Positions 1 through 53,088 of a stretch of DNA of 53,088 nt are shown here, in pieces. The translations under genes and the position numbers were made by a program. Location of the stretch: positions 1 through 53,088 of IMG/VR virus record IMGVR_UViG_3300035670_000285, one strand, 5' to 3'. Positions within the stretch are counted from its first letter, which is position 1. The number at the start of each line of letters is the position of its first letter. The notes under the pieces are model-generated. The model saw nothing but the letters and a program-made list of their open reading frames with translations. It made no database searches and was not told the origin of the DNA. Source of the stretch: a virus.

Positions 1-78
1 CAAATAAGTGAGTTTGAGTGGTATAAGCAGATGAATGTAGGTATAATGATAGACAAACAATGTTTTATTTTCGGATAA
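1..78 (+). CDS. 3' end of an unknown gene (partial)
   Basis: Frame 1 is open from the window edge to TAA at 76-78 and encodes the last 25 residues, ending in C-F-I-F-G. A hairpin terminator follows 34 bases later, which fits the end of a transcription unit. Too little is visible to name a function. Confidence 0.5.
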   Translation, partial: QISEFEWYKQMNVGIMIDKQCFIFG

Positions 79-112
79 ATTAGTTCATACTTTTAATTTT
101 AATTTTAAATCG

Positions 113-138
113 GACCCCCTTTCTAGGGGGTCTTCATT
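113..138 (+). terminator. Hairpin terminator 1
   Basis: GACCCCCT (113-120) pairs perfectly with AGGGGGTC (125-132) around a TTCT loop. The tail is CTTCATTTG rather than a pure T run. The T-rich tail also supplies the TTTG of the next promoter, so terminator and promoter are fused. Confidence 0.7.
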
Positions 139-167
139 TGTTAACCCAATTATGTTGTGTAGATTTA
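137..167 (+). promoter_or_regulatory. Host-type (Bacteroidota) promoter for the gene at 187
   Basis: TTTG (137-140), 19 bases, then TAGATTTA (160-167). This matches the Bacteroidota -33/-7 pattern TTTG-N19-21-TAnnTTTG except for the last base. The -33 box continues as TTTGTTAACC, shared with the next cassette. Confidence 0.65.
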
Positions 168-186
168 TATTATAAAATTAAAACAT

Positions 187-378
187 ATGAATATCACAAT
201 CAATTTCCACTTCGCCCAGGCTTTAGAAATTAAGAGTGCTTTAGAAGAGCGCATTGATAAAATAAACAGAATACTGAAGCCAATGTTTAAAGATGAAGCG
301 ACTATGTTAGTGGCTTATGATCGTGAAATAGAATATTTAAACGATGCTATAAAGCAAATAATTGGAGTGTCCCATTAG
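187..378 (+). CDS. Small unknown protein, 63 aa
   Basis: No family recognised. The protein is mostly predicted helix, with alternating charged and hydrophobic residues (region around ALEIKSALEERIDKINRI) that could form a short coiled coil. It has its own upstream promoter 20 bases before ATG. Its stop codon TAG lies in the loop of the next terminator hairpin, so coding and termination overlap. It is the first of five small cassettes and probably an early-expressed host-takeover protein, which is inference from position and promoter type only. Confidence 0.6.
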   Translation: MNITINFHFAQALEIKSALEERIDKINRILKPMFKDEATMLVAYDREIEYLNDAIKQIIGVSH

Positions 379-390
379 TGGGGCACTTCA
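367..390 (+). terminator. Hairpin terminator 2
   Basis: GTGTCCCA (367-374) pairs with TGGGGCAC (379-386), with one G-T wobble, around loop TTAG, which is the stop codon of the preceding gene. The tail TTCATTTG contains the next promoter's TTTG, exactly as in terminators 1 and 4. Confidence 0.65.
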
Positions 391-421
391 TTTGTTAACC
401 TAACTGTGTTATGTAGATTCA
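391..421 (+). promoter_or_regulatory. Host-type promoter for the gene at 441
   Basis: TTTG (391-394), 19 bases, TAGATTCA (414-421). The spacer length and the TTTGTTAACC context are the same as in the promoter at 137. Confidence 0.6.
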
Positions 422-440
422 TGTTATAAAATTAATTATT

Positions 441-701
441 ATGAACAATTACGAAAGAGGTTTATTCAACCAGCTGCTAGAAGTTAATTGGAGAATCAAC
501 AATGGCGATTACGATTCAATTATTAAGAGGGCTTTACTTGAACATTACTGGATGATCGAGGAGAAGCTAGAAGATAGTATGGGTAAGAAGGAATATAGAG
601 AATGGATCGATGGAATGAGGCGTATGTTCGCTCCCGCTACAGAGGGATATGGAGATGAGAGTCCCGAGGAAGTAATCAGGATGATAGAGGCTGTTAGATA
701 A
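441..701 (+). CDS. Small unknown protein, 86 aa
   Basis: Acidic helical protein without a recognised domain. It is rich in Trp, Tyr, Glu and Arg, with a distinctive Y-R-E-W-I-D-G-M-R-R-M-F stretch near residue 55. It follows its own host-type promoter by 20 bases with no Shine-Dalgarno sequence. A weak hairpin begins inside its last codons. Function unknown; its place in the cassette series suggests an early accessory protein. Confidence 0.6.
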   Translation: MNNYERGLFNQLLEVNWRINNGDYDSIIKRALLEHYWMIEEKLEDSMGKKEYREWIDGMRRMFAPATEGYGDESPEEVIRMIEAVR

Positions 702-724
702 GCCTCGTCCTGTTCAGGTTTTCA
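687..724 (+). terminator. Weak hairpin terminator 3
   Basis: GAGGCT (687-692) pairs with AGCCTC (701-706) across the stop codon. A second small palindrome, CCTG-TT-CAGG (709-718), runs into TTTTCATTT. It is weaker than its counterparts but sits in the same place relative to the next promoter. Confidence 0.4.
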
Positions 725-755
725 TTTATAAACATAATAATATTAATTATATTTA
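725..755 (+). promoter_or_regulatory. Host-type promoter for the gene at 774
   Basis: TTTA (725-728), 19 bases, TATATTTA (748-755). It carries one change in each box from TTTG/TAnnTTTG but keeps the invariant 19-base spacer and the TTTATAAAC context. Confidence 0.5.
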
Positions 756-773
756 ATTATAAAATTAAAAATT

Positions 774-1016
774 ATGAATATAGAAATTGTTAATGAAAAT
801 AAGAATTATTGGTATTATAATAGAAAAGGTTTAGTATGTAAGGTAATGGAAGAAACAGACAGCCAATATGTAGTAAAAGTTTGGTTGAATAAGAGTTATA
901 TGAGCTTAGCTTATATTGATAAGTGTGATTGTGTTATTAGTGAGAAGAAAGCATTTAATAAACAACAGACAATTAATTTAGTAGGTAATTATTTAGGTTG
1001 GAGTGAATGTGTTTAG
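774..1016 (+). CDS. Small unknown protein, 80 aa
   Basis: No recognised domain. The middle (residues 15-45) alternates hydrophobic and polar residues as in a small beta barrel: W-Y-Y-N-R-K-G-L-V-C-K-V, then Q-Y-V-V-K-V-W-L. That could be an SH3-like fold, but this is a guess. It has its own promoter and an A-rich leader. No clear hairpin follows; the next 50 bases are plain AT-rich sequence. Confidence 0.55.
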   Translation: MNIEIVNENKNYWYYNRKGLVCKVMEETDSQYVVKVWLNKSYMSLAYIDKCDCVISEKKAFNKQQTINLVGNYLGWSECV

Positions 1017-1067
1017 TTGAAATAAATGGTGAAATAAAGGAATTAAATTAATTAAACAAGACATCCC

Positions 1068-1098
1068 TTTATAAACTTAATAAATTATATTATATTTA
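1068..1098 (+). promoter_or_regulatory. Host-type promoter for the gene at 1126
   Basis: TTTA (1068-1071), 19 bases, TATATTTA (1091-1098). Same boxes and spacer as the promoter at 725. Confidence 0.5.
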
Positions 1099-1125
1099 AT
1101 TATTAAATAATTAAAATTAAATGTT

Positions 1126-1365
1126 ATGATTAAGTTTGAACTAATTGATGGCGACATGGATTACAGTGTATATGAACATGTTATTGATGGTCGAATGACT
1201 AAATTAAGGTATAAAATAATTAGTCGCTATGTTAGAAAGAATAGCTGGCGTGGACATTGTGGGCATGAATGGGATTGCTGTGGATGCATGTATGCTCAAA
1301 GTATGGATTTGGAATATAAGGATAATAAATGGACATTGTATAAAGTTAATAATTACAATTATTAA
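1126..1365 (+). CDS. Small Cys/His-rich protein, 79 aa
   Basis: Residues 43-56 carry H-C-G-H-E-W-D-C-C-G-C-M, four cysteines and two histidines within a dozen residues, suggesting a metal site (probably Zn). The rest alternates charged and aromatic residues. It has its own promoter and is followed within 10 bases by a GC-rich hairpin. No family is recognised. The ORF predicted on the opposite strand is a shadow. Confidence 0.6.
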   Translation: MIKFELIDGDMDYSVYEHVIDGRMTKLRYKIISRYVRKNSWRGHCGHEWDCCGCMYAQSMDLEYKDNKWTLYKVNNYNY

Positions 1366-1374
1366 ACAATAGAG

Positions 1375-1397
1375 GCGCCTCGTAATGAGGCGCTTCA
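1375..1397 (+). terminator. Hairpin terminator 4
   Basis: GCGCCTC (1375-1381) pairs with GAGGCGC (1387-1393) around GTAAT, followed by TTCATTTG. The four-base gap to the next TTTG is identical to those of terminators 1 and 2. Confidence 0.7.
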
Positions 1398-1428
1398 TTT
1401 GTAAACCAAATAAATTAAATTACATTCA
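1398..1428 (+). promoter_or_regulatory. Host-type promoter for the gene at 1449
   Basis: TTTG (1398-1401), 19 bases, TACATTCA (1421-1428), in the TTTGTAAACC context. Confidence 0.6.
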
Positions 1429-1448
1429 CATTAATAAAAATTAAAACA

Positions 1449-1646
1449 ATGGACAATAGACCTAAATTATTAAAACAATCAGCGCTCATATCTTTAACAT
1501 TAGGCCTAGGAATTATATTATATAGTATGGTCAGGGCAATACATGCTGATAGATCTGTAATACAAGGGCTACTTGTAATATTCGTATTGGGACAATTGGT
1601 AGTATTATTTAGTGCTGTAACATTATATACGGCTAGTAGAAAGTAA
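1449..1646 (+). CDS. Small membrane protein with two predicted helices, 65 aa
   Basis: Two hydrophobic segments are visible, at about residues 11-29 (ALISLTLGLGIILYSMVRA) and 39-61 (VIQGLLVIFVLGQLVVLF and onward), joined by a short polar loop. The N-terminus is basic. This is an inner-membrane hairpin topology. Such small early membrane proteins can act in superinfection exclusion or lysis timing, but nothing here decides between those. It is the last of the five cassettes and ends 17 bases before the strong terminator at 1664. Confidence 0.6.
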   Translation: MDNRPKLLKQSALISLTLGLGIILYSMVRAIHADRSVIQGLLVIFVLGQLVVLFSAVTLYTASRK

Positions 1647-1652
1647 TATACA

Positions 1653-1695
1653 CAAAAAAAAAGAGGGCGCGCTCCGTAGGGGCGCGCCCTTCTCT
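1653..1695 (+). terminator. Strong GC-rich, probably bidirectional terminator
   Basis: AGGGCGCGC (1664-1672) pairs with GCGCGCCCT (1682-1690), a 9-bp stem with a 9-base loop. A run of nine A's precedes it and TTCTCT follows, so it could also stop minus-strand transcription (the A run reads as T's there). It separates the small-gene cluster from the GC island. Confidence 0.75.
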
Positions 1696-1710
1696 ATCTG
1701 CTAAAAAAAA

Positions 1711-1846
1711 GATAGATGATAGCGCTGCGATGGCGAATCGCTAGCGAAACGGGCCCACGGCAATAGCGGTCCGTCGACGGCGCGCCGCTAGACCGCGGAT
1801 CTGCCCCGTACTCACAGATAAACTACAATCTTCGCCCCAGGCGCGC
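1711..1846 (+). other. GC-rich, palindrome-dense island of unknown function
   Basis: This stretch is far richer in G+C than anything else in the window and has no meaningful ORF. It holds overlapping perfect palindromes: AGCGCT 1721-1726, CGCTAGCG 1739-1746, GGGCCC 1751-1756, CCGTCGACGG 1771-1780, CGGCGCGCCG 1778-1787 and CCGCGG 1793-1798. It also has nested stems: TAGCGG 1764-1769 with CCGCTA 1785-1790, or alternatively GCGGTC 1766-1771 with GACCGC 1791-1796; GATCTG 1799-1804 with CAGAT 1815-1819; and GCGAT 1727-1731 with ATCGC 1737-1741. It could be a structured RNA, a replication or packaging site, or (less likely) a polylinker artefact. It shows no tRNA cloverleaf. Confidence 0.55.
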
Positions 1847-1880
1847 ATATATACAAATATATTTGGAGAACCCAATCCTC

Positions 1881-1890
1881 ATATTTATAG
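1881..1890 (+). promoter_or_regulatory. Candidate phage late promoter motif (ATATTTATAG)
   Basis: First of 15 copies of ATATTTAT(A/T) found just before gene starts. Here it ends 7 bases before ATG at 1898. No TTTG lies 19-20 bases upstream. Confidence 0.5.
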
Positions 1891-1897
1891 TAGACAT

Positions 1898-2053
1898 ATG
1901 AAAAACCAAATCCTAAAAGAGCTAACCTCTCTAGACAAAACAGCAATAACCATATATTGCATTAGCATAGTATTATTTACAGTATCAGTAGCACAACTAA
2001 TATGGCACATAGCTAAAACATGGCCCAAAAACAGGCGCGCAAAATCATTATAA
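1898..2053 (+). CDS. Small single-span membrane protein, 51 aa
   Basis: ATG at 1898 opens 51 codons to TAA at 2051. Residues 1-15 are polar, and residues 17-38 are a clear hydrophobic helix (I-T-I-Y-C-I-S-I-V-L-F-T-V-S-V-A). The tail is basic (K-N-R-R-A-K), which predicts a cytoplasmic C-terminus. It has a late-type motif just upstream and lies alone between the GC island and the next promoter. A holin-like or spanin-associated role is possible, but a single-helix peptide this short cannot be assigned. Confidence 0.55.
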   Translation: MKNQILKELTSLDKTAITIYCISIVLFTVSVAQLIWHIAKTWPKNRRAKSL

Positions 2054-2105
2054 CCCCTTTTACCATAAAGTTATAACCTTGCAATTCTCTCTTTTTACAA
2101 CCTTT

Positions 2106-2137
2106 TTTGGAAGTCCAAGCGTATATACGTACATTTG
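2106..2137 (+). promoter_or_regulatory. Host-type promoter with exact -7 box for the genes from 2156
   Basis: TTTG (2106-2109), 20 bases, TACATTTG (2130-2137), a full match to TAnnTTTG. It is the best single piece of evidence for a Bacteroidota host. Transcription would begin very close to the ATG at 2156. Confidence 0.7.
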
Positions 2138-2155
2138 CAATTAAACATACCTTAT

Positions 2156-2383
2156 ATGAAAGTAAAGGAATTAATTGAACAATTAAGTAAACTAGACCCA
2201 GAACTACACGTATTCGTTCCAGGATACGAGGGTGGGTTTAACGATGCCGGTCCCGTAAGTGTGGTTAAACATTTCGCATTAGATGTTAATAAAGAATGGT
2301 ATTATGGTGCTCATGAGGAGCTTAACAACCCAAACGACGATAAGTTGGTTGATCACACAATAGTGGAGGGTGTTATACTATGA
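2156..2383 (+). CDS. Small unknown protein, 75 aa
   Basis: I start it at ATG 2156 (M-K-V-K-E-L-I-E-Q-L), because the upstream TTG at 2135 overlaps the -7 promoter box. The N-terminus K-E-L-I-E-Q-L-S-K-L-D-P-E-L-H-V-F-V-P-G-Y-E-G-G resembles a small family found in many phages and plasmids whose members open with a helix followed by L-(D/P)-x-(D/E)-x-x-V. Function unknown. The stop overlaps the next ATG (ATGA), so the two genes are probably translationally coupled. Confidence 0.65.
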   Translation: MKVKELIEQLSKLDPELHVFVPGYEGGFNDAGPVSVVKHFALDVNKEWYYGAHEELNNPNDDKLVDHTIVEGVIL

Positions 2384-2859
2384 TTAAAATATCGTTGGAG
2401 GAAGCTAAGCAGAATTATTATCCCAGACCAGCAGGAATGTCGGTTAAATATACGGATGCATTTACGTTAACGCCGCTCGATGGTCCTCAATATGAGAAAC
2501 ACACAACAGCCGAGTTTATCAATTATTGGATTAAACGCCAACGATTTGAGGCTCAATTGTCATTTAACGAGGGGTATATATATGTGTTGGAGAATAAAGG
2601 GCAACCAGGTATACTTAAAATAGGATATACGGATCGTACGCCACAAGCACGTGTTAAAGAAATTAACTCCGGTACGGGTGTTATCACCCCGTGGTTTATA
2701 GTTAATGCATTCCCATGCAAAGCACCCGCGCAAATCGAGTCTATTATACATTCCCAGCTTAATCAATATCGCGTTAATAAGGAAGGATTCGCAGTCACCA
2801 TATCTACTGCTGAGCAAATTATCGCTCATATTATCGCTGAAAATAATGCTGCTATATGA
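2380..2859 (+). CDS. T5orf172-type GIY-YIG domain protein, 159 aa
   Basis: Residues 65-135 read as a GIY-YIG domain of the T5orf172/Mug113 type: G-Y-I-Y-V-L (65-70), L-K-I-G-Y-T (79-84), the conserved Arg at 91 after Q-A, and Glu 120 in A-Q-I-E as the likely metal ligand. The first 60 residues have no known match. Family members are predicted nucleases, often in phages, and may act on host DNA or as homing-type enzymes. The gene overlaps its neighbours by ATGA on both sides, forming a three-gene unit driven by the promoter at 2106. Confidence 0.75.
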   Translation: MIKISLEEAKQNYYPRPAGMSVKYTDAFTLTPLDGPQYEKHTTAEFINYWIKRQRFEAQLSFNEGYIYVLENKGQPGILKIGYTDRTPQARVKEINSGTGVITPWFIVNAFPCKAPAQIESIIHSQLNQYRVNKEGFAVTISTAEQIIAHIIAENNAAI

Positions 2860-3044
2860 TGGTTATATATATGCAAATTACTATTGATCATCTTTTTAGT
2901 ATTGATCCCGATATTCCTATTAAGATAGCCGCTGTACACGGTACACCCGATATTAATACTATCATCGGTTCTAAAGGTGATGTTATTAAGTACTATAAGT
3001 TTGAGAAACGATCATCAACTAAAAAATCAACTAAGAATACATAA
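2856..3044 (+). CDS. Small unknown protein, 62 aa
   Basis: ATGATG at 2856 overlaps the preceding TGA, and a second start ATG lies at 2871. The body is a short alternating hydrophobic and polar stretch ending in a Lys/Ser/Thr-rich tail (S-S-T-K-K-S-T-K-N-T). No family is recognised. Tight overlap with the GIY-YIG gene suggests co-expression. Confidence 0.5.
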   Translation: MMVIYMQITIDHLFSIDPDIPIKIAAVHGTPDINTIIGSKGDVIKYYKFEKRSSTKKSTKNT

Positions 3045-3050
3045 TTATTC

Positions 3051-3061
3051 TATATTTATAG
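3051..3061 (+). promoter_or_regulatory. Candidate phage late promoter motif (TATATTTATAG)
   Basis: Copy 2 of the ATATTTATA motif, 20 bases before ATG 3082, without a -33 TTTG at the host-type distance. Confidence 0.5.
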
Positions 3062-3081
3062 TATATATTTAAAATTTAAAC

Positions 3082-3363
3082 ATGGCAGAATATCTATTGC
3101 GCGATCGAGATAAAGCAGCGTTTATTAATCATATGAATAAACTTTTAGGGCAAATGGATCCTAAATTAGCATTAGATAGCACTAATTTCCTTGATGTTCC
3201 TGGTAGCAATAAGTCTGAAGATAAGACTATATTTGCTACTGATGATCCACAAGAAATTGGCATGCTCGATACGTTGATTAATAATAAATCATTTTCATAT
3301 CCTGTAAAGAAAATTGACCTTAAAGAGATGGCTAAAGCATCTCGTGAAAAAGTGATTCGTTAA
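3082..3363 (+). CDS. Unknown protein, 93 aa
   Basis: No family recognised. The protein is acidic and mostly helical, with a central Asp/Ser-rich stretch and a basic C-terminus (K-E-M-A-K-A-S-R-E-K-V-I-R). It is the only gene between a late-type motif and a good terminator at 3375, so it appears to be a monocistronic late unit, perhaps a minor virion or assembly protein. The functional part is inference. Confidence 0.55.
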   Translation: MAEYLLRDRDKAAFINHMNKLLGQMDPKLALDSTNFLDVPGSNKSEDKTIFATDDPQEIGMLDTLINNKSFSYPVKKIDLKEMAKASREKVIR

Positions 3364-3374
3364 TCTTTTGTTTG

Positions 3375-3410
3375 TAGCCTAAAACGCGTAAGCCTTTTAG
3401 GCTATTTTTC
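3375..3410 (+). terminator. Rho-independent terminator
   Basis: TAGCCTAAAA (3375-3384) pairs perfectly with TTTTAGGCTA (3395-3404) around CGCGTAAGCC, followed by TTTTT. Confidence 0.85.
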
Positions 3411-3482
3411 TTATAAAATTGCATGTATATACGTATGTATTGAGGAATAAGTGGTAAAGCACCTAAAACGGGGCATTAAAGA

Positions 3483-3514
3483 TTTGGTGGTATTAGAGAA
3501 AGGTCGTATATTGT
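3483..3514 (+). promoter_or_regulatory. Probable host-type promoter for the sigma-factor operon
   Basis: TTTG (3483-3486), 20 bases, TATATTGT (3507-3514). The -7 box departs from TAnnTTTG at its last two bases. It lies 20 bases before ATG 3534 and downstream of the terminator at 3375. A host-read promoter here would make sense for an operon ending in a phage sigma factor. Confidence 0.45.
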
Positions 3515-3533
3515 GCTTAAAACTTAAAAAAAT

Positions 3534-3716
3534 ATGAAATATAAATCACAAGCACTTAACAAACTCCAAAAAATTGAGCATCAAATTCGCGCTTTGGAGA
3601 TTGCAATTAATCGCGGAGCACCAATAGGTGAAATTAATGCTATTATAGCTAAAATTAAAGAATTAAACGAAAGTTTGCACGAAACAATTTCTATTGAAAG
3701 AGAAGAATGGAACTAA
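3534..3716 (+). CDS. Small coiled-coil protein, 60 aa
   Basis: Almost entirely helical with heptad-like spacing (ALNKLQKIEHQIRALEIAI, then I-I-A-K-I-K-E-L-N-E-S-L). No family recognised. Its last codons overlap the start of the next gene by 10 bases, so it is probably co-translated with the membrane protein and sigma factor that follow. Confidence 0.6.
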   Translation: MKYKSQALNKLQKIEHQIRALEIAINRGAPIGEINAIIAKIKELNESLHETISIEREEWN

Positions 3717-4033
3717 CTATGATTACATTGTCTGTTATTTTATTTTTGATTAATTTTCTTGTAGGATATATTTGCTACAATTTGTTTAGGAAGGTTGAGA
3801 AATTAGAAAAAATTGTCGATTCACAAGATTCATATATTCGTCGATTTTCTAATACGGTAAATTATACTAAACAACAATTAGATAATATTGATAATAAAGG
3901 GACATTTGAATCAGACGATGAAATAGGTTGGTTCTTTGAAAGTGTAAAGACATTGCAGAGAGAACTAAATGAATTTAATATTAATGAAAACAACAGAAAC
4001 ACACAGTCAACCCCACCTTCTAGTAGAAGATAA
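3707..4033 (+). CDS. Membrane-anchored coiled-coil protein, 108 aa
   Basis: Residues 5-25 form one hydrophobic helix (I-T-L-S-V-I-L-F-L-I-N-F-L-V-G-Y-I). A heptad-rich helix (V-E-K-L-E-K-I-V-D-S) and a segment G-T-F-E-S-D-D-E-I-G-W-F-F-E follow. Similar short membrane/coiled-coil proteins with an F-x-S-D-D-E-(I/V)-G motif occur, from memory, in T4-like marine phages. Its last 50 bases overlap the start of the sigma gene in another frame. Role unknown; it might tether a partner to the membrane. Confidence 0.6.
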   Translation: MELTMITLSVILFLINFLVGYICYNLFRKVEKLEKIVDSQDSYIRRFSNTVNYTKQQLDNIDNKGTFESDDEIGWFFESVKTLQRELNEFNINENNRNTQSTPPSSRR

Positions 4034-4772
4034 TTCTATAACAGTAGAATATACCAAATCAGGGAAAGTACGTAAACGCAAACCCAAAACATCTAATACC
4101 TATTTCACCGAAGATACTCAGAACGCTATTGTTGAGTATGTTGCTTCGGAAGACCAGGAATTTAGAAATACTATCTATCGCGAGCGTATTGAGTATGGGT
4201 TTTTTAAATTAACCCAAAACATCATCCATACGTTTAAATTTTACTATACCGATGGTGAATCAGTAGAGGATGTACAACAAGAGGTAATTGCGTTTTTACT
4301 TGAGAAACTTAAATTGTATAAACCACATAAAGGTAAAGCATACTCGTATTTTGGTACTATAGCCAAACGTTATCTTATCCTTAAAAATAAAAAGAATTAC
4401 CAAAAATTACAAGATAAAGGTGATTTGGCGGAAGTGGATGATGATAAGAAAATTAAGGAAGAAACAATTAATAGCTACTATAGCCAAGATTATAGCATTA
4501 CCGAATTTATGAGTTTGTATATTAAGTATGTTGATAAAAATCTTGGTAGATTATTTCCAAAAGAAAATGATGCTAAAACAGCAGATGCAATAATGGAATT
4601 ATTCCGTAAATGTGAATCATTGGATATATTCAATAAAAAAGCATTATACATCTATATTCGTGAAATGGTTGACGTAGATACCCCTCAAATTACTAAGATT
4701 ATTAAGAAGTTAAAGTCGATATACGTTGATTTATATAATAAATATTACCAAGAGGGTTATATAAAGATATAA
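3984..4772 (+). CDS. gp55: Late-transcription sigma factor, gp55-like, 262 aa
   Basis: Residues 70-135 look like sigma-70 region 2: an E-D-V-Q-Q-E-V helix (95-101) followed by K-G-K-A-Y-S-Y-F-G-T-I-A-K-R-Y-L-I (116-132), the stretch that is best conserved among T4-type gp55 proteins. T4 gp55 (about 185 aa) redirects host RNA polymerase to late promoters and works with a clamp-bound co-activator. This protein is longer, with a C-terminal helical extension. I chose ATG 3984; the in-frame ATG at 3969 is possible. It stands just before the late baseplate operon and is the obvious reader of the ATATTTATA motif. The family call is moderately sure; the promoter link is inference. Confidence 0.72.
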   Translation: MKTTETHSQPHLLVEDNSITVEYTKSGKVRKRKPKTSNTYFTEDTQNAIVEYVASEDQEFRNTIYRERIEYGFFKLTQNIIHTFKFYYTDGESVEDVQQEVIAFLLEKLKLYKPHKGKAYSYFGTIAKRYLILKNKKNYQKLQDKGDLAEVDDDKKIKEETINSYYSQDYSITEFMSLYIKYVDKNLGRLFPKENDAKTADAIMELFRKCESLDIFNKKALYIYIREMVDVDTPQITKIIKKLKSIYVDLYNKYYQEGYIKI

Positions 4773-4786
4773 AATTTTATTGTTCC

Positions 4787-4797
4787 TATATTTATAG
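4787..4797 (+). promoter_or_regulatory. Candidate phage late promoter motif (TATATTTATAG)
   Basis: Copy 3, 14 bases before ATG 4812, at the head of the baseplate operon and right after the sigma-factor gene. Confidence 0.55.
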
Positions 4798-4811
4798 TCA
4801 AAAATTAGACC

Positions 4812-5165
4812 ATGAATTTTGATCAAGTAATGTGGGGTAGTAAAAAGTTTTCGGACCTACTTAAGGATATATACACTAACTCTAAGGATAAAGAAAAACA
4901 AATTAGGGAGCTGATTGAGACGTTAAAACCATTGGTTAACGATGCCCAGTCAGCTCTTATGATTGTTCCTTTAATTGCGGAACATCTTAATATTAGTGTG
5001 AAGAATGATGAACAACTTGTTAAATTAGCAGGTATTGTTCAACGTGCTTTATCTGCTAATGCAGATGAAGCTGCTAGTTTTATTTTAAGTGAAGCTGAAA
5101 AGGAACAATTGTTTTCAGCTGTTAAAGAGGTTGGCGATAACATTAACGGACCCGTAAACAAATAA
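4812..5165 (+). CDS. Unknown protein heading the baseplate operon, 117 aa
   Basis: Helical acidic protein with a characteristic N-terminus (M-N-F-D-Q-V-M-W-G-S-K-K-F-S-D-L-L-K-D-I-Y). It ends one base before the hub gene and is first behind a late-type motif, so it is probably expressed with the baseplate. It could be a small baseplate component or a folding partner of the hub. No domain is recognised. Confidence 0.6.
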   Translation: MNFDQVMWGSKKFSDLLKDIYTNSKDKEKQIRELIETLKPLVNDAQSALMIVPLIAEHLNISVKNDEQLVKLAGIVQRALSANADEAASFILSEAEKEQLFSAVKEVGDNINGPVNK

Positions 5166-5166
5166 T

Positions 5167-6369
5167 ATGAGTGTAAGGGTAAGAGAAGGTTTAGCTACAA
5201 TAACTGCTAATGCCGGGTATAATAATTATGCTTCTCCCATGGCTTTTAAAGTGGGGAAAGTATATGCTACTATGCTTAATCCTGAAAGTGTTCCTACTGA
5301 AGTGTGGGAAACTAATGGGGGGTGGAGTGGTATAGGAACTATCTGTTTTGATGAATATGCTGAAAATACAGAGATAGCTGTTAAAGATTTGACAGATGAT
5401 AAAATAAAAGGATTATCTACTGCTTTACCCCTTCTTCCTTACCAAAAATATTTCCCATTACCCGGTGAAATAGTTCTATTATTTGACCTACCAGCAGCCC
5501 CCTCTCCTATTTCTAATAAACCTTATGAAACTTATTATTTGTCTCCTATTAATGCTTGGAATAGTCCTCAATTTAATGGACTGTTTATTGAAGGAGATAA
5601 AGATCTACTATACAAATCCTTTAACCAAAATTCAGATTTTAGAGGAATACAAACATTTGAAGGTGATAATATAATAGAGGGTAGATTTGGTAATTCACTT
5701 CGTTTTGGAAGTACTAATAAAGATGGAAATGTAGATTTAACTCCATGGTCTACTAATCCAAGCGAACTACAAAATAATCCTATTGTTATTTTATCTAATG
5801 AACACAATTTCAAAATTTCAGGATCAGATATGTTTGTTGAAGATATCAATAAAGATGGATCTTCACTTTATTTAACATCTCAACAGTTTGTTCCTTTAGA
5901 CATAGGTAATGTTAGATTAAGTAACATAACATCTCCTCTCTCTATACAAGAATATAATGGTGCTCAAGCTATATTAAATGCAGATAGAACTATCATTTCC
6001 TCTAAATCAGATGAAGTATTAGTTTTTGGTAGAACGGGAGTAGAATTATATTCTCAAGGTCCTGTTTACTTACAAAGTAATGCTGTTGGTATAACAATGC
6101 AAAATAATAATATATTTTTGGGACCTTCATCTAATAATGAATCAACTCAACCTCTTGTACTAGGGAATAATTTGGAATTTTTCCTTGGTAATCTTTTACA
6201 ATCGCTAAGTGATTTTTGTAAAAACATAGCTAATGCTAAATCTACTCCTGAAGGGACAGCCATTGCAGAAATAACAGTAGCAGCAACAGCTTTACAAACA
6301 GCTATAGTTAGTGTTAATAAAGATATAGAAAGAGGTAATTTACTTTCTAAAACAACATTTACTCAATAA
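5167..6369 (+). CDS. gp5: Baseplate hub / central spike protein, gp5-like, 400 aa
   Basis: The first 180 residues carry the OB-fold signature of T4-type gp5: Y-F-P-L-P-G-E-I-V-L-L-F (about 95-106), a Y-L-S-P-I-N-A-W-N-S-P segment, and E-G-R-F-G-N-S-L-R-F-G-S (about 170-181). E-D-I-N-K-D-x-S-S-L-Y-L-T-S follows. The later part is rich in short beta repeats, as expected for a trimeric spike helix. No lysozyme domain is visible, unlike T4 gp5 (575 aa), so it should be an OB/spike without muramidase. It sits between an unknown gene and a coiled-coil hub candidate, joined by TAATG. Role: central membrane-piercing device of the contractile tail. Confidence 0.8.
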   Translation: MSVRVREGLATITANAGYNNYASPMAFKVGKVYATMLNPESVPTEVWETNGGWSGIGTICFDEYAENTEIAVKDLTDDKIKGLSTALPLLPYQKYFPLPGEIVLLFDLPAAPSPISNKPYETYYLSPINAWNSPQFNGLFIEGDKDLLYKSFNQNSDFRGIQTFEGDNIIEGRFGNSLRFGSTNKDGNVDLTPWSTNPSELQNNPIVILSNEHNFKISGSDMFVEDINKDGSSLYLTSQQFVPLDIGNVRLSNITSPLSIQEYNGAQAILNADRTIISSKSDEVLVFGRTGVELYSQGPVYLQSNAVGITMQNNNIFLGPSSNNESTQPLVLGNNLEFFLGNLLQSLSDFCKNIANAKSTPEGTAIAEITVAATALQTAIVSVNKDIERGNLLSKTTFTQ

Positions 6370-7661
6370 TGCCTAAGACAGACGAAAGAATAGAAGCACT
6401 TAATAAGACGTTAGATGAGTCTAAAGTATTGTATGAAGATGCTAAAAGACAATACGATATAGCTGTTGCTTTATATGAGCAATCTAAAATGGCTGTAGTT
6501 CGAACTGAACTTTTTGCTAAAGCTATAAGTAACAATAACCTAGATCCGGCAGCTGCTCTCCAAAAAGCTGCCTCTTTTACTCCCAACCCTCAAGGATACC
6601 TCAGTCGCATAAACCAACCAGGAACGGATCCCCAAAAATTAAAACAAGAATTACTAGAAGAAACTAAAAAAGAAAATAAGGTAGCTGAGGCTGCTAGAAA
6701 GAAAGCAGAAAAGGAAGTTCAAAAAGCTACTAAGGCAGTTGAGGGAACTGAAAGGCAAATAAGCCTTATATTACAACAATTAGGAATAGCTACTTCAGGT
6801 ATAACATTAAAGAAAAAAGCTGAAGTGGAGGAAAAAACAAATAAAACTAAGGTTAAATCAAGAACTAAAAAGATTAAATTAAATAGTACTTTAATTGATA
6901 ATCAAGCAAAAAGAGCAGCTATAAAAGCAATAGCTAAATCAGCTGCTTTGTTTGTTATAGCAAAACTATTAAATAGAGAAGTTCAACGATTATCTAAAAC
7001 AGTTCAACAACTAACTGAATTAGTTGATAAGGTAAATGATCAGATTTTATCAATTCAAACTAAACAAGATGTTTTAAAAGCAAGAGTTACAAGAAACGCT
7101 GCTGTAGTAGAATTAGGTAAAGCTAAAAGACAAATAACTATTATTAGAGACATAATTAAAGTTTTAGAAGTATTACTTACTATATTGTCATTAGCCGCTA
7201 AGATAGCAATAACTTTTATTCAAGTACCAACTACACCTTTAGCTGTTCAAAAAATAGTTAATTTAATTTTAACTATAGATTCTATTACTGTGTTATTAGG
7301 AACAACTAAATCATCACTAAGTGATTTAATAATAGAAGTTGATTACCAAGAATCTAGATTACTACCTATTAGTGATATTATTGATAAAGCATTAGATGAA
7401 AACTTAACACCTGATGAAATAAAAGGACTACTAGATAGCGGTAATAATATAGGTAATATAATATATAAAGGATTTACATTTGCTATATATGATGAAAACG
7501 ATCCTAAATTTGAGGTTGCTAACAATAAACGTAGATATGCTGTTGCTTTAGACCGTAGTGGGTTTATTCGTTTGCGCTCTCAAGCATCATTTACATTAAA
7601 TCCTAGTGTATTAATTGAAGAGTTAAAACTACAAATCGACGAACAAAATCTTGAAGCTTAA
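6369..7661 (+). CDS. Coiled-coil tail/hub protein of unknown family, 430 aa
   Basis: Long charged heptad helices occupy residues 1-160 and 185-250 (for example L-S-K-T-V-Q-Q-L-T-E-L-V-D-K-V). Two strongly hydrophobic segments follow at about 258-300 (VLEVLLTILSLAAKIAITFI and the region after it). The C-terminal 70 residues are compact, ending R-S-G-F-I-R-L-R-S-Q-A-S-F-T-L-N-P. Coiled coil plus hydrophobic helices is what tape-measure or hub-plug proteins look like, but the length is short for a tape measure. It overlaps the spike gene by one base, so it is very likely baseplate-associated. Confidence 0.6.
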   Translation: MPKTDERIEALNKTLDESKVLYEDAKRQYDIAVALYEQSKMAVVRTELFAKAISNNNLDPAAALQKAASFTPNPQGYLSRINQPGTDPQKLKQELLEETKKENKVAEAARKKAEKEVQKATKAVEGTERQISLILQQLGIATSGITLKKKAEVEEKTNKTKVKSRTKKIKLNSTLIDNQAKRAAIKAIAKSAALFVIAKLLNREVQRLSKTVQQLTELVDKVNDQILSIQTKQDVLKARVTRNAAVVELGKAKRQITIIRDIIKVLEVLLTILSLAAKIAITFIQVPTTPLAVQKIVNLILTIDSITVLLGTTKSSLSDLIIEVDYQESRLLPISDIIDKALDENLTPDEIKGLLDSGNNIGNIIYKGFTFAIYDENDPKFEVANNKRRYAVALDRSGFIRLRSQASFTLNPSVLIEELKLQIDEQNLEA

Positions 7662-7669
7662 TATTTATT
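7661..7669 (+). promoter_or_regulatory. Candidate late promoter motif (ATATTTATT)
   Basis: Copy 4, three bases before ATG 7673. It also overlaps the preceding stop codon. Confidence 0.4.
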
Positions 7670-7672
7670 AAC

Positions 7673-7999
7673 ATGGAAACAACAAAATTAAAAAATCTAA
7701 TTAAAGAAGCCGTTAGAGAAGTTTTGAAAGAAGAATTAGCTAATCTTGGAAAACAAAAAATCCAAGAATCATTAACTAACAATGAAGAGTGGCCTACTGT
7801 TAACCTAACAACCAAAAATGTTAACCCAGCTGCTTTTCGTCAAAGTTTAATGGATCAAATGGGAATAAACGCCCCTCAACCAGCTAAACCAACAACATTT
7901 GCTGAAAAACAAAATGTATATCAGAATATGTTAGCTCAGGTAGCTGCTGAGATGAGACAAAATCCTGGTGAGGTTAATAATTTTAGAAACGTCCAATAA
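7673..7999 (+). CDS. Small protein with SELK-type N-terminal tag, 108 aa
   Basis: It opens with a basic amphipathic helix, M-E-T-T-K-L-K-N-L-I-K-E-A-V-R-E-V-L-K-E, very similar to the starts of the proteins at 37960 and 43642. The I-K-E at 10-12 could be a head-protease site. The rest is Gln/Asn/Pro-rich with no recognised domain. It is coupled by TAATG to the gp25 gene, so it might be either a baseplate component or a tagged internal protein. Its placement inside the baseplate operon makes a tail role equally likely. Confidence 0.6.
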   Translation: METTKLKNLIKEAVREVLKEELANLGKQKIQESLTNNEEWPTVNLTTKNVNPAAFRQSLMDQMGINAPQPAKPTTFAEKQNVYQNMLAQVAAEMRQNPGEVNNFRNVQ

Positions 8000-8415
8000 T
8001 GGCATACGTAAGAAGTACTAGAGTTGATCCTAGAGATCTACAACGAAACACAGCTATAGGTATTAAACTGCCGTTTAATGCTCCGGGTGTTTTTTATAGT
8101 ACTTTTTCTACTAAAGACCAATTAAAATATAACCTTGTAAATTTATTATTAACATCAAAAGGTGAAAGAATAGATAATCCTGAATTTGGTACTCTTTTAA
8201 GAGCCCAATTATTTGGACAAATGACTGAAGCTACTTTTGGTGATATTAAAGAAAGTATTATTGATAGTGTTCAAACATATATACCTGAAATTTTAATAAA
8301 TCGAATAGATTTTTTACAAGAGGGAGAATATGGTAGTAATACTCTAGTTGTTAAGATTGACTATCAAATATTAATATCAGGACAAACAGATACAGTAACA
8401 GTTAATTTTGAATAA
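7999..8415 (+). CDS. gp25: Baseplate wedge protein gp25 (GPW/gp25 family), 138 aa
   Basis: The length matches T4 gp25 (132 aa), and the whole protein follows the family pattern. A-I-G-I-K-L-P-F-N near the start is followed by S-T-K-D-Q-L-K-Y-N-L-V-N-L-L-L-T, then the hallmark G-E-R-I-D-N-P-E-F-G-T-L-L-R. Helix F-G-D-I-K-E-S-I-I-D-S-V and a final beta pair come last. gp25 sits at the inner wedge ring and helps nucleate sheath polymerisation. It is joined by TAATG on both sides, upstream of gp6 as in many contractile tails. Confidence 0.93.
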   Translation: MAYVRSTRVDPRDLQRNTAIGIKLPFNAPGVFYSTFSTKDQLKYNLVNLLLTSKGERIDNPEFGTLLRAQLFGQMTEATFGDIKESIIDSVQTYIPEILINRIDFLQEGEYGSNTLVVKIDYQILISGQTDTVTVNFE

Positions 8416-10223
8416 TGGCAGAAAAGAATATATCATATTTAAATAAAAATTTTACTCAATTTAAGGCCTCCCTTATTGAGTTTGCTAAAAATTACTTCCC
8501 TAACACATACACAGATTTTTCAGAAGCATCTCCAGGTACTATGTTTATTGAGATGGCTTCATATGTTGGTGATGTTCTGTCATTCTATACTGATACTCAA
8601 ATTCAAGAGAATTTTGTTTTAACAGCTGTTGAAAAGCAGAATTTGTTAAACATGGCATATTCGTTAGGTTATAGACCTAAATCATCATATGCTTCTGTTG
8701 CTTCTGTAGATTTCTACCAAATAGTACCTATTTCCTCTGGCCAGCCTGATTTGAGATATGCTTTAACAATTCCCGAAAATACCCAATTGCAATCTATTTC
8801 TACAGGAGTAAAGTTTTTAACTGTGGATAGAGTTGACTTTTCCGATACAGGATCTGTTACTATTAGTTTATACGATTCAGGTAATTATCTATTTAAAAAA
8901 TCAACTAGAGCCATATCAGCTGAGGTTTTAAGTACTAATTTTACTTTTGGTGCTCCTCAAAAATTCACTTCTGTTGAATTAAATGAACCTAATTTCCTAC
9001 AAATACTTCAAGTAACAGGAAGCGATAGTAGTATATGGTATGAAGTACCATATTTAGCTCAATCTAACATTATTAATAAAACAATTAATACTGGAGCTAA
9101 TGCTGATAAGGTTCCTTATCTAATGAGTTTACTTGAAACTCCTAATCGTTTTGTTACAAGAATAAAAACAGATGATGTTGTAGAATTACAATTTGGATCA
9201 GGAATGTATGTAAATGATCCGGATGATGTTATTATTCCTAACCCTGATAGTATTCAACTTGGTTTAGTTCCATCAGTAGATACTTCTGATTTGGTTAATA
9301 ATTACAACCAAGCTGCTGTATTTTATACTAAACAATACGGTACTGTTCCTTCTAATATTACTTTAAATGTTCAATACACTGTAGGAGGTGGGGTTGAATC
9401 TAATGTACCTGCAGGTGACATTACAAGAATATTATCATCTGCTGGTATTGTTGCTGTTGATTCTGCTTTTACTAATGCTTCTTTATCAACTCTTGTTGTA
9501 ACTAATCCTATTCCTTCTACAGGAGGTAGAGGAGGAGATACAGTAGAAGAAATTCGTTTAAATACTCTAAATGCATTTTCAGCTCAGTTAAGATCTGTAA
9601 CTAAAGAGGACTATATAAACCGCGCTTTAAGTATGCCATCTCAGTTTGGCACTATTGCTAAAGTATATGTTGAACAAGCATCAGCATTATCTGTTCAAGC
9701 AGGTAATGATCCTTTAATTGATAATAATCCATTAGCGTTATCAATGTATGTTTTAGCATATAATGATAATAAACAGTTAGAGAATGCTACTTTAGAATTA
9801 AAAACTAATTTAAAAGAATATCTTGAACCATTTAGAATGGTTACGGATGCTGTTACTATCAAAGATGGATTTTATATTAATATAGGAATTAATTTTGATA
9901 TCACCGTTATTCCTGGGTTGAGTAATAATCAAATATTAACAGATTGTATTACTACTTTAAAAAATATATTTGACATAGATAAATGGCAAATTAACCAACC
10001 TATTATATTATCAAATGTATACTCTGCACTTTTGCAAGTTCCAGGGGTACAATCAGTAGTAAATGTACAGTTTACAAATAAATCAGGTGGTAGTTATTCT
10101 CCATATGGATACGATATAAATGGCGCTATTCTTAATGGAGTTATATATCCTTCACTAGACCCATCAATATTTGAAGTTAGATTCCCTGATGTAGATATTC
10201 AGGGTAGAGTTGTAACTTTCTAA
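8415..10223 (+). CDS. gp6: Baseplate wedge protein gp6 (baseplate J-like), 602 aa
   Basis: Length is close to T4 gp6 (660 aa). The N-terminal region is typical: F-P-N-T-Y-T-D-F-S-E-A-S-P-G-T-M-F-I-E-M, then Y-V-G-D-V-L-S-F-Y-T-D, and N-M-A-Y-S-L-G-Y-R-P-K. The middle has a G-G-R-G-G-D-T-V-E-E-I-R motif followed by the V-T-K-E-D-Y-I-N-R-A segment found in baseplate J proteins. gp6 dimers form the inner iris of the baseplate that opens on contraction. The order gp25 then gp6 is the classic one. Confidence 0.92.
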   Translation: MAEKNISYLNKNFTQFKASLIEFAKNYFPNTYTDFSEASPGTMFIEMASYVGDVLSFYTDTQIQENFVLTAVEKQNLLNMAYSLGYRPKSSYASVASVDFYQIVPISSGQPDLRYALTIPENTQLQSISTGVKFLTVDRVDFSDTGSVTISLYDSGNYLFKKSTRAISAEVLSTNFTFGAPQKFTSVELNEPNFLQILQVTGSDSSIWYEVPYLAQSNIINKTINTGANADKVPYLMSLLETPNRFVTRIKTDDVVELQFGSGMYVNDPDDVIIPNPDSIQLGLVPSVDTSDLVNNYNQAAVFYTKQYGTVPSNITLNVQYTVGGGVESNVPAGDITRILSSAGIVAVDSAFTNASLSTLVVTNPIPSTGGRGGDTVEEIRLNTLNAFSAQLRSVTKEDYINRALSMPSQFGTIAKVYVEQASALSVQAGNDPLIDNNPLALSMYVLAYNDNKQLENATLELKTNLKEYLEPFRMVTDAVTIKDGFYINIGINFDITVIPGLSNNQILTDCITTLKNIFDIDKWQINQPIILSNVYSALLQVPGVQSVVNVQFTNKSGGSYSPYGYDINGAILNGVIYPSLDPSIFEVRFPDVDIQGRVVTF

Positions 10224-10229
10224 TACTTC

Positions 10230-10239
10230 TATATTTATT
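10230..10239 (+). promoter_or_regulatory. Candidate late promoter motif (TATATTTATT)
   Basis: Copy 5, 16 bases before ATG 10256, in the short gap after gp6. Confidence 0.5.
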
Positions 10240-10255
10240 GTAAATAAAAACATAG

Positions 10256-11347
10256 ATGGCCGTCTATAGAATATTCCCTGAAAAGGATACAACCATGTAC
10301 TCTGAATATCCCTCAACAAATACAGGGCTAGATCAGATATTAGAAATTTCAAATACTACATCTTCTTTTGGTGAGGAGTCACAAGTATCTAGGATTTTAG
10401 TAAAATATCCTACAGATACTATTCAAGAAGTAATTGCTAATAAAGTAGGAAACCCTTCAATGTTTCGTGCTTATTTAAATTTGTATTTAGCAAACGCTAC
10501 TAATCTTCCTGATAATTATACTTTAAATGCTTTTCCTATATCTCAATCTTGGGATATGGGTACTGGGCGTTTCCTTTATAATCCACCAATTACTAGTGAT
10601 TGTAATTGGGTACAAAGACAAAATGGAGTAGATTGGCCTGTTACTAGCTTTATCCTTGACACTACAGCCTCTTACCAACCAGATAATCCAGGTGGTGGTG
10701 TATGGTATATATTATATGAAGGTTCTCAATCTTTTGAAATAAATAATACAAAAGATACTTATATAGATGTTACAGATATTGTAGGTAACTTTAATAATGA
10801 AAACGTATTTAATGATGGTTTTCTTATTAAAATGGAAGATGGGTATGAATTTAATGCTTCATCTTCTTATTCATTAAAATTCTTTTCAAAAGACACCCAT
10901 ACTATTTATCCTCCTATTTTAGAAATAAGATGGGATGACAGTACATATAATACAGGATCTTTAACGGTTTTACCTAATGATAATACAATAATTACTTTAG
11001 GCAATAATATAGGATATTATAAAACTGATACAACATATCAATTCAGAGTAAATGCTCGTCCAACATACCCTGCTAGGCAATTTGTAACACAATCTGTTTA
11101 TACTTTAAATCAAGCATTACCATCTGCTTCTTATTGGGCAATACAAGATCTAGATACAGGGGAATATATTATAGACTTTAACGACTCATTTACTAAAGTA
11201 AGCTGCGACTCAGCTGGTAACTATTTTAATTTATATATGGAAAGTTTCCAACCTGAAAGATATTATAAAATTTTAATTAAATCTTCTTTTGCAGATGGAT
11301 CTACAGTAGTATTTGATAACAATTACACCTTTAAAATAACTAAGTAA
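10256..11347 (+). CDS. Virion structural protein with DNRLRE-like fold, 363 aa
   Basis: Residues 3-60 (Y-R-I-F-P-E-K-D-T-T-M-Y-S, then S-R-I-L-V-K-Y) and the later D-T-Y-I-D-V-T-D-I-V and I-L-E-I-R-W-D-D segments follow the layout of DNRLRE-type beta-sandwich domains, which are common in surface and phage structural proteins. The C-terminal third resembles a separate beta domain (D-T-G-E-Y-I-I-D-F-N-D). It lies between gp6 and the largest tail protein, the slot where T4 places outer wedge parts. Role by position: baseplate periphery or fibre attachment. Confidence 0.6.
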   Translation: MAVYRIFPEKDTTMYSEYPSTNTGLDQILEISNTTSSFGEESQVSRILVKYPTDTIQEVIANKVGNPSMFRAYLNLYLANATNLPDNYTLNAFPISQSWDMGTGRFLYNPPITSDCNWVQRQNGVDWPVTSFILDTTASYQPDNPGGGVWYILYEGSQSFEINNTKDTYIDVTDIVGNFNNENVFNDGFLIKMEDGYEFNASSSYSLKFFSKDTHTIYPPILEIRWDDSTYNTGSLTVLPNDNTIITLGNNIGYYKTDTTYQFRVNARPTYPARQFVTQSVYTLNQALPSASYWAIQDLDTGEYIIDFNDSFTKVSCDSAGNYFNLYMESFQPERYYKILIKSSFADGSTVVFDNNYTFKITK

Positions 11348-11706
11348 TGGCAGAAAATATTCCTGTTCAACGCGCTATATATGACAAGAATAGATTCCCT
11401 AAGGTTATTGATACTCAATTTAGAGAATTGAATTCACCTGAACCGGTTGCTTCAGAAGTAACAATAGAAGAATTTTTTGCTTTGTATGATGAATTATTCT
11501 TTAGCATTCCTGCAGAAGGAGATGTTGATTCTCACAGATATATTTTACAAAGAGAAGCAGAGTATTTAGGTGTTAAATTTGCTGATGATGTTGATATACA
11601 GGCATTATTGCAAGAAATAACAGATTTAAGACAACAATTATTAACAGCTGAGACTGAAAATGCAAACTTGGCTCAACAACTAGCAAACAGTACGAATGGC
11701 GGATAA
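11347..11706 (+). CDS. Small baseplate-operon protein with C-terminal coiled coil, 119 aa
   Basis: The first 80 residues are acidic with no known domain. Residues 82-115 form a leucine-rich heptad helix (I-Q-A-L-L-Q-E-I-T-D-L-R-Q-Q-L-L). It overlaps both neighbours (TAATG before, 11 bases after), so it is made with the wedge proteins. Plausibly an adaptor or trimerisation factor for the giant protein that follows. Confidence 0.6.
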   Translation: MAENIPVQRAIYDKNRFPKVIDTQFRELNSPEPVASEVTIEEFFALYDELFFSIPAEGDVDSHRYILQREAEYLGVKFADDVDIQALLQEITDLRQQLLTAETENANLAQQLANSTNGG

Positions 11707-14700
11707 TATTAAAATAGTAGGACAAATCCTTGACACAGACATAGTAAGTCGTTATCCTTTACAGGACCAACAACTACTTGTTCCTAGCATACAAGCAGAA
11801 ACATTTGGTGCTTCTACTGATTATATTGAATACTTTGTTTTTGATCTTGGAGGGAGTGTTTTAAATTCGGATTATAATTATCAATCGTATAAATTACCTT
11901 CTAATGTAGGTTATTCTCAAAGTTTACTTCCTGCAATTGAAATAGACCCTATTCAAGATATTCAAAATCTAGGATATGAGTCAGGAGAAGTAACTGTTAG
12001 ATATAACTTTTTTAGAAAAGTTGCTAGCCAACCATTTAGCAATCAACTATTCATCCAGCAAATTTCTACAGACAGAACAGAAATTAGAGTAAACTCTACT
12101 GTTTTATCCCCAGAAAGTTTATTGTCTATAGTTACTAATTTTACTCAAAAACAAAATGAAGTTCCTTATTACTATTATGTAATATTAAACTTTGGAGATA
12201 ATAACCAAGTAATAGCAGTTAATGCTTTAAGTACTGTTAGTGACACCGGAGAAGCTAGTATTTTATTTAAATTAGCTAATCCACTTCCTGCTAATTTAGG
12301 ATTAAAAAATACTTTTTGGATTGTAGAGGAAATTATCAATCCTTATATATTTGACCTTAATCTTGATAAGTTAATTTCTTCATTACCACAACCTATTTTA
12401 AAGGGTCCTAATTTTGATATTGATTTACAAACTAAAGAGGTAGTACCTACATCATATAGTAATTACACTCAACTTATATCTTCACTAACAGGATCATACT
12501 ATCAAGTTGTTTTAAATGTAATTAACAACCAAAATACTAACATTAATATAGACTACAGCACTCTTAATGATTTTATTCATTATAGTTCTGCTGAGAATAG
12601 ACTATATAATTTCATGTATAAAGTAGGAGAAATTGAATCTTACCAATCTGAGATCAATATTAATTCTCCTTTAACTGCTAGTAATCCATCTTTGGTAGGT
12701 TCTGTAACTAGAGCTAGTTCTAGTTTAAATGAAATTATTTCAAAATTTGATGGATTTGAATATTACTTATATTTTAATTCAAGTTCATTAACTTCTTCTA
12801 TTGTAGAATATACACTAGAAACCGGATCCTTCTTTGAATATAATATTGCACCTTACCCTAAATCTAATTCTACTCAACCATATACACTATATGCTTCATC
12901 TTCTGCTACAGTACAAAGCTGGTATGTTACTGCTTCTAATGTAGCTGTTGCTTATGATATAGATAATAAAGATATTTTAATAGACACCATACCTTCTTAT
13001 ATATTAGAAGATCCGGATAACTATTTGCCTTATATTACGTTTGTTAATATGATAGGCCAATATTTTGATAATGTTTGGATCTATATAGACAAATTAACAG
13101 ATGTATGGGATAATGACAATAATTTAAATAAAGGTATATCCCAAGATTTAGTATATGAATGGTTAGAATCCTTTGGAATGAAATTATATAATTCCCAAGG
13201 TAATCAAACTGTACTTGATTATCAAGTAGGTGGATATAGTGGTAGTGTTGATTTTAATGGTGATTATTCTCCATCAAGTAGCTTTTTAAATAATGTACCT
13301 AGAAAAGATTTAGTATTAGATACATACAAAAGATTATATCATAACTTACCTTATTTATTTAAAACTAAAGGTTCACACGGTGGTTTACAAGGTTTAATCA
13401 CTGCCTTTGGTATTACTGGTTCTATTCTTCCTATTAAAGAATATGGAGGTACAACAGATTATCAAGATTTAAAAGGATATAACCCAAATAAAATTACTTT
13501 AGGCTCAAACACTATTACAGGTAGTGTTTTATCTTCTATTAAACGTCTAGAAACATCTCCAACTTCATCTAGAGCTATAAAAAGTCAAGATTTACATTTT
13601 ATTGATGTTTCATTCTCTCCAGAAACACAAATTGATGCTGCTGTTTCTGCTTCAATTATTGCTGTTGACCCAACATGGGTAATTGATGATTATATTGGTG
13701 ATCCTAGAGATTTAGAGTTAAATACATATCCTTCTCTATCATTTGAGCGTGATTATTGGTTTGGAGAAACATTTAGTGAACCTTTTGATTATGGTGGATT
13801 TATAAGATTAATACAATTCTTTGATAATTCATTATTCAAAATGATCAAAGATTTTACTCCTGCTAGAGGTAATACTTGGACAGGTGTTTCTATTAAATCA
13901 CCTGTACTTGAAAGACCTAAAGTAGCTCAGTATGATCCTAGATTTACGCAAACAAATGAATTTTCTACTACAACAGATAGTGCTTCTTTAGAACCTATAT
14001 ATGATCCTTATTATTATTATTTAGCAGGAGACAAAGCTGATTATTATAATGGTGCTATACCTGGTTCTGAACTTGATACTTACTTAGTTTTTGAAGAAAA
14101 TAATAGAAATCCTTTCTTAGTAAATAATACTGTAGGATATGTTCCTCCTGGGTTTATTAGTGGTAGTACAGAATTTGTGTTAGATTACAATTCTCCTAGA
14201 CCTGAAAACTTCTTCTTAAACTCAGATTTTAATGTATTACAAAATAATGTAGATGTAAGTTTAACATCTGAGTATAGACAAAAACTTGTTCCAATATATT
14301 CTTTAGGAAACAATACATCAACTTATGTTTCTTATTCTATAACTGAATCGGTTGAATTACAAGATTCATATCTTTCTTTATATTCATATAATACACCAAG
14401 ATATGATGGTGTACAATTATATGGTAGATTATTTAATACATGGTCTATAGGAGATATATCTTATGGTACTTCTCCTGTAATTAACTATTATGTTAAAAAA
14501 TTAGGTTTATTTACTGAAGTTGTAGATAATGTTTATTTGCCTTATAAGAGTAGTGTTAGACTAAAATATTTGGTTGATGAAACAGGTAGATTAACTGAAT
14601 TAAATAAACGTAATAGAAACTGGGTAGAAGTACAAAATACATTTGAAACTGGTGATCCGCTGAATGTTTCTTTATTTGATTCTCAAAAATATTCTAATCA

Positions 14701-16288
14701 AGTACAAACTAATGGAAATAAACTTATCTATGAAAGTGGATATGCTTACTTCCCTGTTTATTATGCTTATGGAGATGAATCTACTCCTGCAGAATGGACT
14801 CCAAATGCGGCCTTTTCTCCTGTTCAACTTGGTTCTCAAAATATATTAAATAGATATTTTACAATATATGCTGATGCAGGAGGTATAATTCCCTCAAGTG
14901 TTACATTTACTTCTTCAAGCTACACAGCAGCGGGCACTGTAAACATGCATGAGGTGTGGAATTTATTTAATTCTACCAACATTAATAATAATGATGGTCT
15001 TTATTTCTTCCCAGGTGCAGGACCAGGAAATGGAGTTGATCCTACCGGAACTCCTATTAATATAACATCTTCTTATTATCAAATACCTGCAACTGGTATT
15101 TATGAGTTTAATTATAATTTTAATGTTGCCGCTACAGCTTCTGTAAGTAATCCTGTTAACAGTCTTACAGCTAGTATGGAAGTATGGTTAAGCAGTTCAG
15201 CAGGTGCTACTTTACTTGATCAAAATAAAATTATAGCTCCATTTAATGATATATTTTATAAAGGAGTTTTAGGTCAAGTTCCAAACGGATATACAAATAT
15301 TATAGTACAAGACCAATTTGTAACTATAACAATCCCAACAGGATATAGCATATATGAATATAACCTTGCTACAGATACAACTCCGTTTAATATATTACCT
15401 ATAAATGCAAACACTACTTATAGACTATATAGGGTAACAGGAGTACCATTTTCTGGAGCTAATTCAGAAACCTTTAGAACTAATTTAGGATTTTTCTGGG
15501 CTAATCAGGATAGTGGATTTAGTAATAATAATTATACCTTTATAAAATTATATAACCAATTAACTGCACCAGGAGGTGGAGGATCAACCCAAACATTGTC
15601 GTTTAGAAGATCAGTAATTGTAGATACTTCAGGAGTTGCTAATCCTGGGGATTTGATAGAATTTAGATTCTTTGTTGATTCTAATACAACAGGAATAACA
15701 TCTGCTACAATGAAAGAAGGTGGAATTTTAAAAGTTGTTCCTTCAAACAATACCTTAATAGCTACAGGAACTGAAGTGTGTGTTGATCAAACCCAAAATG
15801 CCTTTTATTTAAATTCAGCTTTATCTCCTTATTATGGTCCTGCTTATCTATTTAATCCATTAGATGCTAATGTTTCTTCTTTCTATACTAATTTATATAG
15901 TACTTATGGGGATATATTATATCCGTTTGATTTGGAAGAAAATGATAAAATAGTAGTACAAATTGAAGGTTCTAATGGATCATCACTTGTGTATACTGTT
16001 GCAAGTTCATCTATAGCAGGAGGAACCGGAAACGTGTACATCTATACTAAAGAAGATATAGACGGTTATTTTGGTAATTTATGTGATAAGTTTTATAAAA
16101 TTTTATTCCTAAAAAGAATACAAGACGAAACTAGTATCATATTAGATTTTCCTAAACCAACAGGCAAAACATCTTACGGATTTACAATACCACAAAATAT
16201 AAGCCCTGCGGTGCTTGATAATATTGATCAAATTACGAAGAATGTAAATCAACAGTTGATAGATGTGGGAATCGATACAACAACATAA
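11696..16288 (+). CDS. Giant tail/baseplate protein, possibly gp7-like, 1530 aa
   Basis: Residues 450-560 contain the stretch W-I-Y-I-D-K-L-T-D-V-W-D and, about 100 residues later, L-P-Y-L-F-K-T-K-G-S-H-G-G-L-Q-G-L-I. The L-P-Y-L-x-K-T-K-G-(T/S) pattern resembles phage tail protein I and large baseplate wedge proteins of Bacteroidota and marine myoviruses. The flanking regions are long beta-rich repeats typical of virion surface proteins. T4 gp7 (1032 aa) is the nearest functional analogue by size and operon position, but sequence similarity is not shown here. No signal peptide or transmembrane segment. Confidence 0.65.
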   Translation: MADNIKIVGQILDTDIVSRYPLQDQQLLVPSIQAETFGASTDYIEYFVFDLGGSVLNSDYNYQSYKLPSNVGYSQSLLPAIEIDPIQDIQNLGYESGEVTVRYNFFRKVASQPFSNQLFIQQISTDRTEIRVNSTVLSPESLLSIVTNFTQKQNEVPYYYYVILNFGDNNQVIAVNALSTVSDTGEASILFKLANPLPANLGLKNTFWIVEEIINPYIFDLNLDKLISSLPQPILKGPNFDIDLQTKEVVPTSYSNYTQLISSLTGSYYQVVLNVINNQNTNINIDYSTLNDFIHYSSAENRLYNFMYKVGEIESYQSEININSPLTASNPSLVGSVTRASSSLNEIISKFDGFEYYLYFNSSSLTSSIVEYTLETGSFFEYNIAPYPKSNSTQPYTLYASSSATVQSWYVTASNVAVAYDIDNKDILIDTIPSYILEDPDNYLPYITFVNMIGQYFDNVWIYIDKLTDVWDNDNNLNKGISQDLVYEWLESFGMKLYNSQGNQTVLDYQVGGYSGSVDFNGDYSPSSSFLNNVPRKDLVLDTYKRLYHNLPYLFKTKGSHGGLQGLITAFGITGSILPIKEYGGTTDYQDLKGYNPNKITLGSNTITGSVLSSIKRLETSPTSSRAIKSQDLHFIDVSFSPETQIDAAVSASIIAVDPTWVIDDYIGDPRDLELNTYPSLSFERDYWFGETFSEPFDYGGFIRLIQFFDNSLFKMIKDFTPARGNTWTGVSIKSPVLERPKVAQYDPRFTQTNEFSTTTDSASLEPIYDPYYYYLAGDKADYYNGAIPGSELDTYLVFEENNRNPFLVNNTVGYVPPGFISGSTEFVLDYNSPRPENFFLNSDFNVLQNNVDVSLTSEYRQKLVPIYSLGNNTSTYVSYSITESVELQDSYLSLYSYNTPRYDGVQLYGRLFNTWSIGDISYGTSPVINYYVKKLGLFTEVVDNVYLPYKSSVRLKYLVDETGRLTELNKRNRNWVEVQNTFETGDPLNVSLFDSQKYSNQVQTNGNKLIYESGYAYFPVYYAYGDESTPAEWTPNAAFSPVQLGSQNILNRYFTIYADAGGIIPSSVTFTSSSYTAAGTVNMHEVWNLFNSTNINNNDGLYFFPGAGPGNGVDPTGTPINITSSYYQIPATGIYEFNYNFNVAATASVSNPVNSLTASMEVWLSSSAGATLLDQNKIIAPFNDIFYKGVLGQVPNGYTNIIVQDQFVTITIPTGYSIYEYNLATDTTPFNILPINANTTYRLYRVTGVPFSGANSETFRTNLGFFWANQDSGFSNNNYTFIKLYNQLTAPGGGGSTQTLSFRRSVIVDTSGVANPGDLIEFRFFVDSNTTGITSATMKEGGILKVVPSNNTLIATGTEVCVDQTQNAFYLNSALSPYYGPAYLFNPLDANVSSFYTNLYSTYGDILYPFDLEENDKIVVQIEGSNGSSLVYTVASSSIAGGTGNVYIYTKEDIDGYFGNLCDKFYKILFLKRIQDETSIILDFPKPTGKTSYGFTIPQNISPAVLDNIDQITKNVNQQLIDVGIDTTT

Positions 16289-16308
16289 TCTAGATTTATA
16301 AAAGTTAA

Positions 16309-16318
16309 ATATTTATAA
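16309..16318 (+). promoter_or_regulatory. Candidate late promoter motif (ATATTTATAA)
   Basis: Copy 6, 18 bases before ATG 16337. A near-copy (TAGATTTATAA) lies just upstream at 16291-16301. It heads the fibre module. Confidence 0.5.
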
Positions 16319-16336
16319 CAAAATATATTGTAAAAA

Positions 16337-16999
16337 ATGGCTATTTTAAATAATAATACTGTAACAATTGATGCAGTTTTAACAGCTAAAGGTAGAGAGT
16401 TAATGGCTCGTAATGATGGTTCATTCCAAATTACCCAATTCTCTTTAGCAGATGACGAAGTTGATTACACTCTATACAACCCTCAACATCCTTCAGGTTC
16501 TGCATTTTATGGACAAGCTATTGAAGCAATGCCTGTAATTGAAGCATTTCCTGATGATACACAGATTATGATTTACAAATTGGTAACATTACCAAGAGGA
16601 ACTGCTAAATTACCTGTAATTAACATTGGTTACAACAGTATTAATTTAAAACAAGGCGCAACTTTAACAATTACTCCTCAAACATTAAACTATCTTGGCG
16701 CTACAAGTACATTTGAAGCTAATGGATACGCTATAACAGTGGGTGATGTTAGATACCTATCTACATTCTCTTCTACAGGAGTTGCTGGAGCTGAGGTTAC
16801 TCCAACTGGTGTTACTCAAACACTTGGTTCACAGGTGAGTCAAACATTGATTGGTACTTCATTTACATTAACTGGCACTACAATTAATACATTATTTGGT
16901 TCTAATTCAAATCAAATTACAACTACAATAACAGTATTAGGTAGAGATAGCGGTGCTAGAATTACTGTTCCATTAGTAATAACAAAAACAAATTCTTAA
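16337..16999 (+). CDS. Virion structural protein (FxLADDEVDY family), 220 aa
   Basis: The start resembles a structural family common in marine T4-like phages: V-T-I-D-A-V-L-T-A-K-G-R-E-L-M-A, then I-T-Q-F-S-L-A-D-D-E-V-D-Y, L-Y-N-P-Q-H-P-S-G-S-A, and F-P-D-D-T-Q-I-M-I-Y-K-L. The last 70 residues are a Thr/Ser/Val-rich beta domain (Ig-like in appearance). First gene of the fibre module, behind a late-type motif. It likely links baseplate to fibres; this is from memory of similar gene orders, not proven. Confidence 0.65.
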   Translation: MAILNNNTVTIDAVLTAKGRELMARNDGSFQITQFSLADDEVDYTLYNPQHPSGSAFYGQAIEAMPVIEAFPDDTQIMIYKLVTLPRGTAKLPVINIGYNSINLKQGATLTITPQTLNYLGATSTFEANGYAITVGDVRYLSTFSSTGVAGAEVTPTGVTQTLGSQVSQTLIGTSFTLTGTTINTLFGSNSNQITTTITVLGRDSGARITVPLVITKTNS

Positions 17000-17009
17000 T
17001 ACATAACAT

Positions 17010-18035
17010 ATGTCATTTGTAAGATATACTCCAGAAGATTCAGTAGTAAGTGTTGAAACGGTAGTACGCCCAATGTGGAGTGGTAATACCAATGTATTAA
17101 CTGCTTTTTATACCTCTACTGTAATTACAAGTTCTTTTTACCTTAATGTGTATGCTGAAGCTCCTGGAAGTTCACTTTCTACTTCAGCATCAGTACAATT
17201 TGCTGTACAGTATGGTAACAAATATGGTAGTGGTTCTGCATATATAAATACTGCTGTAACTGCTCAATTGCCAGATAGTTCATCTATTACTCCAACCAGA
17301 GTTGTATACGGACAATATAGAACATTATTGTTAGGAACCGAAAGTGGAAGTTTTGAATTTGGTAGTGATAATCCAAATGGTATTTATGTTATTAACGTAG
17401 CTAGAAACCGATATAAAGAACATATTCAACCTGGTTCTTTAACTTTAAATTTATCTAACGGAGGAAATATAATTTCACTAACAGATAATAGTCAAGTAAA
17501 CTCAACTACTAATTACACTACTAATGGGTTATTATATTACACATTAATTAGTGGAAGTGGAGGAACACAATCTCCAAACGTAGCAGCTAATGCTTCTATC
17601 TATGGTTACCTATTCCCAGACAATGATATTATTGTATTAAACCCAAATGCTTTATCTAAGTCAGCTGCTGATGGAGGAATAGGATTTAATCCTACAATAC
17701 AAGCTCCTGGAGCTGATAATGATGTTGATGGTGCTTTTTATAATACTATTTCTGCAGGTGCTTATTTTGCTTTGCAATCTGCTGAAAATGTAGCTGCCCA
17801 TTACTTCTTTACAAGAGTAAAAAATCAGGACTTTAACTATACAACAAATCCATCTATTATAGATAATAATGGTAATTTGATTTATTCTACTTTAATTAAT
17901 AATCCTCAAACGTTTATAACAACAGTAGGTCTTTATAATGACCAAAACGAGTTATTAGCGGTTGCTAAATTAAGTAGACCATTAGTAAAAGACTTTACTA
18001 AAGAGGCTTTAATTAAAGTAAAATTAGACTACTAA
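17010..18035 (+). CDS. Virion structural protein with GLYN C-terminal motif, 341 aa
   Basis: Beta-rich protein with many Ser, Thr, Asn and Gly. It has a conserved-looking core (G-I-Y-V-I-N-V-A-R-N-R-Y-K-E) and a C-terminal module T-T-V-G-L-Y-N-D-Q-N-E-L-L-A-V-A-K-L. The same module, slightly changed, closes the protein at 28454. It belongs to the fibre cassette by position. Probably a fibre or collar subunit; no enzymatic motif. Confidence 0.6.
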   Translation: MSFVRYTPEDSVVSVETVVRPMWSGNTNVLTAFYTSTVITSSFYLNVYAEAPGSSLSTSASVQFAVQYGNKYGSGSAYINTAVTAQLPDSSSITPTRVVYGQYRTLLLGTESGSFEFGSDNPNGIYVINVARNRYKEHIQPGSLTLNLSNGGNIISLTDNSQVNSTTNYTTNGLLYYTLISGSGGTQSPNVAANASIYGYLFPDNDIIVLNPNALSKSAADGGIGFNPTIQAPGADNDVDGAFYNTISAGAYFALQSAENVAAHYFFTRVKNQDFNYTTNPSIIDNNGNLIYSTLINNPQTFITTVGLYNDQNELLAVAKLSRPLVKDFTKEALIKVKLDY

Positions 18036-18056
18036 TTTATATAATAATGTTACTAC

Positions 18057-19052
18057 ATGGGATCATTCAAAAAGTTAAAATCTTCAGACGTTATAACAGT
18101 ACCCGTTATAGCTAATAAACAATGGAATTTTAACTATTCTCCTTTACCTCTAAATGATCCTTATGTTGGCTTCTATAATGGTACTAACTTACCAGGTACT
18201 TTTAATCCTGGAGGAGAGCCTATAACTAATGGGCAATACGATAGATTAATGTATGATTTTGTAAATCAACTATTCTATCACCAATATTCAGGCAGTTTAT
18301 CAACTGCTTCTCTTGCTTCTTCGATATACTATGAATCAGCTAGTGGATTAAGACCAACTAGATCATATTTTAATTTTAATGATGATCCTGGTTTTATAAA
18401 TAATTTTCCAACAGGAATTAATGATTCTGTAAAGATATTAGCTATATCTCCTAGTGTGTTTGGAGAACAGGTTTTACCCTATACTTTCCAATTAAGCTCT
18501 TCTACTTTTATTATAGCCGACGATGGTAAAGGAAATCTGTATAGTGGTCAAACCCATGTTGGTAATATATTCTATCCTGAAGGGATTGCTGTAATTACTA
18601 ATGCTTCTTTTCAAGGTGAATTTCCTTTACCTCCTGTTGCTAATGACGATATTATTACTATTGTAAGAAGTGATTATGGAAACCCAGTACAAATTGTTTT
18701 ATCACCATTAACTAATGATGATCTAAGAGGAAATACTCTTATAAATCAATCTATTCAATTATTTGGGGGGCAAGTCAGTTATTTTGCAACAGGCTCTAAC
18801 AATACAGTAACAATGTCTTTCAGTGGTCTTGGAGTTGGAGTATATCAAACCTTTTACACATTCCAAGTAACAGGTTCTTATGGATCTCCATTAACAAGCA
18901 ATACAGGAAGCATAATTATTACCGTACAGGATCCAGATTGTAATTTTGAATTAAGCATGGTGGAGTATGAAGAAATAATATTAGCTACAGCTAATGTAAA
19001 TGGAGATGAGATTTGTGTTGTATTTGAAACATTTATAGGTCCTTTAGGATGA
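18057..19052 (+). CDS. Structural protein with Ig/cadherin-like domain, 331 aa
   Basis: The N-terminal half is unknown. Residues 190-295 match the look of bacterial Ig/cadherin-like adhesin repeats: P-P-V-A-N-D-D-I-I-T-I-V, then S-P-L-T-N-D-D-L-R, ending I-I-I-T-V-Q-D-P-D-C. A short acidic tail contains one further Cys. Such domains in tail fibres bind cell surface or give stiffness. It is followed 27 bases later by a 64-residue gene and the giant repeat protein. Confidence 0.6.
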   Translation: MGSFKKLKSSDVITVPVIANKQWNFNYSPLPLNDPYVGFYNGTNLPGTFNPGGEPITNGQYDRLMYDFVNQLFYHQYSGSLSTASLASSIYYESASGLRPTRSYFNFNDDPGFINNFPTGINDSVKILAISPSVFGEQVLPYTFQLSSSTFIIADDGKGNLYSGQTHVGNIFYPEGIAVITNASFQGEFPLPPVANDDIITIVRSDYGNPVQIVLSPLTNDDLRGNTLINQSIQLFGGQVSYFATGSNNTVTMSFSGLGVGVYQTFYTFQVTGSYGSPLTSNTGSIIITVQDPDCNFELSMVEYEEIILATANVNGDEICVVFETFIGPLG

Positions 19053-19079
19053 TAAAACAATTAAAAAATATGAGTAAAG

Positions 19080-19274
19080 ATGGCATACGCTAGTGCTTCA
19101 TTTGATGTTACTGCTTCTGTGTTGTATTTTGATACAGCAACTTATAATTATCAATTTATAGATATCATAGTACCTGCTAATAATGTTAGTGGATGCGCAA
19201 CCTTTGTTACAGAATCAGGATTAACATACGAGGCTTATGTTTATAATGTAGACCCTTATTTTGATCCAAGTTAA
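19080..19274 (+). CDS. Small protein preceding the giant repeat fibre, 64 aa
   Basis: One small beta-type domain (F-D-V-T-A-S-V-L-Y-F-D-T, then Y-E-A-Y-V-Y-N-V-D) with a single Cys. The N-terminal 70 residues of the protein at 26732, which also precede a Thr/Pro repeat, look similar in layout (…V-V-V-Y-N-E-S-Y…). It may therefore be a split version of the head domain of the repeat fibre, encoded as a separate gene here and fused there. Ends 12 bases before the next ATG. Confidence 0.55.
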   Translation: MAYASASFDVTASVLYFDTATYNYQFIDIIVPANNVSGCATFVTESGLTYEAYVYNVDPYFDPS

Positions 19275-19286
19275 CAATATAAGAAT

Positions 19287-22200
19287 ATGGGTACTATTAT
19301 TATATTCAGTCCAATTCCTACTAGAACCGTAACTCCTACGGTAAGTAGAACGGCTACTCCTTCTGTAACTCCTACAGTAAGTGTAACTCCAACTCTAACA
19401 AAAACTCCTACTCCTACTGTTACCCCAACAGCTACAATAACACCTAGCGTTACCAACACACCAAGTGCTACTATCACTCCATCACCAACAGGAACTCCAG
19501 GAATTAGTTCCACAGCAAGTCCTAGTCCTAGTGTTAGTTTAACAGTAACACCTACTGTAACTCGAACAGCAACAGTAACTCCTTCTATAACACCAACAGC
19601 AACAATAACTCCTACAGTAACACGTACTCCATCTGTTACTAATACACCTACAATTACTCCTACATCTACAATTACTCCTAGTGTAACTGTAACGCCAACT
19701 TTAACAAGTACTCCAACTGTAACTCCTTCTAATACTGTAACACCTTCTGTGACTGTTACCCCAAGTGTAACTGTTACTCTAACTGTAACTCCTAGTGTTA
19801 CTATTACACCTAGTGCTACTGTAACCCCAAGTGTAACTGTAACTGCTACAATAACTCCATCGGTTACTGTTACGCCAACAGTTACTATAACACCTTCTGT
19901 AACGGTTACACCAACACTTACCCCAACTACTACTATAACACCAAGCGCAACAATTACTCCTAGTGTTACTGTTACACCTAGTGCTACTGTTACACCTACA
20001 GTTACTCCAACTACTACTATAACACCAAGTGTTACTGTAACTCCATCGGTGACTGTAACATCTACTGTTACTCCTAGTGTGACTATTACTCCAACTGTTA
20101 CTATTACACCTAGTATTACTGCTACTCCAAGTTTAACCCCTTCAACAACTGTAACACCTAGTGCTACTATTACTCCTACAATTACTTCTTCTCCAAGTAT
20201 TACACCAACTAATACTGTTACTCCGAGTACTACTGTTACACCAACTATTACTCCGACAGTTACAATAACTCCAAGTGCTACTGTTACACCTTCTGTAACT
20301 GTAACTGCTACAATAACACCAAGTATTACACCAACAGTAACTGTTACTCCAAGTGCTACTATAACTCCTACTGTAACAATTACACCTTCACTTACTCCAA
20401 GTAGTACTGTTACCCCATCAGCCACAATTACTCCTACAGTAACTGTTACTCCTAGCGTAACTGTTACCCCAACAATAACACCTTCTATAACGGCTACTCC
20501 AAGTATTACCCCTTCTGTTACTATTACTCCTACAGTAACTATAACCCCAAGTATTACTAGAACAACTTCTGTTACTCCTACTCCTACTATTACTCCAAGT
20601 ACTAGTATTAGTCCAAGTATAACACCTACTTCTACTCCAACATTAACTCCTTTCTTATCATTTAGTATAACACCTTCTATTACTCCAAGTATTAGTATTA
20701 GCCCTTCAATTACACCATCTGTAACAGCAACACCAACAGTAACACCTTCTGAGACTGTTACCCCATCAGTAACTGTAACTCCTAGTGTTACAGTAACTCC
20801 TACTGAAACTCCTACTCCAAGTATTACAGCAACGCCAACAGTAACTCCTTCATCTACTATTACCCCATCAGTAACTGTTACTCCAAGTGTCACTATTACA
20901 CCTAGTATAACAGCAACGCCATCAGAAACACCTACACCAACTGTAACAGCTACTGCTACTGTAACACCAAGTGTTACTGTTACTCCTAGTGCTACTGTAA
21001 CACCAAGTGTTACTGTCACAGCAACTGTTACCCCTAGTGTTACTATTACTCCTACAGTAACAATTACTCCGAGTATCACAGCTACAGCTACTATAACTCC
21101 TAGTGTTACAATCACTCCTTCAGCTACTGTTACTCCTACAATTACACCAACAACAAGTATAACACCAACAGTTACTATAACACCAAGTGTTACTATTACA
21201 CCTTCACTTACTCCTACTAGTACTGTTACACCTTCTGTTACTATTACTCCTTCTATTACGGCTACTGCTAGTATAACGCCTAGTGTAACAATTACTCCGA
21301 GTGCTACTGTAACTCCAACAGTTACTCCTTCAGCAACTGTTACACCTTCTGTTACTATTACTCCAACGTCTACTGTAACTCCTTCAGTTACTATAACACC
21401 ATCTATAACTCCTACTAGTACCGTTACCCCAAGTGTTACTGTAACTCCTACAGTTACTATTACTCCTAGTATTACACCAACACGTACTATCACTCCTAGT
21501 GTTACTATTACTCCTTCAATCACACCAACAAGGACAGTTACACCAAGTGCCACAATAACACCTAGTGTTACTATTACACCAAGCATAACTCCTACTAATA
21601 CACTTACTCCATCAGCTACAGTAACACCAAGTGCTACTGTTACTCCTACAATCACACCTAGCAATACAGTCACTCCATCAGCTACAATAACACCAACTGT
21701 AACAATAACTCCTTCAATTACAGCAACAGCTACAATTACCCCATCTGTAACTGTAACTCCTAGTGTAACTATAACTCCTTCTGTGACTGTTACTCCAAGT
21801 GTAACAATTACTCCTTCAATTACACCAACATCTACAATTACACCTTCTGTAACTGTTACACCAAGCGCAACAATTACTCCTACTATTACACCTACTTCTA
21901 CAGTAACTCCTAGTGTAACTGTTACTCCTACAATTACACCAACTAATACTGTTACTCCGTCTACAACTGTAACACCAACCTTAACTCCTTCAGCTACTGT
22001 TACACCGTCTGTTACTATAACACCTTCAGCTACTGTTACTCCTACAATTACACCTACTAATACTATTACACCTAGTGCTACTGTTACTCCTTCAATTACA
22101 CCAACAAGAACCATTACACCTACTTCTACAGTAACACCTAGTGTAACTGTTACTCCAAGTATAACTGCTTCTCCTAGTATTACTCCTACATCAACTGTAA

Positions 22201-25200
22201 CACCAAGTGTTACTGTTACTCCTTCTGTAACTGTTACTCCAAGTGTAACAATTACTCCTAGTATTACACCAAGTAATACTGTAACTCCAAGTATTACACC
22301 TAGTATAACTCCGACTTCTACTCCAACATTAACTCCTTTCTTATCACTAACTGTTACTCCTACTATAACACCAAGTATTAGTATAACACCAACTATAACA
22401 GCTACTGCTACTGTAACTCCTAGTGTTACTGTAACTTCTACTGTAACACCAAGTATTACACCTAGTATTACTGCTACAGTATCACCAACATTGACCCCTA
22501 CTTCTACTGTAACTCCAAGTATAACAGCTACTATTACTCCATCTGCTACAATTACACCTACAGTAACTGTTACACCTAGTGCTACTGTTACACCAACTAT
22601 TACCCCGACAGTTACAATAACTCCAAGTGCTACAGTTACCCCTACTATTACACCAACTGCTAGTATTACTCCTACACCAACTATAACACCAACAAGAACA
22701 ATTACCCCAACTCAAACTATTACTCCATCAATTACACCTACAAGGACAATTACTCCTAGTGTAACTGTAACGCCTAGTGTAACTATTACTCCTACACTTA
22801 CCCCAACTACTACTATAACACCGAGTGTTACTATCACACCTAGTATTACTCCTACAAGAACAATTACTCCGAGTATTACAGGTACACCTGCCGCTTCTAT
22901 AACTGCAAGTGTAACTGCTACTCCTAGCATAACACCAACTGTTACTATTACTCCATCTGTAACTGTAACTCCTAGTGTAACAATTACCCCAAGTATTACA
23001 CCAAGTAATACTGTAACTCCTTCAGCTACTATTACTCCTACAATAACACCTACAGCGAGTATAACACCAACTGTAACTGTCACACCAACTGTTACTATAA
23101 CACCAAGTATCACAGCAACAGCTACTATTACTCCTAGTGCAACAATTACTCCGAGTATAACAGCTACAATATCTCCAACTCCTGTATCTACAATTACACC
23201 AACAGTTACTGTTACACCAAGTATTAGTCCAACAGTTACTATTACACCTAGTGTAACTGTTACTCCATCTGTGACAATAACTCCTAGTATTACATCAACA
23301 CCTTCAATTACACCAACACGAACTATTACTCCTACACGGACAATTACTCCAAGTATTACTGCTACTCCAAGTATTACACCAACACGAACTATTACCCCTA
23401 CAGTAACCATAACACCTAGCATAACAGCTACTGTATCTCCAACTCCTGTATCTACAATTACACCAACGGTTACAGTAACTGTAACTATTACTCCATCATC
23501 TACAATTACTTCAACAGTAACAGTAACACCAAGTGCTACTATTACTCCTACAATTACACCAACAAGAACTATTACTCCATCTAGTACTATTACACCTAGT
23601 ATTACTGCTACCCCTAGTATTACTCCTACAAGAACAATTACACCAACAGTAACTGTAACTCCATCAATTACTCCTACTAAAACTATAACTCCAAGTATTA
23701 CTGGTACTCCGGCATCTTCTATTACTCCAACAGTAACACCTACTAGCAGTATTACTCCAAGTATTACTCCTACAAGAACAATTACACCAACACGGACTAT
23801 AACACCAACACGGACTATTACTCCATCAATTACACCTACTAAAACTATAACTCCAAGTGTAACACGTACACCTTCAATTACTCCTACAAGAACAATTACA
23901 CCAACAGTTACTCCTACAAGAACAATAACACCTACTAGATCTATTACACCAACAGTAACAAGAACTGCTTCTGTTACTCCAACAAAAACTATAACTCCAA
24001 CAAAAACTGTTACTCCTAGTATAACACCTACACGGACAAGGACACCATCAATTACTCCTACACGAACAATAACACCAACAAAAACTATTACTCCAAGTAT
24101 TACTTCTACAAGAGCAGCTACTCCAAGTGTTACTCCTACTAAGAGTATTACACCAACACGGACTATTACTCCATCAATTACACCTACTAGAAGTATTACT
24201 CCTACAAGGACAATTACTCCTACAAGAACACCAACAAAATCTATTACACCAACAAAAACTATTACTCCTACAAGGACAATTACTCCTACAGTAACACCTA
24301 CTAAGAGTATTACACCTACTAAGAGTATTACTCCTACTAAGAGTATCACACCATCACCATCTAGACCTCCTTCTATTACCCCATCAATTACTTCAACACG
24401 AACAGCTACACCACTCCCATCAATTACTCCAACAACTAGTATTACACCAACAAGAAGTGTTCCACCAACACCATCAGTTACTCCTACAATGACACTCACT
24501 CCTACTAGAACTCCTACTGTAACTCCTACACCATCACCTAGTGTAGCTTGTTGTGGTAATGCTGCTGGCTCTGGATCATATGCTGGAACTGATTTGTATG
24601 TTTATCCAAATACTTATATTTGTTCTACATTTACAAGTAATGCTGTTCTATGGGTTAATGCTGTAGACAGACCAAATAGATTCTCAATCTATGATTCATC
24701 AGGTCAGGTAACAAGTTCAGGATGGGTTGGTTCGGCTAGCTATGCTGGTCCTTGGGGTGCTTCATTGAATGTACCAACACCACTTGCAATTCCATTTACT
24801 TGGAATTCTAGTACAAACAGATATGTTACTGTAGAAGCAGGACCTGGCAGTATCAGTGATGCATATGAATGGATACTATCTTGTGACTACTCAGTAGGAT
24901 TCTTCTCTTATGGTGCTACTTGTGCTGAAGCTTGTGGTGGAACTCCTAATATTCAACTTTACTCAAGTTGTAGTGCAACGTACTTTGGTCCTGGATGTGA
25001 TGTTAGAAGTAGCACAGGTCAAGAACCTACTCCTGGTTATTATGCTTCTGGTGGTTATTGTTACTTTATAAGTGAGTCTGCTTATGAACCTGTAGCAACA
25101 GATTCAACATCTACATTACCTGTTTACTTCCCTACAAGTTCATATACTATAGTAATTTCTAAAACTATATGCCCTTCAGTAACTCCTACACCAACTATAA

Positions 25201-25523
25201 CTCCGACTAGAACACCATCACCTTCAGTAACACCAGCTGCTCCTACACCATCTATTACTCCTACGAGAACAATAACACCAACTATAACTCCAAGCCCAAC
25301 ATCATCTACACTATATATAAAAGGTACAAATTGTACTGATTCAGGTGATGTTAGATCATTCTCATATAGTGGAGGATTACAAGATGGAGATGTAATCCAA
25401 ATTAATTCAGGGGCTAATATAGGATGTTATACACTAACCACATTTAAACCAGGAACTGGAACCAATGGTAATATTGATGGATTATATACAATTATTGGAG
25501 ATTGCTTAAATTGTACTGTATAA
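19287..25523 (+). CDS. Giant Thr/Pro/Ser hexad-repeat tail fibre, 2078 aa
   Basis: Residues 10 to about 1750 consist of a six-residue repeat, (V/I)-T-P-(S/T)-x-T, with x mostly Val, Ile, Ala or Thr. From about residue 1130 onward x is increasingly Arg or Lys (T-P-T-R-T-I), so the distal part is cationic. A Cys-containing globular domain follows at about 1753-1960 (S-V-A-C-C-G-N-A-A-G), then a short second repeat and a C-terminal domain with five Cys (2007-2078). No signal peptide. The repeat would form an extended polyproline-like rod, comparable to mucin stalks, ending in a receptor-binding tip; this is inference. It sits in the fibre cassette and is flanked by methyltransferases. Long open frames on the other strand are by-products of the repeat. 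Confidence 0.8.
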   Translation: MGTIIIFSPIPTRTVTPTVSRTATPSVTPTVSVTPTLTKTPTPTVTPTATITPSVTNTPSATITPSPTGTPGISSTASPSPSVSLTVTPTVTRTATVTPSITPTATITPTVTRTPSVTNTPTITPTSTITPSVTVTPTLTSTPTVTPSNTVTPSVTVTPSVTVTLTVTPSVTITPSATVTPSVTVTATITPSVTVTPTVTITPSVTVTPTLTPTTTITPSATITPSVTVTPSATVTPTVTPTTTITPSVTVTPSVTVTSTVTPSVTITPTVTITPSITATPSLTPSTTVTPSATITPTITSSPSITPTNTVTPSTTVTPTITPTVTITPSATVTPSVTVTATITPSITPTVTVTPSATITPTVTITPSLTPSSTVTPSATITPTVTVTPSVTVTPTITPSITATPSITPSVTITPTVTITPSITRTTSVTPTPTITPSTSISPSITPTSTPTLTPFLSFSITPSITPSISISPSITPSVTATPTVTPSETVTPSVTVTPSVTVTPTETPTPSITATPTVTPSSTITPSVTVTPSVTITPSITATPSETPTPTVTATATVTPSVTVTPSATVTPSVTVTATVTPSVTITPTVTITPSITATATITPSVTITPSATVTPTITPTTSITPTVTITPSVTITPSLTPTSTVTPSVTITPSITATASITPSVTITPSATVTPTVTPSATVTPSVTITPTSTVTPSVTITPSITPTSTVTPSVTVTPTVTITPSITPTRTITPSVTITPSITPTRTVTPSATITPSVTITPSITPTNTLTPSATVTPSATVTPTITPSNTVTPSATITPTVTITPSITATATITPSVTVTPSVTITPSVTVTPSVTITPSITPTSTITPSVTVTPSATITPTITPTSTVTPSVTVTPTITPTNTVTPSTTVTPTLTPSATVTPSVTITPSATVTPTITPTNTITPSATVTPSITPTRTITPTSTVTPSVTVTPSITASPSITPTSTVTPSVTVTPSVTVTPSVTITPSITPSNTVTPSITPSITPTSTPTLTPFLSLTVTPTITPSISITPTITATATVTPSVTVTSTVTPSITPSITATVSPTLTPTSTVTPSITATITPSATITPTVTVTPSATVTPTITPTVTITPSATVTPTITPTASITPTPTITPTRTITPTQTITPSITPTRTITPSVTVTPSVTITPTLTPTTTITPSVTITPSITPTRTITPSITGTPAASITASVTATPSITPTVTITPSVTVTPSVTITPSITPSNTVTPSATITPTITPTASITPTVTVTPTVTITPSITATATITPSATITPSITATISPTPVSTITPTVTVTPSISPTVTITPSVTVTPSVTITPSITSTPSITPTRTITPTRTITPSITATPSITPTRTITPTVTITPSITATVSPTPVSTITPTVTVTVTITPSSTITSTVTVTPSATITPTITPTRTITPSSTITPSITATPSITPTRTITPTVTVTPSITPTKTITPSITGTPASSITPTVTPTSSITPSITPTRTITPTRTITPTRTITPSITPTKTITPSVTRTPSITPTRTITPTVTPTRTITPTRSITPTVTRTASVTPTKTITPTKTVTPSITPTRTRTPSITPTRTITPTKTITPSITSTRAATPSVTPTKSITPTRTITPSITPTRSITPTRTITPTRTPTKSITPTKTITPTRTITPTVTPTKSITPTKSITPTKSITPSPSRPPSITPSITSTRTATPLPSITPTTSITPTRSVPPTPSVTPTMTLTPTRTPTVTPTPSPSVACCGNAAGSGSYAGTDLYVYPNTYICSTFTSNAVLWVNAVDRPNRFSIYDSSGQVTSSGWVGSASYAGPWGASLNVPTPLAIPFTWNSSTNRYVTVEAGPGSISDAYEWILSCDYSVGFFSYGATCAEACGGTPNIQLYSSCSATYFGPGCDVRSSTGQEPTPGYYASGGYCYFISESAYEPVATDSTSTLPVYFPTSSYTIVISKTICPSVTPTPTITPTRTPSPSVTPAAPTPSITPTRTITPTITPSPTSSTLYIKGTNCTDSGDVRSFSYSGGLQDGDVIQINSGANIGCYTLTTFKPGTGTNGNIDGLYTIIGDCLNCTV
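19320..24545 (+). repeat. 18-bp-period coding repeat (Thr/Pro/Ser hexads)
   Basis: Several hundred tandem units of about 18 bases encode (V/I)TP(S/T)xT. Units are conserved in protein but scrambled in synonymous positions (ACT/ACA/ACC, GTA/GTT, CCT/CCA). Longer blocks are duplicated: an identical 30-base landmark at 20631-20660 recurs at 22317-22346, and related blocks lie near 23170 and 23430 and near 22870 and 23695. Confidence 0.85.
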
Positions 25524-25526
25524 TAT

Positions 25527-26066
25527 ATGATTCAAATAGATAATTTTTCAAAAGGATCCTTGTTCAATACTTTTATTTCAAATACAATTGAAAATGAAAA
25601 ATATATAATAGAAAAAAATCAAAAAAGAGGATTATGGCAAATGAGGAATAAGTATGAAGATTATTATAATATTTTAGGTATAGATTCAATTGAAATGATA
25701 ACGGGATATGCAAAAAAATTACTTAATATAGAATTTAATTCAATTTTAATATCCGGTTTAGGTATGGGAGTTATTCCTTTTATATGCCAAGAAAAATGCT
25801 CAATTATTGATGTTGTAGAAATAGACAACCAAGTTATTAATATAACCTCAGAAATAGGACATCTTAACCAAAATGTAAGAATATATAATAATGATATATA
25901 TAATTTTCAACCTTTAATAAAGTATGATGTTATACTTTTTGATCATTGGATGCAATATGCTCCCGAAGATGAAATGCAAATACTTAAATTAAAATATATT
26001 GATTATTGTAATCCAAATGGACTCATAACTTTTCCTGTTCATGAACAATTTTCATCTAATAGATAA
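25527..26066 (+). CDS. SAM-dependent methyltransferase-like protein, 179 aa
   Basis: Residues 72-100 match the class I methyltransferase motif I and acidic strand 2: I-L-I-S-G-L-G-M-G-V-I-P-F (motif I), then V-V-E-I-D-N-Q-V. F-D-H-W-M-Q-Y lies near motif IV. The fold resembles spermidine-synthase/guanidinoacetate-methyltransferase relatives. The protein is short and the C-terminus ends soon after motif VI. It starts four bases after the giant fibre gene, so it is probably co-transcribed, and it may modify fibre, surface glycan or a small molecule. Substrate unknown. Confidence 0.65.
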   Translation: MIQIDNFSKGSLFNTFISNTIENEKYIIEKNQKRGLWQMRNKYEDYYNILGIDSIEMITGYAKKLLNIEFNSILISGLGMGVIPFICQEKCSIIDVVEIDNQVINITSEIGHLNQNVRIYNNDIYNFQPLIKYDVILFDHWMQYAPEDEMQILKLKYIDYCNPNGLITFPVHEQFSSNR

Positions 26067-26084
26067 TTAATTTAAATAATAGTT

Positions 26085-26705
26085 ATGAGTTTTGATAATA
26101 ATTCCTTTAAGTATAATAAAGTAAATTATACTACAAACTGTATATTTTATACTAATGAAGATGGATCTAATAACGTTCCTTTAGCTCACGTATCGTTTAC
26201 AAATTTAGAAGAAAAACACGTTGAGATTGTAGCTCAAAATAAAGGACATATTTTAGAAATTGGATATGGTTTAGGATATAGTAGCAATAAATTTATAGAA
26301 TCAGGGGTTGAATTCCTTACTTGTATAGAAATAAATGATATTATATATCAACATGCTTTAGAATGGGCTAAAGATAAACCAAATGTAACTATTATAAACG
26401 GTGCTTGGGAAGAAGTTGTTCCTACTTTAACAACTAAATATGATGGGATATATTATTGTTCATCATTAGTTCAACATGCTCTTTTTTATGAATTATGTAA
26501 ACCTTTATGTAAAAAAGGAACTATAATATCTGCACAAGGATATATTTTTGATATGTCTCCTGATAAAGCTAATATAGAAGACAATATTGCTCCTCCTCAT
26601 ATATACGACGATATATTTACCGAAAATTTATATAATGATTTAGTGTATAAAGGATATTATAGGGTATATTGGAATATATTTGATGGGATAGATTATATAA
26701 AATAA
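26085..26705 (+). CDS. SAM-dependent methyltransferase, 206 aa
   Basis: Clear class I motif I, H-I-L-E-I-G-Y-G-L-G-Y-S-S (residues 59-71), followed by C-I-E-I-N-D-I-I and N-V-T-I-I-N-G-A-W-E-E at motif II/III and D-G-I-Y-Y-C-S-S at motif IV. It resembles arginine/guanidinoacetate-type N-methyltransferases in spacing. With the gene before it, it forms a pair of related but distinct enzymes in the fibre cassette. Target not identifiable from sequence. Confidence 0.75.
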   Translation: MSFDNNSFKYNKVNYTTNCIFYTNEDGSNNVPLAHVSFTNLEEKHVEIVAQNKGHILEIGYGLGYSSNKFIESGVEFLTCIEINDIIYQHALEWAKDKPNVTIINGAWEEVVPTLTTKYDGIYYCSSLVQHALFYELCKPLCKKGTIISAQGYIFDMSPDKANIEDNIAPPHIYDDIFTENLYNDLVYKGYYRVYWNIFDGIDYIK

Positions 26706-26719
26706 TATTACACTTGTAA

Positions 26720-26728
26720 TATTTATAC
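26720..26728 (+). promoter_or_regulatory. Candidate late promoter motif (ATATTTATA)
   Basis: Copy 7, three bases before ATG 26732. It follows a small inverted repeat TTACA-CT-TGTAA (26709-26720) that could bind a regulator. Confidence 0.45.
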
Positions 26729-26731
26729 TAT

Positions 26732-27931
26732 ATGCGACAATTTCTTTTACAACTTACAGGAGGAGGCACACCAGGCCCATTTGATGTCTATCTATCAGGC
26801 AGTGGAGGAGAAATTTTGTATATTACTGGTGTTACTAAGGTACAGTTACAAGCAGGAATAACCGTTGAACTACCCGATAATAATTTATATTCATCAGTAG
26901 TTGTATATAATGAATCATATGGATGTGCTAACGATGTTGTAGTACCTTTCCCTACTCCTAGTGCTACATTACCACCTAGTGCTACTGTAACTCCTACAAT
27001 TACTCCAAGTATTAGTGTAACACTTACAGTTACTCCAACTATTACACCAACTATTAGTATTAGTCCTTCACCTACTATATCTATTTCTGTTAGTCCTACA
27101 ATTACACCATCTAGAACAATAACACCATCAGCAACAGTAACACCATCAGTAACTACTACTCCAAGTATTACTCCATCTGTTACTCCTATTTGTGATTGTT
27201 ATCAATATGAAGTAACAAACTATTATAGTACAAGTCAAACAATATTCTATACTGATTGTGCTGGTAGTCCTCAATCGATTTCAGCAGCAGGTAATGGATT
27301 GCAAACATATATTAACTGTGCTCTTCAAGATTCCTTATCAACATCAGCAACAGTATGTGATCCTGGAATTATTACAGATTGTGTAACGTGGGTAGCAGCG
27401 GGTGTTCCTTGTGGAAATAGATGTAGTGCTGTTACTCCAACAGCTACTCCTACTCCTTCATTTACATCTACTCCATCAATTACACCTTCAATTACACCTA
27501 CAACAAGTATTTCACCTTCTATCGGGGTATCTGTTACCGCTACAATCACACCATCAATAACAGCAACTACAACTCCTACAGTAACGCCTACTAGGACACT
27601 CACTCCAAGTGTTACTTCAACTGTTACCCCAAGTGTTACCCCAACAGTAACACCAACAATAACTCCAACAGTAACAACTACACCTTCAATTACTTCTACA
27701 ATAACACCTTCTGTAGAAGCATCAATAACACCTTCAATAACACCAAGTACATCAATAATACCACCTACAATTACTCCTAGTCCATCAACAATACCACCTT
27801 CTGTAACTCCTTCTGTGACTCCTTCACCGGCTGTTGTAACATTATATTGCCTAGGATTTAGCGGAGCTTCAGATTGTTGTGATGCTATAGACAATTACAC
27901 ATTTAATTGTACTTATTGCGAATCTTGTTAA
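26732..27931 (+). CDS. Second Thr/Pro repeat fibre/adhesin, 399 aa
   Basis: A 70-residue beta-type head domain (G-P-F-D-V-Y-L-S-G-S-G-G-E-I-L-Y) is followed by a Thr/Pro/Ser repeat (about residues 74-150). Next come a Cys-rich globular domain (C-D-C-Y-Q-Y-E-V, 152-234), a second repeat (235-370) and a Cys-rich tail (D-C-C-D-A-I-D, then C-T-Y-C-E-S-C). This is a smaller, complete relative of the giant protein, with the same order of head, stalk, Cys cap, stalk, Cys cap. It has its own late-type motif. Probably an alternative or accessory receptor-binding fibre. Confidence 0.7.
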   Translation: MRQFLLQLTGGGTPGPFDVYLSGSGGEILYITGVTKVQLQAGITVELPDNNLYSSVVVYNESYGCANDVVVPFPTPSATLPPSATVTPTITPSISVTLTVTPTITPTISISPSPTISISVSPTITPSRTITPSATVTPSVTTTPSITPSVTPICDCYQYEVTNYYSTSQTIFYTDCAGSPQSISAAGNGLQTYINCALQDSLSTSATVCDPGIITDCVTWVAAGVPCGNRCSAVTPTATPTPSFTSTPSITPSITPTTSISPSIGVSVTATITPSITATTTPTVTPTRTLTPSVTSTVTPSVTPTVTPTITPTVTTTPSITSTITPSVEASITPSITPSTSIIPPTITPSPSTIPPSVTPSVTPSPAVVTLYCLGFSGASDCCDAIDNYTFNCTYCESC

Positions 27932-27941
27932 TAAAAATTAT

Positions 27942-28439
27942 ATGGCTGCAATATATTCTTCTTGTTCTCCTTTAGCTATAGGATGTTTTGTTTATACAAA
28001 CTCTAACCTAACTACACCGGCTAGTGATGGTACATACTATGATGGTACCAATTGTTGGAATGTAACCTCAGGTGAAATAGTTAGTCAGGGTTCTTGTACT
28101 TCTAGGTTATTAACTATATATGCTACAAATGATGGAAGCGCCCAAGTAGATATGCATTATAGTTTAGATAATGGTACTACATGGGAATTTTCAAATCTAA
28201 CAGTTGCAGGAACTTGTTCTTTACTTGCTACTTTTACTTTAGGTAATGGTTCTGGTATTTTAATTAGGTTTGGAGATCCAAATACTATTACAACTGTATT
28301 CCCGGCAAACAGAGCAGATGCTACAACAACATGTCCTACCTTTGATATTAATACGGCCACATGCGCTGCTCAAGGATTTTTAATGAACCAAGATAGAACA
28401 GCAGCTTTTACTATAAATTCAGATGAACTTTGTCCATAA
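27942..28439 (+). CDS. Cys-rich adhesin-like protein, 165 aa
   Basis: Beta-rich, with eight cysteines spread along its length (S-S-C-S-P-L-A-I-G-C near the start, E-L-C-P at the end), suggesting disulphides or a metal-stabilised tip. It contains a Y-S-L-D-N-G-T-T-W-E-F segment like small lectin or adhesin sandwiches. Ten bases after the second fibre gene. Likely a fibre tip or capping protein; family unknown. Confidence 0.6.
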   Translation: MAAIYSSCSPLAIGCFVYTNSNLTTPASDGTYYDGTNCWNVTSGEIVSQGSCTSRLLTIYATNDGSAQVDMHYSLDNGTTWEFSNLTVAGTCSLLATFTLGNGSGILIRFGDPNTITTVFPANRADATTTCPTFDINTATCAAQGFLMNQDRTAAFTINSDELCP

Positions 28440-28453
28440 TAAACTACTAACCT

Positions 28454-28792
28454 ATGCCTATATCTAGCTTTAGTTTATCTTTTCAAAACCAAGTAACAAT
28501 ATATCAACAAAATGTTATTTGCCATGTTAAAGATAACGAATTTAATGCTTCATATAATCCAACATTATTACAAGATAATTTGTTTAGTGGTAGTAATTTT
28601 TATAGTCAATCATTAAATTCACCTCTACCTGAATTAAAATATTTTGCAACAGCATCATATTTTGAACCATATGTTACAACAGTTGGTTTGTATAATGAAC
28701 AAAATGATTTATTAGCTGTAGCTAAATTTGCACAACCTATTCCTTTATCTCAAAACACAGACATGACATTTGTCGTTAGATATGATAAGTAA
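28454..28792 (+). CDS. Small structural protein with GLYN motif, 112 aa
   Basis: Residues 73-96 repeat the C-terminal module of the 341-residue structural protein at 17010: T-T-V-G-L-Y-N-E-Q-N-D-L-L-A-V-A-K-F. The N-terminal half is a different beta-type sequence. It closes the fibre module. The shared module might bind a common partner such as the fibre base. Its last bases overlap the next gene. Confidence 0.6.
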   Translation: MPISSFSLSFQNQVTIYQQNVICHVKDNEFNASYNPTLLQDNLFSGSNFYSQSLNSPLPELKYFATASYFEPYVTTVGLYNEQNDLLAVAKFAQPIPLSQNTDMTFVVRYDK

Positions 28793-29216
28793 ATGGAAAA
28801 GCTGGGATGTTATAAATCCTGAAAAGTATTTTGGATTTGTTTATAAAATAATTAACTTAAAAACAGGAAAGTTTTATATTGGTAAAAAAGTGTTTTGGAA
28901 TAATAAAAAACACAAACTTACCAAAAAACAACTCGCTGAACAGTCAGGACCAGGACGTAAACCAACTCATGAAGTAATTCGCACTGAAAGCGACTGGCAA
29001 AAATATTGGGGTTCAAATAAACAGTTACTCGCAGATATTAAACAATACGGAGAAGATAATTTTGATTGCTGGATTCTTAAGCAATGTCGCACTAAAAAAG
29101 AACTTACCTATTACGAAATGCATTACCAGTGTAAAGAAGAAGTACTAATAGGTAAAAACAGATCATATAACGATAATATACTAGGAAAGTTTTTCACAAA
29201 AGATTTGGAAGCCTAA
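28782..29216 (+). CDS. GIY-YIG-like nuclease domain protein, 144 aa
   Basis: I start it at ATG 28782; the TTG upstream at 28770 gives only four more residues. F-G-F-V-Y-K-I (about 16-22) and K-F-Y-I-G-K-K (29-35) are the GIY and YIG strands. S-D-W-Q-K-Y-W-G-S-N and the Y-Y-E-M-H-Y-Q segment with a conserved Glu follow. Similar proteins are common in T4-like phages, as homing or repair endonucleases. It is distinct in type from the T5orf172 protein at 2380. Its stop lies 43 bases before the primase. Confidence 0.75.
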   Translation: MISKWKSWDVINPEKYFGFVYKIINLKTGKFYIGKKVFWNNKKHKLTKKQLAEQSGPGRKPTHEVIRTESDWQKYWGSNKQLLADIKQYGEDNFDCWILKQCRTKKELTYYEMHYQCKEEVLIGKNRSYNDNILGKFFTKDLEA

Positions 29217-29235
29217 GAAATCCCCATTAGCTTTA
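29204..29235 (+). promoter_or_regulatory. Host-type promoter for the primase gene
   Basis: TTTG (29204-29207), 20 bases, TAGCTTTA (29228-29235). It starts inside the end of the GIY-YIG gene. Gives the replication genes early, host-read expression. Confidence 0.6.
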
Positions 29236-29241
29236 CCCTAC

Positions 29242-29247
29242 AGGAGG
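29242..29247 (+). promoter_or_regulatory. Shine-Dalgarno sequence AGGAGG
   Basis: AGGAGG 11 bases before ATG 29259. It is exceptional here: most starts in the window have only A-rich leaders, as in Bacteroidota. It confirms the primase start. Confidence 0.6.
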
Positions 29248-29258
29248 TTTAAAAAGTT

Positions 29259-30212
29259 ATGAATGAAGAAGGAATAAGGGAGAAAATGTTGGTGGTATTG
29301 GTAGAGTCTGTCCTAGGTAAAGGACGTTCAACCGCCCGTAACAACATGGCATTTAGTTGTCCTTTTTGTCACCACTCCAAAACCAAATTAGAAATTCAAG
29401 TTCACACAAATGAAAAAAAGGAAAATCCTTGGCACTGTTGGGTATGTGGTGAAAAGGGTAAAACACTTTCTTCCTTATTTAAAAAAATAAAGGCACCATC
29501 TCACAAAATTGCCGAACTTAATTCCCTTATTAAACCTGGAAAGAAACAAGAAAATCAAATCCACAATCTTTCCCTTCCCAAAGAATTTATCCCACTAAAT
29601 ACCACACCCAGCCTAGATAAAATTACACAAATCGAAGCACGACATGCCCTTAAGTTTCTTAAACAACGTGGTATTACTGAAAATGATATTATAAAATACA
29701 ATATTGGTTTTTGTGCTGAAGGTAATTTTGCAAAACGTATTGTTGTTCCATCATATGATGAAAACGGTATATTAAACTTCTTTTCATCACGCACTTATCT
29801 CTCAGATGACCCACAAAAATATAAAAACCCAGCAGTCGATAGAAATATCATTACGTGGGAATATTATATTAATTGGAATGCACCTATTATCCTTGTAGAA
29901 GGTATTTTTGATGCTCTAACTATTAAACGCAACGTTATTCCGCTTCTAGGAAAAACAATTTCAGAAGCACTAATGAAAAAAATAGTTGGTTCTCAAGTAC
30001 AAAAAGTGTACATTGCCCTAGATAATGATGCTTTAAAAGAAGCAATTAAACATTGTGAAAGGTTATTGTCATTTGGTAAAGAAGTATATTTGGTAGAGTT
30101 AGGAGGAAAAGATGCAAACGAAATTGGCTTCGAGCGCTTCCTAGAGAACATCGAAGCCACTCCTCCTCTTACTTTTTCTACCCTTGTAAGTAAAAAATTA
30201 GAACTAGCATGA
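29259..30212 (+). CDS. gp61: DNA primase, T4 gp61-like, 317 aa
   Basis: A CHC2-type zinc finger is complete: C34-P-F-C37 and C60-W-V-C63. A TOPRIM domain follows, with I-L-V-E-G-I-F-D-A-L (about 211-220, catalytic Glu) and Y-I-A-L-D-N-D-A (about 251-258, metal-binding Asp pair). Length fits T4 gp61 (342 aa). It makes RNA primers for lagging-strand synthesis and normally works with a gp41-type helicase, which is not in this window. It has its own host-type promoter and a rare Shine-Dalgarno, and overlaps the nuclease gene by ATGA. Confidence 0.88.
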   Translation: MNEEGIREKMLVVLVESVLGKGRSTARNNMAFSCPFCHHSKTKLEIQVHTNEKKENPWHCWVCGEKGKTLSSLFKKIKAPSHKIAELNSLIKPGKKQENQIHNLSLPKEFIPLNTTPSLDKITQIEARHALKFLKQRGITENDIIKYNIGFCAEGNFAKRIVVPSYDENGILNFFSSRTYLSDDPQKYKNPAVDRNIITWEYYINWNAPIILVEGIFDALTIKRNVIPLLGKTISEALMKKIVGSQVQKVYIALDNDALKEAIKHCERLLSFGKEVYLVELGGKDANEIGFERFLENIEATPPLTFSTLVSKKLELA

Positions 30213-30991
30213 TAGATAAAAATGTAAATATTATTAAAGATCCAAAAATTAAACGCATTGTAGAATATAGTGCGGATAATAAACAAATTAATGTTTTGGA
30301 TCAACGTTTTTATAGACGAAATGAAGAATATTATCCTTCCGTTTCATCTATTTTAAATTATTTCCCTAAAAACCAATTTTTCCATTCTTGGCTTAAAGAT
30401 GTAGGACATAATAGTGATATTATTGCTTCTAAAGCAGCTGCTGAAGGTACTCAAGTACACAATGCTGTTGAATCTTTTATTAATGGAAATGAAATAAATT
30501 GGATTGATGAATATGGAAATGCAATTTACTCTCTTGATGTTTGGAAAATGATCCTTAAATTTGCAGACTTTTGGAATACCCACAAACCAGAATTAATAGC
30601 AACTGAATATCATCTATTTTCAGATAATCACAAGTATGCAGGTACTGCTGACTTGATTGTTAAATTAAAAGGTAAAGTATGGTTGATGGATATTAAAACA
30701 TCTAATTCACTTCATACATCATATGATCTGCAGTTAGCATCATATGCTAAAGCATGGACCGAAACACATGATACTCCAATTGAGGAAACAGGTATTTTGT
30801 GGTTAAAAGCTGCTACTAGGGGTGAGGGAAAAGGTGATGCAATTCAAGGTAAAGGATGGCAATTAAAAACAATAGGTGATATTGATCGTAATTTTGAAAT
30901 GTTTCTTAAAATATACGACATATACAAACTAGAAAACCCCGACTCTAAGCCTATTACGGAACTATTACCAGTATCAATTAAATTAAGTTAA
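30209..30991 (+). CDS. PD-(D/E)XK (RecB/Cas4-like) nuclease, 260 aa
   Basis: Motifs are in order: G-T-Q-V-H (80-84), E133 in A-T-E-Y-H-L-F, G-T-A-D148, D161-I-K163 and Q175 in Y-D-L-Q-L-A-S-Y-A. This is the full RecB-type active site seen in phage exonucleases of the Cas4/RecB superfamily. No Cys cluster for an iron-sulphur centre is visible. It overlaps the primase by ATGA, suggesting a role in replication or recombination or in DNA end processing. Confidence 0.85.
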   Translation: MIDKNVNIIKDPKIKRIVEYSADNKQINVLDQRFYRRNEEYYPSVSSILNYFPKNQFFHSWLKDVGHNSDIIASKAAAEGTQVHNAVESFINGNEINWIDEYGNAIYSLDVWKMILKFADFWNTHKPELIATEYHLFSDNHKYAGTADLIVKLKGKVWLMDIKTSNSLHTSYDLQLASYAKAWTETHDTPIEETGILWLKAATRGEGKGDAIQGKGWQLKTIGDIDRNFEMFLKIYDIYKLENPDSKPITELLPVSIKLS

Positions 30992-30992
30992 A

Positions 30993-31001
30993 ATATTTAT
31001 T
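30993..31001 (+). promoter_or_regulatory. Candidate late promoter motif (ATATTTATT)
   Basis: Copy 8, three bases before GTG 31005. Confidence 0.4.
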
Positions 31002-31004
31002 TAT

Positions 31005-31706
31005 GTGAATAATCATTTGACAATAGTAATTCCTTGCAAAAATGAAGGTAAAGGGATAATAGACGTTATTAAATTAATTCTATTACAAATAAATTGTAAA
31101 ATAGTAATAGCAGACTCTTCAGATGATGAAGGGTCTCTTTTATTATTACAAAAATGTGCCTCATCACATTCAAATATACAATTAGTAGAGGGTGGATTAC
31201 CATCTATAGCTCGCAATAATGGTGCTAAATTAGTTACTACTCCTTATGTTTTATTTTTAGATGCTGATTCTTATGTCTTTAATCCATTTTTGATAGAAGA
31301 ATGTGTTATAACAGCTATAAAAGGAAACTATGATTTAGTTACTTGTAAATTTAGAACAGATAAACCCTACAGATGGGTGTATAGAGTTTTTGATGTAATA
31401 CAATGGTTTAGTTCATTTACTAAACCGTTTGCTTTAGGAGGTTTTATGTTATTTAAAACAGAAACTTTTAACCAATTAGGAAAATTCAATGAACAAGATC
31501 AAGTTGCTGAAGACTACAGGCTCAGCTCAAAAATTAAACCTAAAAAGTTTAAAATCATTAATGGTTATGTATATACTCCAAGTAGAAGATTTAGTAAAAA
31601 AGGTGTATGGTATATGATTAAACTAATGTTAAGCTCTTGGATTAATAGAAATAATAATGAATTTTTTAAACATGATCAAAACTATTGGAATGAAAAAGAA
31701 AATTAA
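31005..31706 (+). CDS. Family 2 glycosyltransferase, 233 aa
   Basis: GTG start. I-V-I-P-C-K-N-E-G (7-15) is the GT2 nucleotide-sugar strand and F-L-D-A-D-S (84-89) is the DxD metal site. R-N-N-G-A and V-A-E-D-Y-R-L (acceptor-side Asp) also fit. GT-A enzymes transfer sugars to glycans, proteins or modified bases. It overlaps a 28-residue membrane peptide and an LpxH-like phosphoesterase, a layout suggesting changes to the host envelope. It could also decorate the Thr-rich fibre; both are inferences. Confidence 0.82.
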   Translation: MNNHLTIVIPCKNEGKGIIDVIKLILLQINCKIVIADSSDDEGSLLLLQKCASSHSNIQLVEGGLPSIARNNGAKLVTTPYVLFLDADSYVFNPFLIEECVITAIKGNYDLVTCKFRTDKPYRWVYRVFDVIQWFSSFTKPFALGGFMLFKTETFNQLGKFNEQDQVAEDYRLSSKIKPKKFKIINGYVYTPSRRFSKKGVWYMIKLMLSSWINRNNNEFFKHDQNYWNEKEN

Positions 31707-31776
31707 ATTTGAATTAATAATGGTTTTAGCAAGTGTGGGAACCATATTATTAATCATTTTAGCTTCTAAATTATGA
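31690..31776 (+). CDS. 28-residue membrane peptide
   Basis: ATG 31690 lies inside the glycosyltransferase end, and TGA 31774 overlaps the next ATG (ATGA). K-K-K-I-K-F-E is followed by a single hydrophobic helix from residue 9 to 26. Nested position between two envelope-type enzymes argues that it is translated, but at this length chance is possible. Confidence 0.45.
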   Translation: MKKKIKFELIMVLASVGTILLIILASKL

Positions 31777-32516
31777 GTACTTATAAAGCAATAATAGTAT
31801 CTGATTTACATTTAGGAACAAAAGATAGTAAAGCAGAAGAATTTATAGAATTTTTAGAAAAACATCCAACTGAATTACTCATATTAAATGGTGATATAAT
31901 TGATGGATGGGCTTTAAATAGAGGAGCTAAGTGGAAAAAGAAACATACTAAAGTTATCTCTAAACTACTTAAATTATCTAATAAAACTCAAATTATTTGG
32001 ATAAGGGGCAACCATGATGAATTTATACAAGAATTTATAGGAAGTCATTTCGGTGGAATAGAAGTAAGAGAGGACTATAAAATACAATATCTAGAGCATA
32101 TAGAATATGACAACTGGAAAGAAAGATGTTATTATATTTTCCATGGAGATGTAATAGATGTTTTTATTACAAAATATAATTGGCTATCAAAACTTGGATC
32201 AATAGGATATGACCTTGCTCTGTGGGCAAACAGACAATATAACAAATATAGAAAATGGAGAAAATTACCATACCAATCTATATCTCAAAAAATAAAAACC
32301 AGCGTAAAAACAGCAGTAAGTTATGTAAATGATTTTGAAGTAACTGCTTTAAAAATGGCTGAAAAACAAGGATGCGACGGCGTCATTTGCGGCCATATTC
32401 ATCAACCAGAAGACAGAATGATAGACGGTAAAAGATATCTAAATTCTGGTGATTGGGTGGAAAATATGAGTGCTATTTTGATTGACCGCCAAGGACACAT
32501 ATCTTTATATAAATAA
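31773..32516 (+). CDS. Metallophosphoesterase, LpxH-like, 247 aa
   Basis: All calcineurin-type metal motifs are present: S-D-L-H-L-G (10-15), N-G-D-I-I-D-G (39-45), R-G-N-H-D-E (about 75-80), F-H-G-D-V-I-D (about 126-132) and G-H-I-H-Q-P-E (about 207-213). L-N-S-G-D-W-V-E-N follows. Length and motifs fit the UDP-2,3-diacylglucosamine hydrolase (LpxH) relatives, which cut a pyrophosphate in lipid A synthesis. A phage copy could alter the outer membrane. Activity on another phosphoester is equally open. Confidence 0.8.
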   Translation: MSTYKAIIVSDLHLGTKDSKAEEFIEFLEKHPTELLILNGDIIDGWALNRGAKWKKKHTKVISKLLKLSNKTQIIWIRGNHDEFIQEFIGSHFGGIEVREDYKIQYLEHIEYDNWKERCYYIFHGDVIDVFITKYNWLSKLGSIGYDLALWANRQYNKYRKWRKLPYQSISQKIKTSVKTAVSYVNDFEVTALKMAEKQGCDGVICGHIHQPEDRMIDGKRYLNSGDWVENMSAILIDRQGHISLYK

Positions 32517-32531
32517 TAATATATTTTTTAT

Positions 32532-32541
32532 TATATTTATA
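32532..32541 (+). promoter_or_regulatory. Candidate late promoter motif (TATATTTATA)
   Basis: Copy 9, three bases before ATG 32545. It decides the start of the next gene, since the upstream in-frame ATG at 32482 would place the motif inside the coding region. Confidence 0.5.
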
Positions 32542-32544
32542 TAC

Positions 32545-33552
32545 ATGGGAAAAAATCTAAATAAAGAACTAGTTAAGGAATTCATGAAACATGTAATGGA
32601 TGAACTTCAACTAGAAAAACTACCTAAAATAACAATGTCTAATGACTCACAAGAAGCAATTGACTTACGCTCTTGGGGTGGATATAGACCATCAACAAAA
32701 TCAATCCATATAGTAACAGCCAAAAGACACCCAGCGGATATTTTCAGAACATTAGCACATGAACTAGTACATTATAAACAAGATCTAGAAAATCGCTTAA
32801 AACCGGGATCAGGAGAAACAGGTAGTGATGATGAAAATGAAGCTAATTCTAGAGCAGCTGTTATTATGCGCAATTTTGCTCAAGCAAAACCTAATTTATT
32901 TGAGCATTTAACCAAAGAAGGTGAATATGGAAAGTATCTATTTGGTGATAAGGAATCTGGTGTTAAAATAGGTTGGTATAAAGATGAAGTTGAAATAGAT
33001 ACCCCTGCTGAAAGATTATTATTTAATTTTTTAAAGAAATATGCTGATTCTGAAGCTAATGTATATAGTACTGTAAATTTAGATTCATATTTAGGAACTT
33101 TTAAAAAGCTAAAAGCAGAATATCCTGAAATAGTTGATTCAAATTTATCTCCAAATACTTACATTTATAGAGGAACTGTTATAAGTGAGGAAAAAGCAGC
33201 AGCATTATTTAATAGTCCGAATAAAGAAGAAACTAAAGACAATATTATAATCCCTAATCAGGAATATTCATCACGCAGAAAAGTGTCATCTTGGAGCACA
33301 CGCTATTTCCCCGCAGCATCATTTGCAATGAGTACTGCTGAAAGAGGAGGTGAGGGTGTACCTGTAGTAATGAGAGCTAAAGCAGGTGATGCTGATTTAT
33401 TTTTTAATCCTAAATTCATGGACAAACTGAGTGATCAACTTGAAGATGAAGTAATTAATGGTACTAATCCTATGAAAGTAGATGTTATGCTGATCAAAAA
33501 CTACGAGGATGAATTTGAAGATATTGAAAGTGGATATTTAAGCACAAAATAA
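32545..33552 (+). CDS. Zinc metallopeptidase-ADP-ribosyltransferase-like fusion, 335 aa
   Basis: Start set at ATG 32545 (see the promoter motif just upstream). An HExxH zinc motif, H72-E-L-V-H76, sits in the N-terminal half, with an acidic D-E-N-E-A near 96-100 as a likely third ligand. The C-terminal 130 residues read like an R-S-E-class mono-ADP-ribosyltransferase: Y-I-Y-R209-G, then S-S-W-S-T-R-Y-F-P-A-A-S-F (248-260, STS motif), V-P-V-V-M-R-A-K-A, and L-E300-D-E302-V-I (ExE). T4 Alt is an injected ADP-ribosyltransferase, which supports a host-takeover role. Seen: the motifs. Inferred: the fusion's activity. Confidence 0.68.
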   Translation: MGKNLNKELVKEFMKHVMDELQLEKLPKITMSNDSQEAIDLRSWGGYRPSTKSIHIVTAKRHPADIFRTLAHELVHYKQDLENRLKPGSGETGSDDENEANSRAAVIMRNFAQAKPNLFEHLTKEGEYGKYLFGDKESGVKIGWYKDEVEIDTPAERLLFNFLKKYADSEANVYSTVNLDSYLGTFKKLKAEYPEIVDSNLSPNTYIYRGTVISEEKAAALFNSPNKEETKDNIIIPNQEYSSRRKVSSWSTRYFPAASFAMSTAERGGEGVPVVMRAKAGDADLFFNPKFMDKLSDQLEDEVINGTNPMKVDVMLIKNYEDEFEDIESGYLSTK

Positions 33553-33556
33553 AGTT

Positions 33557-34126
33557 ATGAAAGAAACACAATTAAAAAAACAATTTACAGAAAGAGATTT
33601 ACAACGTATCAGAAATCTAGTACAAAAGAAAGGTAACGAAAAAACTGTTACTTCTGTTGGATACACTAAAGCAGAAGAACGCCATGTTGAAGGTGATGTT
33701 TGGGAAGAAAATGGTAAAACATGGACTATTAAAAATGGTGTTAAACGCACTATTCGTAAAGTAGATGCTACGGGTGTACCTTTACTTTGCCCTAAATGTT
33801 CTAAGCCAATGAAACATCATTTTGATAAGCAAATGTATGGTATTCATCAAATGTGTTTACACTGTGTTACTGAAATGGAAGGTTTATTAAAACTAGAAGG
33901 TAAATATGAAGAATACGAAAAAGAAATGATTCGTAAAAATGCCCAATATTATGTTGACAATGTGATTAATGGTGTTGATCACTTTTTAGATGATTTGATT
34001 AATGAAACTTATGTAATGGAAGATGGTACTATTCAAAATTGGGTAGGAAACGGGTTAGATAAGCAAGAAGTTAAAAAACAAATCATGGAAAAAATACAAC
34101 AATTAAAAGATAAAATAAATTCTTAA
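33557..34126 (+). CDS. Zinc-ribbon protein of unknown function, 189 aa
   Basis: Two CxxC knuckles, L-C-P-K-C-S-K-P (residues 74-81) and M-C-L-H-C-V (98-103), make one predicted zinc ribbon. The N-terminus is basic and helical (T-E-R-D-L-Q-R-I-R-N-L-V-Q-K). The C-terminal half is acidic helix. It starts four bases after the fusion gene and is probably in the same operon. Zinc ribbons of this kind often bind nucleic acid, but no family is recognised. Confidence 0.6.
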   Translation: MKETQLKKQFTERDLQRIRNLVQKKGNEKTVTSVGYTKAEERHVEGDVWEENGKTWTIKNGVKRTIRKVDATGVPLLCPKCSKPMKHHFDKQMYGIHQMCLHCVTEMEGLLKLEGKYEEYEKEMIRKNAQYYVDNVINGVDHFLDDLINETYVMEDGTIQNWVGNGLDKQEVKKQIMEKIQQLKDKINS

Positions 34127-34134
34127 TATTTATA
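34126..34134 (+). promoter_or_regulatory. Candidate late promoter motif (ATATTTATA)
   Basis: Copy 10, 25 bases before ATG 34160; one base overlaps the preceding stop codon. Confidence 0.45.
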
Positions 34135-34159
34135 TGTAAAATCAAATATCTCTTTATAT

Positions 34160-34432
34160 ATGGATAACGTTTGGACAGTATTTGTTACAGCAATAACGGT
34201 TTTGGGTGGAACAACAGCCTTCCGTTTTTACGAAAAACGAGCACTGTACCGTGAACGCGATGCTGATTTTATTCGCCATGATTGCAAAGATAGAATAGCT
34301 AAATTAGAAGCCCTATTAGAAGAATCATCTAGAGAGAAAGATGAAATGCGCAATTTAATATTACAATTAACAGCCCAAGTAGCTGAATTACGTACTAAAG
34401 TTGAATTCTTTGAAAAACAAACCAATGCATAG
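34160..34432 (+). CDS. Membrane-anchored coiled-coil protein, 90 aa
   Basis: A short N-terminal hydrophobic helix (V-F-V-T-A-I-T-V-L-G-G-T-T-A-F, 7-21) is followed by a long charged heptad helix (I-A-K-L-E-A-L-L-E-E, then L-I-L-Q-L-T-A-Q-V-A-E-L). This topology is shared by inner-membrane spanins and by small assembly factors. No partner gene is obvious. It overlaps the next gene by 8 bases. Confidence 0.55.
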   Translation: MDNVWTVFVTAITVLGGTTAFRFYEKRALYRERDADFIRHDCKDRIAKLEALLEESSREKDEMRNLILQLTAQVAELRTKVEFFEKQTNA

Positions 34433-34661
34433 CTTAACAGAACTACTAGGACTAATTACAGAAGGTAAAATTGAATATCCAGCAAACCATAAACCTGGTA
34501 TGCGTGTAACTAAAGGTGGTTCAATGTGTGCTAATTGTGAATATTGGGTTGAAAAAGGTAATTTGTGCAACAACAAATATTGGTTGCAATGGCGTGATGG
34601 CGATGCTAAAGTTCCCGCTCCTGCAGACGAATATTGTTGTAATTGGTGGCACGCAAAATAA
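34425..34661 (+). CDS. Small Cys-rich tagged protein, 78 aa
   Basis: I prefer ATG 34425 (M-H-S-L-T-E-L-L-G-L-I-T-E), which overlaps the preceding stop by 8 bases; ATG 34401 is possible. The start resembles the tag of the MIKL proteins, with an I-T-E site at residues 11-13. Cysteines are arranged C-A-N-C-E-Y-W, then C-N-N-K-Y-W, then C-C-N-W-W, spacing similar to high-potential iron-sulphur or zinc-bearing phage proteins. Function unknown. Confidence 0.58.
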   Translation: MHSLTELLGLITEGKIEYPANHKPGMRVTKGGSMCANCEYWVEKGNLCNNKYWLQWRDGDAKVPAPADEYCCNWWHAK

Positions 34662-34667
34662 TATAAT

Positions 34668-35309
34668 ATGAAAAGACAAGCAATTTACGAGGTTGATGAC
34701 TGTGGATGTAATGGTCCTAAATTAATTCTTCAAGAAGGATGGGATCTAGTTACTATATCTGAAGGGTTAAAATATCACATTCAAGAAGGTAGAATGTTAA
34801 TTCATAACATTTATCGCCCATTATCTGAAAACTATTTTGCATTGTTTCGTGAAGCACGTGAGTTATATGAAGATGGTTTACTTTCTATAACCGAACAAGA
34901 TGCTGAATTACTTGAATCTAATATTGGAGAATACTCATTCTATAATGGAATTAAAGTACCACTTGATTATCCTATTTCAGTTGATGAATTAGTTCAATTA
35001 CATGAGGAATTAGAGCTTGAAGAAGCAGATAAAAAGAAAAAAAATCCACCAATTGGAAAACCAAAGCGTGGTGGTTCAAAGAAATTTTATGTTTACGTTA
35101 GAGATAAAGGAAAAATTAAAAAAGTATCATTTGGTGACACTACAGGATTGCGCGCAAAATTAAATAATCCAAAAGCACGTCAGGCATTCTCAAAACGTCA
35201 TGATTGTCCAAATAAAAAAGATAGAACAAAAGCATCATACTGGAGCTGTCGCTTACCACGTTATGCTAAACTATTAGGTTTTAAAACATCATTTAGTGGA
35301 TATTGGTAA
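34668..35309 (+). CDS. Phage protein with conserved K/R-rich C-terminal module, 213 aa
   Basis: Residues 1-125 are an acidic helical region starting with D-D-C-G-C-N-G. Residues 128-213 form a basic module, P-K-R-G-G-S-K-K-F-Y-V-Y-V, then V-S-F-G-D-T-T-G-L-R, R-H-D-C-P-N-K-K-D and Y-W-S-C-R-L-P-R-Y-A-K, which recurs as a C-terminal domain in many marine-phage proteins (a DUF from memory, number not certain). The module's abundance near head genes suggests a head or internal-protein role, but its chemistry is unknown. Confidence 0.6.
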   Translation: MKRQAIYEVDDCGCNGPKLILQEGWDLVTISEGLKYHIQEGRMLIHNIYRPLSENYFALFREARELYEDGLLSITEQDAELLESNIGEYSFYNGIKVPLDYPISVDELVQLHEELELEEADKKKKNPPIGKPKRGGSKKFYVYVRDKGKIKKVSFGDTTGLRAKLNNPKARQAFSKRHDCPNKKDRTKASYWSCRLPRYAKLLGFKTSFSGYW

Positions 35310-35319
35310 TATATAACAT

Positions 35320-36087
35320 ATGATTAAACTAATAGACATATTAAAGGAAGCTAATATTATCAAAGTCCCAGAAGAAGTACTATCTCAACTTGAAGATGTT
35401 TATAACTACACAAAAAGTAATATTGATAAGTTAAAAGAAACTGCTCCTGAAGATTATAATAGTCCTTTAATTATTCCTAGATATAACAAATATTTTAAAT
35501 TTAATGACTTATCAGGAAAAGAAATTCAAGTGTCTATAGGATATTACAACAACCCCACAGATTTAGGAGCTGGTAGAATGAATACTATAGATGATATAAT
35601 GCTGATAAATCTAGCTTTTTTTGGAGATAAAGAAGATTTTTTAGAATTAGGTGAACACGAGTTAGTTCATGCAATGGACCCAAAACTTAGAGATATAGAA
35701 TTAATGGGTAGGGAGTATGCAAAGAAAGGTGCTGAACCTGATCAAATGGATAAATACTTAAAATCTCCATGGGAGTTTGATGCTTTTACTTCTTATCTTA
35801 TTAACAAACTAAAAAGATCTAGAAGCAGAATTGATGATAAGGATTATTTTGATAAAAATATAAAACAACTTCTATCGGCACTAAAAAATAAAAGTGTTGA
35901 GGAAATTATAAATGATGATGAATTACTTAGAAATGCTTGGTTTTTTTCTAATAAAGAATGGAAAGAAGAAAACTGGTCTAATGTTTTATACGAATTTCAA
36001 AAAGAGATGGAAAGGATGAAAGCCTGGGCCTCTAAACCTACCCTATACAAAAAATTCCTACAGAGATATGCTAATGTTGTAAAATAA
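35320..36087 (+). CDS. HExxH zinc metallopeptidase-like protein with MIKL tag, 255 aa
   Basis: Residues 1-10 are M-I-K-L-I-D-I-L-K-E, the tag shared with three following genes. G-E-H113-E-L-V-H117-A-M-D is a clear HExxH motif, and E152 in S-P-W-E-F-D-A-F is a candidate third ligand. It is unrelated in layout to the fusion at 32545. If the tag is a capsid-targeting peptide cut after Glu10, this would be a packaged peptidase. It is about 10 bases after the preceding gene. Confidence 0.65.
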   Translation: MIKLIDILKEANIIKVPEEVLSQLEDVYNYTKSNIDKLKETAPEDYNSPLIIPRYNKYFKFNDLSGKEIQVSIGYYNNPTDLGAGRMNTIDDIMLINLAFFGDKEDFLELGEHELVHAMDPKLRDIELMGREYAKKGAEPDQMDKYLKSPWEFDAFTSYLINKLKRSRSRIDDKDYFDKNIKQLLSALKNKSVEEIINDDELLRNAWFFSNKEWKEENWSNVLYEFQKEMERMKAWASKPTLYKKFLQRYANVVK

Positions 36088-36091
36088 AAAA

Positions 36092-36412
36092 ATGATTAAA
36101 TTAACAGATATATTAACTGAAATAAAAGAAACATTTGAAAGTTTTGCTATTACTCGTGGTAAAGGTGCTGCTAAAATAGCATCAACTGCTGAAGAAAAAG
36201 GTGGGTTGTCATTATTAACATGGCATCACTTTAAAGTAAAAGCTCCATATTATAAAAAAGCAGCTGAGGGTAAATTTGATATAGAAAAAGCTAAAAGTGA
36301 ATTTGAGGATACCTATAAAAAAATATCACTAGATATGACTCAAACTGAATTTCAAAGAGAAGTGGGGCGTTTAGAAGTATTAGGCGAACTTCTAATTAGA
36401 AATAAAAAGTGA
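36092..36412 (+). CDS. MIKL-tagged small protein, 106 aa
   Basis: Tag M-I-K-L-T-D-I-L-T-E at 1-10, then a helical basic body (A-I-T-R-G-K-G-A-A-K-I-A, W-H-H-F-K-V-K-A-P-Y-Y-K-K-A). No family is recognised; Lys-rich composition is like T4 internal proteins that bind DNA or the core. It starts four bases after the peptidase gene, and its TGA overlaps the next GTG. Confidence 0.6.
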   Translation: MIKLTDILTEIKETFESFAITRGKGAAKIASTAEEKGGLSLLTWHHFKVKAPYYKKAAEGKFDIEKAKSEFEDTYKKISLDMTQTEFQREVGRLEVLGELLIRNKK

Positions 36413-36762
36413 TTAAATTAATAGATATATTAAATGAAATTGACCCTAAAGTAGGTACAGGTAAAAAACCTAAAGGATCAGGTCGTCGTCTATACACAGA
36501 TGAAGATCCAACAGATACAGTACGTGTCAAGTTTAAAACAGCTCAAGATATAAAAGATACTTTATCTAAAGAATCATTTAAGTCCAAATCACATGCTCGC
36601 CAATCACAAATTATTAACTTAATCCACCAGCGTGTAAGAGCAGCATATGGTAAAGCTAAAAATCCGGATGTAAAATCTCGTTTAAAACGTGCTTTAGATT
36701 ATATTGAAAAACGCAAAGAAGCATCTAAAGAAAAAACACAACGTTTGAATAAAAATAAATAG
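36409..36762 (+). CDS. MIKL-tagged basic protein, 117 aa
   Basis: GTG start overlapping the preceding stop (GTGA). Tag M-I-K-L-I-D-I-L-N-E at 1-10, followed by a strongly basic protein (K-K-P-K-G-S-G-R-R, A-R-Q-S-Q-I-I-N-L-I-H-Q-R-V-R-A-A, ending K-E-K-T-Q-R-L-N-K-N-K). High charge suggests DNA binding inside the head or after injection. No known domain. Confidence 0.6.
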   Translation: MIKLIDILNEIDPKVGTGKKPKGSGRRLYTDEDPTDTVRVKFKTAQDIKDTLSKESFKSKSHARQSQIINLIHQRVRAAYGKAKNPDVKSRLKRALDYIEKRKEASKEKTQRLNKNK

Positions 36763-36764
36763 TT

Positions 36765-37028
36765 ATGAATTATCCGTATACTGATATAGAAAACAATGAT
36801 TTCTATATTATACGTGAATTTAATGAGAATATAGATCCTATCGAACTATTATGGCACCGTGATGGTGAAGATCGCACAATAGAAATAATAGGACATACTG
36901 ACTGGCAAATACAACTTGACAATCAATTGCCTACCTCGCTAAATCAATCAATATTTATACCGAGACACACTTGGCATCGTGCTATAAAAGGTACGGGATC
37001 TTTATGTTTAAAAATATATAAGCGTTGA
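36765..37028 (+). CDS. Small cupin-like protein, 87 aa
   Basis: The pattern L-W-H-R-D-G-E-D-R-T-I-E-I (27-39) and F-I-P-R-H-T-W-H-R-A (63-72) matches a mini-cupin with His/Glu metal ligands. Small cupins of this kind occur in many marine phages. It is the one gene in the tag block without a tag. It contains an ATATTTATA copy internally (36951-36959). Role unknown; possible metal binding or sugar-nucleotide related. Confidence 0.6.
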   Translation: MNYPYTDIENNDFYIIREFNENIDPIELLWHRDGEDRTIEIIGHTDWQIQLDNQLPTSLNQSIFIPRHTWHRAIKGTGSLCLKIYKR

Positions 37029-37960
37029 TTAAATTAACAGACATACTAGCGGAAATATTAACTGAAAAAAAGTTATGCAAAAAAGGCAAAGCTTATTATA
37101 ATCGTCGTATTGCCGCTGGTGAAAAACCATCTGCTTACTTATCAGGACGTGCTGTTAAAGTGTGTAAAGGATTAATGAAAGAAGATGAAGATAACTTTAG
37201 AGGTATTAATCCATCTGAAGCATATAACGATGTTGATGCTATTGATACATTAAAAGATAAAAAACGTGATGTTGCTTTTATAGTAGCAAAATCAAATACT
37301 CCTGAAAATTGGGAATACGTTCAAAAAGTTATACAAGATAACGGTATTAAAGTAATGTATGTAAAGGGAAACCCATATGATGCATATGTTGCTTATTTAC
37401 CTGGTAGTGAAAATAAAGCTACACAATTAAAAAATTTAGCTGAAAAATATGGCGGCTATTTAGCATCAAACGCTACAGCAGACGATACTAGAAAAATAGG
37501 TAAATTATTAGGATATAAAGAAGATAAAATAGAACAATATATTAAAGATAGATATATTGATGAATCTTTAAAAGAAATATTTCATGATAAAATAATTAAA
37601 TGCAGAAAGTGTGGATGGGAATGGAAATTATCTCAGGGAGGAAAAGATCCATTCGTTTGTCATAAAAATAAGTGTGGATACGATAATAGTGATTTTTACG
37701 ATAATGATATAGATGAATCTTTACGTGATTGGTTTAAAAAAGAAGATTGGGTTCGTATAGATACTCAAGGTAATATCACAGGTCCTTGTGGTACAATGAA
37801 AAAAGGTAAGGCAACTACTCGTTGTTTACCTCGTGCTAAAGCAAATAGTTTAACAAAAGCAGAACGCGCATCTACTGCTCGTAAAAAAGTAGCTGGTTCT
37901 AAAAAAGGCAAACAATTTGTTCCTAATACTAAAAAAGCAAAAGTAAAACTTAGAAAATAA
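37025..37960 (+). CDS. MIKL-tagged multi-domain protein with zinc ribbon, 311 aa
   Basis: TTG start overlapping the preceding stop (TTGA). Tag M-I-K-L-T-D-I-L-A-E (1-10); a K-K-L-C-K-K-G-K-A-Y-Y segment; an alpha/beta domain (85-178: A-F-I-V-A-K-S, A-Y-V-A-Y-L-P-G, I-G-K-L-L-G-Y); a four-Cys zinc ribbon (C193-R-K-C196, C212, C217); and a basic C-terminal module (E-S-L-R-D-W-F-K-K-E-D-W-V-R, then R-C-L-P-R-A-K-A-N-S) that is widespread in phage proteins. Looks like a mosaic of recurrent small domains behind the tag. Function unknown; injection is inference. Confidence 0.6.
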   Translation: MIKLTDILAEILTEKKLCKKGKAYYNRRIAAGEKPSAYLSGRAVKVCKGLMKEDEDNFRGINPSEAYNDVDAIDTLKDKKRDVAFIVAKSNTPENWEYVQKVIQDNGIKVMYVKGNPYDAYVAYLPGSENKATQLKNLAEKYGGYLASNATADDTRKIGKLLGYKEDKIEQYIKDRYIDESLKEIFHDKIIKCRKCGWEWKLSQGGKDPFVCHKNKCGYDNSDFYDNDIDESLRDWFKKEDWVRIDTQGNITGPCGTMKKGKATTRCLPRAKANSLTKAERASTARKKVAGSKKGKQFVPNTKKAKVKLRK

Positions 37961-38451
37961 TGAAACATTCGGAATTAAAAGAAATGATTCGTCGTGTAGT
38001 AAAAGAAAGAGCTCTTACTGGTGCTGAAGAACGCAAAAAAGAGCAAATCGTTAAAGGAATGAAAAAATTCTTTAAAGGTGATGAATCTGACATGTACGCT
38101 ATTGCTACTGATAGAGCTAAAAAATTAAAAGAAGGTGAAGACCATGAAGTATCAATGGCTATATCTAGTTTAGAAGCAATTGCCGAATCAATCATTGAAC
38201 TAAGACAAAAATTGGGCACCCAAGAACGCAACATCCCAGGATGGATTCAAGATCATATTGCTAAAGCAGAAAATTATATTGAACAGGCTGCTCAGGGATT
38301 TCATGAATTACATGAAGAAAAAGATCCATTAGATTTTGTTGTATCTGAAAAAAAAGGTAAAGATCAAGATGGTGATGGTGATATAGATAGTAAAGATTGG
38401 CAAATAGGAAGAGATATTGCTATTAAAGCACAAATGGCTAAAAAGAAATAA
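37960..38451 (+). CDS. Head-region protein with EF-hand-like calcium loop, 163 aa
   Basis: It starts M-K-H-S-E-L-K-E-M-I-R-R-V-V-K-E, the second tag type (see 7673, 43642). The body is helical (I-P-G-W-I-Q-D-H-I-A-K-A-E-N-Y-I). Residues 135-146, D-Q-D-G-D-G-D-I-D-S-K-D, fit the 12-residue EF-hand loop at every ligand position, so calcium binding is likely. Proteins with this layout lie near head and scaffold genes in marine phages (from memory). It overlaps its neighbour by TAATG. Confidence 0.6.
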   Translation: MKHSELKEMIRRVVKERALTGAEERKKEQIVKGMKKFFKGDESDMYAIATDRAKKLKEGEDHEVSMAISSLEAIAESIIELRQKLGTQERNIPGWIQDHIAKAENYIEQAAQGFHELHEEKDPLDFVVSEKKGKDQDGDGDIDSKDWQIGRDIAIKAQMAKKK

Positions 38452-38453
38452 TT

Positions 38454-38951
38454 ATGGAATTTCAATCAAAAGATGAATTAGTAGCCCATATTAGGGGTAG
38501 AGTACGCCAAATGATGGGGAAAACATCTGAACAAGCATATCAAGGTGATCCTAATTCTCCTATGAATGTGATGTTAGCTAATTTTCCTGAATTACGCCAA
38601 ACATTAGAAAAATTATTAACGATGCAATATAGAATATTCGTTAATGATATTCAATGGGTAGCTCCTAAACCAACTACATTTAAAATTATCCTTCCTAATG
38701 GACAATTTTTCAATATGATTTGGAATACTGAAGATTTTATTGTAAAAATATTAGGAAAAAGATACGACATGCTAGTGCTTAAAGAGCGTGAAAGAGCTAC
38801 TAAAGCACTATCAAATCTATTACAATACAGCCCTATAAATGCCAATTTATCCCCTGAAGACCTAGCCCAACAAAATTTAACCCCAGCTAAAGGAGAACCA
38901 TTAGGTGAACCACCAGCTCCTCCTACAGAGGAACCAAGCCCTTCAGTATAA
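38454..38951 (+). CDS. Unknown protein, 165 aa
   Basis: Mixed alpha/beta core (Y-R-I-F-V-N-D-I-Q-W-V, T-F-K-I-I-L-P-N-G-Q-F-F), with a Pro/Glu-rich C-terminal tail (G-E-P-P-A-P-P-T-E-E-P). No family recognised. The tail is likely disordered. Two bases after the EF-hand gene, so co-transcribed with it. Confidence 0.6.
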   Translation: MEFQSKDELVAHIRGRVRQMMGKTSEQAYQGDPNSPMNVMLANFPELRQTLEKLLTMQYRIFVNDIQWVAPKPTTFKIILPNGQFFNMIWNTEDFIVKILGKRYDMLVLKERERATKALSNLLQYSPINANLSPEDLAQQNLTPAKGEPLGEPPAPPTEEPSPSV

Positions 38952-38971
38952 ATTCATCCATAAAAAGGAAT

Positions 38972-39187
38972 ATGAAGTTTAAAGCAAACGAAATAAAAGC
39001 CTCTAGCCTTAAAGTAGGGGTTAAGTATGTTCTCGGAACACCAATGGGGAAATTAAACGAAAAAGATATTGTAGAAGTTAAAAGCATTACTGCTTTTGGT
39101 AATGATATTCAAATAAATTTAGAAAATCAAAACGGAGTTAAGGATTTTATTATATTAGATAGAAGTGACGATATTAAATTAGTTTAA
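38972..39187 (+). CDS. Small beta-type protein, 71 aa
   Basis: Regular alternation of hydrophobic and charged residues (L-K-V-G-V-K-Y-V-L-G, I-V-E-V-K-S-I, I-Q-I-N-L-E-N) predicts one small beta barrel. No match recalled. Followed by a 56-base gap before the exonuclease gene containing a weak host-type promoter look-alike (TTTG 39194-39197, 20 bases, TATAGTTA). Confidence 0.6.
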   Translation: MKFKANEIKASSLKVGVKYVLGTPMGKLNEKDIVEVKSITAFGNDIQINLENQNGVKDFIILDRSDDIKLV

Positions 39188-39243
39188 GATAAATTTGGAT
39201 AACCAAAATATTGTTCGTATAGTTACTGTTAAACAATCTCATT

Positions 39244-40002
39244 ATGAGTAAAATAAAAAAGAAAAGGCTATTTTTTGATATAGAAACTAGCCCCAACATT
39301 GGTTTTTTCTGGCAGTCTGGATATAAACTAAGCGTACCTTATAGTAATATTATTAAAGAAAGAGCGATTATTTGCATCTGCTATAAATGGGAAGGTGAAA
39401 ATAAAGTATATTCTTTAAATTGGGATGAAAACCAAGATGATAAAGTAATGCTAGAAACATTTATGAGCATTGCTAATGAAGCTCATGAAATGGTAGGACA
39501 TAATGGTGATAGATTTGATTTACCTTGGATTAGAACACGCTGTTTATTCCACAGAATACCTACATTCCCTAGCTACACCACAATAGATACACTAAAACAA
39601 GCACGTTCTAAATTTAAATTTAATAGTAATCGTTTAGATTATATTGCTAATTATTTAGGCGTTGGTGGTAAAACAGAAACTGGATTTGATTTATGGAAAG
39701 ATATCGTATTAAAAAACGATAAAACTGCTTTAAAGAAAATGATAGAGTATTGCAAAAATGATGTTGCGATACTTGAAAAAGTATACCAAGAACTTTCTAA
39801 CTACATTCCACATAAAACACATTATGGAGCTTTATTAAATGATGATAAATGCTCATGCCCTGAATGTGGTTCAACTGATTTAAGATTCTCACAAAAACGC
39901 TACACAGCAACTGGAATGGCAAGAATTCAATTACAATGTAACAGTTGCCATAAGTACCACACAGTATCTAACAGAACTTATGAATCTAGTGTAGCGGAAT
40001 AG
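39244..40002 (+). CDS. DnaQ-type 3'-5' exonuclease with zinc ribbon, 252 aa
   Basis: Exo motifs: F-D12-I-E14-T-S-P (Exo I), G-H-N-G-D-R-F-D-L-P-W-I (Exo II) and Y-C-K-N-D-V-A-I-L (Exo III, Asp). The order and spacing fit stand-alone DEDD-type exonucleases (YprB/RNase H-like). A C-terminal Cys4 zinc ribbon (C-S-C-P-E-C-G, then C-N-S-C-H) is an addition not found in classical DnaQ. Role: single-strand DNA or RNA trimming in phage DNA metabolism. Confidence 0.82.
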   Translation: MSKIKKKRLFFDIETSPNIGFFWQSGYKLSVPYSNIIKERAIICICYKWEGENKVYSLNWDENQDDKVMLETFMSIANEAHEMVGHNGDRFDLPWIRTRCLFHRIPTFPSYTTIDTLKQARSKFKFNSNRLDYIANYLGVGGKTETGFDLWKDIVLKNDKTALKKMIEYCKNDVAILEKVYQELSNYIPHKTHYGALLNDDKCSCPECGSTDLRFSQKRYTATGMARIQLQCNSCHKYHTVSNRTYESSVAE

Positions 40003-40013
40003 TAACCTAACAC

Positions 40014-40022
40014 ATATTTATA
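40014..40022 (+). promoter_or_regulatory. Candidate late promoter motif (ATATTTATA)
   Basis: Copy 11, three bases before ATG 40026. Confidence 0.5.
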
Positions 40023-40025
40023 TAC

Positions 40026-40385
40026 ATGAAACTAAGCGAGTTTAGGAAAAGTCTTATCCTTGAAGTAAAAAAACTCATCAGGGAACAGGCTATTCCTATT
40101 AGTCGAGCTGATTTAGTTGATCTAATTAAAGCTACAGACCCTCGCAATTCAGGTAAAGGTGAATTCTTTACTGTAACATTTGTTAAAAGAACAGATGGTA
40201 CTACTAGAGTATTAAATGGTAGATTAGGTGTTAGACGTTATTTGAGAGGTGGAAATTTATCTTATGATGCTGCTGAAAAAGAATTATTACCTGTTTATGA
40301 TACTAAGAAAGCAGAATATAGAATGATTAACCTACGTAGCATACTCTCAGCTAAAGTAGGTGGTAAAGAGTATATTGTAAAATAA
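40026..40385 (+). CDS. Small SH3-like phage protein, 119 aa
   Basis: The sequence F-T-V-T-F-V-K-R-T-D-G-T-T-R (47-60), then G-V-R-R-Y-L-R-G-G, and Y-R-M-I-N-L-R-S-I (98-106) matches a small conserved phage family with an SH3-like barrel. It starts M-K-L-S-E-F-R-K-S-L-I-L-E, a tag-like helix with I-L-E at 11-13. Its function in other phages is unknown. Late-type motif immediately before it. Confidence 0.62.
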   Translation: MKLSEFRKSLILEVKKLIREQAIPISRADLVDLIKATDPRNSGKGEFFTVTFVKRTDGTTRVLNGRLGVRRYLRGGNLSYDAAEKELLPVYDTKKAEYRMINLRSILSAKVGGKEYIVK

Positions 40386-40406
40386 AAATTAAAAATAATA
40401 ACTAAA

Positions 40407-40862
40407 ATGTCAAAGCAATTTATTTCCGAAGCACAAAGAATGCAAAAACTAGCTGGCATGCCAATCAATGAAATGGCCCTCCCAGAAATGGCTCGTACAG
40501 CAGGTACTGGTAATGCTATTACAATTACTGAAAAAGGTGAAGAAATTTTAAAACAAGCTAAAGCTACAGGATCTGTTCCTGAAGGTATCAAAGCTAGACA
40601 ATTAGAAATTTTAGTATTCTTGAAAAAAGCTAAGAATGAAGGTAAAAGAGTACAAAAAGTTGACTATGCTAAAGAAAAAGGAGTAGAACAACCACAAGTA
40701 AATGCTCTATTCAATGACTTATCAGTTAAAGAATTAGTAGCTGCTGAAGGATATACTTCAAAGCAACAAGAACCAAAATCGTCTAGACCAAAAGTTGATA
40801 CTGATGCTATCATGTCTCAATTGGATGATTTGGATATTGAAGAATCAATGAGTGAAGAATAA
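40407..40862 (+). CDS. Winged-helix-like small protein, 151 aa
   Basis: The N-terminus F-I-S-E-A-Q-R-M-Q-K-L-A-G-M-P-I-N-E is a helical leader typical of internal phage proteins of Bacteroidota phages (from memory) and carries an I-N-E site. P-E-M-A-R followed by I-L-V-F-L-K-K, Q-P-Q-V-N-A-L-F-N-D-L and K-E-L-V-A-A-E-G looks like a winged helix. The same E-M-A-R-anchored module occurs in the protein at 43642. Acidic tail. A strong terminator follows. Confidence 0.58.
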   Translation: MSKQFISEAQRMQKLAGMPINEMALPEMARTAGTGNAITITEKGEEILKQAKATGSVPEGIKARQLEILVFLKKAKNEGKRVQKVDYAKEKGVEQPQVNALFNDLSVKELVAAEGYTSKQQEPKSSRPKVDTDAIMSQLDDLDIEESMSEE

Positions 40863-40925
40863 ACATATAGACTAGATTCATAGCCTAGTCGCTTCGCAAG
40901 AAGTTTTTACTGTATAAAAGCAGCT

Positions 40926-40957
40926 GTGGCGCACATTATGTGCGCCACTTTTTTTTT
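40926..40957 (+). terminator. Strong rho-independent terminator
   Basis: GTGGCGCACA (40926-40935) pairs perfectly with TGTGCGCCAC (40939-40948) around TTA, followed by nine T's. Two smaller hairpins precede it: GACTAG with CTAGTC at about 40869-40889, and CTTC-GCAA-GAAG-TTTTT at about 40891-40907. It ends the upstream operon. Confidence 0.92.
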
Positions 40958-40959
40958 GC

Positions 40960-40991
40960 TTTGGGGAAACCAAATAAAAATAGTAATTTTA
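40960..40991 (+). promoter_or_regulatory. Host-type promoter for the FAD dehydrogenase gene
   Basis: TTTG (40960-40963), 20 bases, TAATTTTA (40984-40991), starting two bases after the T run of a strong terminator. This terminator-promoter pair isolates the downstream gene, as in moron cassettes. Confidence 0.55.
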
Positions 40992-41009
40992 AAAATATAA
41001 TAAATCTAT

Positions 41010-42347
41010 ATGGACAAAAGAATCGTAATTGTAGGAGCAGGCGTAGCTGGTATCAACGCGGCAACTAAACTTGTAGATAATGGATACCCTGGAGAGTTAA
41101 TTACTATTATTGACAAGGGTAATGATCCACATCACCGTAGACCTGAAGAAGTAATGACAGGTATGCTAGGTGCTGGTGGATGGTCTGATGGCAAATTAAC
41201 TTATCACACAGCAATTGGAGGTCAATTATCAAAATATTGCGGTGAAGAAAAAGCAATGGAATTAATGGACCAAGTAATCCAAAATTTTAGACGCTTCCAC
41301 CCTAAACCAGAGGAAATTTTTATGTCTAATCCACAGGAGGAACCTGAATTTATTAAACCACACTTTGGCCTAAGAATGTTCCCAGTATGGCATATTGGCT
41401 CTAATTATTTACATGAAATTGCTAAGGCATGGTATCAATATCTAGTTGATAAAGGTGTTGTATTCCATTGGAATACTGATGTTTATAAAATCAACTTCAA
41501 AGAAAATATTGTACAGCTTCGTAAACTTAATTCCCATTTAGTAGCAGTATCTTATGATAATTTAATATTTGCTGTAGGAAAATCAGGCATTGATTTTGCA
41601 CAAAAACTATCTAATGACTACCACTTACCTACTGAACCTAAATCAGTACAAATTGGAGTTCGTTTTGAAGCACCACAAAAATACTTCCAAAAATTAATTG
41701 ACGTGTCCTATGATTTTAAGCTTTATCAGAAATTTGATAACGTTTCTCTTCGTAGTTTTTGTACTAACAATAACGCTGCTTATGTGGCTGTTGAGCAAAC
41801 TTATGGTGATATTAGTTATAATGGCCACGCGAAAAAGGGGGAAGAATTCAGGAACGATATGACCAATTTTGGTATATTGATGGAAATTAAGGGTATTGAA
41901 GATCCATTTAAATGGAGTAGAGATGTAGTTAACCGACTCCAAGTTGATGATCACGGAGGTATATTTTATAGTCCTGATGAAAATCGTTTACCTTCACTTA
42001 CATCTGAAGGGGCTCCTGTTAAATCTTTTAAAGTAAATAACTTAGGATTATTTAAATATGCTTTAGAAGAATATGCTGATTATATAATCAATTTTATTGA
42101 TAACATGAATGAAATATTTCAATTTGGTAATGATTATGGTTTTTATGCCCCTGAAGTAAAATATCTATCACCTGAGCCTTTAGTTAATTATCATGATTTG
42201 TCACTAACAACATTCCCTGATGTACACTTTGTAGGTGATGCATTAAGTGCTCGTGGCATTACAGTTTCAGGTGCACATGGTATTTATGTAGCTGAAGCAA
42301 TTATTAGAAAAGAAATACTTATTGATTTAATGAGCACAGGTAATTAA
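41010..42347 (+). CDS. FAD-dependent dehydrogenase (COG2509-like), 445 aa
   Basis: R-I-V-I-V-G-A-G-V-A-G-I-N-A-A at 4-18 is a Rossmann dinucleotide-binding motif. G-A-G-G-W-S-D-G-K-L-T-Y (about 52-63) and H-F-V-G-D-A-L-S-A-R-G-I-T-V-S-G-A (near 410-426, second FAD motif) match uncharacterised FAD dehydrogenases of the COG2509 type. Full family length. Unusual cargo for a phage; substrate unknown. It is insulated by a terminator and its own host-type promoter, so it can be expressed early or alone. Gained cargo seems likely, although base composition is like its neighbours. Confidence 0.75.
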   Translation: MDKRIVIVGAGVAGINAATKLVDNGYPGELITIIDKGNDPHHRRPEEVMTGMLGAGGWSDGKLTYHTAIGGQLSKYCGEEKAMELMDQVIQNFRRFHPKPEEIFMSNPQEEPEFIKPHFGLRMFPVWHIGSNYLHEIAKAWYQYLVDKGVVFHWNTDVYKINFKENIVQLRKLNSHLVAVSYDNLIFAVGKSGIDFAQKLSNDYHLPTEPKSVQIGVRFEAPQKYFQKLIDVSYDFKLYQKFDNVSLRSFCTNNNAAYVAVEQTYGDISYNGHAKKGEEFRNDMTNFGILMEIKGIEDPFKWSRDVVNRLQVDDHGGIFYSPDENRLPSLTSEGAPVKSFKVNNLGLFKYALEEYADYIINFIDNMNEIFQFGNDYGFYAPEVKYLSPEPLVNYHDLSLTTFPDVHFVGDALSARGITVSGAHGIYVAEAIIRKEILIDLMSTGN

Positions 42348-42348
42348 A

Positions 42349-42380
42349 TTTGGGGCACTAAACTTATAATTATACCTTTA
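42349..42380 (+). promoter_or_regulatory. Host-type promoter for the genes from 42385
   Basis: TTTG (42349-42352), 20 bases, TACCTTTA (42373-42380). TTTGGGG also occurs in the promoter at 40960. Only four bases separate it from ATG 42385, so translation would be nearly leaderless. Confidence 0.45.
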
Positions 42381-42384
42381 TAGT

Positions 42385-42660
42385 ATGGAAGAAAGAAGAG
42401 GTAGACCAAAAGAAATAATACAAGGACCTGCTCCACGTAAATTTACTCGTGTATACGAAGATGAAACTACTATTGAAACGTGGAAATTTGATTTAGATAA
42501 ATTCAATAAAGGTCCTATTGAGGTAGATATCAAATATAAAGCTGGCGCTGAAAAAAAGCTAAAACAACAAGCTAAAGAAGTTAGACAGCAAAAGAAGATA
42601 GCAAAACAAATGAAAAAAATAAATGAAAGACAAAATGGAAAAAGTAGTAAAAACAACTGA
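42385..42660 (+). CDS. Small basic protein, 91 aa
   Basis: Highly charged: an N-terminal E-E-R-R-G-R-P-K-E-I, a short beta stretch (T-I-E-T-W-K-F-D-L-D-K-F) and a Lys/Gln-rich helical tail (K-K-L-K-Q-Q-A-K-E-V-R-Q-Q-K-K-I). No family. Overlaps the next gene by 26 bases. Confidence 0.55.
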   Translation: MEERRGRPKEIIQGPAPRKFTRVYEDETTIETWKFDLDKFNKGPIEVDIKYKAGAEKKLKQQAKEVRQQKKIAKQMKKINERQNGKSSKNN

Positions 42661-42916
42661 TGGACACACTTTATTTTTATTTCAAACAACACGCTTAGGT
42701 CATGATGTTATGGACAAAAATGACCCTAAAGCAAATGAAAAAATCTGGGTACTTCATAGTACTGAAGGACCAGCATTGATAACTCCAAACAATAAAAAAG
42801 AATATTATTTCTTTGGAATATATCAAGGCAACAATTCAGAAGTACTTAAAGATCTAAAACGCCACCACACAGGATTACCACCAGCTAAAAACCCATTATT
42901 TAAAACTCGCTTATAA
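42635..42916 (+). CDS. Small unknown protein, 93 aa
   Basis: I start it at ATG 42635 (M-E-K-V-V-K-T-T-D-G-H-T-L-F-L-F); 42623 is also possible. A compact alpha/beta protein with the phrase K-I-W-V-L-H-S-T-E-G-P-A-L-I and the end G-L-P-P-A-K-N-P-L-F-K-T, which resembles a small conserved family of T4-like marine phages. Function unknown. Overlaps the next gene at TAATG. Confidence 0.58.
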   Translation: MEKVVKTTDGHTLFLFQTTRLGHDVMDKNDPKANEKIWVLHSTEGPALITPNNKKEYYFFGIYQGNNSEVLKDLKRHHTGLPPAKNPLFKTRL

Positions 42917-43089
42917 TGAGAAATTATTTTGATTATTGGTACAAACGTACACTAAAAGACGGTCTTAAAGCAATAAAAACAATTATTGGCCTAGGACTAT
43001 CAGTTGGATTAGGATATGAAGTTAGTTTACCAATTGGGATTATGTTTTTTGGTTGGGTATTAACTGAATCATTAATTGAAAAAAATTAA
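42916..43089 (+). CDS. Small membrane protein, 57 aa
   Basis: TAATG overlap with the preceding gene. A basic start (R-N-Y-F-D-Y-W-Y-K-R) is followed by two hydrophobic segments (A-I-K-T-I-I-G-L-G-L-S-V-G-L-G, 19-33, and P-I-G-I-M-F-F-G-W-V-L, 39-49). Likely membrane-inserted. It ends one base before the kinase ATG. A holin role is possible but unproven. Confidence 0.55.
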   Translation: MRNYFDYWYKRTLKDGLKAIKTIIGLGLSVGLGYEVSLPIGIMFFGWVLTESLIEKN

Positions 43090-43090
43090 T

Positions 43091-43621
43091 ATGAAGATAG
43101 GATTTGCAGGAACAATGAGTGTAGGTAAAACCACATTAGTAAAAGCACTAAGTGAATTACCTCAATTCAAAGATTATTATATAGCTACTGAACGTAGTAA
43201 ATATTTAAGTGATTTAGGAATTCCATTAAATACTGACTCTACTACTCCCGGCCAAATTATATTTTTGGCCGAGAGAGCTAGTGAGGTATTACGTGAAAAC
43301 GTATTAACTGATCGTACTATATGGGATGTATGTGCTTTTACTAAAAACGCATTATCAATAAGTGAACTTAATAAAACAATACTAGTAGATGCTGCTATGT
43401 TATTGAAAGATCAATATGATTTTGTATTTTATGTTGATCCTCGTGGTGTATCTGTTGAAGATAATGGTGTGAGAACAACAGATTTAGCATATAGAGTTAA
43501 AATTGATAATACTATACGCGAACTACTCAACGAATATCCGCCACATCGTTTAATAGAAATCGAAGGAACGACAGAAGAACGTATCAAATCCATATTAGAA
43601 ACAATAAATAAATATTTATAG
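43091..43621 (+). CDS. P-loop nucleotide/kinase-like protein, 176 aa
   Basis: Start ATG 43091; an upstream TTG is poor. Walker A G7-T-M-S-V-G12-K13-T14-T. A-T-E-R-S-K-Y-L, D-R-T-I-W-D-V-C-A-F (DR-type Walker B/lid) and F-V-F-Y-V-D-P follow. It matches small NTPases of the AAA_28/NadR-kinase type that phosphorylate nucleosides or ribosylnicotinamide. Substrate undecided. One base after the small membrane protein gene. Confidence 0.75.
   Translation: MKIGFAGTMSVGKTTLVKALSELPQFKDYYIATERSKYLSDLGIPLNTDSTTPGQIIFLAERASEVLRENVLTDRTIWDVCAFTKNALSISELNKTILVDAAMLLKDQYDFVFYVDPRGVSVEDNGVRTTDLAYRVKIDNTIRELLNEYPPHRLIEIEGTTEERIKSILETINKYL
43612..43621 (+). promoter_or_regulatory. Candidate late promoter motif (ATATTTATAG)
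   Basis: Copy 12, 20 bases before ATG 43642, overlapping the preceding stop codon. Confidence 0.45.
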
Positions 43622-43641
43622 CAGACACAAACTATACACAA

Positions 43642-44727
43642 ATGAAAAAAAGCGAATTAAAAGAATATATTAAAGCACAAATCCGTGAAAAATTATATGC
43701 TGGACCTAGCTCAGTAACAGCTGCTAAAACGGATCCTGATTATGGAAGATTAAAACCACAAGATAAAACTGATATTGAAAAAACACTCAAAACAGGTGGT
43801 TCAGTTGAATTAGAAGAAATGGCTCGTCAAGCCACTGTAGTTAAAATTGATCCTGATTTTAGAGAAAAAGCTAAAGAGATTAAGACAGGTGGTCCTATTA
43901 GTCCTGTAAAACTAAAAGACGTATTGGATTTCCTTGAAGGAAAAACAGAAACAACTGGTCCTGCAATAGCTGCTGGTGTTGGATTTCCTGGTAAAATGCC
44001 TCGCATATATCCTATATATAAAGCATTATTAGATGTGGGTGCTCTTACTGGTACTTCAAATGAAAAAACAGAAGAAATTCCTAACACACCAGAAAATGAA
44101 GAAGCAGCAGAACTTTTCTATAGTGATGTTTATGATAAATCAAGTGCTGAACCTGAAGAAGATGAGTTTGAAAAAGAACCAGAAATGGGAAGCGTTGAAA
44201 AGTCTTCTGCATCTACATTAGACGCAACTACTCAAAAAGCAACTGAATTTACTCTTGATAATGGAGATTTGATTCAATCTGTAATTAAAGCTTATAAAGA
44301 TTCACGTATTCGTCTTGGTTCTCTTCGTGAAGAAGAAGGTGATCTAAGTGCTGCTGATTATAAAAAAGCATTAAAACAAAGTAAAGAAGCTGGTGTAGAA
44401 CGTTTACAAGTAAAACTTAATAGTTTAGTTGATAAAATATCAAATCTAGAACCTGAAGTTCAAGATAAAGTATTAAAAATACTTGATTACAAATTCAAAT
44501 CAGTAAATGCCAATAAATTAACAGATGTTATTGCTAAAAAGTTAGGAAGAACCCTTGAACCTACTAATATTGATACTGAAGAAGATGAAATTATTGATTT
44601 AGATGATGAAGAAATCAATGAAGACTCAGGAGTAGAAGATGTTAATTACGGAGATAAATTTAGCGATTATGAAAATGTGTATGAAGCATTAGCAAACGCT
44701 TTAAATGAAATAACAAAAAAGAGATAA
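43642..44727 (+). CDS. Tagged scaffold-like/internal protein, 361 aa
   Basis: M-K-K-S-E-L-K-E-Y-I-K-A-Q-I-R-E (1-16) is the second tag type, with I-R-E at 14-16. An E-E-M-A-R-Q-A-T segment at 58-65 and the 40 residues after it align with the winged-helix-like module of the protein at 40407. The middle and C-terminal parts are very acidic (E-P-E-E-D-E-F-E-K-E-P, T-E-E-D-E-I-I-D-L-D-D-E-E), as in head core or scaffold proteins. Functional role is inference. Confidence 0.55.
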   Translation: MKKSELKEYIKAQIREKLYAGPSSVTAAKTDPDYGRLKPQDKTDIEKTLKTGGSVELEEMARQATVVKIDPDFREKAKEIKTGGPISPVKLKDVLDFLEGKTETTGPAIAAGVGFPGKMPRIYPIYKALLDVGALTGTSNEKTEEIPNTPENEEAAELFYSDVYDKSSAEPEEDEFEKEPEMGSVEKSSASTLDATTQKATEFTLDNGDLIQSVIKAYKDSRIRLGSLREEEGDLSAADYKKALKQSKEAGVERLQVKLNSLVDKISNLEPEVQDKVLKILDYKFKSVNANKLTDVIAKKLGRTLEPTNIDTEEDEIIDLDDEEINEDSGVEDVNYGDKFSDYENVYEALANALNEITKKR

Positions 44728-45399
44728 ATGAAAAAATTAGTTTTACCGTTAGTTATTGTAGTTTTATTAGCTTGGATTTTTGTAAATAAATGTAATGATA
44801 ATAGTTTGTTTGTTGAATTTAGAGCTACACAAGACAGTTTAAATTATATTGTTGATTCTTTAAAAGAAGATAATCATCAAAAAGATTTACAAATAGGTGC
44901 TTTAGAAGAATTAGATTATGATTTGCAAAATCAATTAGATAAAGCTAAAGCTAAAGTTATTATTGTAACTAAGTGGGTTGATTCATCTAAAGGCAAAATT
45001 GACACATACTCTGAGACAGAACTTATTACCTCATTCAACAACCGATACCCAGAAGACACAATTACTAATCCTCTTCCACTAGCACAACCCGTACTTGTAG
45101 CTGCTGCTAAAGACTTAGTTGAATTAGATGGAGCTAAACAAACATTAGTAATAAAAGATAGTATTATTGCATTAAATGAAGAAAGAATATTTGTTAAAGA
45201 TAGCACTATAATGAAATTTGAAGAAAAAAATTCTAATAATAAAATTGTAATTGCTTTACGTGAAAAACAAATTAAAGATTGGCAAGATCAATATAGTCAA
45301 CTTCAAGCACAAAATAAGAAGTTAAAACTTAGAATGCAATTGACTAAAGTTGGTGCTGGTTTAGCAATAGGTGGATTAACATTTTTATTAGTTAAATAA
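44728..45399 (+). CDS. Coiled-coil protein with membrane helices at both ends, 223 aa
   Basis: N-terminal hydrophobic helix (L-V-L-P-L-V-I-V-V-L-L-A-W-I-F-V, 4-19), long heptad coiled coil (33-80, 150-205), and C-terminal hydrophobic helix (G-A-G-L-A-I-G-G-L-T-F-L-L-V, 209-222). No lipobox: the residue before the only early Cys is Lys. Double-anchored coiled coils resemble spanins (which join inner and outer membranes), but a classical u-spanin needs a lipobox. Followed by a terminator. A spanin or membrane-bound structural protein. Confidence 0.55.
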   Translation: MKKLVLPLVIVVLLAWIFVNKCNDNSLFVEFRATQDSLNYIVDSLKEDNHQKDLQIGALEELDYDLQNQLDKAKAKVIIVTKWVDSSKGKIDTYSETELITSFNNRYPEDTITNPLPLAQPVLVAAAKDLVELDGAKQTLVIKDSIIALNEERIFVKDSTIMKFEEKNSNNKIVIALREKQIKDWQDQYSQLQAQNKKLKLRMQLTKVGAGLAIGGLTFLLVK

Positions 45400-45421
45400 T
45401 ATTCTTGCATTCCCATACAAT

Positions 45422-45453
45422 GAGCTCAATCATAAAGATTGAGCTCTTTTTTT
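45422..45453 (+). terminator. Strong rho-independent terminator
   Basis: GAGCTCAATC (45422-45431) pairs perfectly with GATTGAGCTC (45437-45446) around ATAAA, followed by seven T's. It separates the accessory block from the terminase-portal operon. Confidence 0.93.
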
Positions 45454-45458
45454 AGTTA

Positions 45459-45468
45459 TATATTTATA
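45459..45468 (+). promoter_or_regulatory. Candidate late promoter motif (TATATTTATA)
   Basis: Copy 13, 13 bases before the terminase ATG 45482 and just after the terminator. Confidence 0.58.
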
Positions 45469-45481
45469 TATAAACGCATTA

Positions 45482-47062
45482 ATGAGCGATCAAAATATTA
45501 AAGACATAATCAAGCAGGAATACATTAAATGTATGACTGATCCTGCCCATTTTATGAAAAAATATTGTATGATTCAACACCCAACTAGGGGCCGCATACA
45601 ATTTAATTTATATCCATTCCAAGAAAAAGTATTATACCAATTCCAAAAAAACAATTACAATATAGTACTTAAATCACGCCAGTTAGGTATCTCCACTCTT
45701 GTAGCTGGTTTTTCTTTATGGATGATGTTATTCCATAAAGATAAAAACGTGTTGTGTATCGCAACTAAACAAGATACAGCTAAAAATATGGTTACTAAGG
45801 TAAGATTTATGTATGATAATCTACCTTCATGGTTAAAAGGTGCTGAGAAACCTTTGGAGAACAACAAACTTTTACTTAAATTGGCAAATGGTTCTCAAGT
45901 AAAAGCAGTTTCAGCAGCAGGTGATGCTGGTAGATCTGAAGCTGTATCTTTGCTTATAATAGATGAGGCCGCGTTCATTGACAGTATTCATGAGATATTT
46001 GCTTCTGCTCAACAAACGTTAGCTACGGGTGGTGGTTGTATTGCATTATCTACTCCTAACGGTACGGGTAATTGGTTCCATCAAACATGGCAGAAAGCAG
46101 AAATTGGAGATAATTCATTTGTGCCTATTAGGTTGCCTTGGAGTGTACATCCTGAAAGAGATCAAAGCTGGAGGGATAGACAAGACAATGATCTAGGAAT
46201 TAGAATGGCTGCTCAAGAGTGTGATTGCGATTTTGCAACATCAGGAGATACAGTATTTGAACCAGAAATTATAGGTTGGTTTGAAGCTAATTTAATGGAA
46301 CCTCTTGAAAAGAGAGGAGTAGACGGCAACTTATGGATCTGGGAACAACCAAATTATAATAAAAGTTACTTAGTAGTAGCCGACGTAGCTAGAGGAGATG
46401 GTAAAGATTATTCTGCATGCCATGTCTTTGATGTTGAATCTGCAGCGCAAGTAGCAGAATATAGAGGTCAAATTGGTACTCGTGATTTTGGACATATGTT
46501 AGTTGGTTTAGCAGCAGAATACAATGATGCTCTACTATCAATAGAAAATGCTAACGTAGGTTGGGATACAGTACAAACAGCAATTGATAGGGGATATAGA
46601 AATTTATATTATTCCCCAAAACAAGATGCAATGACATCTGATCAATGGGCTAGACGATATGAAAATGACGCTAATTTAGTAGCTGGTTTTACAACATCTG
46701 TAAAAACTAGACCACTAATGATTGAAAAATTTAGAGAATATGCTCATGAAAAATCATGTGTTATACGCTCAAAACGATTAATAGAAGAAATGAAGGTTTT
46801 TATTTGGAAAAATAGTAAAGCACAAGCTCAAGATGGATATAATGATGATTTAGTAATGTCATTCTCTATGGGCTTGTACCTACGCGATACTGCATTAAGA
46901 TTTAGAAAAAGTAATATAGAACAAGATAGAGCAATAATGTCTGGATTTTCAATTGACAGAGGACAAATAAACTCATATAATGCTTTTGGTAATGGACAAC
47001 CAAACCCATATAAAATGCCTACAGACCACGGTTCTGAGGATATTAGTTGGTTATTAGGATAA
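45482..47062 (+). CDS. terL: Large terminase subunit gp17, 526 aa
   Basis: ATPase: a deviant Walker A, K64-S-R-Q-L-G-I-S-T72, where T4 gp17 has S-R-Q-L-G-K-T-T; Walker B L-L-I-I-D161-E162-A-A-F; coupling motif S-T-P-N-G (190-194). Nuclease: V-A-D301-V-A-R-G-D306-G-K-D309-Y. Both domains are complete; T4 gp17 is 610 aa. It packages DNA into the prohead through the portal and cuts the concatemer. Small terminase is not visible in the window. Fifteen bases before the portal start. Confidence 0.93.
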   Translation: MSDQNIKDIIKQEYIKCMTDPAHFMKKYCMIQHPTRGRIQFNLYPFQEKVLYQFQKNNYNIVLKSRQLGISTLVAGFSLWMMLFHKDKNVLCIATKQDTAKNMVTKVRFMYDNLPSWLKGAEKPLENNKLLLKLANGSQVKAVSAAGDAGRSEAVSLLIIDEAAFIDSIHEIFASAQQTLATGGGCIALSTPNGTGNWFHQTWQKAEIGDNSFVPIRLPWSVHPERDQSWRDRQDNDLGIRMAAQECDCDFATSGDTVFEPEIIGWFEANLMEPLEKRGVDGNLWIWEQPNYNKSYLVVADVARGDGKDYSACHVFDVESAAQVAEYRGQIGTRDFGHMLVGLAAEYNDALLSIENANVGWDTVQTAIDRGYRNLYYSPKQDAMTSDQWARRYENDANLVAGFTTSVKTRPLMIEKFREYAHEKSCVIRSKRLIEEMKVFIWKNSKAQAQDGYNDDLVMSFSMGLYLRDTALRFRKSNIEQDRAIMSGFSIDRGQINSYNAFGNGQPNPYKMPTDHGSEDISWLLG

Positions 47063-47064
47063 AA

Positions 47065-47073
47065 ATATTTATA
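47065..47073 (+). promoter_or_regulatory. Candidate late promoter motif (ATATTTATA)
   Basis: Copy 14, three bases before ATG 47077. It argues for this ATG over the in-frame start at 47047 inside the terminase gene. Confidence 0.5.
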
Positions 47074-47076
47074 CAC

Positions 47077-48939
47077 ATGGTAGACACATCTTTATTTGGT
47101 AGACTCAAACGATTATTTTCAACTGATGTAATTATACGCAACGTTGGTGGTAATCAAGTAACAGTAATCGACACAGATCATATACAAGCAACAGGAGTTG
47201 TACAAACAAATATGTACCCTGACAGGTACCAGCGCATATACACTGGCGGTTTAGGTACTTATGTTGGTAATGCTCCTTATTCTAACTATACTGTATTAAG
47301 ACCTCAGTTATATAATGACTATGAAGTAATGGATGGTGATCCAATTGTAGCATCTGTATTAGATATTGTAGCTGATGAATCTACACTTAAAAATGGTGCA
47401 GGTGAAGTATTAGCTATTAAATCACCTGATGAAAATATTCAAAGAATATTGTACAATCTATTCTATGATGTATTAAATATTGAATTTAATCTTTGGGGAT
47501 GGGTTCGTACAATGTGCAAGTATGGTGACCTATATCTACATCTCCATATTGCAGAAAAATATGGTGTTTACCAAGTAATTCCTCTTAACGTATACAACGT
47601 AATCAGAGAAGAAGGACTTGACCCTAAAAACCCAGCGTACGTACAATTTAGAGTATCACCAAACGCTGCATACTCTGGAATTATAAGCCCATCATCAGAT
47701 AATGATGTGGTGTTCCAAAACTATGAAATAGCAAACTTTAGACTGTTAGGAGATTATAATTTCCTTCCTTATGGTCGTTCATACATTGAACCTGCTCGTA
47801 AAATATTTAAGCAATTAGCATTGATGGAAGATGCAATGTTAATTCACCGTATTTTAAGAGCACCTCAACGCCGTGTTTACTACGTTGACACCGGAAACAT
47901 CCCACCAAATGAAATTCCTCAGTTCATGGAAAAGTTGAAAACACAAACTCAACGTACTCCATTTACTGACCCTAAAACTGGTGAATATAATCTTCGCTAC
48001 AACATGATGAATGTAAATGAAGATTTTTACATACCAGTTAGAGGTGGAAACACAAATACTAAAATTGATACATTACCTGGTCTTGAGTATAATGCAATTG
48101 AAGACGTTGTTTACTTAAGAGATAAAATGTTAGCTGCTATGAAAGTTCCTAAGGCATTCTTAGGATATGAAGCTGATGTTGAAGGTAAATCTACACTAGC
48201 ACAACAAGATATTCGTTTTGCTCGTACAATTGAACGTATACAACGTATTGTTGTTAGTGAATTAACTAAAATCGCGTTAGTACACTTATATTCTCAAGGT
48301 TATACTGATGAGAATTTAACAAACTTTGAACTAGAATTAACGACTCCTTCTATCGTTTACGATCAAGAAAGAATTGCGTTAATGAAAGAAAAGGTTGATT
48401 TAGCTAAAAATATTATGGATGCTAGTTTGTTCCCAACTGACTACATTTATGATTATCTATTCCATATGAGTGATGACAAATATGAGGAAATGCGTGATCT
48501 AGTAGTTGAAGATAAAAAACGTATGTTCCGTCTATCACAAATTGAAAACGAAGGAAATGACCCGTTAACTAGTGGACAATCATATGGAACGCCACATGAC
48601 TTAGCCTCATTGTATGGTAAAGGTCGTAACGGGGTCGGAGTGCCGCCTGCCTACGATGAGTCTAACCCTATTGGACGTCCTCAAGAAAAAACATCTGTTT
48701 ATAACACTCAAAAGCGTGTATTAGGTAAAGATCCATTAGGTAAAGAAGTAGATCTTCAACCGGATTCTGCTAGAGCTCCTGAACCTAAAGGTGGTTCACC
48801 ACTAGCTTTAGAAAATACTAAAGCGGTATATGCTCAAAATAAAAAGATGCTTGAGGAAATGTTTAAAAAATCTAATGTATTCGATCAAAAGGGTAACAAT
48901 TCTTCATTGCTAGACGAATCAAACATCAAAGATATATAA
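47077..48939 (+). CDS. gp20: Portal protein gp20, 620 aa
   Basis: Start ATG 47077 (M-V-D-T-S-L-F-G-R-L-K-R-L-F). T4-type gp20 landmarks: D-G-D-P-I-V-A-S-V-L-D-I-V-A-D-E-S (near 88-104), R-I-L-R-A-P-Q-R-R-V-Y-Y-V-D (near 260-273), and F-L-G-Y-E-A-D-V-E-G-K-S-T-L-A (near 366-380). Length exceeds T4 gp20 (524 aa) because of a Gly/Pro-rich C-terminal tail. Forms the dodecameric channel at the head vertex, initiating assembly and docking the terminase encoded just upstream. Confidence 0.93.
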   Translation: MVDTSLFGRLKRLFSTDVIIRNVGGNQVTVIDTDHIQATGVVQTNMYPDRYQRIYTGGLGTYVGNAPYSNYTVLRPQLYNDYEVMDGDPIVASVLDIVADESTLKNGAGEVLAIKSPDENIQRILYNLFYDVLNIEFNLWGWVRTMCKYGDLYLHLHIAEKYGVYQVIPLNVYNVIREEGLDPKNPAYVQFRVSPNAAYSGIISPSSDNDVVFQNYEIANFRLLGDYNFLPYGRSYIEPARKIFKQLALMEDAMLIHRILRAPQRRVYYVDTGNIPPNEIPQFMEKLKTQTQRTPFTDPKTGEYNLRYNMMNVNEDFYIPVRGGNTNTKIDTLPGLEYNAIEDVVYLRDKMLAAMKVPKAFLGYEADVEGKSTLAQQDIRFARTIERIQRIVVSELTKIALVHLYSQGYTDENLTNFELELTTPSIVYDQERIALMKEKVDLAKNIMDASLFPTDYIYDYLFHMSDDKYEEMRDLVVEDKKRMFRLSQIENEGNDPLTSGQSYGTPHDLASLYGKGRNGVGVPPAYDESNPIGRPQEKTSVYNTQKRVLGKDPLGKEVDLQPDSARAPEPKGGSPLALENTKAVYAQNKKMLEEMFKKSNVFDQKGNNSSLLDESNIKDI

Positions 48940-48947
48940 TAAAATAC

Positions 48948-48956
48948 ATATTTATA
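48948..48956 (+). promoter_or_regulatory. Candidate late promoter motif (ATATTTATA)
   Basis: Copy 15, 17 bases before GTG 48974. Confidence 0.5.
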
Positions 48957-48973
48957 ATTAGTAAATTTACAGT

Positions 48974-49825
48974 GTGAAACTAAAACATAACAAATTTAAA
49001 AATACTGGTATTTTATTTGAGCTCCTTACCAGGCAGATCACAGCAGACATTATGTCTAATAAAGAATCTGCGGCCGTAGACATCGTAAAAAAATATTTTT
49101 CACGCGGCGAATTATCTAAAGAATATAAGCTATATCAAACCTTAACTAAAGCAATAGCACTTAGTGAGGTTAAAGCAGAAAGCATTATCAATGCTACTAT
49201 TAAATTATCAGAGCGTTTAAATCGTTCTAATCTTCGTAAAGAAAAATATAACTTAATTAAGGAAATTAAAGAACATTACGATTTAGAGGAGTTCTTTAAA
49301 GCAAAAATCCACAATTATAAAGCATACGCTGCTGTTTATAACTTAATTGAAGCTCACATATCAACTGAATTTATAGAACCATCATTTATTGTTGAAAATA
49401 AAGTAACTTTACTTGAATTTTTAACACAACAAGATGTAAATAAAAATAAAGTTGAGGATCAAGTAATGCTTGAATATGCTTCTCAAGATAAAGCAACTCG
49501 CGCATTGATTTCTAAAATAATGATTGACAAGTTTAATGAAAAATATGCAAACTTGTTACCTGAGCAGCGTGAGGTATTAAAAACTTATATTAATAAGATT
49601 TCTAATACTGTTTCTTTACGTGAATATATTAATAACAGTTTTGAAAATATAAAAAAATCTTTGATGGAGTTACAAGATAAAGTAACTGATCAAAGAACAC
49701 AGATTAAGCTTAAAGAACTATCATCAATTATCAAGCCACTTGATAAAAATGAATCTGTTAAAGATGAAGATATCCTTAATATTCTTCAATTCCATGAGTT
49801 AATCCATGAAATCAAAACATTATGA
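48974..49825 (+). CDS. Portal-adjacent conserved protein, 283 aa
   Basis: GTG start. L-K-H-N-K-F-K-N-T-G-I-L-F-E-L-L-T-R-Q-I (3-22) is a well-kept N-terminal signature of a family that sits directly after the portal in marine T4-like phages (from memory). All-helical, acidic/basic mixed. Role unknown, likely head assembly. Its stop overlaps the next ATG (ATGA). Confidence 0.62.
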   Translation: MKLKHNKFKNTGILFELLTRQITADIMSNKESAAVDIVKKYFSRGELSKEYKLYQTLTKAIALSEVKAESIINATIKLSERLNRSNLRKEKYNLIKEIKEHYDLEEFFKAKIHNYKAYAAVYNLIEAHISTEFIEPSFIVENKVTLLEFLTQQDVNKNKVEDQVMLEYASQDKATRALISKIMIDKFNEKYANLLPEQREVLKTYINKISNTVSLREYINNSFENIKKSLMELQDKVTDQRTQIKLKELSSIIKPLDKNESVKDEDILNILQFHELIHEIKTL

Positions 49826-51096
49826 TTCCTAATAAAGTAAAAAAATATATTGACGAGCTTATCCATGAAATGATAGAAGAAATGGATGGAGCTACGTCTA
49901 CTACTGCTAGTGCTGGTGGTGAATACAATAGTAAATATTTTCTTAAAAGACCAAAGAAATTAGAAGAAAAAACCCCTACTTTAGCCGCAGGCAAAGCTAA
50001 TATTAGTTCATATACTAAAGACGGATTTGAAAGAGTACCTGAGGGAATGCCATCTGATTCTAAAATATATGATTATAAACAATTTCCTGCAAAGCCTGCT
50101 CCTAAAAAAATTAAATTGTATAAAGAAGCAACAGGAAATGTACCAAGTAAAGGCAAGAAAAAAGGTGCAAAAAGATTTATTCCATCTGAATTTGAATTTC
50201 CTTTATTTTTACTTGATCCTATCAAAATAGGTGACACCTCTAGAGTATATTTTAGAATAGCTACTAACAATAAAGGAGAATCAATATTAATGATTGATCC
50301 TTTAGTAAAAGTATCTTTAGATGCCATTGAAAGAGGCAGAACCTCATTTGAAAAAGAACAAAAGCTTTCTGAGTTAACTAGATTTATAAAAGAAAAAGTT
50401 CCTAATGGAATTAGAGGATTGATAAAAAAAGCATCTCAAGGAGCTAAAATAGCAGGAAATAATTTTATTCCATTAAATCTTATCTTGTCAAAAGATGAGA
50501 GTGAAGGAGATGATAAATGGTATGTTAAAAATCCATTTATGGGAGGAAAAACCAAAATAACACCAGGTGGTATCCAATTTTTAAAAGATATTAAAATAGA
50601 TAAAAGCAAAGGAAAAGGAAGAGAAGATGAAATATCTATGCTAATTTGGTTATATAAAAATCAAGATAATGATGTTACTTTAAGTGATTTCTCAGAAGAA
50701 ACAGACAGGCCTATACAATCAGTGTCAGCAATAGCTAATAAACTTACGTCTAATGGCTATGCAGATGTTGAGAAAAGTGAATATAAGGACATTAATGTTA
50801 AAATGTATGAGTCTTTGAAAAATATGATTGAAACAGAACTATTGAATGAGATTTCATATCGCCGTTTTAATGAAAACGTATCTAAAATTTCTTCTGAGCG
50901 TAAAATTACCCGCGCATTAAATGAAGTTAGAAAACGTATTAGAGAAATTGAACAAGTAATTGAATATTCTAACAGATTAAAGACTGAAAATACAATTAAA
51001 AAAGAATCATTTTGGACTTCTAAAACAGAGCAATTAAGTGCTCTATCTGAAAGACTAAATGATTTATCAAATAAAATTAGAAATTTATCACAATAA
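49822..51096 (+). CDS. Head-region protein with winged-helix-like segment, 424 aa
   Basis: N-terminal amphipathic helix (V-K-K-Y-I-D-E-L-I-H-E-M-I-E-E-M) with several I-x-E or M-x-E sites, then T-T-A-S-A-G-G-E-Y. Residues 275-335 (E-I-S-M-L-I-W-L-Y-K-N, S-D-F-S-E-E-T-D-R-P, A-I-A-N-K-L) resemble a winged helix. C-terminal coiled coil. Position after portal suggests prohead core; not proven. Confidence 0.58.
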   Translation: MIPNKVKKYIDELIHEMIEEMDGATSTTASAGGEYNSKYFLKRPKKLEEKTPTLAAGKANISSYTKDGFERVPEGMPSDSKIYDYKQFPAKPAPKKIKLYKEATGNVPSKGKKKGAKRFIPSEFEFPLFLLDPIKIGDTSRVYFRIATNNKGESILMIDPLVKVSLDAIERGRTSFEKEQKLSELTRFIKEKVPNGIRGLIKKASQGAKIAGNNFIPLNLILSKDESEGDDKWYVKNPFMGGKTKITPGGIQFLKDIKIDKSKGKGREDEISMLIWLYKNQDNDVTLSDFSEETDRPIQSVSAIANKLTSNGYADVEKSEYKDINVKMYESLKNMIETELLNEISYRRFNENVSKISSERKITRALNEVRKRIREIEQVIEYSNRLKTENTIKKESFWTSKTEQLSALSERLNDLSNKIRNLSQ

Positions 51097-51103
51097 TTAA
51101 TAT

Positions 51104-51604
51104 ATGAAAGACGATAAAAAAATCTTAAGTAAAGAAGAACTCAAGAAAAAACTTGACGACTTAGGTGAAGAAATTAAATATCGCGTTGCGGAAGCTAAAA
51201 AATCTGACGATAGTGTAGCTAATGCTCACAAAACAGACATTGGTGAATTAATGAAAGGCTATCGTAGCATGAAAGAGGCTTACAACAGAATGTTAAAAAC
51301 TGAACAAGAATCTTTACAACTTGAAGATATTTTATCATCTTTATCTGAAGAAAAGGAAGAAGATCCAAAGAGAGTTGAAGAAAGAGAAAAACTTCATGAA
51401 GATAGAGTTAAAGCTTTTGACGAGCTTATGGACCTAGTTGGTAGTATCAAGGCAGCTTTACCAAAAGCTAAAAAACAAACCGAAGTATATTACAAAAAGA
51501 ATCCAAAATCATATGCTATCGTGTTTGCTACTGACGATATTAAAGAAAATCTAGCAGATATTTTAGAAAAACTTACAGGAAAAGAAGAAAAAACCGAAGA
51601 ATAA
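51104..51604 (+). CDS. Helical scaffold-like protein, 166 aa
   Basis: Almost wholly charged helix (L-K-K-K-L-D-D-L-G-E-E-I-K-Y, then E-E-K-E-E-D-P-K-R-V-E-E-R). Acidic coiled-coil proteins of this size near the portal are typical of prohead core components, and no catalytic residues are visible. TAATG overlap with the next gene. Confidence 0.58.
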   Translation: MKDDKKILSKEELKKKLDDLGEEIKYRVAEAKKSDDSVANAHKTDIGELMKGYRSMKEAYNRMLKTEQESLQLEDILSSLSEEKEEDPKRVEEREKLHEDRVKAFDELMDLVGSIKAALPKAKKQTEVYYKKNPKSYAIVFATDDIKENLADILEKLTGKEEKTEE

Positions 51605-53088
51605 TGAAAAGTATTAGCGTACAATACCAAGAGTTAAAAGAAGGAAGAATGACTCAACATCAATTTTTGCGTAATGCAAGAATGTTATTCCCTAACTTTG
51701 TAACTAACCATAACTCATTTGATGATTCCGTTAAGATCCTTAAAACTAAAGGATTATTAAACGAAGGTAATGCCGTTAAAGGCACCCCTGATAAAGCCCC
51801 ATCATATGACTACCCAACCCAACCAGGCAAGTACATGAAAGTTGTACAAGAGCCAGAGGTTGATGAACAAGATGGTATTTATCCTGCTACTACTGTAACA
51901 GATATTCCTAAGGAAGAAGTTAGTAAGCCAATTAAAAGCAAAAATAGACCTGATGGTTTAGAACCTGCTAAAGATAAGGATAAGAAAAACGAAATGAAGA
52001 AAATTCGTATCGTTAAGGAATCTAAAAAAAGTTTAACTGAACTAACCTCAGTTAGTGATAAAGAAATCCAAAGTGGTGAATTTAATTCTTTAAAAAATAT
52101 TCAAAAAGACTATTTATCTAATCACCCATTATCTATTCAACCTACCTCTTTTTCAGGAGATAAAGAATCTCCTCTTAAATTAACTGATCTAAGATGGTAC
52201 AATAATCAAGATAATACTTTTGGATTTACTATGACCTTTGATCGCCCAGGAAATAGGGATGAATATATTGATATTACTTTTTATAAAGATAAGCAAAATA
52301 ATCCTGTTAAAAACATACGTTTAACAGATAAAATACAAGGTTCATGGAAAGAATATAAAGATGATATTATTGGATATTTAAATAAAGCAATGAGATCAGC
52401 TCAAGTTGATAGTAAATATGTAGATAGTATCATTACTACTTTATCAAGAATGACTCCTGAAAAAATAAGAGACACTAATGCTTTCAATGAATCAAACATT
52501 AAAAACAACCCAGTAGATGATAGTGATGATGCTGCTTTTGATGCTATGATTGAAAAAGCTAAAGCAGAAGAAGAAGCAGAAGAAGCAATTAAAAGCGGCT
52601 TTGGAATTCAAGATCCATTAGAAGAAGCAGAAAAAGAACTTGCAACACCTGATGTTGAAGCTATTAAAAAGCTATTAATGCAAAATAATATGCTTGTAAA
52701 TAGACTTAAAACAGTAGGTAATCCTGTAGAATTAGAAGACTTAACAGATGAAATTCTTGGCCTTGTAGATCCAAAAATCCTCCAAAATATATCAGGAGCA
52801 AGAACAGCAGTAATGAATGCACTTAGAAGAGCATCAGAGGAGGTAAAAGGAAAACCAAAATTTAGTCCTGGATCAATAAGTAATTCTTATGAAAAAGCTC
52901 TTCAAGGTAAATTTCGCTCACCTGGCGCTAGTGGTCCTGGAGAGTCTAGCAATAGATTAAAAGAAACCATTAAAAAAATGGTTAACAAGGTATTAGATGA
53001 ATATGAAAAAGGAGATGAAAGTGATGAAGCTCCTTCTAATAGAGAAGCTGTTAGTGAAATTGTAGAAATAATGATTGATAGATTAGAA
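51604..53088 (+). CDS. Head-region protein, 3' end outside the window (495 codons seen)
   Basis: Starts ATG 51604 overlapping the preceding stop; the frame stays open to the window edge. N-terminus M-K-S-I-S-V-Q-Y-Q-E-L-K-E-G-R, then Q-F-L-R-N-A-R-M-L-F-P-N-F-V and S-F-D-D-S-V-K-I-L-K. A Lys/Glu-rich middle and a globular stretch (D-N-T-F-G-F-T-M-T-F-D-R-P) follow. Probably a head core or structural protein; T4-like order would place prohead protease, scaffold and major capsid genes next. Confidence 0.62.
   Translation, partial: MKSISVQYQELKEGRMTQHQFLRNARMLFPNFVTNHNSFDDSVKILKTKGLLNEGNAVKGTPDKAPSYDYPTQPGKYMKVVQEPEVDEQDGIYPATTVTDIPKEEVSKPIKSKNRPDGLEPAKDKDKKNEMKKIRIVKESKKSLTELTSVSDKEIQSGEFNSLKNIQKDYLSNHPLSIQPTSFSGDKESPLKLTDLRWYNNQDNTFGFTMTFDRPGNRDEYIDITFYKDKQNNPVKNIRLTDKIQGSWKEYKDDIIGYLNKAMRSAQVDSKYVDSIITTLSRMTPEKIRDTNAFNESNIKNNPVDDSDDAAFDAMIEKAKAEEEAEEAIKSGFGIQDPLEEAEKELATPDVEAIKKLLMQNNMLVNRLKTVGNPVELEDLTDEILGLVDPKILQNISGARTAVMNALRRASEEVKGKPKFSPGSISNSYEKALQGKFRSPGASGPGESSNRLKETIKKMVNKVLDEYEKGDESDEAPSNREAVSEIVEIMIDRLE

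Follow-up and report, generated by a model that had tools for sequence, protein, structure and literature searches.

A shared N-terminal decapeptide in front of four neighbouring genes

The window, by which we mean the whole analysed stretch of 53,088 bases, is an IMG/VR virus record that carries terminase and portal genes of the T4 type and in which long series of genes lie on the same strand. Four of its neighbouring open reading frames (ORFs), at 35320 and 36092 (ATG), 36409 (GTG) and 37025 (TTG), start with MIKL[TI]DILxE, the GTG and TTG start codons overlapping the stop codon of the preceding gene (Table 1). A preliminary description of this DNA had proposed that these genes share this start, with Leu8 and Glu10 in each, in front of otherwise unrelated bodies. 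All four ORFs were confirmed, each reads M-I-K-L-[TI]-D-I-L-x-E, and past residue 10 the bodies are mutually dissimilar (best BLASTP E value 0.9). When the window was scanned with a degenerate DNA pattern of the tag, zero mismatches yielded only the four ORF starts; with up to 3 mismatches there were 6 matches compared to 1.2 expected, and no shuffle reached 6.

The gene at 36765, enclosed by tagged ORFs, served as negative control, and the tag was found in none of the 14 homologues listed for its family (41 homologues in the fetched loci). Since this gene and its listed homologues are untagged, the tag is not general to gene starts in this region. Every listed homologue of the 36092 protein has the same or a variant tag (MRLLELLRE, MNLLDILKE), and the tag is kept in homologues of the 35320 protein from L228, L133 and L220, the last of which lacks E10 but has HINE/D. 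Pfam and PHROGs searches assigned the four tagged window proteins to essentially no known families; the 37025 protein matched unnamed PHROGs, chiefly in its C-terminal part. The suggestion that one of them is a zinc peptidase held only as far as the HExxH-like motif of the 35320 protein is concerned, because comparison of this protein with PDB folds gave no significant match and only weak minigluzincin matches.

Table 1. Tagged, tag-like and reference ORFs of the window. Slashes mark possible cleavage positions.
Feature	Position	Strand	N-terminus	Remarks
Second-type-like start	7673..7999	+	METTKLKNLIKEAVREVLKE	Adjoins baseplate genes; membership uncertain
Variant-tag ORF	34425..34661	+	MHSLTELLGLITE/G	Weaker case, no family test
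Tagged ORF 1, 255 aa	35320..36087	+	MIKLIDILKE/A (35320-35349)	Body with HELVH (HExxH) metallopeptidase-like motif
Tagged ORF 2, 106 aa	36092..36412	+	MIKLTDILTE/I (36092-36121)	Conserved small protein family
Tagged ORF 3, 117 aa	36409..36762	+	MIKLIDILNE/I (36409-36438)	GTG start
Untagged neighbour, 87 aa	36765..37028	+		Negative control between tagged ORFs
Tagged ORF 4, 311 aa	37025..37960	+	MIKLTDILAE/ILTE/KK (tag 37025-37054)	TTG start; two possible sites
Second-tag ORF	37960..38451	+	MKHSELKEMIRR	Body common to LAGI-tagged proteins
Second-type-like ORF	40026..40385	+	MKLSEFRKSLILEVKKLIRE	[LI]xE at residues 13 and 20
Third-tag ORF	40407..40862	+	MSKQFISEAQRMQKLAGMPINE	Resembles C-terminus of relatives' gp22-type scaffold
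Second-tag ORF	43642..44727	+	MKKSELKEYIKAQIRE	
T4-type portal (gp20)	47080..48939	+		Head operon start; prohead protease would lie past the window end

Two other window genes were noted. The one at 32545-33552 encodes an HExxH-domain protein fused to a second domain; the relative L095 has the same arrangement (10950-11936), with a PBECR3-like second domain, which in L095 also stands alone behind a MIKLIDILKE tag. The other (19287-25523) encodes a 2,078-aa protein, possibly an adhesin of the surface or tail, with a long N-terminal stretch of Thr/Pro/Ser-rich repeats (TPTVTPTATITPS...).

Spread of the tag, further tag types and cargo

The tag DNA pattern occurred in at least 120 stretches in IMG/VR, compared to 3 for a residue-scrambled pattern of the same composition and 4 for another arbitrary decapeptide. 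The preliminary description had proposed looking in other genomes for the tag before unrelated domains. On IMG/VR contigs it heads at least 129 different proteins that are 60 or more residues long. These fall into at least 66 clusters with mutually unrelated bodies, a number that, like all cluster counts here, varies with the thresholds chosen; the tag classes themselves are operational patterns. All 140 of 140 tag matches lay close to where a reading frame starts, 108 of them lacked an in-frame start further upstream, and the only 2 internal occurrences were both in bacterial contigs. Across 84,980 bacterial and archaeal genomes (257 Gb), 16 tag stretches were detected, several in contigs of Flavobacteriales MAGs. 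In an unsupervised control that left out the pattern-selected genes and counted as a match at least 6 of residues 2-10 shared with an unrelated gene, 422 of 2,421 genes shared their N-terminal 9-mer compared to 13-22 for internal 9-mers, and at least 3 unrelated clusters were matched by 211 genes N-terminally and by none for internal windows. This confirms the tag phenomenon as real and as wider than first stated: to judge from the predicted proteins, the tag heads dozens of unrelated proteins in uncultured T4 relatives. We found no mention of the tag itself in the literature, as far as open papers are concerned.

A looser second tag had been reported at 37960, 43642 and 7673, and it is present there, with the reservation on 7673 given in Table 1. 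It follows the pattern M-K-x-[ST]-[EQ]-L-[KR]-x-[LI]-I-[KR]-E-E.... In 76 proteins its [LI]xE ends were most frequent at residue 12 (50 occurrences), with a further peak at residue 20 (32), the search pattern having taken in positions 10-11 and not the Glu. The third, LAGI tag, [RK]MQKLAGI[IL]TE, precedes 68 body clusters, and the LAGI motif was located N-terminally in 136 occurrences, C-terminally in 24 and internally in 13. The same bodies were found behind different tags: 45 pairs combined type 1 with type 2, and 20 combined type 3 with type 1 or 2. Members of family A2 always have a Glu immediately ahead of [AG]KQ[VI]G, whichever leader they carry.

Further shared starts were seen in passing. 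A possible fourth one, M[EA][ND].F[DN]L[KR].FL.EN[KR]LT, is carried by several proteins of Flavobacterium phage immuto (L121 3806, 17631 and 18632) and by L123 1803. L143, which belongs to a 368-kb contig, has 7 or more genes with unrelated-looking bodies that share a very different N-terminal tag, MKTRNGFVSNSSSSSFI; insertions seem to split the portal, protease and capsid genes of this contig.

Pfam matches of the tagged bodies comprised lysozymes, M23 peptidases, cell-wall hydrolases, zeta-toxin-like kinases, RimK-like ATP-grasp proteins, NUDIX, RNase_T, NT5C, a PBECR3 nuclease-like domain and 2'-5' ligase-like domains. The six best fold matches of the A2 family model were DarT ADP-ribosyltransferases (probability 1.00, best E value 2.5e-4), at a TM score of only ~0.4; as far as this model can be relied on, the cargo includes a DarT-like ADP-ribosyltransferase fold. 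Some cargo, such as the lysozymes and M23 peptidases, could belong to the tail instead. As a separate observation, ADP-ribosyltransferase-like motifs (YRA, STT, ESE) were recognized by eye in a head operon protein of Microcystis phage Mel-JY01 (L122 22429-23595), which has no Pfam match.

The Glu10 boundary, the head genes and the level of the signal

When proteins were chosen by residues 1-8 only, residue 10 carried 3.25 bits of information, residue 11 carried 0.61 and the residues beyond ~0.2. E10 was present in 71 of the 83 tags that had not been found by an E10-requiring pattern, and L8 was nearly fixed; L4 (208/210) and I/L/V7 (210/210) were also conserved, both positions having belonged to the search pattern. 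Another [LI]xE ending at residues 9-20 was found in 14 of the 15 tags without E10, compared to 26% expected (p = 8e-8). In both AlphaFold models the tag formed a low-confidence helix outside the confident fold.

The nearest isolate is Flavobacterium phage immuto, with a portal 56% identical, where the portal is followed by prohead protease, scaffold and Gp23. The tagged proteins of this phage (vB_FspM_immuto, NC_055915) include those at 24569, 103366 and 112261, and its gp21-type protease is gp070. Its homologue of the 36092 protein starts MRLLELLRE/A; this gene (L121 12261-12575) is annotated as tRNA(Ile2) agmatinyltransferase, a name that nothing here supports. The head protease that the preliminary description anticipated downstream is missing from the window, as this stops short of the protease position, but a gp21-type protease was found in relatives. 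Among 36 tagged records, mostly fragments, Peptidase_S77 was detected in 18, Gp23 in 16 and a T4 portal match in 20 (18 over the cut-off). Peptidase_S77 was present in all 5 tagged records above 150 kb and, both tag types counted, in 12 of 12 above 100 kb. Since 3 of 6 large control contigs carry it too, its association with the tag is weak by itself, and it was set aside as a discriminating marker.

The propeptides of the major capsid protein (MCP) end with [LI]-[VLI]-x-E in 18 of 18 distinct proteins, followed mostly by A or S. This end matches I7-L8-x-E10 of the tag, a statement on conservation only, as cleavage was not observed. The first MCP residues also show an h-x-x-h-h spacing in nearly all cases (e.g. 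MNVQQLLES). The residue following Glu10 (P1') is often I or V in the tag, compared to A or S in the MCP. A T4-gp21-type protease gene and a gp22-like scaffold gene flank a tagged gene (MIKLRDILNETEEFQQLP...) in L126 and L127. The tag is shared, N-terminal, sharply bounded and swappable, and the same phage group has a protease and a matching capsid cleavage motif. No virion proteomics of immuto or of any tagged phage was found in the literature.

Alternatively, the tags could dock their proteins onto another virion part, such as tail, baseplate or neck, or onto a phage-made compartment, without being removed by the prohead protease. The lysozymes, cell-wall hydrolases and M23 peptidases among the cargo would fit such a role, as would the second-type-like start beside the baseplate genes at 7673, which is found in the same place in immuto. 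However, the sharp Glu boundary and the new [LI]xE where E10 is lost implicate the head core and its protease instead, and further evidence against docking elsewhere comes from the match with the MCP propeptide ends, the tagged gene inside the head operon and the similarity of the LAGI tag to the scaffold C-terminus. We regard this alternative as unlikely.

The conserved start might also be a DNA or RNA element, acting as translation start, expression control or recombination module, with the peptide being incidental. The nucleotide conservation noted in the preliminary description was indeed found at D6, which is GAC in 63% compared to 22% background, and at I7, which is ATA in 96% compared to 42%; codon context (D-I or I-L) did not explain this bias. 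It does not extend to I2, K3, L4, L8 and E10, whose synonymous codons are used almost as in the background, and the 144 tags comprise 131 distinct DNA sequences. Moreover, no conserved sequence was found upstream of the tag, the neighbouring 36765 family is untagged, and bodies swap between tags of very different sequence, all of which argues against a nucleic acid element. The LAGI tag lacks the GAC-ATA preference, and a late-promoter-like motif (TATTTATA) was not enriched upstream of tagged genes over other genes. We therefore consider a purely nucleic acid-based signal very improbable, while the D6-I7 bias hints at an added action at the DNA or RNA level. That all tagged proteins form one ancient gene family with bodies diverged past recognition is scarcely tenable: single-linkage clustering does chain some families via shared small domains, but the folds and Pfam families differ (DarT-like, NUDIX, lysozyme, M23, RNase_T, RimK-like, zeta-like kinase) and one body occurs with different tag types.

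Relation to T4 head targeting and proposed function

In the capsid-targeting sequence (CTS) of T4, residues 4 and 7 serve in targeting, and processing requires residues 8 and 10 (PMC9026906). A stretch of 10 residues is enough for foreign proteins to be packaged and subsequently delivered to the cell (PMC9026906; PMC3012670). The CTS, present in the internal proteins IPI, IPII, IPIII and the short Alt propeptide and processed by gp21, resembles the tag in being a 10-residue N-terminus with hydrophobic residues 4, 7 and 8 and a Glu10 closing [LI]xE, common to proteins with unrelated bodies. The proposed likeness to T4 internal head proteins was borne out when the T4 sequences were compared, MKTYQEFIAE/A of IPII and IPIII standing in register with the tag. 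IPI is similar to the tags without E10, having no E10 itself and an [LI]xE (ITE) at residue 19. T4 also packages the ADP-ribosyltransferase Alt, which has its counterpart in the DarT-like fold predicted among the tagged cargo.

The two systems differ in the residues themselves (MIKLxDILxE compared to MKTYQEFIAE) and in range, with at least 66 body clusters behind the tag compared to a handful for the T4 CTS. Unlike the T4 CTS, the tagged phages have two extra interchangeable tag types and are not backed by experiment. T4 internal proteins are basic, whereas tagged proteins do not differ from untagged ones in net charge per residue; we do not file the tagged proteins as T4 IP homologues. The closest sequence match is the propeptide of the vertex protein gp24, MAKINELLRE/S, which shares K3, [LI]4, an acidic residue 6, [IL]7, L8 and E10. 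While gp24, counted among the T4 head proteins with a 10-20-residue N-terminal propeptide (PMC5694885), is a shell protein, the tag of the window type heads non-shell enzymes. In the giant phages SPN3US, phiKZ and 201phi2-1, a gp21-like prohead protease cleaves propeptides from inner head proteins behind a Glu (PMC5694885), but these propeptides are mostly longer than 100 residues, have the motif A/S/G-x-E and include no short shared tag. The third tag, RMQKLAGIITE, hardly differs from the C-terminus of the gp22-type scaffold of Immutovirus-like phages, R[MFW][QK]KLAGI[IK]K; the sequence is C-terminal in the scaffold and N-terminal, with an added ITE ending, in the cargo. The tag system would extend the known T4-type CTS principle, with a variant sequence and a much expanded cargo range.

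The capsid-targeting idea is supported in that almost all of its sequence-level predictions testable here held, with packaging, cleavage and injection remaining inferences. We consider it highly probable that the tag acts as a propeptide for capsid targeting and is taken off by the prohead protease, although there are no virion data. The hydrophobic residues 4 and 7, together with 8, would tether the precursor to the prohead core during assembly, and the phage's own gp21-type protease would cut after Glu10 at [LI]xE, so that the leader is lost. The mature protein would remain in the head beside the DNA and then enter the next host. Many unrelated enzymes would have been placed behind the type-1 leader and two other interchangeable leaders, one of which may copy the scaffold protein C-terminus. 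Core binding and packaging are inferred, cutting and targeting are deduced from the sequences and the T4 precedent, and injection of the tagged proteins is inferred from T4 alone. The P1' residue unlike that of the MCP, the non-basic cargo, the weak S77 link, the D6-I7 bias and the possible tail cargo count against a propeptide.

More tentatively, and with somewhat less than even confidence, the tags may constitute a zip-code system, i.e. several interchangeable address tags, each docking to a different prohead-core surface, that load a large, quickly changing library of injected effectors (ADP-ribosyltransferases, kinases, nucleases and peptidases) at controlled positions or in controlled amounts. 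One tag would then have been borrowed from the scaffold C-terminus, and one resembles a vertex-protein leader.

If the capsid-targeting interpretation is true, a plain N-terminal search would turn hundreds of genes of unknown function from uncultured T4-related phages into predicted injected cargo, each with a predicted cleavage site, and would provide a route to new anti-defence and host-takeover enzymes. In laboratory systems, the leaders would also be available as ready-made peptides with which to load phage heads with foreign proteins. Furthermore, this would suggest that the repertoires of these phages evolve by swapping of bodies behind few leaders.
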